From contig NC_087377.1 in NCBI RefSeq assembly GCF_963675165.1, forward strand, positions 6,961,122-7,025,121: 64,000 nucleotides of DNA, given 5' to 3'. Within the stretch, counting starts at the first letter, position 1. Each line of letters begins with the position of its first letter. Made by a program: the position numbers and the translations under genes. The notes beneath the pieces are model-generated. The model did not search any database. It saw only the letters and a program-made list of their open reading frames with translations, and was not told the DNA's origin. This document shows, one piece after another, positions 1 to 64,000 of this stretch. The stretch is from Halichondria panicea. Its lineage: Eukaryota > Porifera > Demospongiae > Suberitida > Halichondriidae.

Positions 1-440
1 CTTACTTGGAATATATTGCAGCCTTTTCAGAAGAGTTCGTAGCAAAACTTGTCTATGGAGTGTTCCTACTCTACTTAATAGTTATTGGTAGCTGTATAGA
101 TGAGAGTGAGAAGAGAGCTGCAAGATATAGACTCTACTGATGTATATAATATATATATATATATAGCAGCGATTAATTTTAGCTTTTAGACTTTATACTT
201 TTGACATCCTTTTTAGATCAATCATGGTTGATCCATTTCCCACTCTTTATAAGTTTACCTACGATCACCCTTGCAGTAAAATTACTGTAAGAAATTATAA
301 TATCTATGCAGATATATATAATTTTTGTATTATATAGCAATAGCTATAACTTTATACAATGTATGTTATGTAGCTTGGACACGTCCACCGAGGCATCAGC
401 ACCCATCGAGGCATCAGCACCTGCGGTGCTTTAATTACTA
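1..440 (+). repeat. Interspersed repeat family A, copy 1 (left-truncated)
   Basis: This stretch resembles the fuller copies at 9327-9842, 10577-11140 (reverse) and 44487-44935. It shares a block around TTTTCAGAAGAG and an end containing the small hairpin AGCACC-TGC-GGTGCT followed by TTTCAT or TTTAAT. There is no coding capacity. The left part of the family (TTATGCCTCGG start and a GT microsatellite) lies outside the window. The superfamily is not assigned. Confidence 0.6.
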
Positions 441-624
441 TAGAAGTCATGTTCACTCTTTGTAGAACACACAATTTGAAGATTTTACAACACTTAGCTT
501 TTCTCTTTAATTTCTAGGGTAAAATCTGACTTATGAATTGCATCTATTGTAATGAATGATCACAGTAGTACATTGTCATCTTGTAAAGCATTCAAGTCAC
601 GAGCCCTGGCAGCATCGTGTATGT

Positions 625-739
625 CCAGAGGAGGTACGACATCCGCGTGTCAAAGGAAATGTTTTACACACACATTCCTTAGGTCAAAGTTCAATAGAAT
701 GTGGGTGTTTAAGACACGCGGATGTCGTACCTCCTCTGG
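625..739. repeat. Foldback (MITE-like) element with 27-bp perfect inverted repeats
   Basis: Positions 625-651 and 713-739 are perfect reverse complements; the arms begin CCAGAGGAGGT. The same outer motif starts the inverted repeats at 14617-14783 and 19502-19646, so this is probably a short relative of that family. The overlapping ORFs here are by-products of the hairpin. The rest of 440-1100 shows nothing I can assign. Confidence 0.75.
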
Positions 740-1099
740 GTACTCTTGCACTAGTAGTGCATTAGAGAGATGGTATAATTATTGTAAACTTGTTAATTTT
801 AGCAAGAATCTAGGTTCATGCATGGTTGAACTTCTCTTTATACAGCAATTCTCAGGGCAGATCAACAAACAGAGCTTCCCCAGAATTGGTGAGTGATTGC
901 ATCACCTGTATGTGTGGGTTATTCATGAATGTGCGCACTGTGTGCTTTGCCGAGTTAAGCATAATTATGCTCTGGTGGTTTGTTGATGCTATAATCTACC
1001 TGTGTTTGTGTAGGCTGTTTCTGTATATTATTTTCCCAAGAACCCAAATTAATGTGATCAAAACTGTTAGTTTCTTGTGAAATTAACAACAAAAGAGCT

Positions 1100-1560
1100 T
1101 GCTATCAACTTTTGTCAATGAACACGGCAAAGCTGTCTGTGTGTGTGTCTATTGCAGCTGTAACGTACTGCTCAACAGTTCTAATGCCACGAAAACTAAC
1201 AGCTTCTATATATAGGCTTCTAGCTTTAACTCGTGGATTTGCAAACTAAAGCTTCTTTCTCGGGTTGTGGCTAATTTTACTCACAGTTAAGGCTGTTGCA
1301 GTCTCTTTAGAATCTTTCGTAGCATCATCTGTTCACACAAACTTTGTATTTGAGTTATTAACTTTGCACTAAAGCGCAAGCTATAGCTTCTTGTTCGCTA
1401 CAATAGTTAGAAAAGAGCTGCAAAGCTGTACGTACTGCCAGAAGCTGCAGCCATAAACTGCTTATAGGTCACTGTTTAGTTCTTGTTAGAGTTTTTTATC
1501 GAGGCAGTAGCAAGGCATAATCTACTGATAATAGTGTGTATACGGCCACTTTTGCGGGGG
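1100..1560 (+). repeat. Interspersed repeat family A, divergent variant
   Basis: The sequence from the GTGTGTGTGT tract through ACTAACAGCTTCTATA to the GCAAGCTATAGCTTC region matches 29046-29400, which starts with TTATGCCTCGAGG. Both are divergent relatives of family A. No ORF of interest is present. From 1560 to 2280 I see only AT-rich intron or intergenic sequence. Confidence 0.6.
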
Positions 1561-2280
1561 CGGCAATAAATCAAGGTATTATTTTGATGGGCGGGCTATA
1601 AAATGACCTCACAAATACGAACTTGTCTGCACTTTTCCAGATTAAATTGTGTGACCAGGCAAGGATTATATAGACACATCCTGTATGTGTGTCGCTTATG
1701 TCAATCTTACTAGGCATAGTGTGGCATAGTGACAGTTTCTTGCTGGCCCTGATTGTATTTACAGTAATCTTAATTGCCACTTGTGTGAGTAAATTGGGAC
1801 TTTCAATGCTGTAAGGGCTTGTAAAAAGATAACAAGGTGAAACAAAAGTTTCCCACTTTTGCATAGTTATACCGTTTATGAATCAAGTCAGATTTTTCAT
1901 CCTTTTCTCATAATTAATGTACACCCTTGTGCATATCCTCCCCATTCCCTATGGTACGTACACATACAGTGTAGTGTACTTTGCGCAGGTTAAAAGTTGG
2001 GCGGCCTAATCACTAGTCAGGTTGAGTTTTGACACAAGATCATTCTTCAAATGTGTGTTGTCTACAGTCTATTAAACTGTGGTGGCTCAAGAATATCTCG
2101 AGAAGAAGTTATATAATTATAGTATCTACTATATAATATTATAGTATCTAGATAGAGTGTGTGGTGTTATGATGTGTGTTTCAAGCCAAAGGCCTAGCTT
2201 TCACATGTTGTTATTTCCACTATCAGGTCCCTGGGGGCATTGAGTAAAATAAGCAGGTTTAATGTGTATATTGTCTGCAG

Positions 2281-5200
2281 GGTGCCTCAATAACATCTCA
2301 AGTAGCATTTTACGATGTCGCCCGCCCTGAGAACATGTCTCTGGAATGCATCACAGCTGACACTGACGATACACTTCCACCAGGTTATGACGTTGTGCGT
2401 GCAGAGAACATGCCAAGTCCTGAATACGAAACTGTACCATTAGTTCAGCCAGCCAAACCTACATTCACTAGTGATAACCCTCCACCCCTTCCCCCTCCCA
2501 TGATACGAGGAGACAGTAGTGAGGCATCTGATCTACCACCTGCCTACAATCCTGCCGTGGATAACGAGAGTGTTGGTGTTATGTCAGTAGAGAGCTCTAT
2601 CAGCCACGGTCAGTCAGTAGATGAGGAGGTTGATGAGTCGGTGGAGAGAGATCTATCAGTCAGCACCGTGGAACATGATGGTACTACGGAAGAGGCCATT
2701 GGTAGCACTGAAGCTCAACTGGATGTTGACCTTGTAGACACAGTACGAGGTGCAGAGAGTGGAGCTGGTAACAATGACCATAGTGAACAAGAGGCAATGA
2801 TCGCTGTGCAGGTGAGTGCTTTATAGCACAAGTAAAGGTTTTCTGTACGCTTTCTCCTTTCATTTTTTTACACAGTTGTGGTTTTGTAGCACGTTTGTAT
2901 ACACATTACAATCAGGGTTTCATTTAGACATTTGGCATACATGTAGGTGACCGTGTGGGTTATTTGTGCAATGTTGCTGTGTATTAACAATCTATGTAAT
3001 AGCTATAATTGGCTGTTAGGTACATGTACATATAATTATAATGCCCAGAATCCACTGTTTAGTTTTCATCTGTATGTGGGTCACCTGTTTCGATCACTTT
3101 TACTCATGGCGTGGTGACAGCAGAGGAGGCTGGAACCACTTGCCTTTGCTAATTATGGTCACTAATTTGAAATTCTCTTGCACTACTCACTACTTTTATC
3201 CTATAGTTTTTAGTGTCTTTGGGGGGGGGGGTCAAATTTTATTTTGCCGATTTTACTCAGAAGCAGAGATACAAGTCTCAAAGCTGGCTATGCATTGACC
3301 TCGATAACTAGCTGCTCATGATATCGAGGCTAGTACAAGCAGTGATTTTTGATTGTATCTCTGCTTCTGAGAAAATTGGCGAAAGTTGCCCCCCCCCCCT
3401 GCAAAATAACGTTTTAAACTTACAGACACTAGACAACAATGGGGTGCTTACAGAGGAGACCACTAGCACTTCACAAGCAAAGGACGAGCGTACAGAGGAT
3501 GAAGGTGACGGTGGACTTGAGACAAAGATTACTGCACAAGTGAGGACTATAATTTTATATACATGTAGTGTGTATATATAGACTGTTATATTGTCTGTGA
3601 TATTTTCATGTGGTACATATTATACCCTAAATTAACAGCTGCTTTTGCAGTCTCCCCTTGTCCCTTATTGTGAGTACTTTATGTCTTTAATATGTGGATG
3701 TGAGGAATCATATAGCTGTGTGAGCATGGTCACACAAATTAATGTGTGGCAAGTGTCTGGCAGTTGTACAGTGATTCCAGTGAAGGAATCGGAAACCTTT
3801 ATGCTTGAATACAATTCATGACATTGCATGATTATATCGGTGGGAAAGTACATGTACATGCACTAGTCGATGTCACAAATGTCCTCTGTACTGTACTGTT
3901 GTGTTACAATTTTAACAGTGAATATAATTATATATAGATAGGAAGTATAATACAGTAGAACCTCGCTAATCCGAATAGAGCCGGGCCAGACCCCATCCGA
4001 ATACATGAAATTTCCGAATTAACAGATGTCATTAATTGATTATGAATATCATTAACAAAGACACTTTTATACATGTATTATGATATTACTGTGGCCAGAA
4101 GGGAAGCTGCTAGCTAGAATAGTCTTTTATCTCAACTTTCTCTCCAATACAGTGAGTCTTGTTCTTCGTTTTCTTTGCAGTGGCCATTTGTCTTGACAAT
4201 AAAATTATTGCTGATTCAGCAAAGCAATATGGATTGCGCATGCGCAGAGTAGTCTATTCTACTGACAGCCCCTCCTCTTTTTCAGTTTGCATTTTGTCCG
4301 GATTTGCGAGGTTTCGGATTAAAGGGGTCCGGATTAGCGAGGTTCTACTGTAATGTGAATTGTAAATTATACACAGGCCATAAAACTGCAAGATTTTTGG
4401 CAAATTTATTTTACTTTAAATGTCCCCACCCACTCCCACGCAGTTGGTAAAGCACAAACCTATTGACAAGTTGATGATGAAGGACTCATCCAAGGTCGGC
4501 TACTCGAAGGTGGACAATGACAAACTCAAACCAGTCGTCCCACCACCAGGTACAGTACTATTGTGTACACAATGAATGCTCTGAAACAAACTTAATTGGG
4601 GCAGTATACAGTGGAGCCCCTGAATCATGTTATACTTATTGTCCACTACATCAGAATTTATGACAGTAAACCTCCGAGGACGAGGGCAACGCCCCGAGGC
4701 CAAGGACGGTTTACGATTGCCATAAATTCGATGTAGTGGACAATAAGTGTTATATACCCACTGGAATGAAAATTGCTCGCTACCTAAGCTACCTCACAAC
4801 TAGCTAACTGTCTCCCAGCCTTCCTGGGTGTTTAGTGAGCCCCAGCCATCTGTCCTGCCCTTGTCAACATTCAACATGTGTCTAAGTGTAATTCAATCTC
4901 AACCAATCTTCCTAATTTTAGCTCTTCTACCACGACAACTCCCACTACTGCCCACCCACGAGACGCTCATGGATCTGCTACACAACGTTGACAATAAGTG
5001 GGAGAATATCGCCAAAGCACTGAACTTTGACGAGGACAGAGTCGACGAAATCTTTACCAACAACGAAAATGAATATCTCCGACTATACGAACTGATGGAG
5101 TATTACTTCATGAACGTCCATTGCAGTCACTCTTGGGAGGAGATGGTGCGAGTGCTGACGGAGATAGGGGAGCATAGTTTGGCTGAGAGAATAAAAGCAG

Positions 5201-5322
5201 AGAAAATACAAGGTGTGTGTGTAGTACTCATTAGAAAGAGTGGCATTGCTTTCTTGTCAATAATTATCGGTAGTATATAGCTTAAGAGTCCTACTGCTAC
5301 TTACCCAATTTCTCTAGGGTGA
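2281..5322 (+). CDS. Death-domain protein, 3' part (5' end outside the window or not found)
   Basis: Exons by splice consensus and phase: 2281-2811, 3426-3539, 4444-4549, 4922-5212 and 5318-5322 with TGA at 5320-5322. Phases 0, 0, 1, 1 fit without any adjustment and give 348 residues from the first visible exon. The N-terminal half is acidic and Ser/Thr/Pro rich. It has two related tyrosine segments (YDVARPENM and YDVVRAENM), then YETVPL, a PPLPPPM proline stretch and PPAYNP. The C-terminal ~75 residues look like a death domain: KWENIAKALNF, DEIFTNN, then SWEEMVRVLTEIGEHSLAERI, and the protein ends seven residues later. Death domains assemble signalling complexes through homotypic contacts. 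The exon at 2281 begins after an acceptor, so at least one upstream exon exists, possibly with a receptor ectodomain or membrane span. Tyrosine and proline motifs suggest SH2, WW or SH3 partners; that is inference. Introns hold a foldback and a pogo-like MITE. Confidence 0.78.
3220..3403. repeat. Foldback element with homopolymer G/C outer ends
   Basis: A run of G at about 3221-3230 and a run of C at about 3391-3399 bracket inverted arms (CAGAAGCAGAGATAC near 3259 against GTATCTCTGCTTCTG near 3355), with a CGATAACTAGC... loop. It lies in the intron of the death-domain gene and ends only about 25 bases before the exon at 3426, so it may influence splicing there. Confidence 0.65.
3953..4350. 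mobile_element. pogo/Tigger-like MITE, 398 bp, TA target duplication
   Basis: Begins CAGTAGAACCTCGCTAATCC and ends GGATTAGCGAGGTTCTACTG, with TA on both sides (3951-3952 and 4351-4352). TA duplication plus a CAGTAGAACCTCG-type terminus is typical of pogo/Tigger members of the Tc1/mariner group. No transposase is encoded, so it is non-autonomous. It carries a perfect TGCGCATGCGCA palindrome at 4235-4246 and lies in the intron between exons 3426-3539 and 4444-4549. Confidence 0.8.
4630..4756. repeat. Foldback element in the death-domain gene intron
   Basis: The left arm (TTATACTTATTGTCCACTAC onward) is mirrored by GTAGTGGACAATAAGTGTTATA at the right end. The centre is GC-rich (GAGGACGAGGGCAACGCC). 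No coding content; a small non-autonomous repeat. Confidence 0.65.
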
Positions 5323-5789
5323 ATACCTGTAGTATAAATTCTCCCAAGTGGCACGAATTGACAGCTACCATGCAGTTGTATGAGTTCTAAACATAATTAT
5401 GTTACGGTATATACATGTGGACAAGAGTTCATTATGAACTCTTGATGTGGAGTACTAAAGAGAAGAGGGCATGCACACCAACTATTACATGTATGCAGTA
5501 CAAAAGTACAGGAAATGTCTAAAATAGATTTCTATAAATAGATTTTGAAGTACATAGCATAATATATATAGAGATACGACATGCTTAGCTGGCAGTTTAC
5601 CGTGACCTTGCCGCGACAAATTAACTCTTGGCTTGTAGAACACTTGTAACTGACTGTTTAGCTCGTTGCTCAAAGTCTTTATGGCTAGTTGTTTCTCCAG
5701 CCGAGGTCCTAGGTATAACTCGCAAGATATTTATAAAGGGTGCGATACATCTTTTGTAGCAAGCATAATTATCTCGTAACTGAATCGGA

Positions 5790-6050
5790 GTTCACTGAGG
5801 TTTAGTAACGGAAATAGGTCTCCTTCTAATTACAGCACCGCTCTAGTGTTAACATCAACCTCGAAATTTTGGCATCAATCGTTATTAAACACTCACAATC
5901 ATGTCGATCATTTCCCACTATTCGTGTTTCCTAATTAATGCAACAATGTTTATCATTAGTAATGTGTGTAAGATAGCTAGTAGTTTTATGTTATGTAGCT
6001 TCGACACCTCCATCGAGGCGTCAGTACCCGCGGTGCTTTCATTACATGTA
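5790..6050 (+). repeat. Interspersed repeat family A, 3' portion
   Basis: TTTTGGCATCAATCG and the hairpin end near 6020-6045 (CCGCGGTGCTTTCATTA) match the right half of family A. A second short hairpin end lies at about 6140-6172. The remaining bases 5323-5790 and up to 6241 show no exon I can support, so the start of the following gene is not visible. Confidence 0.55.
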
Positions 6051-6241
6051 CAGTGTGTATAATTATTATTATAGCTTCTACGCTCTTGGGCTTGGTGGGT
6101 TTACTGCCAAATTTTACCTTATCAGTCCTATAAACTTTGCATTGAGGCATCAGAACGGGCGGTGCTTTCGTTCCTCAAAGTGTTTTCTGTTTAGAATATA
6201 TATTTTTATTACGTCTGAAATTTACCGATGCAATTTACTAG

Positions 6242-8515
6242 ATCAAGATGCCCACGATGCCGACTCTTATCTGAAAGCAGTGGAAGCCAACAACTGTGAT
6301 GAAAGTAATAGTTACTGTGTAGTGTTAACTTACTCTCTTACACATTTTGTACATCTAGGCACTCAAGCATCCGTACAAGGCAATGAATCGAAAGCTGAGC
6401 CACCAACGCAAGATAAGAAGGATACAGTGGAAACCAACAACTGTGATGAAAGTAATAGTTACTGTGTAGTGTTAACTTACTCTCTTACACATTTTGTACA
6501 TCTAGGCACTCAAGCATCCGTACAAGGCAATGAATCGAAAGCTGAGCCACCAACGCAAGATAAGAAGGATACAGTGGAATCCAACAACTGTGATGAAAGT
6601 AATAGTTACTGTGTAGTGTTAACTTACTCTTTTACACATTTTGTACATCTAGGCACTCAAGCATCCGTACAAGGCAATGAATCGAAAGCTGAGCCACCAA
6701 CGCAAGATAAGAAGGATACAGTGGAAACCAACAACTGTGATGAAAGTAATAGTTACTGTGTAGTGTTAACTTACTCTCTTACACATTTTGTACATCTAGG
6801 CACTCAAGCATCCGTACAAGGCAATGAATCGAAAGCTGAGCCACCAACGCAAGATAAGAAGGATACAGTGGAAACCAACAACTGTGATGAAAGTAATAGT
6901 TACTGTGTAGTGTTAACTTACTCTCTTACACATTTTGTACATCTAGGCACTCAAGCATCCGTACAAGGCAATGAATCGAAAGCTGAGCCACCAACGCAAG
7001 ATAAGAAGGATACAGTGGAAACCAACAACTGTGATGAAAGTAATAGTTACTGTGTAGTGTTAACTTACTCTCTTACACATTTTGTACATCTAGGCACCCA
7101 AGCATCCGTACAAGGCAATGAATCGAAAGCTGAACCACCAACGCAAGATAAGAAGGATACAGTGGAATCCAACAACTGTGATGAAAGTAATAGTTACTGT
7201 GTAGTGTTACTTACTGTCTTACACATTTTGTACATCTAGGCACTCAAGCATCCGTACAAGGCAATGAATCGAAAGCTGAGCCACCAACGCAAGATAAGAA
7301 GGATACAGTGGAAACCAACAACTGTGATGAAAGTAATAGTTACTGTGTAGTGTTAACTTACTCTCTTACACATTTTGTACATCTAGGCACTCAAGCATCC
7401 GTACGAGGCAATGAATCGAAAGTTGTGCCACCAACGCAGAATGATCTTAGTCACCCACAAGTTGTAGGTACGTATAACAATTATAAAAAAATTATGTATG
7501 ATTGCAAGGGAACCATTAAGATTATACTACATGTTAGCCTCGATTTCAGCCGCAAAGAAAATGGTGGCCTGGTATACCTTGTATGCGCATGCGCATACAT
7601 TACCCCAGAAAGGGGGTAATCCGTGGATTTGTGGATACTGTCAGTAAATTAAACCATATACTATTTGTATTCTGAAGTTACAGTCCGTTACATAGAACCA
7701 CTCCTGTGATAGAACTTATTTGGAAGTATTGTGCTAAGATAACTGGGTTCTTAAGCCCTTTATTGTATCAAGCTAAGTATCTACTTAACGACATTCTATA
7801 CTGTAAGGCTACAGATGTTATAGGAAAGGCATGATGTGTTCCTGTGGGTCCCCTGATGAGGCTGTGGTAATATTGACCAGGCAAGTCTTCTGCTACCAAA
7901 TCTTAAGATAAAGAAGCTAATGATCACTCCTGAAAGCTTTTAACTAGACACTCGATCAGGAAGTTATTCACTCAAGATCTACTGATGTATTAAAGATTCC
8001 ACCACTCTTCCTAGCTGGCAGCTCTAGCTATCTGGGAGGCTTTCTTGAACTGTCTCTTTGATAAACAGAACTAGAAGAAGCAACACTGCTGTAGCATAAT
8101 TATTCTACTTTGATTAGTGTCTTTGAAAGTTGCCATTGTGGTTACATTGTCATACATATTCTTCCTTTTTGTAACTTTGTTCGTTTTCAATTTGTATGGT
8201 GAAATTGCTGTCAAGCACAAGGTATACCAGGCCGCCTTTCTCTTTGCGGCTGGAATCGAGGCTAGTATGTGCATGGAGAGCATTATTACTAATTTAGTCT
8301 GCATTGTACAGCAATGTGACATGTGTGTTATTGCCAGAACTGTCCTATTATATTTAGATCCTCTACCAATTGACAAGTCTAATCAGTCGAGTGTGAAAGA
8401 GGGTAAGTATTGTACCAATTTGACCGACAAAATTAGATATTCCTGTGTTCTTCAGGAAATGACGAGAATCAATCAGAAAATGACAAGAATCAATTGAATG
8501 TAACAAAGCTAGGAG
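6242..8515 (+). CDS. Gene fragment built of tandemly duplicated symmetric (phase 1-1) exons
   Basis: I do not recognise the family. Proposed exons: 6242-6304 (63 nt), seven near-identical 93-nt exons at 6359-6451, 6506-6598, 6653-6745, 6800-6892, 6947-7039, 7094-7186 and 7240-7332, a variant 81-nt exon 7387-7467, then 8358-8402 (45 nt) and 8456-8515 (60 nt). Introns between the repeats are 54 nt (53 in one case), start GTAATAG and end CATCTAG. Every exon is phase 1 at both ends, so any number can be added without shifting the frame. The spliced product is about 300 residues of low-complexity hydrophilic sequence rich in D, N, E, Q, K, S and T. Each unit reads TQASVQGNESK, then AEPPTQDKKDTVE, then T/S-NNCDE with one cysteine. 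No start or stop is visible, so the gene continues on at least one side. The single uninterrupted ORF across this array comes from reading the introns through. The 7467-8358 intron holds a MULE-like element. Confidence 0.6.
6280..7440 (+). repeat. 147-bp tandem repeat, about 8 copies
   Basis: The unit repeats at exactly 147 bases (for example CAACTGTGAT at 6291 and 6438), except for one unit that is one base shorter because of a deletion at about 7207. Copies differ by only a few substitutions. The unit corresponds to one 93-nt exon plus one 54-nt intron of the surrounding gene model. Confidence 0.92.
7535..8264. mobile_element. TAGCCTCG-type (MULE-like) non-autonomous element, old copy
   Basis: Starts TAGCCTCGATTTCAGCCGC and ends in the inverted counterpart GCGGCTGGAATCGAGGCTA; the mirrored arms extend to GGCCTGGTATACCTT. 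It carries TGCGCATGCGCA at 7584-7595 just inside the left arm. The arms are imperfect and no clean target duplication remains, so it is older than the copies at 30560 and 45290. It lies within an intron of the tandem-exon gene. ORFs inside are not convincing. Confidence 0.7.
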
Positions 8516-9326
8516 GTAAGCAAGTCAAGTTTATAATTATAACCCTGGGGGGGGGGGGAACTAAACTGGTTGGAGCTTACCAGCTCTACAGCATATAGAA
8601 AGAAGCGCTTTTTAACAAGGAATCCAATGGTATATGAAACTTGAATTCCAGTGAAGTATGACAAAGTTATGATAACTTTATGAGAAGGTAAAACTCAACC
8701 GGCACAAATAGACTTTAGTTTGTAGATTTAAGCCAGAATAACTCATCATTTAGAGACTGAATCGTTTTCCTTGCCTATATACTAGCTAGCTAACAGCCTA
8801 ACTGCAAGAGAAGGGGTGCTCAGCTGGATAATCAGATACATTTCTCTGTGATTTGTATACTTGACTCAGGCTGGTTGGGGGTGCTCGAGCATCCCTAGCA
8901 CCCCCTGTTGATAAGATCTACATGGGAAGTACATGGGAAAAGTGCCTCAGAGGACTTACACACTAGTTGATAAGATCTACATGGGAAGTACGTGGGAAAA
9001 GTGCCTCAGAGCAGGGCAGGATACTAAATCAGTGCCTTTGGGCTTCTAAATCCCATAGACACCTCCAAAACTGTGTCTAACTATTATTTAGTATACCCGA
9101 AACTTACCTAGTATCTCGTTGTTAAGTATTGTAGTCAAGCCTCGAGGGCAAGGTTTGCGCATGCGCACTACTATCTGTCTATGTGATTTAGAACCCCTCA
9201 AGTACTTGTATATAGTACCCTCACTACGCTCAGGATACTAAATCAGTGCCTTTGAGCATCTAAATCCCATAGACACCTTCAAAACAGTGTCTAACTATTA
9301 AATTACGGCCTGAACAGCGTGTGTAG
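8516..9326. repeat. Non-coding stretch with two short direct duplications
   Basis: GATAAGATCTACATGGGAAG is present twice (near 8911 and 8969), each followed by GTGCCTCAGAG. A block of about 70 bases starting GGATACTAAATCAGTGCC is present near 9019 and 9233. A perfect TGCGCATGCGCA palindrome sits at 9156-9167. No coding sequence is supported. Confidence 0.6.
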
Positions 9327-9842
9327 TATAATTATGCCTCGGTGCGCATGCGCAAGCGAGGTATACGGTAGTGTGTTTGTGTGTGTGTGTGTGTGTATGT
9401 GTGTAGACTGCTACAGCTGCTCAAGGATGAATCAAGTGCAAGTAAGAGTTTCTATAGGCTTTTAGTCATGTTTACTTGGATTTTAATTCGTGGATTTACA
9501 AAATAATGCTTCGTTCTCGAGTTACGCCTAGTTTTGCTTACTTGGAATGCCATTGCAGCCTTTTCAGAAGAGCACGTAGCCAAACTTGTTTACCGAGAAT
9601 TGCTACTCTACTTAGTAGTTAGCTCTGCACTAGAACGCTATCTATTGGTAGCTGCAAGAGTGAGGAAGAGAGCTACAACACTCTGCAAATGGCAGCCATT
9701 AATTTTAGACTTGAACTTTTGGCATCGATCGTTTTTAACAACAATCATGGTCTATCATTACCCACTCTTTGAGTTTGCTATTGAGTTATGTAGCTTTGGC
9801 ATCTCCACCGAGGCATCAGCACCTGCGGTGCTTTCATTATTA
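9327..9842 (+). repeat. Interspersed repeat family A, full-length copy
   Basis: Starts near TTATGCCTCGGTGCGC, contains the TGCGCATGCGCA palindrome (9343-9354), a GT microsatellite (about 9371-9397) and a conserved body, and ends with the hairpin AGCACCTGCGGTGCT and TTTCATTA. A reverse-orientation copy lies 735 bases downstream. Overlapping ORFs are not conserved between copies and are rejected as genes. Confidence 0.75.
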
Positions 9843-10576
9843 ATAGCTATAGATTAAAACATGTGCAGTAGAACTTCTATACTGATATCTGATATATCAG
9901 ACACCATTGGAGAACAAGGTTTTGGTCGTACAGGTGTTTGTATAGTTGAGAGGTTTGATCACTCTTGCACATGTGTATATGTTTCCATGAGCCAATTTCT
10001 AGTGAAGCGTGAAACTGTACTAAATGCTAGGTCTTGCAAGCTTTAAAAAGACTACGGAGGCAGGCTAGAGGACACAAAAATGTGTATTTCAGCAATAATT
10101 TTCTGGCTGGCTGGGGGGTTGTTTTCTGAGGAGCAGAAAGCTGCATCGTTATATGTACGGAGTAGCGAGGTTGTCTCTACTGTTACATGTGCACTGCATG
10201 GGCTGCAATCCAGACCTTAGCTTGTGGCTGTTTTATACCAGATGGTCGTTATTCAAGGGTGCATGGCTGTAAAACGATGTATTATATAATTATCTATTAT
10301 TACTCACACTGTGCAGGAATTTGTTAAACCATTGTAGTATGCCAATAAATTCTTATAACGAGTCACGGGGCACACCGTATAGTGGGTATATATTAATTTG
10401 GCGATTTGGCGAATCTATAGGTGAGGGTCGCCAAATTAAAAACTAATTATACCAGACGAGGTTGGTCATGACTTGAATGTTTAGGGAGGAATGTGCGTGA
10501 ACGGAGAAAAAATAAACAGAAACTTCGAGAGAAAAGTAGCTATTCTAGCCAAGCTAACATACTGCAAATGATTAGG

Positions 10577-11140
10577 AAATGAAAGCACCGCGGGTGCTGA
10601 TGCCTCGGTGGAGATGCCAAAGCTATACATAACATAAAGCTACTAATAGCTTTAAAGTTTTATACACATGACATGATGAACGATTAATTTTGCTGCATGC
10701 AAACTCAAGGAGTGGGTAATGATCGACCATGATTGTTGTTAAGAACGATCGATGCCAAAAGTTAAAGTCTAAAATTAATGGCTGCATTAGCAGAGCCTTG
10801 CAGCTCTCTTCTCACTCTTGCAGCTACCAATAGCTAGCGTTCTAGTGCAGAGCTAACTACTAAGTAGAGTAGCAACACTCGGTAAACAAGTTTGGCTACG
10901 TGCTCTTCTGAAAAGGCTGCAAGTAAGCAAAACTAGGCATAACTCGAGAACAAAGCATTATTTTGCAAATCCACGAATTAAAATCCAAGTAAACATGACT
11001 AGAAGCCTATAGAAACTCTTACTTGCACTTGATTCATTCTTGAGCAGCTATAGCAGTCTACACAGACACACACACAGACAGACACACAAACACACTACCG
11101 TATACCTCGCTTGTGCATGCGCACCGAGGAATAATGATGC
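10577..11140 (-). repeat. Interspersed repeat family A, reverse full-length copy
   Basis: Begins AATGAAAGCACCGCGGGTGC and ends at the CTCGCTTGTGCATGCGCACC region, the reverse complement of the layout at 9327-9842. The pair forms a large inverted repeat with a 735-bp centre. Bases 9843-10576 hold no gene I can support; a small hairpin (ATTTGGCGA against TCGCCAAAT) lies near 10397-10436. Confidence 0.75.
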
Positions 11141-12842
11141 TAACAATGCCCAGTGTTACTTTATTAGAACCTTATTACACTATTACCTTAACCATGATTT
11201 GATGTTGGTATTGATATCATACTTTTTTTTAACAATTCTCATTGTCACTCCCTAGCTCGTTGTGCGAGCCTCTGGGGCCCCGTTCCACGTATTTAAGGTT
11301 TTATTGTGCTGTGAGATAACAACACCCGAGTATTCTGGCATTAATATGGCCAATGCATGAGTAGGTCCCCTAACCTATGGTGTACATGCATGTATGTATA
11401 CTAATAACCTTATGAGTAATCTCAATGCTCACAGATACCCAACTTGGACACGATCGATCTATGATAGTCCCGCCACAACCGAACTATGTAACACCAAGTC
11501 TCCTATAGGATGCTGTCACAGTGGTGTAACTCGCCCATTGCCATGTAATAATTATAATTATCATGCACAGTAATTTCAGCATGCATGACTGCATGTTAAT
11601 AATTAATATTTTTCTGTGTCACACATGCATGAACCAATTGCAATACATGTAGCTATCCATATCCATGCAGAGTATTATTATGTTATTAATAATTGTTCCA
11701 GGTGATTATTTTACCTCGGGTGCTCGCATACGCCAGAGGCATACAACTAGTGCTCTGTTTGTTTATATTGTGCAGACACGTATACATGTCTGCACTACGT
11801 ACATCTAAGCACGCTTTTATACGTCCAAAATTCTATTTTTTGACCACACAGTCTTCCCACAAGACACTTTGCTTGCGGGAAAGCAAGGATTTTGAGATCA
11901 GTTATAATGGAGAATTAATAATATACGTAGGTATAGGGTTGGGCCGGATTATACCAATGTAAAACATGTAACGGTACAGACGGCCCCTGAAGAGCTCCCC
12001 CCCTCCCTCCCGGCCCTCTGGATCTCACCAACACACTAACTAGGTTGGCCATACCAGTAATTTAAATCCAACCACTGGACCAATGAATAGTTTTAGGGTT
12101 AGGGAAATTGTTGCATTGCACCATCCCATCAGTTACGTATAATTCTGGTGTAATCTTAGGAAAAAATATGTTTGACTACATGTTAGATTGGAAGGTCAAC
12201 ATTCACAGCTCTTTGCAACTGTAGGCTTGTTTATATACGCAGACCCAAACTTCAGTACATAGCGTTAAACGTCAGAACAATGACGCAAGGGTATCACGAG
12301 TGTATGCCATGTCAGTTAGTTGAACCTGTTTTTTCACCACTAAATTGGCTCATTTGGTGTTCTCACAATAATTAATATACACACCTTGACATGAAATACC
12401 TTGGCTGATCTGGGCTGAAGGCTGCTCATGGTCATGCAGATGAGAGGAGGAGGGAAGGAAAGATGGAGCTTACGAAACGAGCCGAGCCTGTCTATATATA
12501 GTATCATGGGGGATGATCACAGTCTCAAAGTCTTTATCCTCCTGTCTCCAGTGACAACTACGACCAGATACCACAACAGCAATAGATTTCATGTCACAAT
12601 TGAAGTTATAATTACAATTTTTCTCAGCTATTTATATAGGGTCAATAAAAAAATTATACTGTATAGCACACTTTATCAGTTCCAAGCATGTGATCCGGTT
12701 TTGTTGCAAAGTAAAAAGGGATTTTAGCAAGTTTCTGTGCAGCTTTAGAAGCACATGTTTGTTTCTAGAAGTACTGTCCGTTGCCTTGTTAATTTATTGT
12801 CACTATATATATATACAGTCATGAATTGTCAGTTCTTGATCT
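11141..12842. other. Intergenic stretch without supported genes
   Basis: AT-rich sequence with a C-rich tract at about 11996-12020. ORFs at 11693-11962 and 12428-12727 lack recognisable domains, repeated structure or splice context, and I leave them out. Confidence 0.5.
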
Positions 12843-13480
12843 AGTAGACTCTCGCTATTCCGGCTCTCTGAAGTATGGCCACATTAATTGATATATCAGC
12901 CATTTAGTTTTTTTTTTTTTTTTTTTTATTTTATTGTTGGCACAAATTGCTAGCTACATGTTTACTGCACAAAACTCGCCCTGAAATGCGTCCACTCGCT
13001 ATTCCGCTATATTGTTCTGGCTGCCCCAATCAGTTTTAATGTACACGTACGTACCATATAATTATTTTTCGAGGGACTAGTTTTTGAGCTCGAAAATCTC
13101 GAAATTGGTTTACTTCCGGTTGAACGACCTCTCTACTGTAGGGGTGTGGTCATTTGAACCTCTGTATATCCTCAAAAATAAAATGCACGAAATGTGAGTA
13201 ATCTGTAAAATGTACTACCTTGAAAATAACCTGCTATACGATAATTATTATACCTTTACTACGGCCAGATTATGACATTTTGGGTGTGGTTTGGCTGGAT
13301 TACACTTAAATAGAGAGCTGATTCATTATCCTTGAGACAGAACCGCAAAATTAGTCATTATAGATTTGAGGTAAGATCGTTTTATAACTGCGGCTATTTT
13401 CTGAAATGTGGCCACCTTACTATTCCCGGCCAAGCTGCATGCACTGTCCCAAGGGCGACCGGATTAACGAGAGTCTATTG
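12843..13480. mobile_element. pogo/Tigger-like MITE with a nested insertion
   Basis: The left end GTAGACTCTCGCTATTCCGG and the right end GGATTAACGAGAGTCTATTG (followed by TA) match the two halves of the complete copy at 24768-25105 read in reverse. About 250-300 extra bases separate the halves (about 13050-13330). A T run lies at about 12908-12927. The right half is also present at the start of the second duplicon, ending at 18161. Confidence 0.6.
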
Positions 13481-13778
13481 TATATGGCATGCGCGCTTGT
13501 TTCAATCAGTGTATCAATGAACATGTATGTAATATGAATGCATTAACAGAAACAACACACATGCGCTTCCTAAACATTGTTGTACACAGCTCTTTGTAAT
13601 CATCCTCTCTCCTTTGTTTACAGTCTATTTATACACTCCCAGCATAATTATAAATACCGCAGTCGCATCCCGCATTACAATCCCGTTATACAATATAAGT
13701 CATAACAGTAAATTTGACAACGGAGGTAAGCAAAGAGACTAATTACGGATTGCTAGCCTGAGTCTGATCCAATTCAAA

Positions 13779-14402
13779 ATGGACCATAATGAAGGTATGA
13801 AACTAGCCAGACTGTATCCTCCTGCACGTTGCATATATATAGTTACTGTGTACAATTAACAGCACACATGCACCATTATGTGAACACAATGTCATGCAGA
13901 TGTGAGCAATGCAGCTAACCTTTGGTGGCTAATTCTGCCTTTTGAAATGGTCGGAATTGTAACTCTGATCCTCACCTTGTTTTTTCTCCATTTTTACCAC
14001 TTGAGGATAAGAAAAAAGATTGCAAAGATACGAGAAACTCTAGATGAGCTAGCCAGTGTGGAGCAAAATGCAGCTTATGGGTTAGTATGGAGACCGCAAC
14101 AAAGATCAGCTTTACACACAAGCTCACTGTACGAAACAATTCCAGAGCATCCAGGCACTGTCAGCCGTCAGTCTATCAACCACACACTGTGTGCACCTGA
14201 TTCCGAAGCAACAGATGTTGAGTATGACTACATCGATAATCTAAAGTTCTCAGTACATGCTTCTAACCTAGAAGACCTTTCTTTTGAGCACAATCAATCA
14301 TTTGCTGCTGTAACTGACAGCCACAGAAGGGGTGCAGTGCAAAACCTACAAGATTCAGGTCCTCTGTATGTTAACGTTGAGGTTACAGTACACTCACAAT
14401 AG
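13779..14402 (+). CDS. Short single-pass membrane protein with ITIM/YxN tyrosine motifs (transmembrane-adaptor-like), copy 1
   Basis: Exon 1 is 13779-13794 (16 nt, ATG at 13779) and exon 2 is 13900-14402. The GT-AG intron is phase 1 and the product is 172 residues. The N-terminus MDHNEDVSN is only about ten residues with no signal peptide. A single membrane span follows, roughly residues 12-37 (WWLILPFEMVGIVTLILTLF), then a basic stop-transfer stretch RIRKKIAKIRE. The tail contains SLYETI and VEYDYI, both matching the ITIM pattern S/I/V/L-x-Y-x-x-I/V/L, and LYVNV near the C-terminus, a Y-x-N site of the kind bound by the Grb2 SH2 domain. A tiny ectodomain, one span and a tyrosine-rich tail is the layout of vertebrate transmembrane adaptors such as LAT or PAG. 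Homology is not claimed, only similar architecture. The start is supported by the same 16-nt first exon in all three family members. Confidence 0.8.
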
Positions 14403-14616
14403 TTAATGATAGAACGGATGTCAACACACGTGCACCATTGTAAACATTGTAACCACAACTTTCAATATAATAATTTGTTGTAATGTAGTAATTTATGTTA
14501 ACTTCAATTTAATAGAATCCATGCATGCACGCATACAAGATTATATGGTTGATGACATGGTAGTATGGTACGTACATAAAGATTATGAGCACATGCATGC
14601 ATGTGCACCATATAGT

Positions 14617-14783
14617 TATACCCCAGAGGAGGTTGGATAGGCGCGGTGCAGCTCAGGTAATTAGCCTTCGATTGAACAATAATTATCTGCCCACGCCCCG
14701 CCCACATCGTATGTTTTTGCTGAGAGTAATCAGAGGCTAATTGCTTGAGCTGCACCGCGCCTGTCGGACCTCCTCTGGTTATA
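14617..14783. repeat. MITE with CCAGAGGAGGT-type inverted ends, copy 1
   Basis: Left arm TATACCCCAGAGGAGGT... to GCGCGGTGCAGCTCA is mirrored by TGAGCTGCACCGCGC... to ACCTCCTCTGGTTATA. The arms are about 38 bases with a few mismatches. It lies just downstream of the small membrane-protein gene, and the duplicated counterpart is at 19502-19646. No coding content. Confidence 0.8.
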
Positions 14784-15697
14784 CCCATTGAGAGATACAT
14801 GCATGCATGCAATGAGAGTCAGCAATATAGTAGTTTCGCCAACTGCATGGTTAGGGCTTGGCAAATTATGCTAGCATGCTTTTTGGGAGACTTCTAGCAA
14901 CGAGAATAATAGGGCACTAAATTAGAATGATTTGATCCTCAGAGTCCGGTAGACCTAATTTCACATCTTATAGATACGACATCTATTACAATAGATCTGT
15001 ACTGTAAGCACTATAGCTAGCCACTAGGCAGGCATGGAGAAGTATTTCTCTTTTGGCACTAGAGGATTATATTTCTTTCTGTAATGCTAGGTATATATTT
15101 GCCTCGGTCCCGGGCTGATTTTTTTTAATGGAACAAAGTTGAAAAACACTAAAATAATGTAGCTAGACACAACAAGGCTACCTCAGGTAGTGCTATCAAT
15201 ACAACTACAAATAAAATTGTCTATTCTTTAAATTGGAACCATGCATGGTACACCAAACTGGAATAATAGGCTGACTTTTTGATAAGCAAAATAAAAAGCA
15301 TAATTTGCCAAGGCCTATATATGCATGGTATAATTATGCTTATAAGCAGGAGTATATAGTATGAAAGCGACTGACAAATGCTATTAAGTTAAAATGGAAG
15401 CTCCATTCAAAGATCATCTCAATCTAGGACACTAATTCTTACAACAAGCAAGAGACATCAAACTATTCTGAATCTGAAAATAAAAATACATTAACAGAGT
15501 TCACAGGCTGGTGCTAAAATACATTGTAGTAACTGCTTTGTAAACATTATAGTTCACTATAATTATACGTACACTTCAGTTGCAGGAGGTACTATAACAA
15601 TTGTGTGTGATTATCTTGTGACGATCAAAGCAAGCAAAGAGATACTACAGACTAAAATAATTATTACATGTATAGCCAATCACAAAATAGACCACAT

Positions 15698-16469
15698 AAA
15701 CATTTATCACTTGCCCCATGGCGCTTGCGTCACCCTAGTAGTTGGGGCGAGCGAAGCGAGTCCCTTAGTTAGTCATGCACGTGGTCCGGGTGGTGTATGT
15801 ATGTATGTCCACCGTGGACCGGCAGGCCGGCACATGGACCGGCATACGATATTTGCTTTTGTGACTCGTGATCCTTTACCAATTTCTACGTGAGTCAATA
15901 ACTTTAGCTCGATAAAGATATGAATAGCGACAAAACTAGCGATAAGGAGGATCCTCAGAAACAGCTAAAAAGAGGGAAAGGAGGCTTGCTAGACCCAGAG
16001 AAAGATACAGGGCACACAGGAGCAGCAGGAAGTGAAGGTAACTGACTCAAACGGTTCTGCAGGTGTTTGCCTAATTATTTATATAACATAAAAAATTTTT
16101 GTGTAGAATGTGCATAAGCCAGCAGAAAGTTGCCAACCATTTTTAAATGTTCATTACACTAATACAGAGACTCCAGAGGCCACACAGGCACGCTTGAAGC
16201 AATACATGCATGCAGGCAGAGGCATATACAGAGTGAATCCCGATATGCCTCTATTCAAACAATCTGCTGTTCAATCCAAGATGCTGTTTACATTGTTGTA
16301 TATTTGCAGTCATGCCAATAATGTCCATCTATCGACTACCACTTGGACAATATGAATACGCAAGCCTTGTCATCAACCTGCCACAAGATGTGGTGTCATT
16401 TGCACAATATCTAGCTTTCAGCAGAGTTGGATGCGTCACTTGCCCCATGGCGCTTGCGTCACCCTAGTT
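15698..16469 (+). pseudogene. Possible broken gene fragment between 32-bp direct repeats
   Basis: A candidate first exon 15920-16037 encodes MNSDKTSDKEDPQKQ and more (39 residues) with a phase-1 GT donor. A candidate exon at 16107-16309 and another at 16310-16435 (reading LPLGQYEYASLVINLPQ) have acceptor-like AG sites, but their frames do not join: the phase-1 junction gives an immediate stop. I do not recognise the product. The segment is flanked by an identical 32-base direct repeat (15708-15739 and 16437-16468), containing CCCCATGGCGCTTGCGTCAC. It could be a decayed gene captured in a mobile unit. Low confidence. Confidence 0.3.
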
Positions 16470-17950
16470 ATTATACCTTCATTACGGCCAGATTATGACA
16501 TTTTGAGTGCTCAGACAAAGCTAATTGTAACCCACTGCCTTTCACTATAATTATGGTTGTGTTCTATGGTTTCCGCCAAGGAGTGGCTTCAAAATTAATG
16601 TTGCATGGAATAACTAATAATTATACCTACTATATATAAAGGGTAAAAGAAATAGCTTCTACAAATCTAATTACTATTTCTGTGATGGATATACAAGAAC
16701 ATGAAATCGTATGAACATCCGACTAGAAAAACATTACTAAAATAAAAAATACCATCATTTCGAAGTTAAATGCATGCATATTATAGGTTTTCGATATATG
16801 TAATTAGTTTCTGTTGTCTAGGCTATATACTGTATTGTGTATTGTATTGTGTGCATACATTGCAAATACTGACGGCCGAATGGTTCACATTACACGGAAT
16901 TGCCCATGCTACAGTACACGAGCTTAATACACTCCATAGCATCAGAGCACATCGTGGTACAGATAACAATGATCCGAGTAAATTTGAATTCAAAATTTCA
17001 TGGAAAATGCTAACAATTACTATACTAGTACTATGGTCCACAGACTGGCACAAAAATTGTGGCTTAAGGTTTCTTTGGACCACCTTATAATGATCACTAC
17101 CTATCTTATAAAGTTTCTTATAATGATTACTACCTATCATAAATATGTTTTAATTATCGGCATGAAATAACGGAGTGTACATGTATAAAAGCTATACATA
17201 CGTACAGTACATGTACGTGCTAATGCATGGGTAAACGTTAGTCTTGGTAAATACTCAATGTCATCCCAGTATAAAATTGTAGACATACGTGCTAGTACCA
17301 CAAAAACAAAACATGCATTCACTCTTAACATAGGGGGGGTATGATAAACACACAATAACAAAACACAATCCAAACCGCTAAGTGCTTGCTAACATCTTTC
17401 ATTGTACGTATAAATGACATATAGCGGGTACTTTTCGGGGGGAAATATACATGGTTCAGCAATAATATTATTATTTAGACATTTCGTGGATAATATTTTC
17501 GTGGTTGCTGATTGCACTGCAGGTAAAGGTAGTTAAGGTCGCTTCATCCATGCATGGGTAAATATTCGTGTGGCCAGAGCTTCAACCACAAATATTAAGA
17601 TCAGTGCCATAATAAAGTGCCTTATCATTGTGAGATGGCATCATCAATGCATGTTTTTGCTCTTGAATTATATCTTATACGTTGAATATGATAACATCGT
17701 TGCCATGTTTACTGACATGTTGCATTTATTTTAAACAACTCTTTTGAGAATGCAGCCTCTAATACACAATTTTATGACCTCATCTTAGTATCAAAAGAAA
17801 GCTCTTACTATAGTACAGTAGGAACTATGTGTATTTAAGCTGCTTTCATATATTTGGTACAGTATATATGCATATATGAATGAGTTGTATACAGTACACT
17901 TCATTCAATTTAATACTGTTTTTGCTTAAAATCTGCCTTAACCTATACCC
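16469..17950. other. Intergenic stretch without supported genes
   Basis: Contains CCGACTAGAAAAACATT near 16720, the same opening as the 118-bp inverted repeats at 54517/55075, so a fragment of that family may be here. A TATAGCGGGTA hairpin-type repeat lies near 17421. ORFs at 16770-17373 overlap on both strands without domains and are left out. Confidence 0.5.
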
Positions 17951-18469
17951 GAGTGTGGTTTGGCTGTATTACACTTAAATAGAGAGCATGATTCATTGTC
18001 CTCGAGACAGAACCGCTAAATTAGTCATTAGATTCGAGGTAAGGTCGTTTTATAACCGCGGCTATATATTTTCTGAAATGTGGCCACCTCGCTATATAAT
18101 TCCCGGCCAAGCTGCATGCACTAGCTGTCCCAAGGGTGGCCGGATTAACGAGAGTCTACTGTATAGCATGCTGCATGGTTTCAATCAGTGTATCAATGAA
18201 TATGTATGTAATATGAATGCATTCATAACAGAAACAACACACATGCGCTTCCTAAACATTGTTGTACACAGCTCTTTGTAATCATCCTCTCTCCTTTGTT
18301 TACAGTCTATTTATACACTCCCAGCATAATTATAAATACCGCAGTCGCATCCTGCATTACAATCCGTTATACAACTATATATATTACAAGTCATAACAGT
18401 AAATTTGACAACGGAGGTAAGCAAAGAGACTAATTACGGATTGCTAGCCTGAGTCTGATCCAATTCAAA

Positions 18470-19261
18470 ATGGACCACAATGAAGGTATGAAACTAGCCA
18501 GACTGTATCCTCCTGCACGCTGCATATAATTTTATGTATTTACTGTGTACAATTAACAGCACACATGCACCATTATGTGAACACAATGTCATGCAGATGT
18601 GAGCAATGCAACTAACCTTTGGTGGTTAATTCTGCCTTTTGAAATGGTCGGAATTGTAACTCTGACCCTCACCTTGTTTTTTCTCCATTTTTACCACTTG
18701 AGGATAAGAAAAAAGATCGCAAGGATACGAGAAACTCTAGATGAGCTAGCCAGTGTGGAGCAAAATGCAGCTTATGGGATACGAGAAACTCTAGATAAGC
18801 TAGCCAGTGTGGAGCAAAATGCAGCTTATGGGATACGAGAAACTCTAGATGAGCTAGCCAGTGTGGAACAAAATGCAGCTTATGGGATACGAGAAACTCT
18901 AGATGAGCTAGCCAGTGTGGAGCAAAATGCAGCTTATGGGTTAGTATGGAGACCGCAACAAAGATCAGCTTTACACACAAGCTCACTGTACGAAACAATT
19001 CCAGAGCATCCAGGCACTGTCAGCCGTCAGTCTATCAACCACACCCTGTGTGCACCTGATTCTGAAGCAACAGATGTTGAGTATGACTACATCGATAATC
19101 TAAAGTTCCCAGTACATGCTTCTAACTTAGAAGACCTTTCTTTTGAGCACAATCAATCATTTGCTGCTGTAACTGACAGCCACAGAAGGGGTGCAGTGCA
19201 AAACCTACAAGATTCAGGTCCTCTGTATGTTAACGTTGAGGTTACAGTACACTCACAATAG
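18470..19261 (+). CDS. Short single-pass membrane protein with ITIM/YxN motifs, copy 2, with expanded 18-residue repeat
   Basis: Exon 1 is 18470-18485 (16 nt) and exon 2 is 18597-19261, joined in phase 1. The product is 226 residues and nearly identical to the protein at 13779-14402. The difference is four tandem copies of the cytoplasmic juxtamembrane unit IRETLDELASVEQNAAYG (one copy has DKL for DEL), encoded by 54-bp repeats from about 18726 to 18940. Each unit ends in AAYG, so the expansion adds tyrosines, and the sequence looks helical or coiled-coil prone. The tail keeps SLYETI, VEYDYI and LYVNV. Its role is inferred as for copy 1: a membrane adaptor or co-receptor phosphorylated on tyrosine. 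Only a few residues differ elsewhere, such as NAT for NAA, TLTL for LILTL and FPV for FSV. Confidence 0.82.
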
Positions 19262-19501
19262 AACGAGATTTAATGATAGAACGGATGTCAACGCATGTGC
19301 ACCATTGTAAACATTGTATATAGACCACAACTTTCAATATTTGTTGTAATGTAGTGATTAATTATTTTAACCTCAATTTAATAGAATCCATGCATGCACG
19401 CACAGAAGCATAAAATTATATGGTTGATGACATGGTAGTATAATGATGGTACGTACATAAATATTATGATTATGAGCACATTCATGTGTGCACCGTACAG
19501 T

Positions 19502-19646
19502 TATACCCCAGAGGAGGTATGACAGGCACGGTGCAGCTCAAGCAATTAGCCTTTGATTATCCACCCACGTCGTATGTTTTTGCCTGATGTAATCAGAGGC
19601 TAATTACTTGAGCTGCACCGCGCTTGTCGGACCTCCTCTGGTTATA
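19502..19646. repeat. MITE with CCAGAGGAGGT-type inverted ends, copy 2
   Basis: Duplicated counterpart of 14617-14783, slightly shortened inside (the ATAATTATCTGCCC part is missing). Outer ends TATACCCCAGAGGAGGT and ACCTCCTCTGGTTATA are retained. Confidence 0.8.
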
Positions 19647-19974
19647 CCCATTGAGAGATATATATGCATGCAATGAGAGTTGGCAATAGTATAGTTCTGC
19701 CACAGGCTTGGCAATTTATGCAAGCATAATTTTTGGGAGACTTCTAGATTCTATACTATTGCCGACTCTCATTGCATGCAACGAGAATAATGGGCACTAA
19801 ATTAGCATAATTTGACCCTCAAGAGTCTGGTAGACCTAATTTCACATCTTATAATGTAGCTATAGATAGACATCTATTACAATAGATCTGTACTGTAAGA
19901 ACTATATTATTTATAGCCACTAGGCAGGCATGCATGTATTTTCTCTTTCGGCACTAGAAGATTATATATGTAAT

Positions 19975-20241
19975 TGTAACAAAGCCGAGCGGTATGCCTT
20001 GTATTCGGAACGTAATCACAATAGAATGACCTTCAACATTTAATTGCAACCCACTGTATAACCAAAATACACCTGCTTATATACCAACCTATGTATCTAA
20101 CAAATAAAAGTACAAGAAACAACTAGAAAATCCCTGAGTCTATTGAGAACAATCTAGAATAAATAAGAACAGTCTGGAACTAATGATCCAAAGAGTTGTC
20201 CAATTATGTTATCAATAGTCCATAGTACAAAGTACATCACA
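19975..20241 (-). repeat. 3' LTR of the Ty3-type element
   Basis: 267 bp, bounded by TG and CA, preceded on the - strand by the polypurine tract. It differs from the other LTR by a small number of substitutions and short indels (for example around 20096-20180), so the insertion is not brand new. Confidence 0.88.
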
Positions 20242-20398
20242 TTCCTCCTTCCTTAGATGGAGGAGTACGAGTCGCCACATCGACTTCGTTCACCGACATC
20301 ACAACTGGTAGGGGGTAACCCTTCAGTGTCATCTTCACGTTCTAACTCTGCTGAAAGTGCCGTCGCATAATTGGCTGGACTTGGGTTCCACTTCTTCA

Positions 20399-21577
20399 TC
20401 ATGTTGATATGGTAGACTTGGTTTCCTGTCTCCTTCCGGGTGTTTGAATCTCATAATCGACATCTGTCACTTTCCGAGTGACTTTGTATGGGCCTCTCCA
20501 TTCAAGCTTGAGTTTGTTGGTTTGCATTGGTAGAAGGACAAGGACTTCGCCACCTTGTTCTACACTTCTGAGTCTAGCTCCACTGTCGTAGTATCTCTTC
20601 TGTCTTTCTTGTGCCTGCTTGAGGTTGTCTTGAGCTAGCTTAGCCATCTCACTGAGCCTGTTTCTCATTGTAACTACATGAGTAATCGCCGGTACTTCTT
20701 CAGCTTTTTCGTCAGTCCATCCTTCGCGCAGAATGTCAAGTGGCCCACGGACTCTGTGGCCATACAGCATCTCAAAGGGTGAGAACCCAGTCGATTCTTG
20801 AGGAGCCTCGCGATAAGCAAACAGGAGGTATGGCAAATATTCGTCCCAGTCTGTTGCGTTTCGGTTAGTGAACTTCTTCAGCATGCTCTTTAATGTGCCA
20901 TTAAATCGCTCAACCAGGCCGTCTGTCTGGGGGTGGTATGGTGTTGTCCTAATTCTTTGAATCTGTAATACCCGATAGACCTCTTCCAGTAGAGCAGACA
21001 TGAAGTTTGGCCCCTGGTCAGTGAGAACTTCCTCAGGTACTCCTACTCTTGTAAACAGTAACATCAGCTCACGAGCTATTCGGGGTGCTTTTGTACTTGA
21101 TAGCGGGATCGCCTCAGGATATCGTGTGGCATAGTCACAAATGGTGAGAATAAATCTGTTGCCACGCTTGCTTCTGGGTAAGGGTCCAATCAGGTCCATT
21201 GCTATTCTTTGAAATGGTATTTTTACCAGCGGCATAGGGATCAGGGGTGCTCGAACAGGTTTTCTTGTTTGGGCTCGTTGGCATACCTCATATGTCCTGC
21301 AGTACTGAGTCACATCCTTGAAGACACCTGGCCAGAAGTACCGTTGAATCACCCGGTCAGTTGTCTTCTTGATGCCAAGGTGGCCATGCAGCCATGGGCA
21401 TGTCATGGGCAATCTGCAGTACTGGCTGTCGGCACTGTTGGGGTAGTACCAGCTGCTCACATGCCTTGGGCCCATCCTCTCTACCGTCTGGAGGGTGCCA
21501 ATGTCTGTAGAGGAGGCCTTCTTCCCAGTAGTAATAACTGTTTCCATTGGGTCTTTTGTCAGCAAGTCTCCTGGCAT
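20399..21577 (-). pseudogene. Ty3-type integrase with a frameshift before the HHCC region
   Basis: Contains HLGIKKT, YFWPG and CRTYEVC (zinc-binding N-terminal region). It then has the catalytic core with MDLIGPLP (first Asp), LTDQGPNF (second Asp) and GLVERFNG (Glu), and a C-terminal WRGPYKV (GPY/F-type) segment. The integrase inserts element cDNA into chromosomes. Residues that should precede HGHLG (YYYWEEGLLYRHW...) lie in another frame at about 21430-21590, so there is a frameshift near 21395-21420. Truncation at the C-terminus is possible. Confidence 0.85.
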
Positions 21578-21580
21578 CAG

Positions 21581-22330
21581 CTAGGGTGGGTCACTCAGTT
21601 GCCAGCTCTTGATCTCCTCAGGGGTTGCTTGTAGTGCAGTGTCAGCTTCAAGCACCTGTCCCTCCTCCTTCCTTGGCTCGTCATTCTTAGGGTGCTCTGG
21701 GTTTCTTGGTTGCTTGGGTTCTGACTGCCCCCTGGCATACAGTTTCCTGGCCTTTCTCTTTTCTGACCTCGTCATTCGGCTCTTTCCTTTCACTTGCAGG
21801 AATAGATCATCGGTAAACTCTGCACCGACGTTGCTTCCTTCTGAGGGATCTGCTTCTCCAGACTCCTCCGTCTGCTTCTCTTGAAGTTCACGACATCGTT
21901 TCATTGCTCTTGTCTCTGCCAAGAGTCCAATCTCAGTCTCCATTGTCCCATCTCCAAATGTATCCTTTCCGAGGAGAACTGCTACTGGTAGATCAGGAGC
22001 AACTGCCACTCTCATCTCTTTCTTCCAGTTTCCAATCTGCAGCTCAACCTTGGCTGTGGGGAACCAACACTATCCCCATGCACACAACGAACAGAGACTT
22101 TCTCTTGTGCGTTTACTCTATCTGCCTCTACAAAATCCGACCTCACCATTGTCAATGTACAGCCTGTGTCCACCAGCATCCGTACTGGCCTGCCTTGGAG
22201 TGTTCCGCTGCGAACAAATTTGTCACTCTCCAGATTCCAGGCGATTTCCGTACAAGTTCCCGCATACAAATTCGACTTCTCAGCTCCACTCTGCTTCAGC
22301 GGCTTCCGATTGGGGCAGTTAAACATCAGG
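21581..22330 (-). pseudogene. Aspartic protease and linker of the Ty3-type element
   Basis: The LVDTGCTLTMV motif (protease active site) lies in the 22012-22326 ORF, just after the zinc knuckle. A change of frame near 22012-22015 leads to the hydrophilic linker (MTRSEKRKARKLYARGQ), which then runs straight into integrase. The protease would process the Gag-Pol product. No RT motif such as Y-x-D-D is present between protease and integrase. Confidence 0.78.
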
Positions 22331-22989
22331 TGGCCCCACTGTCTACAATGAAAGCACTGCCTGTCTCCGCTGGTATTAGTTCTTGTCCTCTCGCTCGTCC
22401 ACTTCTTATAGCTAGAGGCCTTGGGGTAGGTGATAGATTGTCAGTTGGTCTCACTCTGGGGAGTCCCTGGTGCAATTACCTTCTGGTTTCTGGCAGTCAT
22501 ATAGTCATCTGCAAACTGAGCTGCTTGCTTTAGCGATTCGGGCTTCTTCTCCTTGATCCAGATCGCCAGGTCTTCAGGTACACACTGCAAAAACTGCTCT
22601 AGGATCATTAGCTCCTCAACTGACATCACAGCATCTTTAGTCCAACGGTCAAAGTAGTCTCTAAGTCGGCCACTCTATCCTAGGTATGTTTCACCATCCT
22701 TCTTTCGATCCTGGCGGAACCGTCTTCGGTGAGTCTCCTCGTTGACTTCATATCTCTGGAAGATGGCTCGCTTCACACTATCGTAGTCAGCGGCTTCTTC
22801 TGCCCTCAGGGAGGCGTATGCTGCCTGCGCCTTCCCAGTCAAAAGTCCGGCAAGCTGTATTGCCCACAACTCTCTTGGCCACTCTTGCTGAGTAGCGATC
22901 CTCTCAAACGTACTTACAAAGTCCTCAATATCATCACTGTCAGCAAGCTTCTGAAGGGTTGGCTTGGGAATCTTGGGCCTAGTTGGCAT
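22316..22989 (-). pseudogene. Ty3-type gag with SCAN-like helical region and CCHC knuckle
   Basis: Reads from MPTRPKIPKP through WAIQLAGLLTGKAQAAY and YDSVKRAIFQRYEV, is broken by an in-frame stop at 22675-22677, and resumes with MILEQFLQCVPEDLAIWIKE. The latter strongly resembles the SCAN fold, which has been traced to Gmr1-like gag. A CX2CX4HX4C knuckle (CFHCRQWGHLMFNC) lies at about 22316-22360. Gag packages the element RNA in particles. Confidence 0.78.
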
Positions 22990-23317
22990 CTCCTCTCACC
23001 GCCTTCTCATCTCTTCCAGCTCTCTTCGATAGGTCTCCGTTTCTTCCTGTTGGTTTTGCAGGAGGGTCTCCATAGTCTTTTGTTGCGCCTCCTGTTGCTG
23101 TTGAAAAAACTCTTGTTGCTGCCTAAGCAGACTCTGCAGTAGCTCCGTCTATTGAGCTTGCTGCGCTGGTGTTGCCTCAGACTCAGACATCTCCCGACCT
23201 GGTCGTTTGTATGTTGTGCCTTGTCGAGTGGTACTGGTCATTCGGTGCCTGTTGCTTGTTCCTGGCGATGGACTGTCGGTATTCTTGCGACGATTGGATC
23301 CCACCGCTGCCACCAAA

Positions 23318-23571
23318 TGTAACAAAGCCGAGCGGTATGCCTTGTATTTGGAACGTAATCACAATAGAATTACCTTCAACATTTAATTGCAACCCACTGT
23401 ATAACAAAAACACACCTGCTTATATACCAACCTAAGTATCTAGAATGATCTAGAACAAATAAAAGAACAAGAAACAACTAGAAAATCCCTGAGTCTATTG
23501 AGAACAATCTAGAACCAATGATCCAAAGAGTTGTCCAGTTATCAATAGTCCATAGTACAAAGTACATCACA
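23318..23571 (-). repeat. 5' LTR of the Ty3-type element
   Basis: 254 bp, matching 19975-20241 end to end apart from a few indels. It is followed on the - strand by the primer-binding-like sequence TGGTGGCAGCGGTGG at about 23301-23317. Confidence 0.88.
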
Positions 23572-24212
23572 GTAATGCTAGGTATATATTAGCCTCGGTC
23601 ACGGGCGATTTTTTTTAATAGAACGAAGTTGAAATGTAGCTAGAGACAACAAGGCTGGCTACCCAGGTAGTGCTGTCAATACAGCTACAAATAAATTGTC
23701 TACTCATTGATGTTGGAATAATGGTACACCAAACAGGCTGACTTTTTGAAAATAATAATAGGCAAAATGAAAAGCATAATTTTCCAAGGCCTATGCATGG
23801 TATAATAATTATGCTTATAAGCAGGAGTAGATCTATATAATATGAAAACAACTGACAAATGCTATTAATTTTTAAGTTAAAATGGAAGCTCCATTCAATT
23901 AAGATTGTCTCAATCTAGGACACTAATTCAAGCAAACTATTCTGAATCTGAAAATGAAAATACATTAACAGAGTTCACAGGCTGGTGCTAAAATACATTG
24001 TAGTAGCTGCTTTGTATAGTAATGTCTCAATAATTTTGTTTATACATTGTATAGTAGCTGCTTTGTAATCATGACTCAATAACTTTGTTTATAGTTCACT
24101 ACAGTCATACGTACACTTCAGGAGGTACTATAACAATTGTGTGTGGTTATCTTGTGACGATCAAGGCAAGCAAAGAGATACTGTATAGCCAATCACAAAA
24201 TAGACCACATGA

Positions 24213-24767
24213 AGGTACAATGTGATTTTATTTACCCTATATAATTATACAGTGTTTATCTGTATATATACACCTTGGTTCCATGCAGAGGCAGGCCGAA
24301 TAATCGAATGGATAAACCATGCATGCATGTGGTGCTAACTCTGTGCCCAAGGACCCCTGTTTGGCTTGCTTATGCTTTGCAGCAGCTTCTTTGTATGAAG
24401 CGTTTACCATGCGTAATGTATGCGTAATGATTATTCAAATGCGTTGAGCAACGTGCAATTCTTTGCTGCTTCCAAATCCATCACCTATAACTATCTGATT
24501 GGTCAAGACGGAGTGCTCAGACGGTTTTTCTAAAAGAAGGGCGGCTGATTCTGACTAGCCTTGATCCGCTCACTTATTATTGATAAACAGCAGTGCAAAT
24601 TTAGTGCATGTGGGTCATGATAGATGTCTGCGCATGTGCACGCGTACAACAAACATGCCTGTAACCATGAAACAGCAGTAAATTACGCATGTGCATTAAT
24701 GGCCATGCCCATTTTCAGAGAAAATTTCCAAGCCGAATAATCGAGGTTCTACTGTAATTATGTTATA
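24213..24767. other. Intergenic stretch with a repeat end
   Basis: Contains a CGAGGTTCTACTGTA terminus at about 24742-24756, the right end of another pogo-like copy whose left end I could not find. No gene is supported. Confidence 0.45.
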
Positions 24768-25105
24768 CAGTAGACTTTCGTTAATCCGGTCATGCACCCT
24801 TGGGACAGTGCAGCTTGACCGAAATAGCGAGTTGGCCGCTTTTCAGAAAATAGCCGCGGCTAAAAAACGCGATCTTACCCTCAAATCTAATTACTAAGTT
24901 TGCAGTTCTGAATAATTATGCTCTCCAGACATATCCGGCCGTATAAATAATTACATTAAAAACCTGTAGTTTGGGGCAGCCAGTACTGGCCAGTATACAG
25001 AATAGCAAGTGGCCGCATTTCAGGGTGAGTTTTGTACAGTAAACATCTAGCTATAGCAATCCCTGCCAAAGCAAATGGCCGGAATATCGAGGCGAGAGTC
25101 TATTG
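24768..25105. mobile_element. pogo/Tigger-like MITE, 338 bp, TA target duplication
   Basis: Starts CAGTAGACTTTCGTTAATCC and ends GGCGAGAGTCTATTG with TA on both sides (24766-24767, 25106-25107). Halves of this element recur at 12843-13480 and 17990-18161. It is non-coding. Confidence 0.75.
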
Positions 25106-25796
25106 TATACACAGTGCAACAGACTTATTGCTGATCATGTGACCTATACAGCCAATGAGATTCCTAAAATGCATTCATGTGTGACTATATACTTTTATGT
25201 AACATATGCACTTAGCTAGTGTTACAATGCTGGTGCACTCGGATGATGCAACAATGATCTTAATTGGTTGAGTAATTTAATGCACACGCTATGCTCCTAT
25301 GCTTGTACATTAAGATCATTAGCATGCATGAAAACTTGATCAATAGTCGACACAACTTCATTTGATATTCATAATAATTATGTTGTCAATAATTATACTC
25401 AATAGAATCTAAGGAAGTGGAAAGTTTACGTGTGCATAATTGAGTCTCTGTGATCCTCCCTCCGACAAAGGAACACCTGATTAAGGGATGCTGTAAATAA
25501 AAGGACAACACTAATCATCTTCCACTTCTTGAATGTCCAGAACATTTCCAAGAAGGAAATTGCATCATTTTCACTTATCTAGATATAAACACAGCGTGGC
25601 ACAGCTGGGAATAAGCTATATACACAACATATTATCTCTGATACCCGGACCTCAACCATAATTATGAAGTATATAGTAAGTTTGCCGACGTAAATGAAAT
25701 AGTTTATGCATGGGAATTAGTGCCCTATATGGAATACTTCTATCAGACGTATAAAGATTATACAAAGAGTATAATTATAGAGCAAGGTAGCGGAGG

Positions 25797-26285
25797 ATGG
25801 AGCATGACAAAGGTATTATAATTGTACAAGTTCCTGACTTAACAGTGTCTCTTGTTACAGATGTGAACTACTACTGGGCTATTCTTTTTGTGGTACTATA
25901 TATAGTGGGAATTATACTAGCAATTGGCATACTACTTTCTTTGCATTTTTGTCATCGGAGGATCAGAATGAAAGGCGAAACGCTAAGACGAACACTACGG
26001 GAGCTTCACAGAGGGCAAAAGAATGAAACTGGACAGATATTTCCTTCACAAGAAAGTTTACTGCATGAAGTGATTTCAGAGCAGCAGTTCGTCAATGTTA
26101 CAAGTGCAGTTGCTGAGAATGAAGACGATGAATACGAGTACATTGATGATATTGCACTTGATGGTGAACAGTTTGTTTTTGAAAACAATCAGTGCTACAA
26201 GACAGTAAACAGGCCGAGAGACGCTAATCAACAAAGGAATGTACACGATCCATCATATGTGAATGTTGGAGTAACAGTGCACTAA
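25797..26285 (+). CDS. Short single-pass membrane protein with tyrosine motifs, divergent third family member
   Basis: Exon 1 is 25797-25812 (16 nt) and exon 2 is 25861-26285, phase 1, 146 residues after splicing. The 48-nt intron is a multiple of three and open, so unspliced RNA also keeps frame and makes a 162-residue form with an N-terminal insertion. N-terminus MEHDKDVNYYW, then a membrane span (about residues 11-34, AILFVVLYIVGIILAIGILL). A juxtamembrane Cys (LHFCHRR) is a possible palmitoylation site, followed by basic residues. Tail motifs are YEYIDDI within an acidic patch, CYKTV and SYVNVGVTV at the end. The match to the two copies at 13.8 and 18.5 kb is mainly in exon layout, membrane topology and the YEYID and YVNVxVTV blocks, so the family is old but the 13.8/18.5 kb pair is recent. 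Confidence 0.8.
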   Translation: MEHDKGIIIVQVPDLTVSLVTDVNYYWAILFVVLYIVGIILAIGILLSLHFCHRRIRMKGETLRRTLRELHRGQKNETGQIFPSQESLLHEVISEQQFVNVTSAVAENEDDEYEYIDDIALDGEQFVFENNQCYKTVNRPRDANQQRNVHDPSYVNVGVTVH

Positions 26286-27352
26286 TAAACACTTCTGTGT
26301 CATCGGGTCATTTAGTATAAACAGACCATTGATATTAATTTTATAGTACAGTAACTGTAAATCATCATACATGAACTTCGTTGTTGTACCATAAGATGTG
26401 ACAATTCCAGCTGCATGATGTTGTTTGCCTGATGATTAACACGATTATACTGATTGTATACATGCAGTGTACTGTACTAGCAAGGGCGTATCTTGGTACT
26501 AGATTGTATCAGGAGTGCTGTATATAATGCATGTATGTGTTTAGCCATTATAGGAGTTATTACACGAAGTAATTCCAACTCGATCTGAGCATGACCATGA
26601 CATTAGGGGTTGGTAGATTATGCTAGCATAATTTTGAGCATAATAGGTAAATTTTTTGGTGAGAGGCACATTTATAACAATTACGAGAATAATAGGCAGA
26701 TTTCACAGAAATACAGGTCAGTATGAGTCATAGTATAAACATTTTGGAAGTATATTATACTGGTGGTTAATTATCTCCTGACCTTGCAATTCGTGTTAAT
26801 ATAGATAGAGTCAGGCAATTGTTTATAGTTTGATGTTACTTGTGCAACGACATGGGGTCTATGTTGTGCTTTGGAGGAATATTGTGGGAATAATAGGCGA
26901 TTTGAAAAGAATAATAGGCAATTTGAAAAGAAAAATAGGCTGTTTACTTGAGCATAAAAGAATAGCATAATCGGTAATATCTTGAGCATAATCTACCAAC
27001 CCCTACACATGACATGCACATATTAATCTGTTTGTGTTGACCAGAAGCTGTGCAAACTCTTGAAAACCATAGTAATGCCAGAATTTCACGCAAATGCTGC
27101 ACATAGCTATACTGTTATTACGTCGCTATGCCAAATAATCTACATTTGCATTGATATTGACACAGTTAATCAACAATAGCATGCAGACTGCACGCAGAGT
27201 CTTCAATTAACAGAATTTATTGTTGTACTCTATTTCCTGTATTTTCTTTTCTGGTTCCTGCAACCCTATAATGCTTCCTGTCTGAGCCAGTCTGTTAGAG
27301 TGGATCTACATACACATGCAGTTGCTAAAGCCAGAAGTTGCAAGCAGTCAAC
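26286..27352. other. Intergenic stretch without supported genes
   Basis: Holds an inverted pair of short blocks (AGGGGTTGGTAGATTATGCT near 26606 and AGCATAATCTACCAACCCCT near 26984) with AATAGGC-type direct repeats between them. This is probably a foldback element of about 400 bp. No gene is supported. Confidence 0.5.
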
Positions 27353-28707
27353 ATGAGCAGAATAAAGAGTCTGATGCTGATTTTGTCAATATCACTACTA
27401 AACAATGGTAAGTATATTTTGTATAGTATAAGCAACAAGTAAAACAATTGCCTATAACAGACCAAGGTTATAATTATATAGTGGTAATATAATAGCTCTA
27501 ATAATTTATACCTATTAGATATGCATGGATCCGTTTAGTCACTTTAATATAGTACTCTGTTATTCAGCAATTGCCCAAGGAGCTGCAAACAGCACAAACG
27601 TAACCACAGACTCAACTTCTGCAATGAACTTGACAGTAACTACATCAAGTAAGTTCACACGATCACACACCACCTATAATTATAGAGCATTACAAGTGCT
27701 AGACTAAGTATGAAGTGTACATAATTATAATTATGGGGAGGATTAGCAGCTATAGTCTCTGAGGGCCGTTAGACATTTAAAGTGAAAGTAGCAACACAGG
27801 TCTTTATCACATTTATCTCACATCCGTTCAGCAGTGTGCTTTACTAAATTTTGATATTTTCACAGCTGACTTTCAAGTTGATGATGATGGCACCCATCCC
27901 ACATACGTTTATGTTCTTATAAGCTTTGGAGTGATAGCGCTACTTGTTCTCATAACTGTCCTAGTTGTTTTAACTCTCTACTGGGCAAAACGCTCAAGAA
28001 TATGCAAGAAAAACCAAACACTTACTCAAGTTGAAATTGAAAGTGCAGATATATCCCAGGACCACCTCGATGTATCATCTGGTTACGATGATATCCTCTC
28101 TGTTTCTGAGGTAATGAGAAAGAAACGTGTGAGTGACGAAGAAAGTAATAATGTCAAGTTGAATGAAGACATACCCACGAGTTGCAATGAGGCTTACGGT
28201 GTAGCGGGAGTGTGCAAAACACAAAATATTAATACTGTAGAGAACACAGAACAAAGCGAATGTGTCTATGCAATTATTGATGACAGTTCTCCACATGAGA
28301 GTAATAACACTCTCAATGGCTTTGGAAGCAGGCAGGAAGATAACAGAAGTCACGCAAACACGAAAGATAATACTCCTAATTATGAAAACATTACACCTAT
28401 AAATGACCACAGTGCAGAAGGTGATGACGATGAGCCAGACTATGAGAATTTGGTGTCTCCAGATCATGTTTTTGGAGATTACGCAGTACCTGAGTTTGAT
28501 TTAACTTCAAGTTCAGCAAAAGTTCAGAACAGTTTCAATAATGTTGAATACTCAAAGCTGAGAGGGTATCCAGAGTCTGGAAGCAGGATGAAGTCTTCGA
28601 GATCAATGCCACACATTCTCGAAGAGGTGAAACCTGTACAGAACAAGCAAAACAAGGGTTGTAAAAAGTCACACAGTTTCAAAATCACTGACCCAATGCA
28701 CAGTTGA
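27353..28707 (+). CDS. Type I single-pass membrane protein with multi-tyrosine cytoplasmic tail
   Basis: Exons 27353-27407, 27568-27648 and 27866-28707, all joined in phase 1; 325 residues. The first exon encodes a signal peptide (MSRIKSLMLILSISLLNN). The mature ectodomain is only about 40 residues, Thr/Ser-rich with N-glycosylation sequons NST, NVT and NLT, and has no folded domain I can see. A membrane span follows (VLISFGVIALLVLITVLVVL), then KRSRICKK. The ~220-residue tail carries GYDDI, EAYGV, VYAII, NYENI, DYENL, DYAVP and VEYSKL. VEYSKL fits the ITIM consensus exactly, and YENI/YENL fit Y-x-N Grb2-type sites. YENI and YENL are 16 residues apart between motif cores, longer than a standard ITAM. 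It is probably a scaffold or co-receptor for SH2 proteins, next to genes with similar tails. I do not recognise a named orthologue. Confidence 0.8.
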
Positions 28708-30549
28708 GTTTAACTCACCATAATTGCCGAACATACATAAAGTATGAATGACATAGATAACTTTTTATAGTGTTATAATGCTTCTTATGCATGTGCGATT
28801 TATTGATTTATTGATCAGAAACCTAGCTGACATAATAATCAATTAATGTAATAATAGACCACACAATTAGTCACCCAAATCAGGAAGAGGAAAATCAAAC
28901 TAGGAAGAGGAAATAACAACAGTCAGAAACAGGATATGAGCCAGACAGTCACTGTAAATAATAGATTTGTCCTCTGATGTCTCACACTATAAACAAAACA
29001 TTGCAAACCTGTTCCTGATCAAAACATCCTGTGTTTACATCGTTATTATGCCTCGAGGCGTAGCCGCAGGAGGGATACGGTAAAGCTGGCTGTGTGTGTG
29101 TCTGTCTGTCTGTCTGTGTGTGTGTGTGTGTATTCCAGCAGTAACTGCTCAACGGTTGCAATGCGACGAAAACTAACAGCTTCTATAGGCTTCTAGCCAC
29201 GTTCTCTTGGATTTTGATTTGTGGATTAGCAAACTAAAGCTTCTTTCTCGAGTTATGGCTAGTTTGACTCACATTGAAGGCTGTTGCAGTCTCTTCAGAA
29301 TCTTTCATAGCATCATCTGTCCGTACAAACTTTCTATTCAACATATGAGTTAGCCTTGCACTAAAGCGCTAGCTTTTTGTTAGCTACAAGATATTATATA
29401 CACTGAACTACAGATCCTGGAAGAATCAATTTTCTTCTTTCTTGAGGTCCTGGTAAGCCACATAATACAACAATAGATGCATGTAATAAGTCTTTTCTTC
29501 TCAGTGACTTTATATATAGATAAGCTAACTTTCATTATAGATAACACTCTAATACTTTTGAGCGAAAGCAAAAACATGGCGAGAGGCATTAGCACAGCGC
29601 CAGCTTGAACACTAGTTACTATAGTTATTCTAGTTGCATAATTAAATGTCTCTATAATTAAGTGCACTAGCTAGCTAGTGGACACCCATATACAGTGCAA
29701 CCATTCATACAGTGCACTTTTTATGTTCTTAGACTATAACATGACAGGGTTCATGACAACTTCATATTATAAAAATATTATACTGTAACAACAGAAACTG
29801 TATAAAACTATATAGACACTGCTCTGACAAAACTATACGCATGATATTTGGTTTCAGTATACGTGAATTAAAGAACATGCATATATACGAGCCTGGAGGG
29901 ACCTTGCAGACCAATTATATAATTATAATATGCTAACTGCAGTGTCAGCAATAATTATCGAGCACTGTGCTGCACAATAATTATACACGACTGTGTAGCT
30001 CAAGGATCTTTATCTATTTTAGCCAGACACCTCAGTGTGTTTTCATAACTATGACCAGGATGAAAATTCTCCCTACTATCACTGCAACAAACAGATCTTC
30101 CCTAGAATAATTATTGCTACACACCTTATGCAGATATCACTATCCAAACTGTACACTGCATCTGCCGTGATAAGAGTCTGGCCTGCAGACACTTCGCCCA
30201 TGTATAGTGAATGGTAGTAAGTTGCTACATAGACAAACACATTGCATGAACAATCAAAGAGCAGAGAGGTACAAAATGTAGCAATGCAATGTGAGCTAAG
30301 AGATAAATAAAAAGATGGCATATGCATCAAAACAACTTGCATGTGCATACAATTAAAGACGACTGCCTTGGAAACACAAACATGCCTTTTTACAAGAGCC
30401 AGAAAATTAGCAAATAGGTTGTTCAGTCTGAGTTTCATGCCCGGATGGTGGGGCTGTAATGATTTAATCGACAAAATATATATGTATCACCTCAAGTCAG
30501 TTCCATCCGTGAGAAATGAGGAGAGTCAGGTCTAGTCTGAGTTGGGATA
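28708..30549. other. Intergenic stretch, mostly repeats
   Basis: A family A variant lies at 29046-29400. The 29400-29660 stretch is shared, in reverse, with 45120-45289 plus 46382-46440, where a MULE-like element has split it. ORFs here (for example 30079-30474) have no domains and are not called. Confidence 0.55.
29046..29400 (+). repeat. Interspersed repeat family A, divergent variant
   Basis: Starts TTATGCCTCGAGGCGTAGCC, has a GT/TCTG microsatellite at about 29092-29132, then the same body as 1100-1560. Non-coding. Confidence 0.65.
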
Positions 30550-30559
30550 GGGTAACACG

Positions 30560-30658
30560 TAGCCTCGATCCCAGGCCGAGTTTTCGCTTTTATAACGGTT
30601 AGGCAAACTGTTTGCCTAACCGTTATAAAAGCGAAAACTCGGCCTGGGATCGAGGCTA
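30560..30658. mobile_element. 99-bp perfect palindromic TAGCCTCG element with 9-10 bp target duplication
   Basis: Arms 30560-30608 and 30610-30658 are 49-bp perfect reverse complements around a single T. The flanks GGGTAACACG occur at 30550-30559 and 30659-30668, a target duplication of 9-10 bases. The arms equal the terminal repeats of the 1083-bp element at 45290-46372, so this is a minimal end-to-end derivative. TSD length suggests a Mutator-like (MULE) transposase in trans. Confidence 0.9.
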
Positions 30659-30830
30659 GGGTAACACGTACACCTACGTACTCAGTCTTGAATTGTATCC
30701 AAAAGATAATACTATACAGTGCACCTGGAATATGATGGAGGGTAATAGTTAATTAACATTAATTTTGTATACATTACTCATGTTACTTGAACAGGTGAAG
30801 AGCTAGAGATAGATGGCCTTGTAGATATAC

Positions 30831-30879
30831 GATTGGTAAAGATCACACTAGATCTAGACTAGTGTGATCTTTACCAATC
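30831..30879. promoter_or_regulatory. Palindrome GGTAAAGATCACAC upstream of the intact receptor gene
   Basis: Perfect 21-bp arms (30831-30851 and 30859-30879) surround ATCTAGA, about 210-255 bases before the receptor ATG. Single copies of the half-site stand before the other receptor genes (36500-36515, 58015-58031, 62019-62038). Conservation beside each first exon suggests a promoter element, though shared ancestry of the flanks is an alternative. Confidence 0.5.
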
Positions 30880-31086
30880 CTATAACTCTAGTATTGGCTG
30901 GCTTCTGCTGTCATGTCTTGCACACTAAACAGTGAAGTAAAGGTGAGACTCAGAGTGATCTGAAGGGAGTATGGGTGTAGATTGTGTTGTAGCTTGTGTT
31001 GCCATTCATAGATATGGCTAGCTATAATTATAGATCTATTATGTAGATCTACAGTGACACAGCTTCATGCCGCCGCGCGCTCTGAC

Positions 31087-34000
31087 ATGATAGACAAGAG
31101 TTTGACAATGTTGACATCTTTCACTTTTCTTTTTATGGCAGGGTCATTCATCATAGCTGTAACAGGTAAGACTGTTATGTTACATTGGTAGTAAATACTG
31201 CTGCATACAAAGTAATGTTGCCACAATGGAATTTACTATTCTACATGTAGATCGTATACTGAGTTTCGAGTGCCTAATTAGACAATTGCGAACGACATTG
31301 TATAAGCCTGGATACTATTGGGAATTCCACGTGAAGCATGCTAATTGTATGCTCCTTGCGAGTCAGATCACTCTTTCATTTGCAACCGCTCTAGATAACT
31401 ATATATGCAGCCAGAGATTGTGACTCATAATTATAGCCCAACATGTGATGCTCCTCTGCATGAGTACCACCACTATTGGCACACTTTTGGATCCATTTAC
31501 AGTTAGTTTCTGCTAGGGTACGTGTGAGAGCCTATTATACTGAATTATTATCTCCCCAGAATCTCTGTACACAAATCTGAACAAATAAATTGTGTGCTAC
31601 CAAATTACTGGTGTGCATTGTATAAATTACCAATAAACTGCTGAACTACAATAGACCAGTTGCACCTAAGGCATGAGGAATTTAATTTACCGTGACATCA
31701 CGGTTGGCCTGCTCCGGAAAATTCACTTTACTGGCAAATCAATGTAAAAATTCTGCATGCGCTTTGACCAGAGTTCATTGCATCGTAAAGATCTGTTTAT
31801 CTATATAAACAACGTCCAGCTAGAGAGTAATAATTTCTACTGCATGTGGAGTTTGAAGTAGCTCTAGAAAGCAAGTTAAACTGGAGATATAAGCGGAATG
31901 AGCTAAATTCTGGAGTAAAGAGATGCCTGGCAAGACCTGCTGCCTCCGTTTATAAGATGGGTCCCCAGATCTCTTTGTACTGCTTCTCAGAGAAGAGTAG
32001 AAAGTAGTTGGAAGTGTTAGAACGTCCAAGATTCGACTGGGTAGGTTTCTTGCATCACCAGAAGAAAGTGTCTTTAAAGACTCTCATAGATGGTTTTACT
32101 TCATGTTCTTGAAGTTCTAACACTTCCAACCACTCTATTACATGACTGTATTATTTTGTTGCTAATTTAGACAGTGATGTCTGATTGACCTGACTTATAA
32201 TAATGATTATAGTCTTGATTTAGTACAGTAACCCATAACGATGTCCTTCCAATATTTTCTCACAGCTCAGTTCACAGTACAGCCATTGTCAGTGGAGAGA
32301 GCCGAGGGACTGGAGGCAGTGTTCAGGTGTCAGTATCAAGCCGAGGGAGTGATTGTTACTTATGATTGGGCAATAAACCATTCCTTAGTCTTAACAGATA
32401 CAGAAACTATTCGAGTACGTCGACTTTCGTCTCCTGGACCAACTACACTGACAATCTTGACCACTCCACAGCACAACAACTCTGATATTCAGTGTCAGGC
32501 TACAATCAGAAATGGCATTATTATTGTAAGGTATGAAGTATCGACTACAGCAACTCTAACTGTTCATGGTGAGTTAGTAACTATCTGTGCATAAGGTTGT
32601 ATAGGCATTTCCCTGTAGGAACGGTAATCACTAATGTTCTGTCTGCTCCAAACACCATTACCGTTACATGGAATGCTCTACCCTTCACTAACTACTGTGT
32701 GGACGTCAACAGGACAACTCTTGACTTAACTGAAACAGTTGTTCTTGATTCTCTGTGTGGATTCACTAATGAGTACATCTTCATGTACTCTGATAACAGT
32801 GTGTGTGCCAGATTCACTGTGACTCCTATTGATGGAGAGATGAGGGGAACAACCAGTGAATTATGTACTGGGTTATTTACGAGAGTAGAAGGTGGGTTTA
32901 TACCATAATAGTAGTATTACACTTCTATAATATTATGCAGGTAGTAGAGAACAACATCGTATTCTTGAAACTAAAAGGAATAAATTAGTCAAATTTAGGG
33001 CAACTGTGAGTGATTCGATTTTAGTTGTTCGTTTTGTTGTTAAGAATGCATTAATTTTTAGTTTGTTTGAGTTCTCTCATAAAATTCTAGGTTCCAAGTT
33101 GTACAAGGTTCACTCGGTATCGTGTGGACTCTGACCTATTGACTCCCTCCATCAACCTTCCAATCACGGACCCTCTTCTGTTTGATGGCACACTCAGTTT
33201 CTCCCTCCCCACTGACAAGATGACAGAATACAGTGTCACACTGACTGATGAGAATGGAATAGATCTCGTGTTTGAGAACATTCCAATCAGTGAGTTCAAT
33301 AGTACGTGTTCATTTGCTAATTATTTGATCCCCAGGTACTTTTGACGTTCAAGACCTCCTAGTGTCTGAATGTCCTGGTGGTGGTGGTATTTGTGTGAGC
33401 ATTGTGTATGTTGAAGGTACCCTCTCTTCCGGAGCTCTCGTCTGTGCAGTACGTAACATTGATGGAGTGTTTGATTTTGCTAACATGAAACTGGTTTCCA
33501 TCCCTCGGAATTCTATTGAGAATTTCACCATTCCTGTTTCTAGTGGAGAATACCGAGTGATTGCTTTTGATCTGGAGAGCAACGATTTACCAAACATGCC
33601 CATCTCTATGGTAGCACTCAGTCAAGACATTATGAAAGTGAACGCTAGTGTTGAAGGTACGTGCTCTATGTGTTATTGCTGTGCTATAATTATAGTCATT
33701 TATCATAGACATTTCCAGTCCACCACCAAGAGAGGGCATTAGTGCATCCAATTTAACGAATGGAGATGTTAGTGTGACCTGCTCCAACTCTGCCCTGAAT
33801 TGTCTAGTCTTGTTTCAATCCACCACCATCTTTGACAGAGTGATTGTCGGTTTCATTAACTCTTCTGAAGCCTCAACTGTCCTCTCTTTGAATGACACCT
33901 TTGGTGATGGTTATGTGGTGGTGTACTCTTGGAATAATTCACAGTCCATCTTTGAAGGGGAGGTATCGCTCATTATACAACTGGATCTACTCACCAGTAA

Positions 34001-34700
34001 GTGCCTCTGTAGATTATCATGCAGAGCTAACATCATTCATTGTTTTTTCTGTTGCAGCTGCTCCCACTACACCTCCAACGTCTGATCCACAAACAGACCC
34101 ACCTCCTCCTGATATTGAGTCCCTGCCAACATCAGTTATCGCTGGTAGGTTTTAATGCTGTAAAGTATTATCATAATGATTCTCTCCATTCACTGTCACA
34201 GCAGCAGTTATAGCTGGTAAGTCAATCTACAGAGCACTGAATAATGTGTATGAAATATATGATAAACCATCAGTTTGTGAATATTTACCGTTTACTGGGT
34301 TAAGCTTTTAGGTTTGGTGATTCTGCTATTGCTTGTGGTCACCGCTGTTGGAACTGTCGTTGTGATTTTAAGGAAACGGAGACAAAATGAAGGTACCTAG
34401 ATCATTTGTTAACTTATCTTGAACAATTGACATGCAGTTGAGGTTCCAGAGTCAGATGGAAGAGTGGATTGGTCATCAACATTTGCAGGAATTGAGCAGC
34501 CCAACGAAGCTTATGCTCCAGTACTCAAGAGGAACATTGCCTATGAGCAGACAAAGAAACCACGGGGACAGAGGGTCAATGACTCACAAGCCCTGGCAAC
34601 AACAGAGGGAGAGTATGAGAGCATTGAGCCAGTTCATGTGTACGAGGATGTGTTGCCTCAGGGAAAAGCAAGTCGTGCAAATTATGTTAACGTTAACTGA
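31087..34700 (+). CDS. Ig-FN3 single-pass receptor with tyrosine tail (intact copy)
   Basis: Eleven exons: 31087-31165, 32266-32568, 32619-32891, 32941-33005, 33091-33289, 33336-33656, 33709-33996, 34058-34144, 34202-34216, 34312-34392 and 34438-34700. All phases agree; 657 residues. The order is signal peptide (SFTFLFMAGSFIIAV), then an Ig-like domain (VERAEGLEAVFRCQY with the second Cys in SDIQCQATI). Next is an FN3-like domain (APNTITVTWNALP to RFTVTPIDGEMRG), two further beta-rich segments I cannot name (VPSCTRFTRYRVDSD and CPGGGGICVSIVYVEGTL), and a Cys-containing segment (VSVTCSNSALNCLVLFQ). A Pro/Thr stalk, a membrane span (LVILLLLVVTAVGTVVVIL), RKRR and an 88-residue tail complete it. 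Tail motifs: EAYAPVL, IAYEQT, GEYESI, HVYEDVL and a terminal NYVNVN. Role inferred: a cell-surface recognition receptor signalling through SH2 proteins. It is the only one of four copies here without frame damage. Confidence 0.85.
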
Positions 34701-35204
34701 CAGATTTACCCATTTATTTTTATCCCACACATTAAATTCGTATACTGTATAGCGGGAAATTATCGCGGGGTGCACATTTTTGCTATTTGGCTCCAGAGCC
34801 CTCAACAGAAATGTTTGTGGGTTCTAGTATTCGCGGTTAAATGCCAGGAAACCACACCCACCAATAGCTTTGCATGTGAAATACCGGTACGTGGGAGTTT
34901 ATCCCAGTTTAGTTTCAATTTTCGTTTTTTCTTTCTGCTGTCGCATTTTTCCCTTGAGAAATACGAAATTTTGCACATTACGCCACTGTACAGTACGATT
35001 GTACAATGTACGATTCTCTCAATTTGTACAAAACTGATATACATGTACATTTACATGGATTCTTAGTGTGTCGTTGATTGTGTATTATTATTTGGGATAT
35101 TTAACAGTCCTTACGTTTAAAGTTGCCTCTGATTTATAGGTGAGTGCATTGTTAGCTGTTACTAACTTCCTTCTAAATATCTTGGCACACATAATTATGC
35201 TTTG

Positions 35205-35270
35205 ATGGGTGATTAAACTAGTTTGACAATAAATTATTTTGTCTTCAGACATTCACCATAGCTGTGAAAG
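35205..35270 (+). pseudogene. Relic signal-peptide exon of the receptor family
   Basis: The start ATGGGTGAT and the end ACATTCACCATAGCTGTGAAAG, followed by a GT donor, match the first exon of the receptor copy at 57842-57905. An early TAA stop after three codons and a short internal divergence break it. No downstream Ig exon follows before the next gene's own first exon, so this is a leftover of a deleted receptor copy. Confidence 0.7.
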
Positions 35271-35497
35271 GTACATAGTATGAAGATAGATATGCACTGT
35301 CTAGGCAATAATTATTTGCTATTGTTATAATGCTAGAAAAACATACCTTTGCTGTTTATAACGGAGATAGCCAGTGTATATACCGTTTTCAATCACAGCT
35401 AGCGCTTTTAAAGTCCACTCCAATTGAGCACCAAGCTTAGCGGAATTATTTTTTGCTGGCACTTAGAAAGAAATTATAGCTTGGCCTGAAATCGAGG

Positions 35498-35755
35498 CTA
35501 TAGCAAGGGCGTATGAAGAGAAGAGGGCATGCAACTACAATTTACAAATGGGGGGGGTTTATGCTACAATATTATAGTAAACAATTTATTGCACATGCAC
35601 TTTATACTCTAGACTGGCCTTTTTTTTACTCTATTCCCTAGTGGGAGGTTGGGCTAAATATAGCATTTCCTGCTGACTCATCAATGATACGACGCATACA
35701 CAGTATACTTTGTGAGTTGCATGCCCTCTTCTCTTCATACGCCCTTGGCTATACA
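35498..35755. repeat. Foldback element GCAAGGGCGTATGAAGAG
   Basis: The left arm GCAAGGGCGTATGAAGAGAA is mirrored by TTCTCTTCATACGCCCTTGG at the right. The counterpart is at about 63145-63405 in the inverted duplicate, and a fragment lies near 5457-5473. Non-coding. Confidence 0.7.
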
Positions 35756-36499
35756 TACAAATGATCAATCAGGTGGCCTTGTGGAACAGCTACTATCTTC
35801 TATTCCAACGCTATAATATAAGCGCCAACTATAATTATGTAAAATTATTGCTTGTTTTATTTGCGCGTCACTGGAAAATCATCATTGTGGCCCTGTAATT
35901 AGAAGTAACTGTAACTTAGTACATTGATTGTCCTTTTTAAGAGGTGTCCATGCTTATATTCTCATATAAAAATGATACAAATGGGAATGAATGCTCTTTG
36001 TTGACACAAGGGTATGAGTATACTAAAAGCTAACATTCTTTGTTGATGGACTGCATGTTTCGTTTCCACGTCAGCACAATGCACATTGCAATACAAGTGC
36101 GATACAGGAATGACCTCATACAAAAGGTTGTGAACGATTGAATTGAGGCTCTAGTTACATACCCTTCGACTGTATCCCATCAAATAGTGTGTATAGAAGT
36201 TAATGTTTATAATTATGACCACATAAATCTATGGCTTGTTTTTCATTAGCCACTTTCAACATCTGTCATCAATTCCTTTTTTAGTCACGGTTTAATAAAA
36301 CTGTTGTGATGTTTTTAGTTTGACTATTCTATTTATTTATAGTTGTCTAAACTGAACATGAATGTTTATATAATGAGTGCACTTTTTCTATATAATTATG
36401 GTTGTGGTTGTGGTTGGGGTTGTCATGGAAGCGTTCTAGTAAACTTGTCGGCTTAAAATGCATTCTTGTATTTGTACAGATCTAGATACATGATTGCGT

Positions 36500-36515
36500 G
36501 GTAAAGATCACACTA
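36500..36515 (+). promoter_or_regulatory. GGTAAAGATCACAC half-site upstream of the second receptor copy
   Basis: Same half-site as the palindrome at 30831-30879, about 180-195 bases before the ATG at 36695. Function unproven. Confidence 0.4.
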
Positions 36516-36694
36516 TGAATAGGACAGTTTCAGTATTAATATTATGGTTTAAAACATTAAATAGGTGAGTAAATACATGGAAGAGATTGTACATTGAATT
36601 TGTGTTGTAGCTGTACATAGATATGCGTGGCTAAACTAAATCTTATTCTTCCACACAGCTTAGTAAATGTAGATCGATCTACACTTATGATCTG

Positions 36695-39402
36695 ATGGAC
36701 AAGAGTTTGACATCATTCACTTTCTTTTTTATGATAGGGTCATTCATCATAGCTGTAAAAGGTAAGTTAATTTGGTAGTATATATTTGGCCGTCTCTAAA
36801 AATCAAACGCTCACCGTATAGCGGGTATATTTCAAGGGTATAAATGTTTGTGGTTTTCGCGGATTAGGCATGTACCGCAATTTAACATGTATGCGCTATT
36901 CCATGAAAATTAAATCCGCGAAAACCTTTCCAAAAGCGAACATTTATACCCTCGAAATATACTTACTAATATACGCTAGAGTAATGGCCGGTATATTCTG
37001 TACTTCAGAGAGCCGGAATAGCGAGAGCTAGTCTATATATTGTACATTTGTTGTGTTGTTCTTATTTCTCACAGCTCAGCTCACAGTACAGCCAGTGTCA
37101 GTGGAGAGAGCTGAGGGACTGGAGGCAGTGTTCAGGTGTCGGTATCAAGTGGAGGGATTGGCTGTTTTTTATGACTGGGCAATAAACAATTCTGTAGTCG
37201 AAGCAGATACAGCAACTGTTCGAGCACGTCCACCTTCATCTCCTGGTAGACCATCAAGACTGACAATCTTGGCCACTCCACAGCACAACAACTCTGTTGT
37301 TCAGTGTCGGGCTCTGATCAGAAATGGCTTTGATATTGTAAGGTCTGAAATATCGACCACAGCAACTCTAACTGTTCATGGTGAGTTAGTAACTATAATT
37401 TGTGTATAAGATTTTATAGGCATTTCCCTGTAGGAACGATAATCACTAATGTTCTGACTGCTCCAAACACCATCACCGTGATGTGGAATGCTCTACCCCT
37501 CACTGAGTACTGTGTGGACATCAACATGACAACACTCGACTCAACTCAAACAGTTGTTCTTGATTCTGTGTGTGGACTTGTTAATGAATACATCTTCACG
37601 TACTCCAACCCCATCAGTGTGTGTGACAGATTCTCCTTCACCGTGACTCCTACTGAAGGAGAGATGAGGGGAAGAACCAGTGAACCAGTTACTAGATTCT
37701 TTATGAGGGCAGAAGGTGTATATGGTGCACTCTAACATATACACGTTTGTTACACTTTTACTTTGCAGGTAGCACTGAAGAACCACATCGTATTCGTGAA
37801 AGTGGGGACAATAAGTCAGTAGGGTTTAAAGCCATCGTGAGTTCTTTTATAGTTGGTGAGATATACACATACATATACTAACGTTCTCCAGATACCCAGT
37901 TGTACAAGGTTCACTCGGTATCGTGTGGACTCTGACTTATTGACTCCCTCCATCAACCGTTCAATCACGGACCCTCTTCTGTTTGATGGCTCACTCAGTT
38001 TCTCCCTCCCCACTGACAAGATGACAGAATACAGTGTCACACTGACTGATGAGAATGGAATAGACCTCATGTTTGAGAACATTAAAATCAGTGAGCGACT
38101 CAGCCTATCATGTGCATGTGTAGTTTGAGCTGATAATTAATTATTCACTCAGGTACATTTGATGTTCAAGGAGTCCTAGTGTTTGAATGTCCTGGTGGTG
38201 GTTGTATTAGTGCGAGCATTGAGTATGTTGAAGGTACCCTCTCTCCCGGAGCTCTCGTCTGTGTGATACGTATCATTGATGGAGAGTTGGATTTTACTAA
38301 CACAAAAGTAATGACAATACCTCGTAGCAGGAGTAACAATTTCACAATATTAGCTGTTCCCATGCAGTGGAAACTACGGAGTGATTACGTTTGATCTTGA
38401 ATGCAATTCTCTGCCGAGAATGCCCATCTCAATTGCAGCTGACAGCAGGAATATATCTATTACTGTGTCCTCCGAAGATGGAGGTATTTCTGTACATGCG
38501 CATGCATTGTCCTATTCATTTTGTAGGACAACCTCCCAGTAGTGAGGGCGTTTCTGCCACAAAGCTGCCAAACGGAGATGCACAAGTGACTTGTGCTGAC
38601 TCTGATGTCGTTTGTCTTGTTTTGTTTCAGTCTACCATCAGTCTCGACAGAGTTTTAGTTGCTCTCATTGACTCATTTGCGAGTTCAACGAGCTTCTCTG
38701 TCAGTGACACTTTTGCTAATGGCCATGTTATAGTCTATACTCTTGGAATAGCTCACAGTTCATCTTCGACGGGAAGGTATCACTCACTAGACAACTCAAT
38801 CCACTAACAAGTGAGTGTATTTGGTAGCTCATTTTCATACAGTTTACTGTGTGTGTGTATATACAGGTGCACCTTCTACTTTGTCTCCTACCGATCCCAT
38901 ACCTGTTACTAGGTACCAATTTCCATTGGCTGGAGTAATAGCTGGTAAAGCGAATACTATTAAATGTGTAGCTAAAATTACACCTATATATTTATAATAG
39001 GGATAACTGTGGTGGTGATTCTGCTATTGCTTGTAGTCATTGTTGTTGGAGCAGGCATTGTAATTTGTATTATAAAAAAAAGAAAAAATATGCAGAATGA
39101 AGGTAAATAATGTCAATGCACGTTGCTAGATACAAATACATTGACCTTGATACACATGCAGTAACTATTCAAGCTCCCGAGTCAGATGGACAAGTGGATT
39201 GGTGCTCAACGTTTCCAGGAATTGAGCAGCCCAATGAAGCTTATGAAGCTTATGCTCCAGTACTCAAAAAGAACATTGCTTATGAGCAAACAAAGAAACC
39301 ACGGAGACTGATAACTCACAAGCCCCGGCAACAATAGAGGGAGAGTATGAGAGCATTGAGCCAGTTTATGAGTACGAGGATGTGCTCCCGAAAACTAATT
39401 AA
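36695..39402 (+). pseudogene. Ig-FN3 receptor, second + strand copy, frameshifted
   Basis: Exons found by match to the intact copy: 36695-36761 (signal peptide), 37075-37380 (Ig), 37434-37715 (FN3), 37769-37836, 37892-38090, 38153 to about 38486, about 38527-38811, 38868-38945 (stalk), about 39001-39101 (membrane span VVVILLLLVVIVVGAGIVI) and 39156-39402 (tail). Three disruptions are visible. A +1 shift lies near 38362, where a CCCATGC segment is inserted. A 2-base insertion lies near 38742. A deletion in the tail at about 39303 gives a stop at 39335-39337, before the YESI and YEDV motifs. Even in the original frame the tail ends YEYEDVLPKTN and lacks the YVNV site. The first intron holds a hairpin repeat (about 36817-36966). 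The upstream Ig and FN3 exons remain open, so a truncated product is possible. Confidence 0.82.
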
Positions 39403-40129
39403 TTTTATATCTCAACATTTTTGACTTTACAAACTAGATTTAGATGGCATGGCCCGTCCTCCATTATTAAATTGCTTTATTCATTATTTTTGTGGTCACA
39501 ATCTTTTGTAGACAATTGCAAACCAGGTACCATAATTATAGCGGGGAATTTTTGCCGGGGAAAATTTTTTTGCTATTTGGCTCCAGAGCCCTCAGTAGAA
39601 ATGTCCATGGGATCAGCTAGGCTAGAAGACATATTCAAGTGTATGAGCTTTGACTTCCTTAGATATAATTATATGCATGCACTATTAATAATTATTATGC
39701 GATGCTAGAGATAGCAGAGTAAGATCTATTAACACAATTTGCAGAGCAGAATACAAAAAGAATAAAAAGTGAGACTTTATAGAAAAGCTAAAAATAACTT
39801 TCTATTCTTGACAAGTGTACATCATAACACCTATGTAATGCATTCTAAACACTGTTCTTGTTCTATCCTGCATGTTCTATCATGTTCTAACATGTTCTAT
39901 CAAGTTCCAATACGTTCTATATATCAAGTTCCAACACTCCTTCTCACTTGCTCAAGAATGAGACAGGTAGAGAAACAATTCCAGCCATCTTCCTCAACAA
40001 TTCGAAAGTACGTTAACATATCAGCCACCATCTGACTACTCGGACAATACTTAAGTTCAATAGTTCCAGCACTGACTTGCTCACGTATGTCGTATATCTA
40101 TGTGCTTTGCTCTTCCATGAAATTGAGCA
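39403..40129. other. Stretch with a receptor-flank repeat and a probable copia LTR remnant
   Basis: The TTTGCTATTTGGCTCCAGAG block (39568) also follows the intact receptor (34779). ATGTTCTATCATGTTCTAACATG-like direct repeats near 39870-39935 resemble copia-type LTR sequence beside the fragment that follows, but I cannot define LTR ends. Confidence 0.4.
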
Positions 40130-41560
40130 TTCTTTGACATTGAAATGGCTGACTGATTATCCTCATAGATAACTGTAGCTTCAGTCGGTTCACTTCTCAG
40201 TTCTGAGATAAGTTGTCTTAGCCACATTGCTTTTGAGTAGCACTTGAGAGAGCAATGTATTCAGCTTCAGGTGCTACTGATGTCTGCTTCTTGCTCCTCC
40301 AACTAATAGGGGCACCACTCATCATGAACACATATCCGGACGTAGACTTTCGGTCGTCTAAGTCACCAGCCCAATCTGAATCAGAGTAACCAATGAATTC
40401 GTCCACATTACCATTCGTATACAACAAGCCAAAATTGCGTGTACCCTTCAGATACCTCAGAATTCTTTTAACAGCTGTCCAGTGCTGTTTCGTGGGATTT
40501 GAAGAGAATTTCGCCACATTGCTTACCGCAAAAGCAATATCAGGTCTTGTACCCGTAGACAAGTACAACAAACTTCCAACTGCCGATTTGTAAACACTTG
40601 GATCAAAACAAACATCACTCTCAACAGACTTAACAAGTTTAGAACTAGCATCAACCGGAGTGCTAACACACTTTGCATCCTGCATGCCTACGCAGGTTGA
40701 CCAATCCAAACGTCTTCATCCTGAGCAATTTTCATACCAAGCAAGATCCTTTACATCAAACTTCTTGCAAAGAGCTTGTTTGATCTCCTTCAGTTGTGTG
40801 TCACTTTTGCAAGCAACAACTATATCATCAACATAAACACCAATAACAGCCACCTCATCAACAGCCGCTATGTAAATGCACGGAAGACTGTAGAAATCCC
40901 AACTCTTTCAGATATTCATCTAAGGTAGCATTCCAGCACCTTGGAGATTGTTTTAGTCCATACAGGCTTACAGACCAGATGTCCTTCAGCTATAAAGCCT
41001 TCAGGCTGTCGCATGTAGATTTCCTCTTGTAATTTTCCATTGAGGAACGCTGTGGTAACATCTAATTGGTGCAGCTTCAAACCGTTTCGTACTGCCAAAC
41101 TAACAACAGTTCTCAATGATTCCATTCGAACTACTGGAGAGAAAGTTTCATCGTAATCGGCTCCTTTGGCTCCTTTAGTCTGCGTATAACCTTGAGCAAC
41201 CAACCTAGCTTTAAAGCGTTCAACTCGACCATCACCTTCAACCTTCACCTTATAAACCCACTTGCTACCGACAGGTTTTCCTGTGTTCAGGTAGTTCAAC
41301 AAGTTCCCAAACGTCATTATTTTGGAGAGACTTCATTTCAGCCTCCATGGCTCGTTCCCATTTGGTTTTGTGGAAACTTGTAGCAACGTCTTCATATGAC
41401 TTGGGTTCATCAAGTTCACTAGTGACAAGAGACCTTGTCTCAGTGACCACTTGATCAGGTATGGTCTCTTCAGCACTAATTTCTTCCAGAGTATCAACAT
41501 CACGACATTCTTTCAGTCCTTCCTTGTTTTCAGCAGCATTTGCCTGCTTGTTAAACTGAC
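40130..41560 (-). pseudogene. Ty1/copia retrotransposon fragment (RT and RNase H)
   Basis: On the - strand: a segment with WERAMEAEMKSL and WELVELPE (41265-41450), then reverse transcriptase with GSKWVYKVK, ARLVAQGY, DYDETFSPV and LDVTTAFLNG (40916-41317). RNase H follows with GSLLYLSTGTRPDIAFAVSN, RYLKGT, YSDSDWAGD and APEAEYIALS (40218-40709), and its C-terminus (EDNQSAI) is in a further frame to about 40130. Frame breaks occur near 41290, in the 40710-40915 YVDD region (in pieces) and near 40225. Gag, protease and integrase are absent; the 5' side stops where the Tc1/mariner-like element begins. Confidence 0.88.
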
Positions 41561-41812
41561 AATCCAGGAAATACAGACTACCACATGGCAGTCTGTAATC
41601 GGTGGACTAGACTACTGGACTGGACTGGAATGTGGAATGACCTTTTAACCTTCTGCACATGCGCAGTATATATTTGCCATGTGCCAAACCTTAGTACAGA
41701 GGTTTTCAGGTTGGTTGACTATAGTGACTGTGAAATAAATAGAGCATGTGCAATAGCTATAGACTCTGCCCAGCTACTTCAATCAATAAACTCACGAAAT
41801 TCAAAAACTAAG

Positions 41813-43070
41813 ATGCCGATTCCATACTCGTTGGACCTTTGTTGGAGAGTAATTTGGCTCCATCTTGCTCATCACTTGAATTGTAAAGACATATCACACC
41901 AAGTCAGCCTTTCTGAGAGCACTGTCTATAGATATATTAATGCTTTTGAGCAAACTGGTGATGTAGCGCCAAGAGTTTCAACACAATCATGGTCCTCAGA
42001 AACTACTCGGAGATTTTGAACAGCTTGTACTTCTACGAATCATTTTGGAGAACACTGGCATATACTTACATGAAATTCAAGCAAAACTTGTTACAATGTT
42101 TGGCGTTACTGTAAGTGTTGCAACCATCTGTCGAACACTGAAGTTCATGAACTGTACACGGCAAGTTATTCAACACATTCATATACGGCGTAATGATGAA
42201 TTACGTGCTAAGTTTATGGCGGAAGTTACAACCTATGATCCAAGAATGCTCATATGGCTAGATGAGACAGGGTGTGATAGAAGAAATTGTGTGCGAAAAT
42301 GGGCATACAGTATAAGAGGTATGACGCCCAGAGACCATAGGCTGCTAGCACGTGGAACACGCTACTCAGCAATTCCTGTACTGTCCCTTGATGGAATACA
42401 TGATGTATGCTTCTTTGAAGGGACTGTGGATGGTGGAAGGTTTGAGCAGTTTTTGAGAGATTGTGTTCTTCCAATTCTAAATCCATTCAATTGGGTAAAT
42501 CCCCATTCAGTTGTGATTATGGACAATGCCTCCATACACTAGACTCGCAAGCCGTCACTGTTGCAGGCGAACAGTAGACTGGTCAAACTCTGTGTAGAGA
42601 CTCGTGTAAGGTTTGCCACGATATTTGTGGCAACTAACCGCATGCGGTTACCGCAAGATCGTTGATAGTGACGTACAACTAGAAAACTCTACGTAGCACA
42701 GCAGTATAGTGACGTCACGAAAACCGCAGCCACTTAGAATCTTATCTGATATGCTGACTGTGCAACACGAGTCTCTACACGGAGTTTGACCAGTCTACTG
42801 TTCGCCTGCAATAGTGACGGCTTGCGAGTCTACGGTGTTATGGATTTAATTGAAAACCAAGAAGGAGCACGACTGCTTTTTCTCCCTCCATACTCACCTG
42901 ATTTGAATCCTTGCGAAGAGGTTTTCAGTCAAGTGAAATCAATTATGAAGCAAAACGATGGAGTATTTCAATTATGCAGTGCCTCAAGAGTACTCTTAAG
43001 TATGGCATTTAGTATGGTAACCAAACAAGACTGCCTTTCTTATATCTCTCATAGTGGATACATTGACTAA
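41813..43070 (+). pseudogene. Tc1/mariner (IS630-type) transposase, frameshifted and MITE-interrupted
   Basis: The first part MPIPYSLDLCWRVIWLHL with SLSESTVYRYINAFEQTG is a helix-turn-helix region. A one-base shift near 42005 moves the frame to the segment with GIYLHEIQAKLV, then MLIWLDETGCD (first catalytic Asp) and VVIMDNASIH (second Asp). A MITE with TA duplication (42542-42830) splits the gene right after DNASIH. The remainder has LFLPPYSPDLNPCEEVF, which supplies the third acidic residue, and ends at 43070. The enzyme would cut and paste DNA at TA sites; this copy is dead. Confidence 0.85.
42542..42830. mobile_element. 289-bp MITE with ~65-bp inverted repeats, TA duplication, nested in transposase
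   Basis: Starts GACTCGCAAGCCGTCACT and ends with its complement. The arms differ at two positions over about 65 bases. TA lies at 42540-42541 and 42831-42832. It inserted into the coding region of the Tc1/mariner transposase and is therefore younger than that element. Confidence 0.88.
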
Positions 43071-43140
43071 AACATTATCACAACGTATAATAATAACTAT
43101 GCACAGCACACCAAAAATTGTCAGTTTAATCAATATTATG

Positions 43141-44271
43141 TCACTTTAGTTGTTGAAGTAACTTCATGATTGTACCCTTCTCTTCACAATACTCCTCGTC
43201 AGTCAACACCCTGCTTTGCTTTAGATTTTGTAGTTCATTCAACTGCCTGTATAGCTTCGACCTACTCTCTATAACTTTTGCTGGGCTATTGCTTGCAATA
43301 ATATGTGTTGAACTGGTAGACACAGCAGGAGACAAAGCAGTAGCAATCACAGTTGCTGCATCAGAGAGAGCCCGAGCAACTGGCACATTGTCTTTTTTTC
43401 GAGATGGAGTGCCGCTGCCAGTGAACATTGTGGTGTTAGGCAGATTGTCCATACTACAATACATACCACTTGCTACCATTTCGGCCCATATACGAAATTG
43501 CATAGGTGTATAATCACTAAGGTGCTTTTCTTTCAATGAGTCGACCAGTTGCTGAACTTTCTGTTCCTTGTCAGCCTTGTCAGGTACTTTTTTCTTTGTA
43601 TTAACCACAGATACGCCATCACTTCGAGGACGCTTGCGACTCTCTTTGGTGTTGCTTAAGCCATCACACCACAGCATTACTTTGCCTTTAGTTTTTGGAT
43701 TATTAATACAGGACCACACCTCCTCCAGATCACGCCTATTTCTAATCCGCACAACACTTGAACCCTCCACATATCCAACATCGAAGTCACTATCAACAAT
43801 GTCATCAGTTAACTGTCTCTTAATGGCATCTTTTAAGTCCTCACATGTACATGTGAGAATTGTAGTAATATCTAAATCACGAAGAGTGAACATCTTTCCA
43901 GAGCTTATAGGCCCATCTTTTGATGCAACTTTCACCAAAACTTTGGATAGAAGTGGGGAAGCTCCTTGTAATGTTGTATTGAGTTTTGCAGTAAGCACAT
44001 TTGGCATTGAATATGTACCTTTACTTAATGGTGTAATTAACACGCACCCACCACCGTTCTTTGATACTTGTTTCTGTGATCCACTATTAATAGTCACTCG
44101 GCGCCCAGTGGCAGCTACAGCAAGCGAAAGTGTGAACACGAAGGCTGTCCTGGTTCCATGATCAGATGATCTTCTAAATATAAAACTAGCATGTGCTTGC
44201 AGCTGTGCTGACACAGCAAACCAGAGTACATAGTTCAATGTTTTGCGCAAGCGCACATGATAGTTTCTCAA
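43141..44271 (-). CDS. 376-residue companion protein of the Tc1/mariner-like element
   Basis: A single intact ORF. Residues ~120-210 (FTLRDLDITTILTCTCEDLK to KGKVMLWCDGL) look like a ubiquitin-fold PB1-type segment. A nuclear-localisation-like KESRKRPRSDG follows, then YTPMQFRIWAEMVASGMYCS, a conserved-looking segment I associate with unnamed metazoan proteins, and a C-terminal helical region (LYRQLNELQNLKQSRVLTDEEY). No enzyme motif is seen. The convergent position inside the same inverted sequences suggests it travels with the transposase, perhaps as an accessory DNA or protein-binding factor. It is intact although the transposase is broken, so it could instead be a host gene; I rate the transposon link more likely. 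The start at 44271 is the first Met; later Met starts are possible. Confidence 0.55.
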   Translation of the reverse strand: MRNYHVRLRKTLNYVLWFAVSAQLQAHASFIFRRSSDHGTRTAFVFTLSLAVAATGRRVTINSGSQKQVSKNGGGCVLITPLSKGTYSMPNVLTAKLNTTLQGASPLLSKVLVKVASKDGPISSGKMFTLRDLDITTILTCTCEDLKDAIKRQLTDDIVDSDFDVGYVEGSSVVRIRNRRDLEEVWSCINNPKTKGKVMLWCDGLSNTKESRKRPRSDGVSVVNTKKKVPDKADKEQKVQQLVDSLKEKHLSDYTPMQFRIWAEMVASGMYCSMDNLPNTTMFTGSGTPSRKKDNVPVARALSDAATVIATALSPAVSTSSTHIIASNSPAKVIESRSKLYRQLNELQNLKQSRVLTDEEYCEEKGTIMKLLQQLK

Positions 44272-44486
44272 GGAACCTGAAAACCTCTGTACTACCTAAA
44301 ACTTCCTTTCTTCAAGAAAATTAATAGTGAACATGTGGCATTCAGCTACTGCGCATGCTCAACTTCTTATTCTGGGTGGGCTTATAATCGAGTGAAAATA
44401 CCCTCGTGCAAGAACTTCGAAGCAAAAGAGGGGATGGGCGTTTATTCCAGATGGGCTTATTTTCGCGAGGGTACGGTAAGAGTTTC

Positions 44487-44935
44487 TATAGGGTTCTAGT
44501 CATGTTTACTTGGATTTTAATTCGTGGATTTGCAAAATAATGCTTCATTCTCGAGTTATGCCTAGTTTTGCTTACTTGGAATGCCATTGCAGCCTTTTTA
44601 GAAGAGCACGTAGCCAAACTTGTTTACCGAGTGTTGCTACTCTACTTAGTAGTTAGCTCTGCACTAGAACGCTAGCTATTGGTAGCTGCAAGAGTGAGAA
44701 GAGAGCTGCAAGGCTCTGCTGATGGCAGCCATTAATTTTAGACTTGAACTTTTGGCATCGATCGTTTTAACAACAATCATGGTCGATCATTACCTACTCT
44801 CTGAGTTTTTGCATGCAGCAAAATTAAATTGTTTTTATCATGTGCATAAAATCTATTAGTAGCAGCTTTATGTTATGTAGCTTTGGCATCTCCACCAGGC
44901 ATCAGCACCTGCGGTGCTTTCATTGATGTAATTAC
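44487..44935 (+). repeat. Interspersed repeat family A, copy
   Basis: Matches 9408-9842 closely, from AAGAGTTTCTATAGG to the AGCACCTGCGGTGCT hairpin end. The left microsatellite part is replaced by a CGAGGGTACGGTA foldback (arms about 44400-44475). Bases 44936-45280 contain short GGCGCTTA/TGGCGCT direct repeats and the left part of an older repeat shared with 29440-29660. Confidence 0.7.
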
Positions 44936-45289
44936 AGCGCCAGAAAAAATTCTGAGTGGTGCATCTTTAGAACACAAAAAATTGCGTTCAGCCCAAGCCT
45001 AAATTATGGTGGCGCTTACGTTGGCGCTTTTTTAGGGCCTAAAAATTATGCTGATGCTGACGTGGCGCTTAAATTATGGTGGCGCTGTAATTATATCATT
45101 ACATCAACGAGTGTTGCAAGCGTGCGCCTGCTAATGCCTCTCGCCATGTTATGCTTTCGCTCAAAAAGTATATTAGTGTTATAGTATACTAGTTTCTATT
45201 ATATTAAAGTTAGCTTATCTATATAAACTCACTAAGAAGAAAAGACTTATTTACACATCTATTGTTGTATTATGTGGCTTACCAGGACC

Positions 45290-46372
45290 TAGCCTCGATC
45301 CCAGGCCGAGTTTTCGCTTTTATAACGGTTAGGCGAACAACTGGGCCTGGTACTAGTTGTCTGCGCATGCGTCAGTCGTTTGTCAGATTCTGACGAATGG
45401 ATATTCTCGTTCACTTTTGTGACATTTATATTCGTGTACTATCGTGTACTAGAAGTCAGTTCCCGTTTTATCATTATTGGAATCGATTGGAATGGCTCTT
45501 AGCTGAAGCTTCTCTCTTCTCTGAAGCTTATTCTGAAGACTGAACAACAAGGGAAGAGGTATAAAGCTTTGTCAAGCTTGTTAAGGTCAGATATTTTTGT
45601 GTGGGCCCTATGGCCGGCTATGCTATCAAGTCTTGTTCATGTTTGGCAAGAATGTAGGTAGACTATAGTTTCATCATTAATATGGTAGATCAAGTGAAGA
45701 GTTTGAGCTAGAGAACTTGGTGCTGCCATCATCAGCTCGTCGACAATGACACTATAACCGAGAAATTTAATATGTATAGATCTACACGTATAAATGTCTA
45801 CTTCTCTGTACAGGAGCAATGGCTAATATCCAGCTATCCCAACAGTGCTCCTCTTGGCTATACTAACGGACGAGACTGGACAGTTTGAGGTAAGGGTTTA
45901 ACCGTCTTTGGTTTCTTTTAATATTGTCCTATACTCACAGACACAGGACTGGAGTATGACCTGCTCATTCGAGCGTTGCTGGGTAGCTCAGAGACATCAA
46001 GAGAATCTACGTTTTCTCAAGCAATGAGTTACGAGTTGGGGCCTAGAATCAGAGAAGTCCAGCAGCCTGCTAAATCTTTTTGAAACGTAATTTGAAGGCA
46101 TTCAATCATCTTGAAGTTGCCCTGGGTCACTGTAATTGTGCTGCAGCACAACTGGCAACTCCCCAGGCCTTTGTGAAGCAGCTCCCTATGTGCATCTTTT
46201 GTGTACTCACTCTGCATTTTCTGTGTACAAATTTCTATTATTGATTTATTAAATATTTTTGCCAACCACAAATATACAATGAAAATTTGACGCATGCGCA
46301 GACAACTAGTACCAGGCCCAGTTGTTTGCCTAACCGTTATAAAAGCGAAAACTCGGCCTGGGATCGAGGCTA
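45290..46372. mobile_element. 1083-bp TAGCCTCG (MULE-like) element with ~80-bp inverted ends and 9-bp target duplication
   Basis: Flanked by ACCAGGACC at 45281-45289 and 46373-46381. The ends start TAGCCTCGATCCCAGGCCGA and mirror each other to about TGCGCATGCGTCAG. An uninterrupted version of the host repeat is at 29440-29460 in reverse, which confirms the insertion point. The internal ORF at 46029-46421 partly reads the terminal repeat and has no transposase motif, so this is non-autonomous. Confidence 0.9.
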
Positions 46373-46381
46373 ACCAGGACC

Positions 46382-48205
46382 TCAAGAAAGAAGAAAATTG
46401 ATTCTTCCAGGATCTGTACATGTAGTTCAGTGTATATAATATCTATCATAAAACTGAGAAGAAAAGACTTGTGTACATGCATATTGTTATCTATATTGTT
46501 TTAGATCCCATTTGAGTGTATTTAGCAGTGAACTATGAGCTATAGTACCGGTGTAGAAGCGATATGGGGCTCCCCCCCCCCCCCCCGGTGTCATAAAATG
46601 TTAGGCCCCCCATGAGATTGGGCACCCCGGGCCTAGAATTTTAACATTTTAGGCCCCCCATTAACAGCGCAACAGCGGTAACATACACCAATACAGTCTT
46701 CTATGGTCTTCACAGTCTATACGGTGCCAGTTACTGAATGCAGCTCTCCTCACACACACACATTTCATGCATGTACAGTAGTATACCACTGGTCTCACAG
46801 CCATCACACTGCACCATGTCATTCTATGAATCAGGCCTCATGCAGCACGAAGCACATGCATAGGTGCCAACTGTCCCGAATTGGTCAGGACTGTCCAAGA
46901 TTACCCTTGTCCCGAAAGGAAACTGCTATTGTGATTCCACCATGATACAACAGTTTCTCTCTTGACTTCTATTTATGATTCCACATTACTTGAGAGCTGA
47001 GCCAGTGATGCTATTGGAGCATCCCCACAACAATTTACATCTTCTATATGTATAGGAAAACATGGAGGAAGATATGAATTGTTGTCTTTGCACTGAAATT
47101 GTGTGCTTTATACTTTTTTGTTCTGAAATTTGTCTGAGAAAGTAAGCACGAAGTTGCAAATATGGCGATAGCTATGCAACAACATCGATTGTCTTACAGG
47201 CAGATCCAACATTGCAGAGCTGCATCAAAGCATTTAACTCTTATAGGTAAAGCATGAGTAACTTGAAAGGTAAAAGCATGAGTAACTTGAAAGGTAAATC
47301 TTCCTTCATTTTGAATTCCATGATAGAATAATAATGCAAACATTTTTGCTACTTTGATACAGAGTCTTTGCATGCATGCAGTCTCTTTGATGCTTTGTAA
47401 ACACTGTTTGCGTGTGGGTGGATTCAATAGTAAATTTATTAGTAAAACTCTTTGTAATTTATCAATTAACCTTTTGTACTATAGTCACCCACGTGGTTGA
47501 TTAAACTATTTAGAGAGAGAAATCGCCATCACAACTCTAGGCTCATACGAGGAGCACTGATCTTACTGAGATGGCATCAAACAAGTGTCTGGAAGCAAGT
47601 AGATTTGCCAGAGCCGGTCGGTACTGACAGAAAAACACCTACCACTCTACCACAGTACAAAAGAAGACAAAATCTGACTTTTCAACACTGGAGAGAGCTT
47701 AAGCAAGAGCAGAACAGAAGTAGAAGCCATCACAACAAAACTAGTCACTAGTCTAGGTCGTAAATGTTGTAAGTAGCTGTGTTATTTTATTAAAACTGCT
47801 GTGATTTGTGCAATGACATCATTGTAAAATATACAATATACTGACTAATTTACTAAGATATCTCGATCCCAAGAATCTTGGGGTAACTGACGCATGCGCA
47901 GACAATGTATACCAGGCCCTCTTTCTCAATTGAGAGCGGCCTGGAATCGAGGCTAGTCTAATTAGAGCTAAGCCTAGGGTTAATCGTGTCCTCCTCCCTC
48001 CTCTGGGATAGAACCTCCGGGCGACAGTTTCTCCCCCGGAGCCTGCGGTCTTAGGACAATGCCTCCGCCCCGGTGGTTTCGTCCTAGGACAGAATCCCCG
48101 CCCCCAGGATATATCATCCGGGTACATGTACCCTGTCAAAACCTGTCAAGGCTTTAGTATATATAATAAGCTGCATGCGAAATGTATAGACTGTTAGCAA
48201 TCAGA
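46382..48205. other. Intergenic stretch with low-complexity and repeat ends
   Basis: A C run lies at about 46573-46587, with AATGTTAGGCCCCCC and ACATTTTAGGCCCCCC as short direct copies. A solitary TAGCCTCG-type end is at about 47890-47957. GC-rich GTCCTAGGACAGAA occurs near 48082, and the same words recur at 51870-51884 on the far side of the Ginger-like block, so they may be its edge. No gene is supported. Confidence 0.45.
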
Positions 48206-49681
48206 ATGGCTACTCAACAAGAGTATGAGGACATACTGCTGTACAAGACTGCTGCCAGCAATGCTGGCCAGAAGAAATACAGAGACGGGCTTTCCACTAA
48301 TGACAAGAGAAGTATAAGAGACAAAGTTCAAAGATATGCTCTGCAGCAACAATGCTTATACCTGCCTGAGAAGGACAGCACTGGCATGCATAGAATGAGA
48401 AGAGTTATGGTGAAGCAAGAGGATAAAAGCAGGATACTAAACATGTGCCACGATGGACTGGATGGAATGCATTTTGGGAGAGACAAGACCTATGGAAAGG
48501 TATATCTTATAAAGTATAATTATATCTGTTTCATGCATGTAGGTTGCTCAGGATTTCTACTGGAAAGGCCTACATGCTGACGTCATACAGCTCTGCAAGC
48601 ACTGCGACAAATGCCAATGAACGAATCACCAACTGCAGAAGCCCAGAGCAGAACTACATCCCATCCCTGTGACAAAGGTCTGGTACAGAGTTGGTATTGA
48701 CTTGGTAGGACCTCTACCTGAAACAAGCTCTGGAAACAAGTACATTATCACGCTCTCAGATTATTTCTCTAAGTGGCCTGAGGCTGCCCCACTCCCATCA
48801 AAATCAGCAGAAGGTGTAGCAAAATTTCTGTTTGACACATTTTGCAGGCATGGGTGGCCAAAAGTGATTCAATCAGACCAAGGAAGAGAGTTTGTCAACG
48901 AAATCAACACCCGACTTTTTCAGTTGACTGACATACAGCACTGCGTATCAAGTGCTTACCACCTGTCCCACAAACAAATGGCCTTGATGAACGCTTCAAC
49001 CAGACTCTAGTGAACACTCTCAGGAAGGTAATCGATTCTAGTACTGATGACTGGGATCAGCATCTCTCTGCTGCTCTTTATGCCTATCGCATATCAAAAC
49101 AGGTAAAATTTTAATTATTATATCATGCATGCATATATTATTTTTTGATTGTAGGCGTTATCAAAGTACACACCCTTTTTCCTAATGTTCAATCGCCACC
49201 CGCGGATATGGATCAACGAGATGGTGCCGACGCTATAGAAGATAGAGGAGATGCTGACCAATTGAGTGGAGAGGAGACTGAAAATGAAGAAGACGGAGAA
49301 GACATGGATGGAATTCTCCGAAGGTTGATGGAAATTCGTGACCGCTGTCACTTCAATGCCAAGGAGAACATTGCTGCAGTGCTGCACAGCAAAAACAGAA
49401 GCAGCAGTATGACAACAAGCATATTACTTTTTGAAGGTATTATTTTATATAGCAAACTTTAGCTTATTTTTTGCCATTTTTGTCGTAGAGTTATCCAGTT
49501 GGCAGCAGTGTCATGCTAAAGAATTCTCATCGAATGGGAGGGAAAATGGAATGCACCTGGAAAGGTCCATATGTTGTCCATAAGATCCTTGACAAGGGTA
49601 GATACGAGTTGCAGTCTGGGAGCGGCAAAGTATTGAAACAGTGTTACAATGGGGTACTGCTAAAGGAATACTACTCTCCAG
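48206..49681 (+). pseudogene. Ginger/GIN-type integrase-like transposase with introns
   Basis: Exons: 48206-48499, 48543-49102, 49155 to about 49436, and 49489-49681. Seen in order: a zinc-binding integrase N-terminal region (CHDGLDGMHFGRDKT, then FYWKGLHADVIQLCKHCDKC); an in-frame TGA at 48618-48620; the core VGIDLVGPLPE (first Asp), VIQSDQGREF (second Asp) and, in a shifted frame after about 48965, DERFNQTL (Glu); then SKYTPFFLMFNRHPR. The third exon shifts frame again before QQKQKQQYDNKH. A GPY/F-type segment (CTWKGPYVVHKIL) ends the integrase. An intron-bearing integrase without RT or LTRs fits a Ginger-type DNA transposon or a gene derived from one. The stop and frame shifts make it a pseudogene. 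Confidence 0.72.
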
Positions 49682-49754
49682 GTAAAGTGTGGCTAGCAAT
49701 AACCTCCTTCTGTCGTGTTCCTTGCTATACAATTATGCTTAAAACATTTTACAG

Positions 49755-50237
49755 AAACCAACGATGAAGAAAACACTCTTCCTGGCTCTGAAGACAACCA
49801 CTCTTCTCCAGTCAAATCACCTCCTAAGAATAAACAAATGCCTGACGTACCCTCTCAAAATCCTGACCTACCCTCTCAAAAGCCTGATGTACCCTCTCAA
49901 AATCCTGACCTACCCTCTCAAAAGCCTGATGTACCCTCTCAAAATCCTGACCTACCCTCTCAAAAGCCTGATGTACCCTCTCAAAAGCCTGACCTACCCT
50001 CTCAAAAGCCTGATGTACCCTCTCAAAAGCCTGACCTACCCTCTCAAAAGCCTGATGTACCCTCTCAAAAGCCTGCATGATGTACCCTCTCAAAAGCCTA
50101 ACATACCCTCTTAAAAGCCTGACCTACCCTCTCAAAAGCCTGACCTACCCTCTCAAAAGCAAGATAAGCAGGATAAGCGTCCTCTTGACACAAAAGATCC
50201 TTGCAAGTCACCTCCTAGGAAGAAACAAAAGAGTCAG
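49755..50237 (+). pseudogene. Linker exon of the Ginger-like locus with PDVPSQK/PDLPSQK repeats
   Basis: The acceptor precedes 49755 and phase 1 matches the exon before. It reads NTLPGSEDNHSS, then at least 13 alternating heptads PDVPSQK/N and PDLPSQK. An inserted CATGATG-like slip ends the frame at 50078-50080; further repeats and a basic end (SPPRKKQKSQ) follow in the original frame up to the donor at 50237. It probably forms a flexible linker between the integrase and protease parts. The antisense ORF here is an artefact of the repeat. Confidence 0.6.
49842..50160 (+). repeat. 42-bp (2 x 21-bp) coding tandem repeat
   Basis: Alternating 21-base units begin GATGTACCCTCTCAAAA or GACCTACCCTCTCAAAA, about 14-15 units in all. 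The higher-order 42-bp period comes from V/L alternation in the heptad. All six frames are partly open because of the period. Confidence 0.88.
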
Positions 50238-50335
50238 GTAATAATATTATTATGTCTATTTTCTTGGTAGAATATTCTGTATAAGCTGTGTATATATCTT
50301 GTACAATTCTTAGACTTCTGTGTATATGATTATAG

Positions 50336-51641
50336 GGAACGATGTGGCTGAAGACCCTAGATCTAAACCTCTTTGACAAACAAGTGTTGAGTGCAATAGG
50401 TGGTATGCTCTCCGACAAGCATATGCGTGCATCCCACCAGTTATTATCGATGCAATTCCTTAAGTTTGAAGGCTGCTATAATACTCTCTTGGCCCAATTA
50501 AAGGCATTTCCACCAGTTTCCAATAATCAAGGCCCAGGTAAGACAACGTTTATGTAATTATGATAATTTTACTTGTACACATGCAGCTGTGCAAATCTTC
50601 TTTGTTGAAGAACGACAGCACTGGATTGCCACTTCTCTGTTTAAAGGGTGAACTGTATTTGTACGACAGCTGCTTCAATCATAGATTGAAGAGTTAGAGG
50701 GATAGGAAACGGTTTGTATCTCGAGTAACATCCGCGCTACGCTGCGGTTTAATCGAGGCCATCATAACAATATCTATTTCTACACTCAGTGCATAATAAA
50801 CTACAAGTAACTGTGCTTAGTCCGTGCAACTCACTTATATTTCAAGGTCTATACCTATTGTAGTAGTCATAACCAGCACGCTTACACGTTATATGTTCCA
50901 ATAGCTCTAAAATAGCCTTGGGAACATATAACTTTATTGGAAAGTCTCTTTTTACTGGGTGTGGTCAGACATTAGCAAGTACTACACGTGGCTCATGGAC
51001 TAGGCGTGTTATAAATTGCTGAAAGAGATGATGTCTCGAGGAAACACAGCTTTGGGAGTTACCTGGCAAAAATGTGCTTAATAGCCTCGTTCATAGGGCG
51101 TAGCGCGGATAATTTTCGAGGCTCCACTGCAGATTCAATGTAAAATCATCACGTGCACCACTCCGTTTCCTATCCCTCTAACTCTTCAATCTATGCTTCA
51201 ATGGAACGCTTTCCCCAAGTACTGAGCTCCAGATAGCACAAGTGTATAGCCCATTAATTCAATGCAATGGGCTGTTGATTTCTGTGGTGGCTCTCCAGCA
51301 GCAAGAGGGTGCTAACAACTGCGAACTATTTAGCATTGCTGCTGCATATCACGCTGCAATAAACGATAATGTGGATTCTCTAGTGTTTGATGAGGCCAAA
51401 ATGAGAGCACATCTCATTAAGTGCTTTGAGAAAGCCCACGGTTCCCTCGCACAAAGAAAACGATGCCCAAAAGACCAACACCACAAACCATTGCCATTAC
51501 AATAATTATACTGCATGTGCAAGAGACCGGACTCTTTTGAGCATGTGTGACAAATGTAGTGAGTGGTATCACTATCGCTGTGCCAAAATTCGCAAAGAAC
51601 CAGTAGGTAATTGGTTTTGTTCTGGTTGTATCACTTTATGA
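50336..51641 (+). pseudogene. Ulp1/C48-like protease and PHD finger part of the Ginger-like locus
   Basis: Exon 50336-50537 reads WLKTLDLNLFDKQVLSAIGGML, then an exon from 50587 reads VQIFFVEERQHWIAT (candidate catalytic His) and LYLYDSC (Asp). It is interrupted by an inserted element (about 50680-51193). It resumes with STELQIAQVY, VVALQQQEGANNCELFSIA (Gln and Cys positions of a Ulp1-type protease) and MRAHLIKCFEKAHGS. After a frame change, a PHD-type zinc finger (MCDKCSEWYHYRCAK and NWFCSGC) ends at 51641. The layout integrase, Ulp1-like protease, PHD is one I associate with Ginger-type transposons. Catalytic assignments rest on spacing only. Confidence 0.65.
50680..51193. mobile_element. 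Non-autonomous element nested in the protease exon, 9-bp target duplication
   Basis: TAGATTGAAGAGTTAGAGGG at the left is mirrored by CCCTCTAACTCTTCAATCTA at the right (arms about 31 bases). TGCTTCAAT flanks both sides (50671-50679 and 51194-51202). Removing it brings the two halves of the protease motif region together, which fixes the order of insertion. Confidence 0.82.
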
Positions 51642-52732
51642 TTTGTGCACTTTTGATTATATTTATTGTACTTCTTTCTCTTGCATTGTTGTATATATAT
51701 TGAGTATTGAGATCTATAACATAATAGATACAGCATCTATTGCATCTAGTTAGGCTTTGTCTATGGCAGTTTACTTCGTAGCCTAGACTAGTCCTCTCAG
51801 ATTACCTGTGGACTGACTTTCACCTGCACCGCAGAATGGGGGAGCTCTGGTCCTGGGGTAGGAGCTTTTGTCCTAGGACAGAAACTCCGGGGGAGGAAAT
51901 ATCCTAAGGACGGAACCCCCCCCGGAGCTCCTGTCCTGGGGGAGGCCGTGTCCTGTGACACCGGCCTCAAATCAATCGTTCACAACCTTTTGTATGAGGT
52001 CATTCCTGTACTGCACTTGTATTGCATTGTGCATTGTGCTGACGTGGAAACAAAACCATTAACCAAGAATGTTAGCTTTTAGTACTCATAACTTATGTCA
52101 ACAAATAAGTGCATGCATTCCCATTTGAGTACATGTATCATTTTTATAATGAGAATATAAGCATGGACACCTCTTAAAAAGACAACCTCCTTTAAAGGCA
52201 GCACTCAGTAAAGTAACACATTATTCATATGCAGTCATGCAAATGCACTAAGTAGGTTGCGTAAACGCAGTGTAGTACATGTATATGCATGATGAAAGTC
52301 TGTTTTGTAGCCTCTTCAAACTGTATAATAGGTCTATTACACACTTTTATTGACATCACTACCGGGGGTATATACCTTTGATAGCAAATATAGTATTCCT
52401 TTATCATTTAAGGTGTAAATATTATTGTGTGTGTGTTTCAGTTGTCCATTCTGGTGAGGTACGTACAATGCACAATACATGTAGATCAAACCAAGCACAT
52501 ACAGTTACAGTTACTTCTAATACCAGGGCCACTAACAATTAATGGTATTTCACACACAAAGCTATTGGTGGGTGTAGTTTCCTGGCATTGAAACGCGAAT
52601 ACTAAAAGTTAAACCCATGAAAATTTCTGCTGAGAGGGCTCTGTAGTCATGCAAATAGTGAAAATGTGTACCGGCGAAAATTTCCCGCTATGGTATACAA
52701 ATGTGTGTGATAAAAATAAATGTGGAAATCTG
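51642..52732. other. GC-rich edge and receptor-flank duplicate
   Basis: Bases 51830-51960 are GC-rich with GTCCTAGGACAGAA. From 51962 onward the sequence (GCCTCAAATCAATCG, CTGACGTGGAAAC and so on) matches 62370-62640 and, in reverse, 35930-36170. The junction at 51961 probably marks the right edge of the Ginger-like insertion. No gene is supported. Confidence 0.5.
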
Positions 52733-53831
52733 TCAGTTAACGTTAACATAATTTGCACGACTTGCTTTTCCCTGAGGCAACACTCCTCGTACTCATGAAC
52801 TGGCTCAATACTTTCATACTCTCCCTCTGTTGCTGCCGGGGCTTGTGAGTCATCGATCCTTTGTCCCCGTGGTTTCTTTGTCTGCTCATAAGCAATGTTT
52901 CTCGTCAGTACTGGAGCATAAGCTTCGTTGGGCTGCTCAATTCCTGCAAATGTTGATGACCAATCCACTATTCCATCTGACTCTGGAACCTCAACTGTGT
53001 TGAGAAGAAGTGACATAAAAAATTTTTTAACTAATGATATCACCTTTTTGTTTTCTCTTCACAATAACCACGGCTACAACAATAGCTACGGTGACTATCA
53101 GGAGAAGCAGTACCACGACCACGGTTATGATACCTTTATAACAGACAAAATACAATGTGCAGCCAGCCATAAATTGCCACCATTCACCTGCTATTAGTAC
53201 TATCATGGGCGATGGAACTGGAGTTCCAGTAGTATCAGGAGGTGATTGTGTAGGGGGAGGAGCTGCAACAGAGTGCATACAATTCTGAAACTAACTCTGG
53301 GCTTACTAGTTGGTAGCTCCAATTGACTAATGAAGGATACCTTCCCATCAAAAATGGTCTCACCAGAATCACTGTTCCAAGTGTACACTACCACATAAAC
53401 ATCGGAAGTGGCATTAAGAGTGACAGTGGTTCTGTCATTAGGTGGTTCAATAAAACCAATCATCACGATCGGATCAAGAGAGGTTGGAGAGTTTTAGATT
53501 GAAACAACGCTAGACAACTCTGGCCAGTGAGTGCAGGTCACTTCAGCACTTCCATTTGATAGTTTAGTGACAGTGATGCCCTCAGAATTAGGTGGAGAAT
53601 TCGGTTCAGTGGAAGATTCTGAGGAAATGGGAACCCAACAACAATAATTAATACTTAGGCTCATAATTATACTATAATAATTATACGGTCGGTATAGCGT
53701 TTAATTGTTCATTAATTTTTACAGTTTTTAATTGAATTTTCGATGATATAGGTTTAAATGACCACACCCCTTACAATACCAAGGTTCGAAGTCAATCAGC
53801 GAAAATAAAGCACTAGGGTATTGCACGTATA

Positions 53832-54374
53832 TAGCCTAGCCTCGATCCCAGGCCGATTAAAATACGGCCTGGTTTCTATTGCATGGGTGATAGTGCACAA
53901 GCGCGAACTGAGTTACCCAGAATCTGGGTAACTCGTATACTTTAGTAAATCTTTGTAAAATTATACCGTAAACTAGTTTGTTTAATTTTAACAAATATTT
54001 GTCTCCTGTGAAGCTATGGCTTATGCTCTCTATTGCGTTGTCGAGAAGACTTGCTAGCTAGCTGTGACCCCTAGGTGTTGTCGAGAAGGCTTGCACACTA
54101 GTCTGAAGCCAGAAGAAGTTCTCATTTGTACAGAAACCAAGTTCAAAACATCACGACCATCCAACCATCATAGAGGTAAATGAGAGCCTCTTCTGGTTTC
54201 AGACTAGTGTGCAAGCCTTCTCGACAACACCATGGAGTGCCACAGCTAGCTAGCTAGGCTATAAAGCTTCATATACATACATTGTAAGTAGATAGTACGT
54301 GGGCGTGTATGGACCACGCCTATGATTAATTACACATGCAATAGATACTGTCAATCGGCCTGGATTCGAGGCTA
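53832..54374. mobile_element. TAGCCTCG (MULE-like) element with 9-bp target duplication, third clear copy
   Basis: GCACGTATA flanks it at 53823-53831 and 54375-54383. The left end reads TAGCCTAGCCTCGATCCC (a TAGCC stutter) and the right end CGGCCTGGATTCGAGGCTA. Inside is an inverted pair of GTGTTGTCGAGAAGGCTTGC-type blocks (about 54075 and 54215). It lies in an intron of the broken - strand receptor. Confidence 0.82.
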
Positions 54375-54516
54375 GCACGTATACAACACTGACACTAAAT
54401 ATTGTCGACTTAAATTGATCGTCGGCCACTATAGACAACACTTATTATTACTCACCATTGCTTAAAAACGTAGTTTCATCGTCGGCCACTATAGAAATGG
54501 GCATTCTAGGTACAAA

Positions 54517-55075
54517 ATCCGACTAGAAAAACATTTGCAATGTGAAAAATTGCTAGGATTGGCCAGGGGAACCACAAAAAAGCGTGGGAACAAGAAATCA
54601 GACGAGAGCATAACTCCAATCCGTTACAACGTCAATCACATGTATACTGGTAGTTTTCCCATGTTTTCCCAGCCAATATGCCACGCAATTTTTACTGGTG
54701 GAGTGATGACCAATCCCTATATATTATATTTATTATACATCCATTTTAGAATGTGGGGCACATAATCATGATGATTTGTGATAAATTGATGTTCCTAATA
54801 CATGCAGTGTTGAGCACAGGTACACACAGTCCATCCATGCGTAGTAACATGCACGGACCGTACTGGTGACTGCATGGAATGATGTGGTGGATGGAAGCTG
54901 ATAGGTGGATCTGGAACACAGTCTATTATTTAATATACTATGTATTGTACATGTTCATGACGTTGTAACGGATTGGAGTTATGCTCTCGTCTGATTTCTT
55001 GTTCCCACGCTTTTTTGTGGTTCCCCTGGCCAATCCTAGCAATTTTTCACATTGCAAATGTTTTTCTAGTCGGAT
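54517..55075. mobile_element. 559-bp element with 118-bp perfect inverted repeats
   Basis: Arms 54517-54634 and 54958-55075 read as exact reverse complements, starting ATCCGACTAGAAAAACATTT. The perfect arms point to recent insertion or gene conversion. It sits at the break in the split exon of the - strand receptor. I see no clear target duplication, and the insertion may extend to about 55945. Confidence 0.85.
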
Positions 55076-58014
55076 TCCCTTTCTTTTTCAGTACAGTTTA
55101 CGTATCATGACATGCATAAGTGGAACGTCAAGAGGCAGTACAAGAAGAGAAGACAGGACTAATCAGATATCTTCTCGAATATCTCTGGACTAATAATTAT
55201 AGTATAATGAGTAATAATTTATTGCTTGATAATTATGTTGAATTTGCGAATCAGTATTAAATGACAGCCATTTTAAGAGCATGATATCTAGCCAGTGCAT
55301 ATAGCATGCCTGTCAGAGAAAGGGAGCTAGAGCTGAACAGTGTGAAGAAAAGGAACACCTCAGGCTCTGGAAAAGCACTGCTGCACTGATTTTAGGCGCA
55401 CGGTTTATTAGCCACGCCTATCTATTATTATTGGCCACAACGCAATTGCTGAGTCATTAAAGATGGCGGAATTGTCTAGGTAAGAGAAATAGAGACTGAG
55501 AGGTCATCTGCCTTGTGGAAGCAATCGCAAATCTGAAGAAGCGCTTTGTAATCCAGGTTGTAGTCGTTTGGAAACCCTGTGCAGAATGTCCTGGAGATGG
55601 CTGTACTTGGAGTAAATGCTGGGCAAGAAACTTACTTACTTACTTACTTACTCACTTACTTACTTAGTCAGTCAGACAAAGAGCGGTGAAACGTCGAAAT
55701 AGTGCAATTTTTAAAATGAAAATATTCATTCATTAAAATGTTTATGGATTATGAAATGAGAGATACAAAGAGAGAAAAGGCTAAATAAACTATCTGTTCA
55801 GCCAGTTTCTTGATGTGGCCTTTCCCTGCAGAGATAGAACAGTTTGAACATGAGTCAAAATAATTGAAATATTGCTAAACACAGGCAAACCCACTGCCAA
55901 TCCTATGTACTAATAATAACCAGCAATAATCATATTGTTGTTCTCAAGGTCAAATGCAACCACACTGTACTTTCCACTAACAGCCACCGGGATGGTAAAA
56001 TTGTCACTCATATTCCGTCGAATTGGCACTAGTCTTATGCTTTGAAAATCCAACTCTCCATCAATGATACGTATCACACACACAAGAGCTCCGGGAGAGA
56101 GGGTACCTTCAACATACTCAATACTTGCACAGTTTTTTTTAGGGCAAACGTCTACAATCAAATTTTGAACATCAGTTGTTCCTGTGGAAAACAAAATCAA
56201 CTTTGTAACACTGCCATACTGAATAACACGACTTACTGATTAGCATGTCCTTGAATATGAGGCGCACACCCGTGATCGAAGTAAGCGTCACAGAGATTAT
56301 GATTATTCGGTCAGTGGGAAGAGAGATATTTATCATTTGGAGATCTTCGATGGTCTTATTGAAGGGTGGTGATATGTCAGAGGTCACTTGGTAGGAGGTG
56401 AAGTTGGTACAGTTGGGTACCTGAGAGGTGAGCTGAATAAGTGTCTCTTACAGTCAATACGTCTCTTACCATATCACCGAGATGTATTATTTTCCTCAAC
56501 ACATTTCTTCCCTGACTGATGAGGGGAGCGACATCGTTATTATCTGTGGTAATTTCCAACCTTAAAATACGTTTAAAAAACATTCACAATACCTGTTACT
56601 GTTGTAAAGAACCCAGTGACCGGTTCACTGGATCCTCATTCCATTCCTGACTCACTAAATGGAGTCACAGTGAAGGTGAATGTATCACAGATAGTGTGGT
56701 TCTTAAGTTGTTGATAATTAAACTGCACTTGATTTTGAATCCCATTTAGAGGAGGAAGTGCAACCATCTCATTGGTGATGACCAGAGGCACCAGGGAGAT
56801 GTCCACACGATAGGCGAGGTTATTCATAGCGAAATAATTCATTACGGAGACAGTAATTTTAGTTTCACCATTCAACACCACAAGAATTACACGCTCTGAG
56901 AAAATAAGCACAGTAACTCAAGGTATACTTTCTACAATACACGCTCTGAGAAAAAAGGCCTCATTGAAAGCAACTGTGTCAAGATGTACGCTCTACAAAT
57001 AATTGTACTACTCACCAACTATCAACGTTGCATTCCTTGACAAAGTTTCACCACTCCGTGAAAATACTGAACACTGAATGACACTGTTGCTGAACTGTGA
57101 ACTGGCTGGGATGGTCAGCACTGAGGGACGACCTGCAGTGCCTCCAGCTATTCTGAATTCAGATAAAAAGTCAGGGCTAGTAGACTCAACACCATTCACA
57201 AGCCAAGCATGAGCTGATGTTCCAGGAGACAGGCACTCAAACTCTGCCAATAATCCCTCGGCTTGTACCACTGACTCAGGCTCAATTGTAAACTGCTGGG
57301 CTGTGTATACGATAAATGTAATTATCTGCATGGCTACAAATTATGGGCCATCACTCCCATCAGTCTGCCACATTCTTTTAATTACAGCCACAATCTCAAT
57401 TGTGGTAGCATTAGCCTATGAGTATCACCACCATGTGTTAATACTGGACCCAATTGCGATAAGAATAGCAAAATAATCCCAAGACCATGCATACCGTAAT
57501 ACCACGATTTAAGGGGAAACTTTTATGATTCAACAGGTAGCGTTGAAAAATTATGTTGGTATCCTGGTGTCGCATATTCCCTAATTGGAGGTAACTCCAC
57601 CTAGTCTATTTGCCTTGATTTCAGGCCTCGTACTTTCTAGTAGGCCGGCTATAATATTATCGATAATCTATAATCTATAATCGAGGCTAGGGTGTGGCTA
57701 TAATAATTTACCTCCATTTAGGATGCGACATTTGTAATCGCTACTTTTAGAGGTCAGAAAATTGCCTGAGCTCGAGGGTGTCGCATATTTGGAGCGATTT
57801 GGTTTTACGGTAGCTATACTTTATGGTTTATACTTACGTACCTTTTACAGCTATGGTGAATGTCCCCACAAACAGAAGGAATGTCAAACTAGTGTAATCA
57901 TCCATCAAAGCATAGTAGGTGTGCCAAGCTAGCTGGCTATGTAGAGTAGAAAATGAATCACTTTCAGTAGTATGACCATAGATATAGATGTAGGAGAGAC
58001 TACTTAAAGGGACT

Positions 58015-58031
58015 GGTAAAGATCACAATAG
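58015..58031. promoter_or_regulatory. GGTAAAGATCACA half-site upstream of the - strand receptor at 57905
   Basis: Half-site of the 30831-30879 palindrome, 110-126 bases before the ATG, here in the opposite orientation relative to its gene. Confidence 0.35.
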
Positions 58032-58199
58032 TAAGACACTAGTTCTACAGAAATCATGTTATGATGTACAATTACAACTTTCATTTTCAGTTTTGTACAA
58101 ATTATATTTATTATTGATACATTGTACAATCATACAACTGTGTGGGATAAAATTAAAAGCGTATAAAATCTGGTAGATTACATAGGGTAAAACTAAGTT

Positions 58200-61100
58200 T
58201 CAGTTAATGTTAACATAATTTGAACGACTTGCTTTTCCCTGAGGCAATACATCCTCGTACACATGAACTGGCTCAATGCTCTCATACTGTCCCTCTGTTG
58301 TTGCCGAGGCTTGTGAGTCATCGATCCTCTGTCCCCGTGGTTTCTTTGTTTGCTCATAAGCAATGTTCTTCTTGAGTACTGAAGCATAAGCTTCGTTGGG
58401 CTGCTCAATGCCTGCAAATGTTGGACCAATCCACTCTTCCATCTGACTCTGGAACCTCAACTGCATGTCAATTGTTTAAGAAAAGTTGATAAATGATTTA
58501 GGTACCTTCATTTTGTCTCCGTTTTCTTAAAATGACAACGACAGTTCCAACAGCGGCGACCACAAGCAATAGCAGAATCACCAAACCTAAAATGTGCATG
58601 TTAGCCATACTTTTAGAGTGTACCTTAGCCCAAATCCATTCAAAGTGAACGGTAAATATAATTATGGATCTATTCCATACAAACTAGTCAGTGCTCTGTA
58701 TATGTACAAGTATACATTGACTTACCAGCTATAACTGTTGCTGTGACAGTGAATGGGGAGAATCATTATGATACACTTTTACAGCACTAGAAACCTACCA
58801 GCGATAACTGATGTCAGCAGAGACTCCATACCAGGAGGTGGTGGGTCTGTTTGTGGATCAGATGTTGGAGGTGTAGTGGGAGCAGCTGCAATGAAAAAAT
58901 CAATGGATGATGTTAGCTCTGATAATCTACAGAGGCACTTACTGGTAGGTAGATCAAGTTGTATAATGAGTGATACCTCTCCTTCAAAGATGCACTCGAA
59001 ACTATTCCAAGAATACACCACCACATAGCCATCACCAAAGGTGTCATTTAAAGAGAGGGCAGTTGAGGTCGAAGAAGCGTTGATGAAACCAACTAGTACT
59101 CTGTCCAAGATGATGGTGGATTGGAACAAGACTAGACAATTCAGGGCAGAGTCACAGTAGGTCACACTAACATCTCCATTCGTTAAATTGGTTGCACTAA
59201 TACCCTCACTGGGTGGTGGACTGGTAGCATCTACAGTAAATGACTATAATTATAGCACAGCAATAACACACAGAGCACGTACCTTCACCACCAGAGTTCA
59301 CTGTCATAATTATGTCTTGACTGAGTGCTACCATAGAGACGGGCATGTTTGGTAAATGGTTGCTCTCCAGATCAAAAGCAATCATTCGGTATTCTCCACT
59401 AGGAACAGGAATGGTGAAATTCTCAATTGAATTCCAAGGGATGGTAACCATTAGCAAAATCAAGCACTCCATTAATGATACGAACTGCACAGACGAGAGC
59501 TCCGGGAGAGACAGTACCTTCAACATACTCAATGCTCACACAAATACCACCACCACCAGGACATTCAGACACTAGGAAGTCTTGAACGTCAAAAGTACCT
59601 GATAGAGATAATTATTAAAATGAACATGCCTCATTGAACTCACTGATTGGAATGTTCTCAAACACGAGGTCTATTCCATTCTCATCAGTCAGTGTGACAC
59701 TGTATTCTGTCATCTTGTCAGTGGGGAGGGAGAAACTGAGTGAGCCATCAAACAGAAGAGGGTCTGTGATTGAACGGTCGATGGAGGGAGTCAATAAGTC
59801 AGAGTCCACACGATACCGAGTGAACCTTGTGCAACTGGGTATCTGGAATATTAGAGAGAACTCAACAAAGTAAAAATGCATTCTTAACAACATAACAAAC
59901 AACTAAAATTGAATCACTCACAGTTACCCTAAATTTGACTAATTTATTCCTTTTAGTTTCAAGAATACAATGTTGTTCTCCACTACTTGCATAATATTAT
60001 AGAAGTGTAATACTAACAACTAATGTGAATACTATTATGGTAAAAACACACCTTCTGTCCTCGTAAATAACCCGGTACATAATTCACTGGTTGTTCCCCT
60101 CATCTCTCCATCAGTAGGAGTCACAGTGAATCTGGCACACACACTGTTATCAGAGTACATGAAGATGTACTCATTAATGAATCCACACAGAGAATTGAGA
60201 ACCACTGTTTCAGTGAAGTCTAGAGTTGTCGTGATGTCCACACAGTACTCAGTGAGAGGTAGAGCATTCCATGTCACGGTGATGGTATTCGGTGCAACAA
60301 TAAGATGAGTGAGGACCGTCTCTAATGTAATAAAAGAAGGACAAATTATGCCAAGGCAACCAAGATATAATTATATTGACTCACCATGAACAACTAGAGA
60401 TGCTGTGGATGAAATCACAAATGTATGATCAGGGCCATTTCTGATTACAGCCTCACACTGTACAATAGAGTTGTTTTGCTGTGAAGTGGCCAGTATTATC
60501 AGTGTGGTTGGTCCACCAGGAGATGAAGGTGGACGAGCTCTAACCGTTTCTGAATCTGCTCCAACAAAGGAATTATTTATAAACCAATCATACGACACAT
60601 CAAATCCCTCGGCTTGATACTGACAACTGAACACTGCCTCCAGTCCCTCAGCTCTCTCAACTGACAATGGCTGTACTGTGAACTGAGCTATGAGAAAATA
60701 TTGGCACACAGACGTCGTTATGGGTTACTGTACTTAACGAAAAGTATGAACATGACCTACACAATCATAATTATAAGTCATGGTCAAACAAATTAGCAAC
60801 AAAATATGTAAAAATTAATTGTGCTTCAGTATTTTTTATTAAGCATTAATTTTGTTGAATAAATTTCGTGGGTTGACTCGTACCAAAAGCACTCCCAGGC
60901 CAAGCAGATAATTAAAGAACAATTTTCGTATTGTGTATATTGGGTTAGCGCTCGCTAACCCACGAAAAAACAGCGAACGTACATTAACATTAAGCCCCTC
61001 GCGAGCATTTCGGGCTATACAGTATATAATTATGTATATCAGGTTTCGATTGCAAATTTTGCAAACGAAAGAGTATGCAAACAAAAGTGTGATCTGACTC

Positions 61101-61965
61101 GCAAAGAACACATATACAATTAGCATGCTTCACATGCAATTTGCAATAGTTACGGCAGAGCTTATACAATGTCGTTTGCAATTGCATGACTAATTTACGC
61201 ACTCGAAACTCCATAATTATACGATCTAGTACTAGAGTAGATTCTATTTTATACCACACTTACGTCACCACTAATTGATCTCATTGGTCAACAGCTGTAG
61301 GATAATTATATAGAATATTAGCATACAGCCCCAGGCATGCATAGTTTTTCAAGTGTTTTTTACAATTTGTTTAAGCAAAGAGAAATTAAAGAGCCATGCT
61401 TGACAGTACTAAGACTCAAAGCGACGGCAGAAACACGGAAGGTGCTCTCCAACAAGATGGCTAAGCTTCCATGGGTCCATGGGCGCGGTTTAGATACATT
61501 TTATCCAAGAAGAGCTTGCAACTCCAGTAGGGGACGTCAAATGGTCAACGCTTGGACCAAGGAAGCTCTTGAGCATCGGTATAGGAGTCAACATGTTGCT
61601 CAACTAGCTCTTTGACGGCTGCAAAATCCGGTATATAATTATAGTCTTGTTCTTTTTTGCAGTCTGCATCGTGGATTGAATTGTTGCTAGGGGAGGTACT
61701 TTTATAGTGCTGCGGTCACGTGGTATAAGTCAGGTATGCCACACCTACTCGGAGGATATGCACCCTATATATCCTCCGCTACCATGATTACATACCCCTC
61801 GGCTCCTCTTAGGTGTGATATATCCTATACTTGCCAACATTGTACGCTGAAATTTATAAATGTGTACTGTCAATGCATAGAATGTAACAAAATACCTTTT
61901 ACAGCTAGCTCTATGAATGACCCTGCCATAAAGAAGACAGTGATGAATGTCAAACTCTTGTCCAT
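58200..61965 (-). pseudogene. Ig-FN3 receptor, second - strand copy, three lesions
   Basis: Exons: 61896-61965 (signal, SLTFITVFFMAGSFIE), 60385-60687 (Ig), 60052-60321 (FN3), 59922-59986, 59644-59842, 59283-59598, 58943-59230, 58799-58885 (stalk), 58726-58740 (15-nt microexon), 58506-58586 (membrane span) and 58200-58460 (tail). It is the closest relative of the intact gene at 31087-34700, with the same exon sizes. Lesions: the acceptor before the 65-nt exon has AG changed to AA; an 8-base deletion in the 59283-59598 exon near 59455 shifts the frame; and a 2-base deletion near 58424 shifts the tail. The tail coding (YESI, VYEDVL, NYVNIN) survives in the other frame. A secreted Ig-FN3 product might still be made. 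Confidence 0.82.
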
Positions 61966-62018
61966 CAGAGCATGAAGCTGTTGGGAAGATACTCAGTGCT
62001 ACAATCATGTTTACCTTA

Positions 62019-62038
62019 TAGTGTGATCTTTACCAATC
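62019..62038 (-). promoter_or_regulatory. GGTAAAGATCACAC half-site upstream of the receptor at 61965
   Basis: Reverse complement reads GATTGGTAAAGATCACACTA, 54-73 bases before the ATG. Same half-site as at 30831-30879. Confidence 0.4.
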
Positions 62039-63629
62039 CTATAGATCACATCAGTCTGAAGTTCAGAGGAAATGGAATAAGGAACAAAGCCACCTCTTTA
62101 ATTCTGTAATGTTCTCTCCCAAGGTGCATGCACTAGCACTGTAGAGAAGTGCACTAGCACTGTAGAGAAGTGCACTCATTATATAAACATTCATGTTCAG
62201 TTTAGACAACTATAGATAGTCAAGCTAAAAACATCACAACAGGTTTACCGTGACTTAAAAAGGAATTGATGACAGATTTTGAAAGTAGTCATAAAAAAAC
62301 AGTCGATTTATGTGGTCATAACTATAAGCATTAACTCCTACACACTATTCGCAGTCGAAGCGTATGTAACTAGAGCCTCAAATCAATCGTCTTCATTGTA
62401 TGAGGTCATTCCTGTGTATTGTATTGTGCATTGTGCTGACGTGGAAACAGCAGTCATTAACCAAGAATGTTAGCTTTTAGTACTCATATCCTTGTGTCAA
62501 CAAAGTGCATTCATTTCCATTTGAGTACATGTATATTATTTTATATGAGAATATAAGCATGAACACAACTATTTGAGTACATGTACAGTCATCATTTTAT
62601 ATGAGAATATAAGCATGAACACAACTTAAAAAGGACAACGTCATATAATTATACAATACAATGTTTAAGGCAGCACTCAGTAAAATAACACATTATTCAC
62701 ATGCAGACATGCAAATGCACTAAAGTAGTGAAGTGCTGGAGTGTGGTTGCGTAAACGCAGTGTAGTACATGTAACATGATATGCATGATGAAAGTCTGTC
62801 TTGCAGCCTCTTTGAACTATAATAGGTCTAGTACATTGACATGACTACCGGAGGGGTACCTTTGATAAAAAATAGTACTCCTATTATTAAGTAGTGTGTT
62901 TCAGTTGTCCATTCTGTTGAAGTACGTACAATGCACAATATACATGTGGATCAAACCATACACATTTGATCATACATACAAGTTAAAGTTACTTCTAACT
63001 ACAGGGCCACAAGTAATTAATGATGATTTTCCAGTGACGCGCAAATAGAACAATTTTACATAATTATAGTTGGCGCTTATAATTATATAGCATTGGAATA
63101 GAAAATAGTAGCTGTTCCACAAGGCCACCTGATTAATTACGTGTGTATAGCCAAAGGCGTATGAAGAGAAGAGGGCATGCAACTCACAAAGTATACTGTG
63201 TATGCGTCGTATCATTGATGAGTTAGCAGGATATGCTATATTTAGCCCAATTACCGCCCACTAGGGAATATAGAGTAAAAAAGGCTAGTCTAGAGTATAA
63301 AGTACACGTGCAATAAATAATTATTGTTTACTATTTTTAGACATAAACCCCCGCCTATTTGTAAATTGTAGTTGCATGCTCTCTTCTCTTTCATACGCCC
63401 TTGCTATAGCCTCGATTTCAAGCCAAGCTATAATTTCTTTCTAAGTGCCAGCAAAAAATAATTCCGCTTGGTGCTCAATTGGAGTGGAGCGCTGTGATTG
63501 AAAACGGTATTTACACTGGCCCAATATCTCCATTATAAACAACAAAGGTATCAATATGTTTTTCTAGCATTATAACAATAACTAATAATTATTTCCTAGA
63601 CAGTGCATATCTATCTTCATACTATGTAC

Positions 63630-63694
63630 CTTTCACAGTTATGGTGAATGTCCGAAGACAAAATAATGTCAAACTAGTGTATATAATCACCCAT
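63630..63694 (-). pseudogene. Relic signal-peptide exon of the receptor family (inverted twin of 35205-35270)
   Basis: The - strand reads ATGGGTGATTAT, an early TAG, then ACATTCACCATAACTGTGAAAG and a GT donor. A degenerate GGTAAATATCA lies about 95-105 bases upstream. The twin at 35205 has an early TAA after the same start, so the exon was probably already dead before the inverted duplication. Confidence 0.65.
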
Positions 63695-64000
63695 CAAAGT
63701 ACATGTGTGCCAAGCTATGTAGAACAAAGTTAGTAACAACTAACAATGCACTCACCTATAAATCAGAGGCGACTTTAAATATAGGGACTGGTAAATATCA
63801 TACATAATCCACGACACACTAAGAATGCATGTAAATGTACATGTATATCAGTTTTGTACAAATTGAGAGAATCGTACATTGTACAATCGTATACCGTACA
63901 GCGGGAAATTTCGTGAGGTGAGCTTTTCGAGGGCAAAAAGAAGACGCGAAAATGGGATAAACTCCCACGCACCGGTATTTCACATGCAAAGCTATTGGTG

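Follow-up and report, generated by a model that had tools for sequence, protein, structure and literature searches.

Gene models and copies of the family

The window, by which we mean the whole stretch of 64,000 nucleotides analysed, carries three short genes, A, B and C, together with a neighbouring gene D and exons of four Ig-like receptors, R1 to R4 (Table 1). Exon structures read from the sequence confirmed for A, B and C the arrangement proposed in the first-pass annotation, a 16-nt first coding exon followed by an intron, which is in phase 1 because of this exon length. The introns measure 105, 111 and 48 nt and have GT..AG ends, and the proteins comprise 172, 226 and 146 aa, respectively; gene A has one 54-bp unit versus four in tandem in B. 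Genome searches with the adaptor proteins detected six copies genome-wide, the three additional ones being two intact genes on another contig, C6 (L002 and L003), and a frame-broken one (L001), and coding exon 1 is 16 nt long in all six. The intron of gene C is open and in frame, and an unspliced reading is possible for this gene alone; the matching introns of L002 and L003 contain in-frame stops, which supports splicing of gene C. The genome, previously judged to be of sponge type, indeed encodes a Ser-type silicatein active site at two loci (L064 and L065), and silicatein genes mark a siliceous sponge.

Table 1. Features of the adaptor genes, gene D and the Ig-like receptors in the window.
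Feature	Position	Strand	Remarks
TATAAATA box, 130 nt ahead of gene A ATG	13649..13656	+	B (18331) and L001 have it too
Gene A coding exon 1, 16 nt, phase-1 donor GTATGA	13779..13794	+	
Gene A exon 2 (span and tail), stop 14400-14402	13900..14402	+	
Gene A predicted membrane span, residues 16-34	13929..13985	+	hydropathy; AlphaFold helix
Gene A motif EYDYID	14220..14237	+	falls in a best-conserved tail window (one of two)
Gene A C-terminal YVNVEVTV (YxN)	14367..14390	+	
Gene B coding exon 1	18470..18485	+	
Gene B exon 2	18597..19261	+	
Gene B, four tandem 54-bp units	18723..18940	+	each encoding ..SVEQNAAYG
Gene B motif EYDYID	19079..19096	+	
Gene B C-terminal YVNVEVTV	19226..19249	+	
Gene C coding exon 1	25797..25812	+	
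Gene C exon 2	25861..26285	+	
Gene C motif EYEYID	26130..26147	+	
Gene C C-terminal YVNVGVTV	26256..26279	+	C6 copies: YENV / YENA here
Gene D exon 1, signal-peptide-like start MSRIKSLMLILSISLLNN	27353..27407	+	signal peptide judged by eye
Gene D exon 2, short Thr/Ser/Asn-rich ectodomain	27568..27648	+	
Gene D exon 3, span and tail with YDDI, YAII, YENI, YENL, YAVP, YSKL	27866..28707	+	
R1 Ig-like exon	32232..32591	+	Pfam Ig_3 and I-set, both under cut-off; aligns with R4 exon
R1 tail exon, ending YVNVN	34431..34697	+	
R2: Ig-like exon 37032-37406, tail matches 39167-39396	37032..39396	+	exon joining inferred (order, strand)
R3: exon 57011-57340 aligned with Ig-like exons; tail in two frames	52736..57340	-	joining inferred; no Pfam match for exon 57011-57340
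R4: Ig-fold exon 60374-60724; tail ending YVNIN	58203..60724	-	exon joining inferred

The intact genes fall into two subgroups, I (A, B) and II (C, L002, L003), with about 40% identity between them. A and B arose by tandem duplication and do not constitute independent evidence, the informative contrast being that of subgroup I with subgroup II. Divergence between A and B by segment (upstream 4.9%, intron 2.9%, exon 2 parts 3.9% and 1.2%, downstream 11.3%) agrees with constraint on the tail, the pair being too close to say more. The dN/dS ratio was 0.19 for A/B, 0.33-0.50 among C, L002 and L003, and 0.22-0.27 between the subgroups, where dS is saturated. The intact adaptor genes are under purifying selection. 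The adaptor copies could also be remnants lacking a separate function, either receptor genes that were truncated or duplicates in decay, since they lie in a region rich in duplications and one of the six is frame-broken; nevertheless, this explanation is highly improbable given the own exon 1, the own TATA box (A, B and L001), the dN/dS values of 0.19-0.50, and the fact that neither the adaptor-protein search of the genome nor the receptor-tail search lists a place found by the other.

A, B and L001 each have the TATA box (TATAAATA) 130-139 nt ahead of the start codon. Comparison of their upstream regions gave no sign of an upstream exon encoding an ectodomain, the finding set beforehand as one that would speak against the adaptor annotation. 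Such an exon was considered in view of a donor-like GAGGTAAGC upstream of the start codon in A and B; it was rejected because this sequence is not kept in L001 and most gaps relative to L001 within the 300 nt ahead of the ATG break the frame (gaps not multiples of 3: 10 of 10 for A, 7 of 9 for B). A versus B alone shows only 3 gaps, a single one of which breaks the frame, and this weakens the gap test.

Membrane topology and tail tyrosine motifs

The single membrane span ascribed to A, B and C was recovered by hydropathy, the best Kyte-Doolittle 19-mer scoring 2.33, 2.06 and 3.22, respectively, against 0.24, 0.24 and 0.65 for the next best. The ectodomain, annotated as about ten residues, is short as proposed, with about 15 (A) and 12 (C) residues ahead of the span, and in these two proteins an acidic N-terminus is combined with a K/R-rich flank after the span. 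Judged from hydropathy and charge, the proteins have the short extracellular domain, single span and cytoplasmic tail of the vertebrate transmembrane adaptors (TRAPs). An AlphaFold model of gene A exon 2, built from an alignment of only 5 sequences and with a mean pLDDT of 50.7, predicted a membrane helix core (block means 84-94) and a disordered tail (pLDDT <50, residues 59-167).

A minimal ectodomain and a tyrosine tail are also found in DAP12/FcR-gamma chains, and the span of A, B and L001 contains a Glu (LPFEMVGI) through which a DAP12-like signalling subunit could pair with a receptor. Such a role is very unlikely: the spans of C, L002 and L003 are devoid of acidic residues, none of the four receptor spans in the window has a basic core residue (a Lys occurs at the outer edge in R1 and R3), and no ITAM spacing (YxxL/I-x6-12-YxxL/I) was apparent by eye.

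The YxYID motif and the C-terminal YVNVxVTV reported for the three tails were found in each, the former as EY[DE]YID. The best-conserved 9-residue tail windows, YVNVEVTVH and DVEYDYIDN, have 6 of 9 invariant columns each, as does the latter when shifted by one residue, and both tyrosine motifs are invariant across the two diverged subgroups. Three of four aligned tyrosine columns are invariant; tyrosine is not significantly enriched among invariant columns (Fisher p 0.14). Tails of A, C, L002 and L003 contain 4-5 Tyr, with several tyrosine motifs as in TRAPs. Within the C-terminal motif, Y and N(+2) are the same in every copy compared, and +1 (V/E) and +3 (V/A) vary (YVNV, YENV, YENA), a pattern that would agree with Grb2 binding. 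The occurrence of a single YxN in a tail does not exceed chance expectation (shuffles, p 0.24 for A, 0.17 for D and 0.30 for R1; combined 0.18). The pattern TAYGTNAAYGTN was discarded as a genome-wide signal and is uninformative alone, since the reversed control matches more often (2221 and 2264 versus 702 and 710 matches). This search also pointed to further YVNV sites near the window.

The same genome encodes Grb2, with an SH2 domain including KYFLWVVKF, in which the specificity Trp is kept, and a best PDB match to GRB2 at 8.7e-24. It also encodes a Src-family SH2 (L004), and the SH2 of L012 looks SHP-like by eye.

Read as YxxPhi sorting signals instead of phosphosites, which YDYI/YEYI and YVNV/YENV match, the tyrosine motifs would characterize trafficking proteins. 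We consider this unlikely, as YENA of L003 lacks the bulky +3 residue yet keeps N(+2), and the conserved acidic context EY[DE]YID would favour a kinase substrate. Adaptors of identical topology might moreover be inhibitory or competing, sequestering Grb2 or kinases or recruiting a phosphatase, and SIT and PAG dampen receptors this way in vertebrates. In support, VEYDYI and SLYETI of subgroup I match the ITIM consensus S/I/V/L-x-Y-x-x-I/V/L, and the SHP-like SH2 mentioned above could be counted in; however, subgroup II has D or N at -2 (DDEYEYI, DNEYDYI), implying that the ITIM reading is not conserved, and YETI is replaced by HEVI in C and L002 and by YEVI in L003. An inhibitory function is therefore rather improbable.

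Relationship to vertebrate adaptors

The three genes had been annotated as LAT/PAG-like, representing either early-animal adaptors or a convergent version. The adaptor topology and motifs, including the LAT-like contexts YVNV and YENV, are retained, whereas ancestry of the LAT/PAG type is unsupported. Pfam scans returned no LAT/PAG match for the proteins covered. Searching the genome with the LAT (PF15234) and PAG (PF15347) profiles, long models that may miss weak matches, gave best E values of 0.197 (17.4 bits) on C12 and 0.314 (16.1 bits) on C13, both below the cut-off of 27 and elsewhere than the adaptors. A PDB profile search with the adaptor alignment reached a best E of 0.015 to a protein that is not an adaptor, and none of 155 stretches matching a pattern in IMG/VR was confirmed as a viral relative. 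No report of sponge or invertebrate transmembrane adaptors was found within the limited literature searched.

Vertebrate TRAPs (LAT, NTAL, PAG/Cbp, LIME, LAX, SIT, TRIM) share with the sponge proteins a short extracellular part, a single span and a tyrosine-motif tail including YxN (PMC2803307). They differ in that Pfam scans and the LAT and PAG genome profiles detected no sequence relationship, and in the sponge host and the Ig-receptor cluster alongside. According to the same source, LAT has nine tyrosines, compared with the 4-5 in the sponge tails, and a juxtamembrane Cys26/Cys29 pair (PMC2803307). The CxxC that serves as palmitoylation site in LAT, PAG, NTAL and LIME is absent from this position in the intact copies (none in A and B, one Cys in C, C-x3-C in L002 and L003), and only the frame-broken L001 has it (CLHC, at the membrane edge), with the LAT spacing. 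Together with the common topology and motif contexts, the latter could be taken as a trace of true descent from a common animal ancestor of LAT/PAG/SIT-type adaptors. We regard this as extremely improbable in view of the lacking Pfam match, the sub-threshold profiles, the intact copies without CxxC, and amphioxus, for which one study reports no LAT-like molecule (PMC5431462). The profile results and the amphioxus report make a convergent version the more likely of the two proposals.

Gene D resembles the non-raft TRAPs of the SIT / LAX type in its signal-peptide-like start, a short ectodomain (some 35-40 residues), a single span and a tail of multiple tyrosines that includes two YxN sites, YENI and YENL; unlike these, it gave no Pfam match over the cut-off in its third exon, the part scanned.

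The Ig-like receptor cluster and a proposed mechanism

A, B and C are located near one end of an Ig-like receptor cluster that had been overlooked in the first-pass annotation, comprising about 49 receptor-tail places on C1 (6.9-7.75 Mb), a count of tail exons and not of whole genes; three of the six adaptor copies are situated outside it. The Ig-like exon of R4 models as an Ig fold, and its three relatives from R1, R2 and R3 align with it. Many receptor tails also terminate in YVNVN. A terminal YxN was present in 19 of 20 fetched tails picked because their match ran to the C-terminus, and in none of the other 20 in the tail's frame, two of which (L041 and L046) encode YxN in another frame. 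Clustered Ig-superfamily membrane receptors are likewise known from the Hydractinia Alr complex, for which 41 members are cited (PMC11999971); in the sponge, where the Ig fold is modelled for one exon (R4), adaptor genes lie inside the cluster, known here from one genome's sequence only.

With moderate confidence, we propose that the adaptors function in the manner of vertebrate transmembrane adaptors, with a probably separate origin within the sponge lineage. A, B and C would be single-pass, N-out/C-in membrane docking proteins that, having no ligand-binding ectodomain, serve as substrates. The disordered tail would be phosphorylated by a Src-family kinase that a neighbouring receptor has activated, and the conserved EY[DE]YID may then hold a kinase or another SH2 protein; pY-[DE]-x-I is similar to the sequence preferred by Src-family SH2 domains. 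Grb2, and with it Sos/Ras, would be recruited by pYxN at the C-terminus. The Ig-like receptors are the likeliest candidates for upstream partners, since they are adjacent to the adaptors and also carry tail tyrosines.

Lymphocyte signalling in vertebrates is marked by the use of separate transmembrane adaptors. Much more tentatively, the region might be a linked recognition-and-signalling complex, in which dozens of Ig-fold receptors, the ectodomain-less A, B and C and the short-ectodomain D would converge on a Grb2-type YxN output, a receptor-plus-adaptor split of the lymphocyte kind independently invented at the animal base, possibly for sponge allorecognition or immunity. If the sponge does use ectodomain-less tyrosine adaptors beside a large Ig-receptor cluster, the division between receptor and adaptor arose more than once or far earlier than assumed so far, and the region constitutes a concrete candidate for self/non-self recognition in sponges.

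Adaptor-like genes and their copies

Reading of the sequence bore out the coordinates and structure that the first-pass annotation had assigned to three adaptor-like genes, A, B and C. A and B lie within a tandem duplication (13284-15072 versus 17953-19967, aligned in two pieces) and encode proteins of 98% identity, the additional 54-bp units of B excepted; protein identity of C to A is about 41%. Searches of the 131-Mb genome (39 contigs) with single proteins placed adaptor sequences at at least six sites, namely A, B, C and the further copies L001, L002 and L003, all copy counts being lower bounds. A seventh row (contig C13, E 0.998) was dismissed as a chance match. L002 and L003 have the same 16-nt exon 1 as C, and splicing is required in both because their introns hold in-frame stops. 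L001 retains a 16-nt exon 1 and both tail motifs, EY[DE]YID and the C-terminal YVNVxVTV, despite its broken frame. Leucine-rich-repeat-like frames were seen by eye upstream of the C6 adaptor copy in locus L003 (4532-6189, minus strand).

Features of the window (unlabelled coordinates) and of contigs C1 and C6 of the same genome
Feature	Location	Structure	Remark
Gene A	13779-14402		adaptor-like, subgroup I
Gene B	18470-19261		adaptor-like, subgroup I
Gene C	25797-26285		adaptor-like, subgroup II
L001	C1:9645171-9645672	frame broken	adaptor copy
L002	C6:1003488-1003910	intact, two exons	adaptor copy, subgroup II
L003	C6:1043489-1043908	intact, two exons	adaptor copy, subgroup II
Gene D	27353-28707	three exons	second adaptor-like gene, absent from the first-pass annotation
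Ig-like receptor genes (R1-R4)	32232-34697, 37032-39396, 52736-57340, 58203-60724
Ig-like receptor cluster	G000 C1 6.9-7.75 Mb and 3.4-3.7 Mb		about 49 and 19 tail places

In all five intact proteins the top 19-residue hydropathy window stood well above the runner-up; A, C, L002 and L003, the ones whose charge was tested, have an acidic N-terminus and six to seven K/R in the 20 residues following the span. An AlphaFold2 model of exon 2 of A, built with four relatives (alignment 5 deep, mean pLDDT only 50.7), renders the span as a helix with core block means of 84-94, gives residues 59-167 a pLDDT below 50, and predicts no folded domain in the tail. A TATAAATA box lies 130 nt (A), 139 nt (B) and 134 nt (L001) upstream of the ATG. 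Within the 300 nt before the ATG, gap lengths that are not multiples of three make up 10/10 in A/L001, 7/9 in B/L001 and 1/3 in A/B. Since this holds for most gaps against L001, the pattern argues against an ectodomain exon hidden in this stretch.

Conservation of the tail motifs and their potential readers

Between A and B the dN/dS ratio was 0.187, with 6 synonymous and 4 nonsynonymous differences. C gave 0.329 with L002 and 0.438 with L003, the pair L002/L003 gave 0.502, and comparisons across the subgroups, in which dS is saturated at about 2, gave 0.22-0.27. When the tails of A, C, L002 and L003 were aligned, omitting the near-copy B and the broken L001, 40 of 110 ungapped columns were invariant, including three of the four aligned tyrosine columns (Fisher p 0.14). 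The top 9-residue windows were YVNVEVTVH, and DVEYDYIDN with its one-residue shift. The C-terminal motif reads YVNV, YVNV, YENV and YENA, respectively, with positions +1 and +3 varying and Y and N(+2) constant. Taken alone, one YxN per tail does not stand out against shuffled sequences (p 0.24 for A, 0.29 for C, 0.35 for L002, 0.39 for L003, 0.17 for D, 0.30 for R1, and 0.18 for A, D and R1 combined). It is on conservation and context that the case is built, and not on enrichment.

The SH2 family has 74 matches in the genome, and 16 loci were fetched. L018 carries Grb2 exons with two SH2 halves, KYFLWVVKF in one of them, and SH3-like reads on the flanks as judged by eye. The second half has GRB2 as top PDB match (8.7e-24); for the first, SHP2 ranks above GRB2 because SHP2 is scored on the sum of two SH2 domains (36.6 + 33.4 bits), against 64.3 bits for GRB2 in one stretch. 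The Trp of KYFLWVVKF underlies the pYxN preference of the Grb2 SH2 domain. Another locus, L004, matches Src-family kinases (FRK 1.2e-36, Src 3.9e-32). PMC7260276 reports Grb2 in Amphimedon and choanoflagellates.

An approximate silicatein query returned 66 match rows in the genome, many of which are doubtless cathepsins. In two loci the catalytic Cys is replaced by Ser, L064 (GDCGASYAF, additionally carrying SSLNHAMVITGYG) and L065 (QCGSSYAF). This substitution is diagnostic of silicatein, and the genome is therefore that of a siliceous sponge.

The Ig-like receptor cluster and gene D

The R1 tail exon (34431-34697) gave 81 match rows in the genome. Merged at 600 bases, these fall into 49 places on C1 at 6.9-7.75 Mb, near one end of which A, B, C and D sit, and 19 at 3.4-3.7 Mb of the same contig. 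The remainder comprises a single further C1 place, two places on C2 and a lone weak match on each of C6 and C14. Forty tails were fetched, chosen by whether their match reached the C-terminus. A terminal YxN was present in 19 of the 20 with such a match (the exception, L039, reads YVD) and, in the tail's frame, in none of the 20 whose match stopped short, a set of nine tails from the 7-Mb cluster and 11 from the 3.4-Mb group in which L041 and L046 nonetheless encode YxN in a different frame. Many receptors in the adaptor-containing cluster, though not all, thus end in YVN, and none of the 11 fetched tails of the 3.4-Mb group does.

The joining of Ig-like and tail exons into a single receptor gene is inferred from their order and strand. 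The R4 Ig-like exon, aligned with the matching R1-R3 exons, was modelled as an Ig fold (mean pLDDT 84.4) with 523 Foldseek matches at E <=0.001, led by Ig domains of NCAM, TCR and others, PD-1 also ranking high. In a Pfam scan of the R1, R3 and R4 exons, Ig models stayed below cut-off for R1 and R4 and the R3 exon had no match; PDB sequence searches gave weak matches, mostly to Ig domains.

The product of gene D starts with a signal-peptide-like sequence, followed by a short ectodomain rich in Thr, Ser and Asn, a single span and a tail of eight tyrosines, those of YENI and YENL included. Partial D matches are present in the same cluster; L066, the sole D-like copy read, is interrupted. Since a D-like fragment with stops adjoins L002 on C6, C-like and D-like sequences occur side by side at two sites.

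Other open frames on the plus strand resemble another cytoplasmic tail (2263-2823; YDVV, YETV, PPPLPPP, PPAY; no Pfam match) or consist of tandem repeats with units of about 48 residues (5977-7616; NNCDESNSYCVVLTYSLTHFVHLGTQASVQGNESKAEPPTQDKKDTVE). Retroelement- and transposase-like frames, seen by eye at 20402-22995 and 40221-41606 (minus strand) and at 41555-43067 and 48170-49764 (plus strand), are in keeping with the duplication-rich character of the region.

Probable adaptor function and linkage

The adaptor genes are real and conserved. They most likely function like transmembrane adaptors; membership of the LAT/PAG family was not borne out, as neither a profile match above cut-off nor, in the intact copies, a CxxC was found. 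PMC2803307 describes the features of vertebrate transmembrane adaptors (TRAPs) and the Grb2 sites of LAT, and PMC10079008 treats vertebrate LAT. Amphioxus yielded no LAT-like molecule according to PMC5431462, and the literature matches listed included no sponge transmembrane adaptor. PMC11999971 deals with the Alr genes of Hydractinia and with Ig adhesion molecules of sponges.

The adaptors' linkage to the Ig-receptor cluster and to gene D is the most interesting aspect; it could be coincidental, given that three of the six adaptor copies map to other places. The large cluster of Ig-like receptors with tyrosine tails is a candidate recognition complex.
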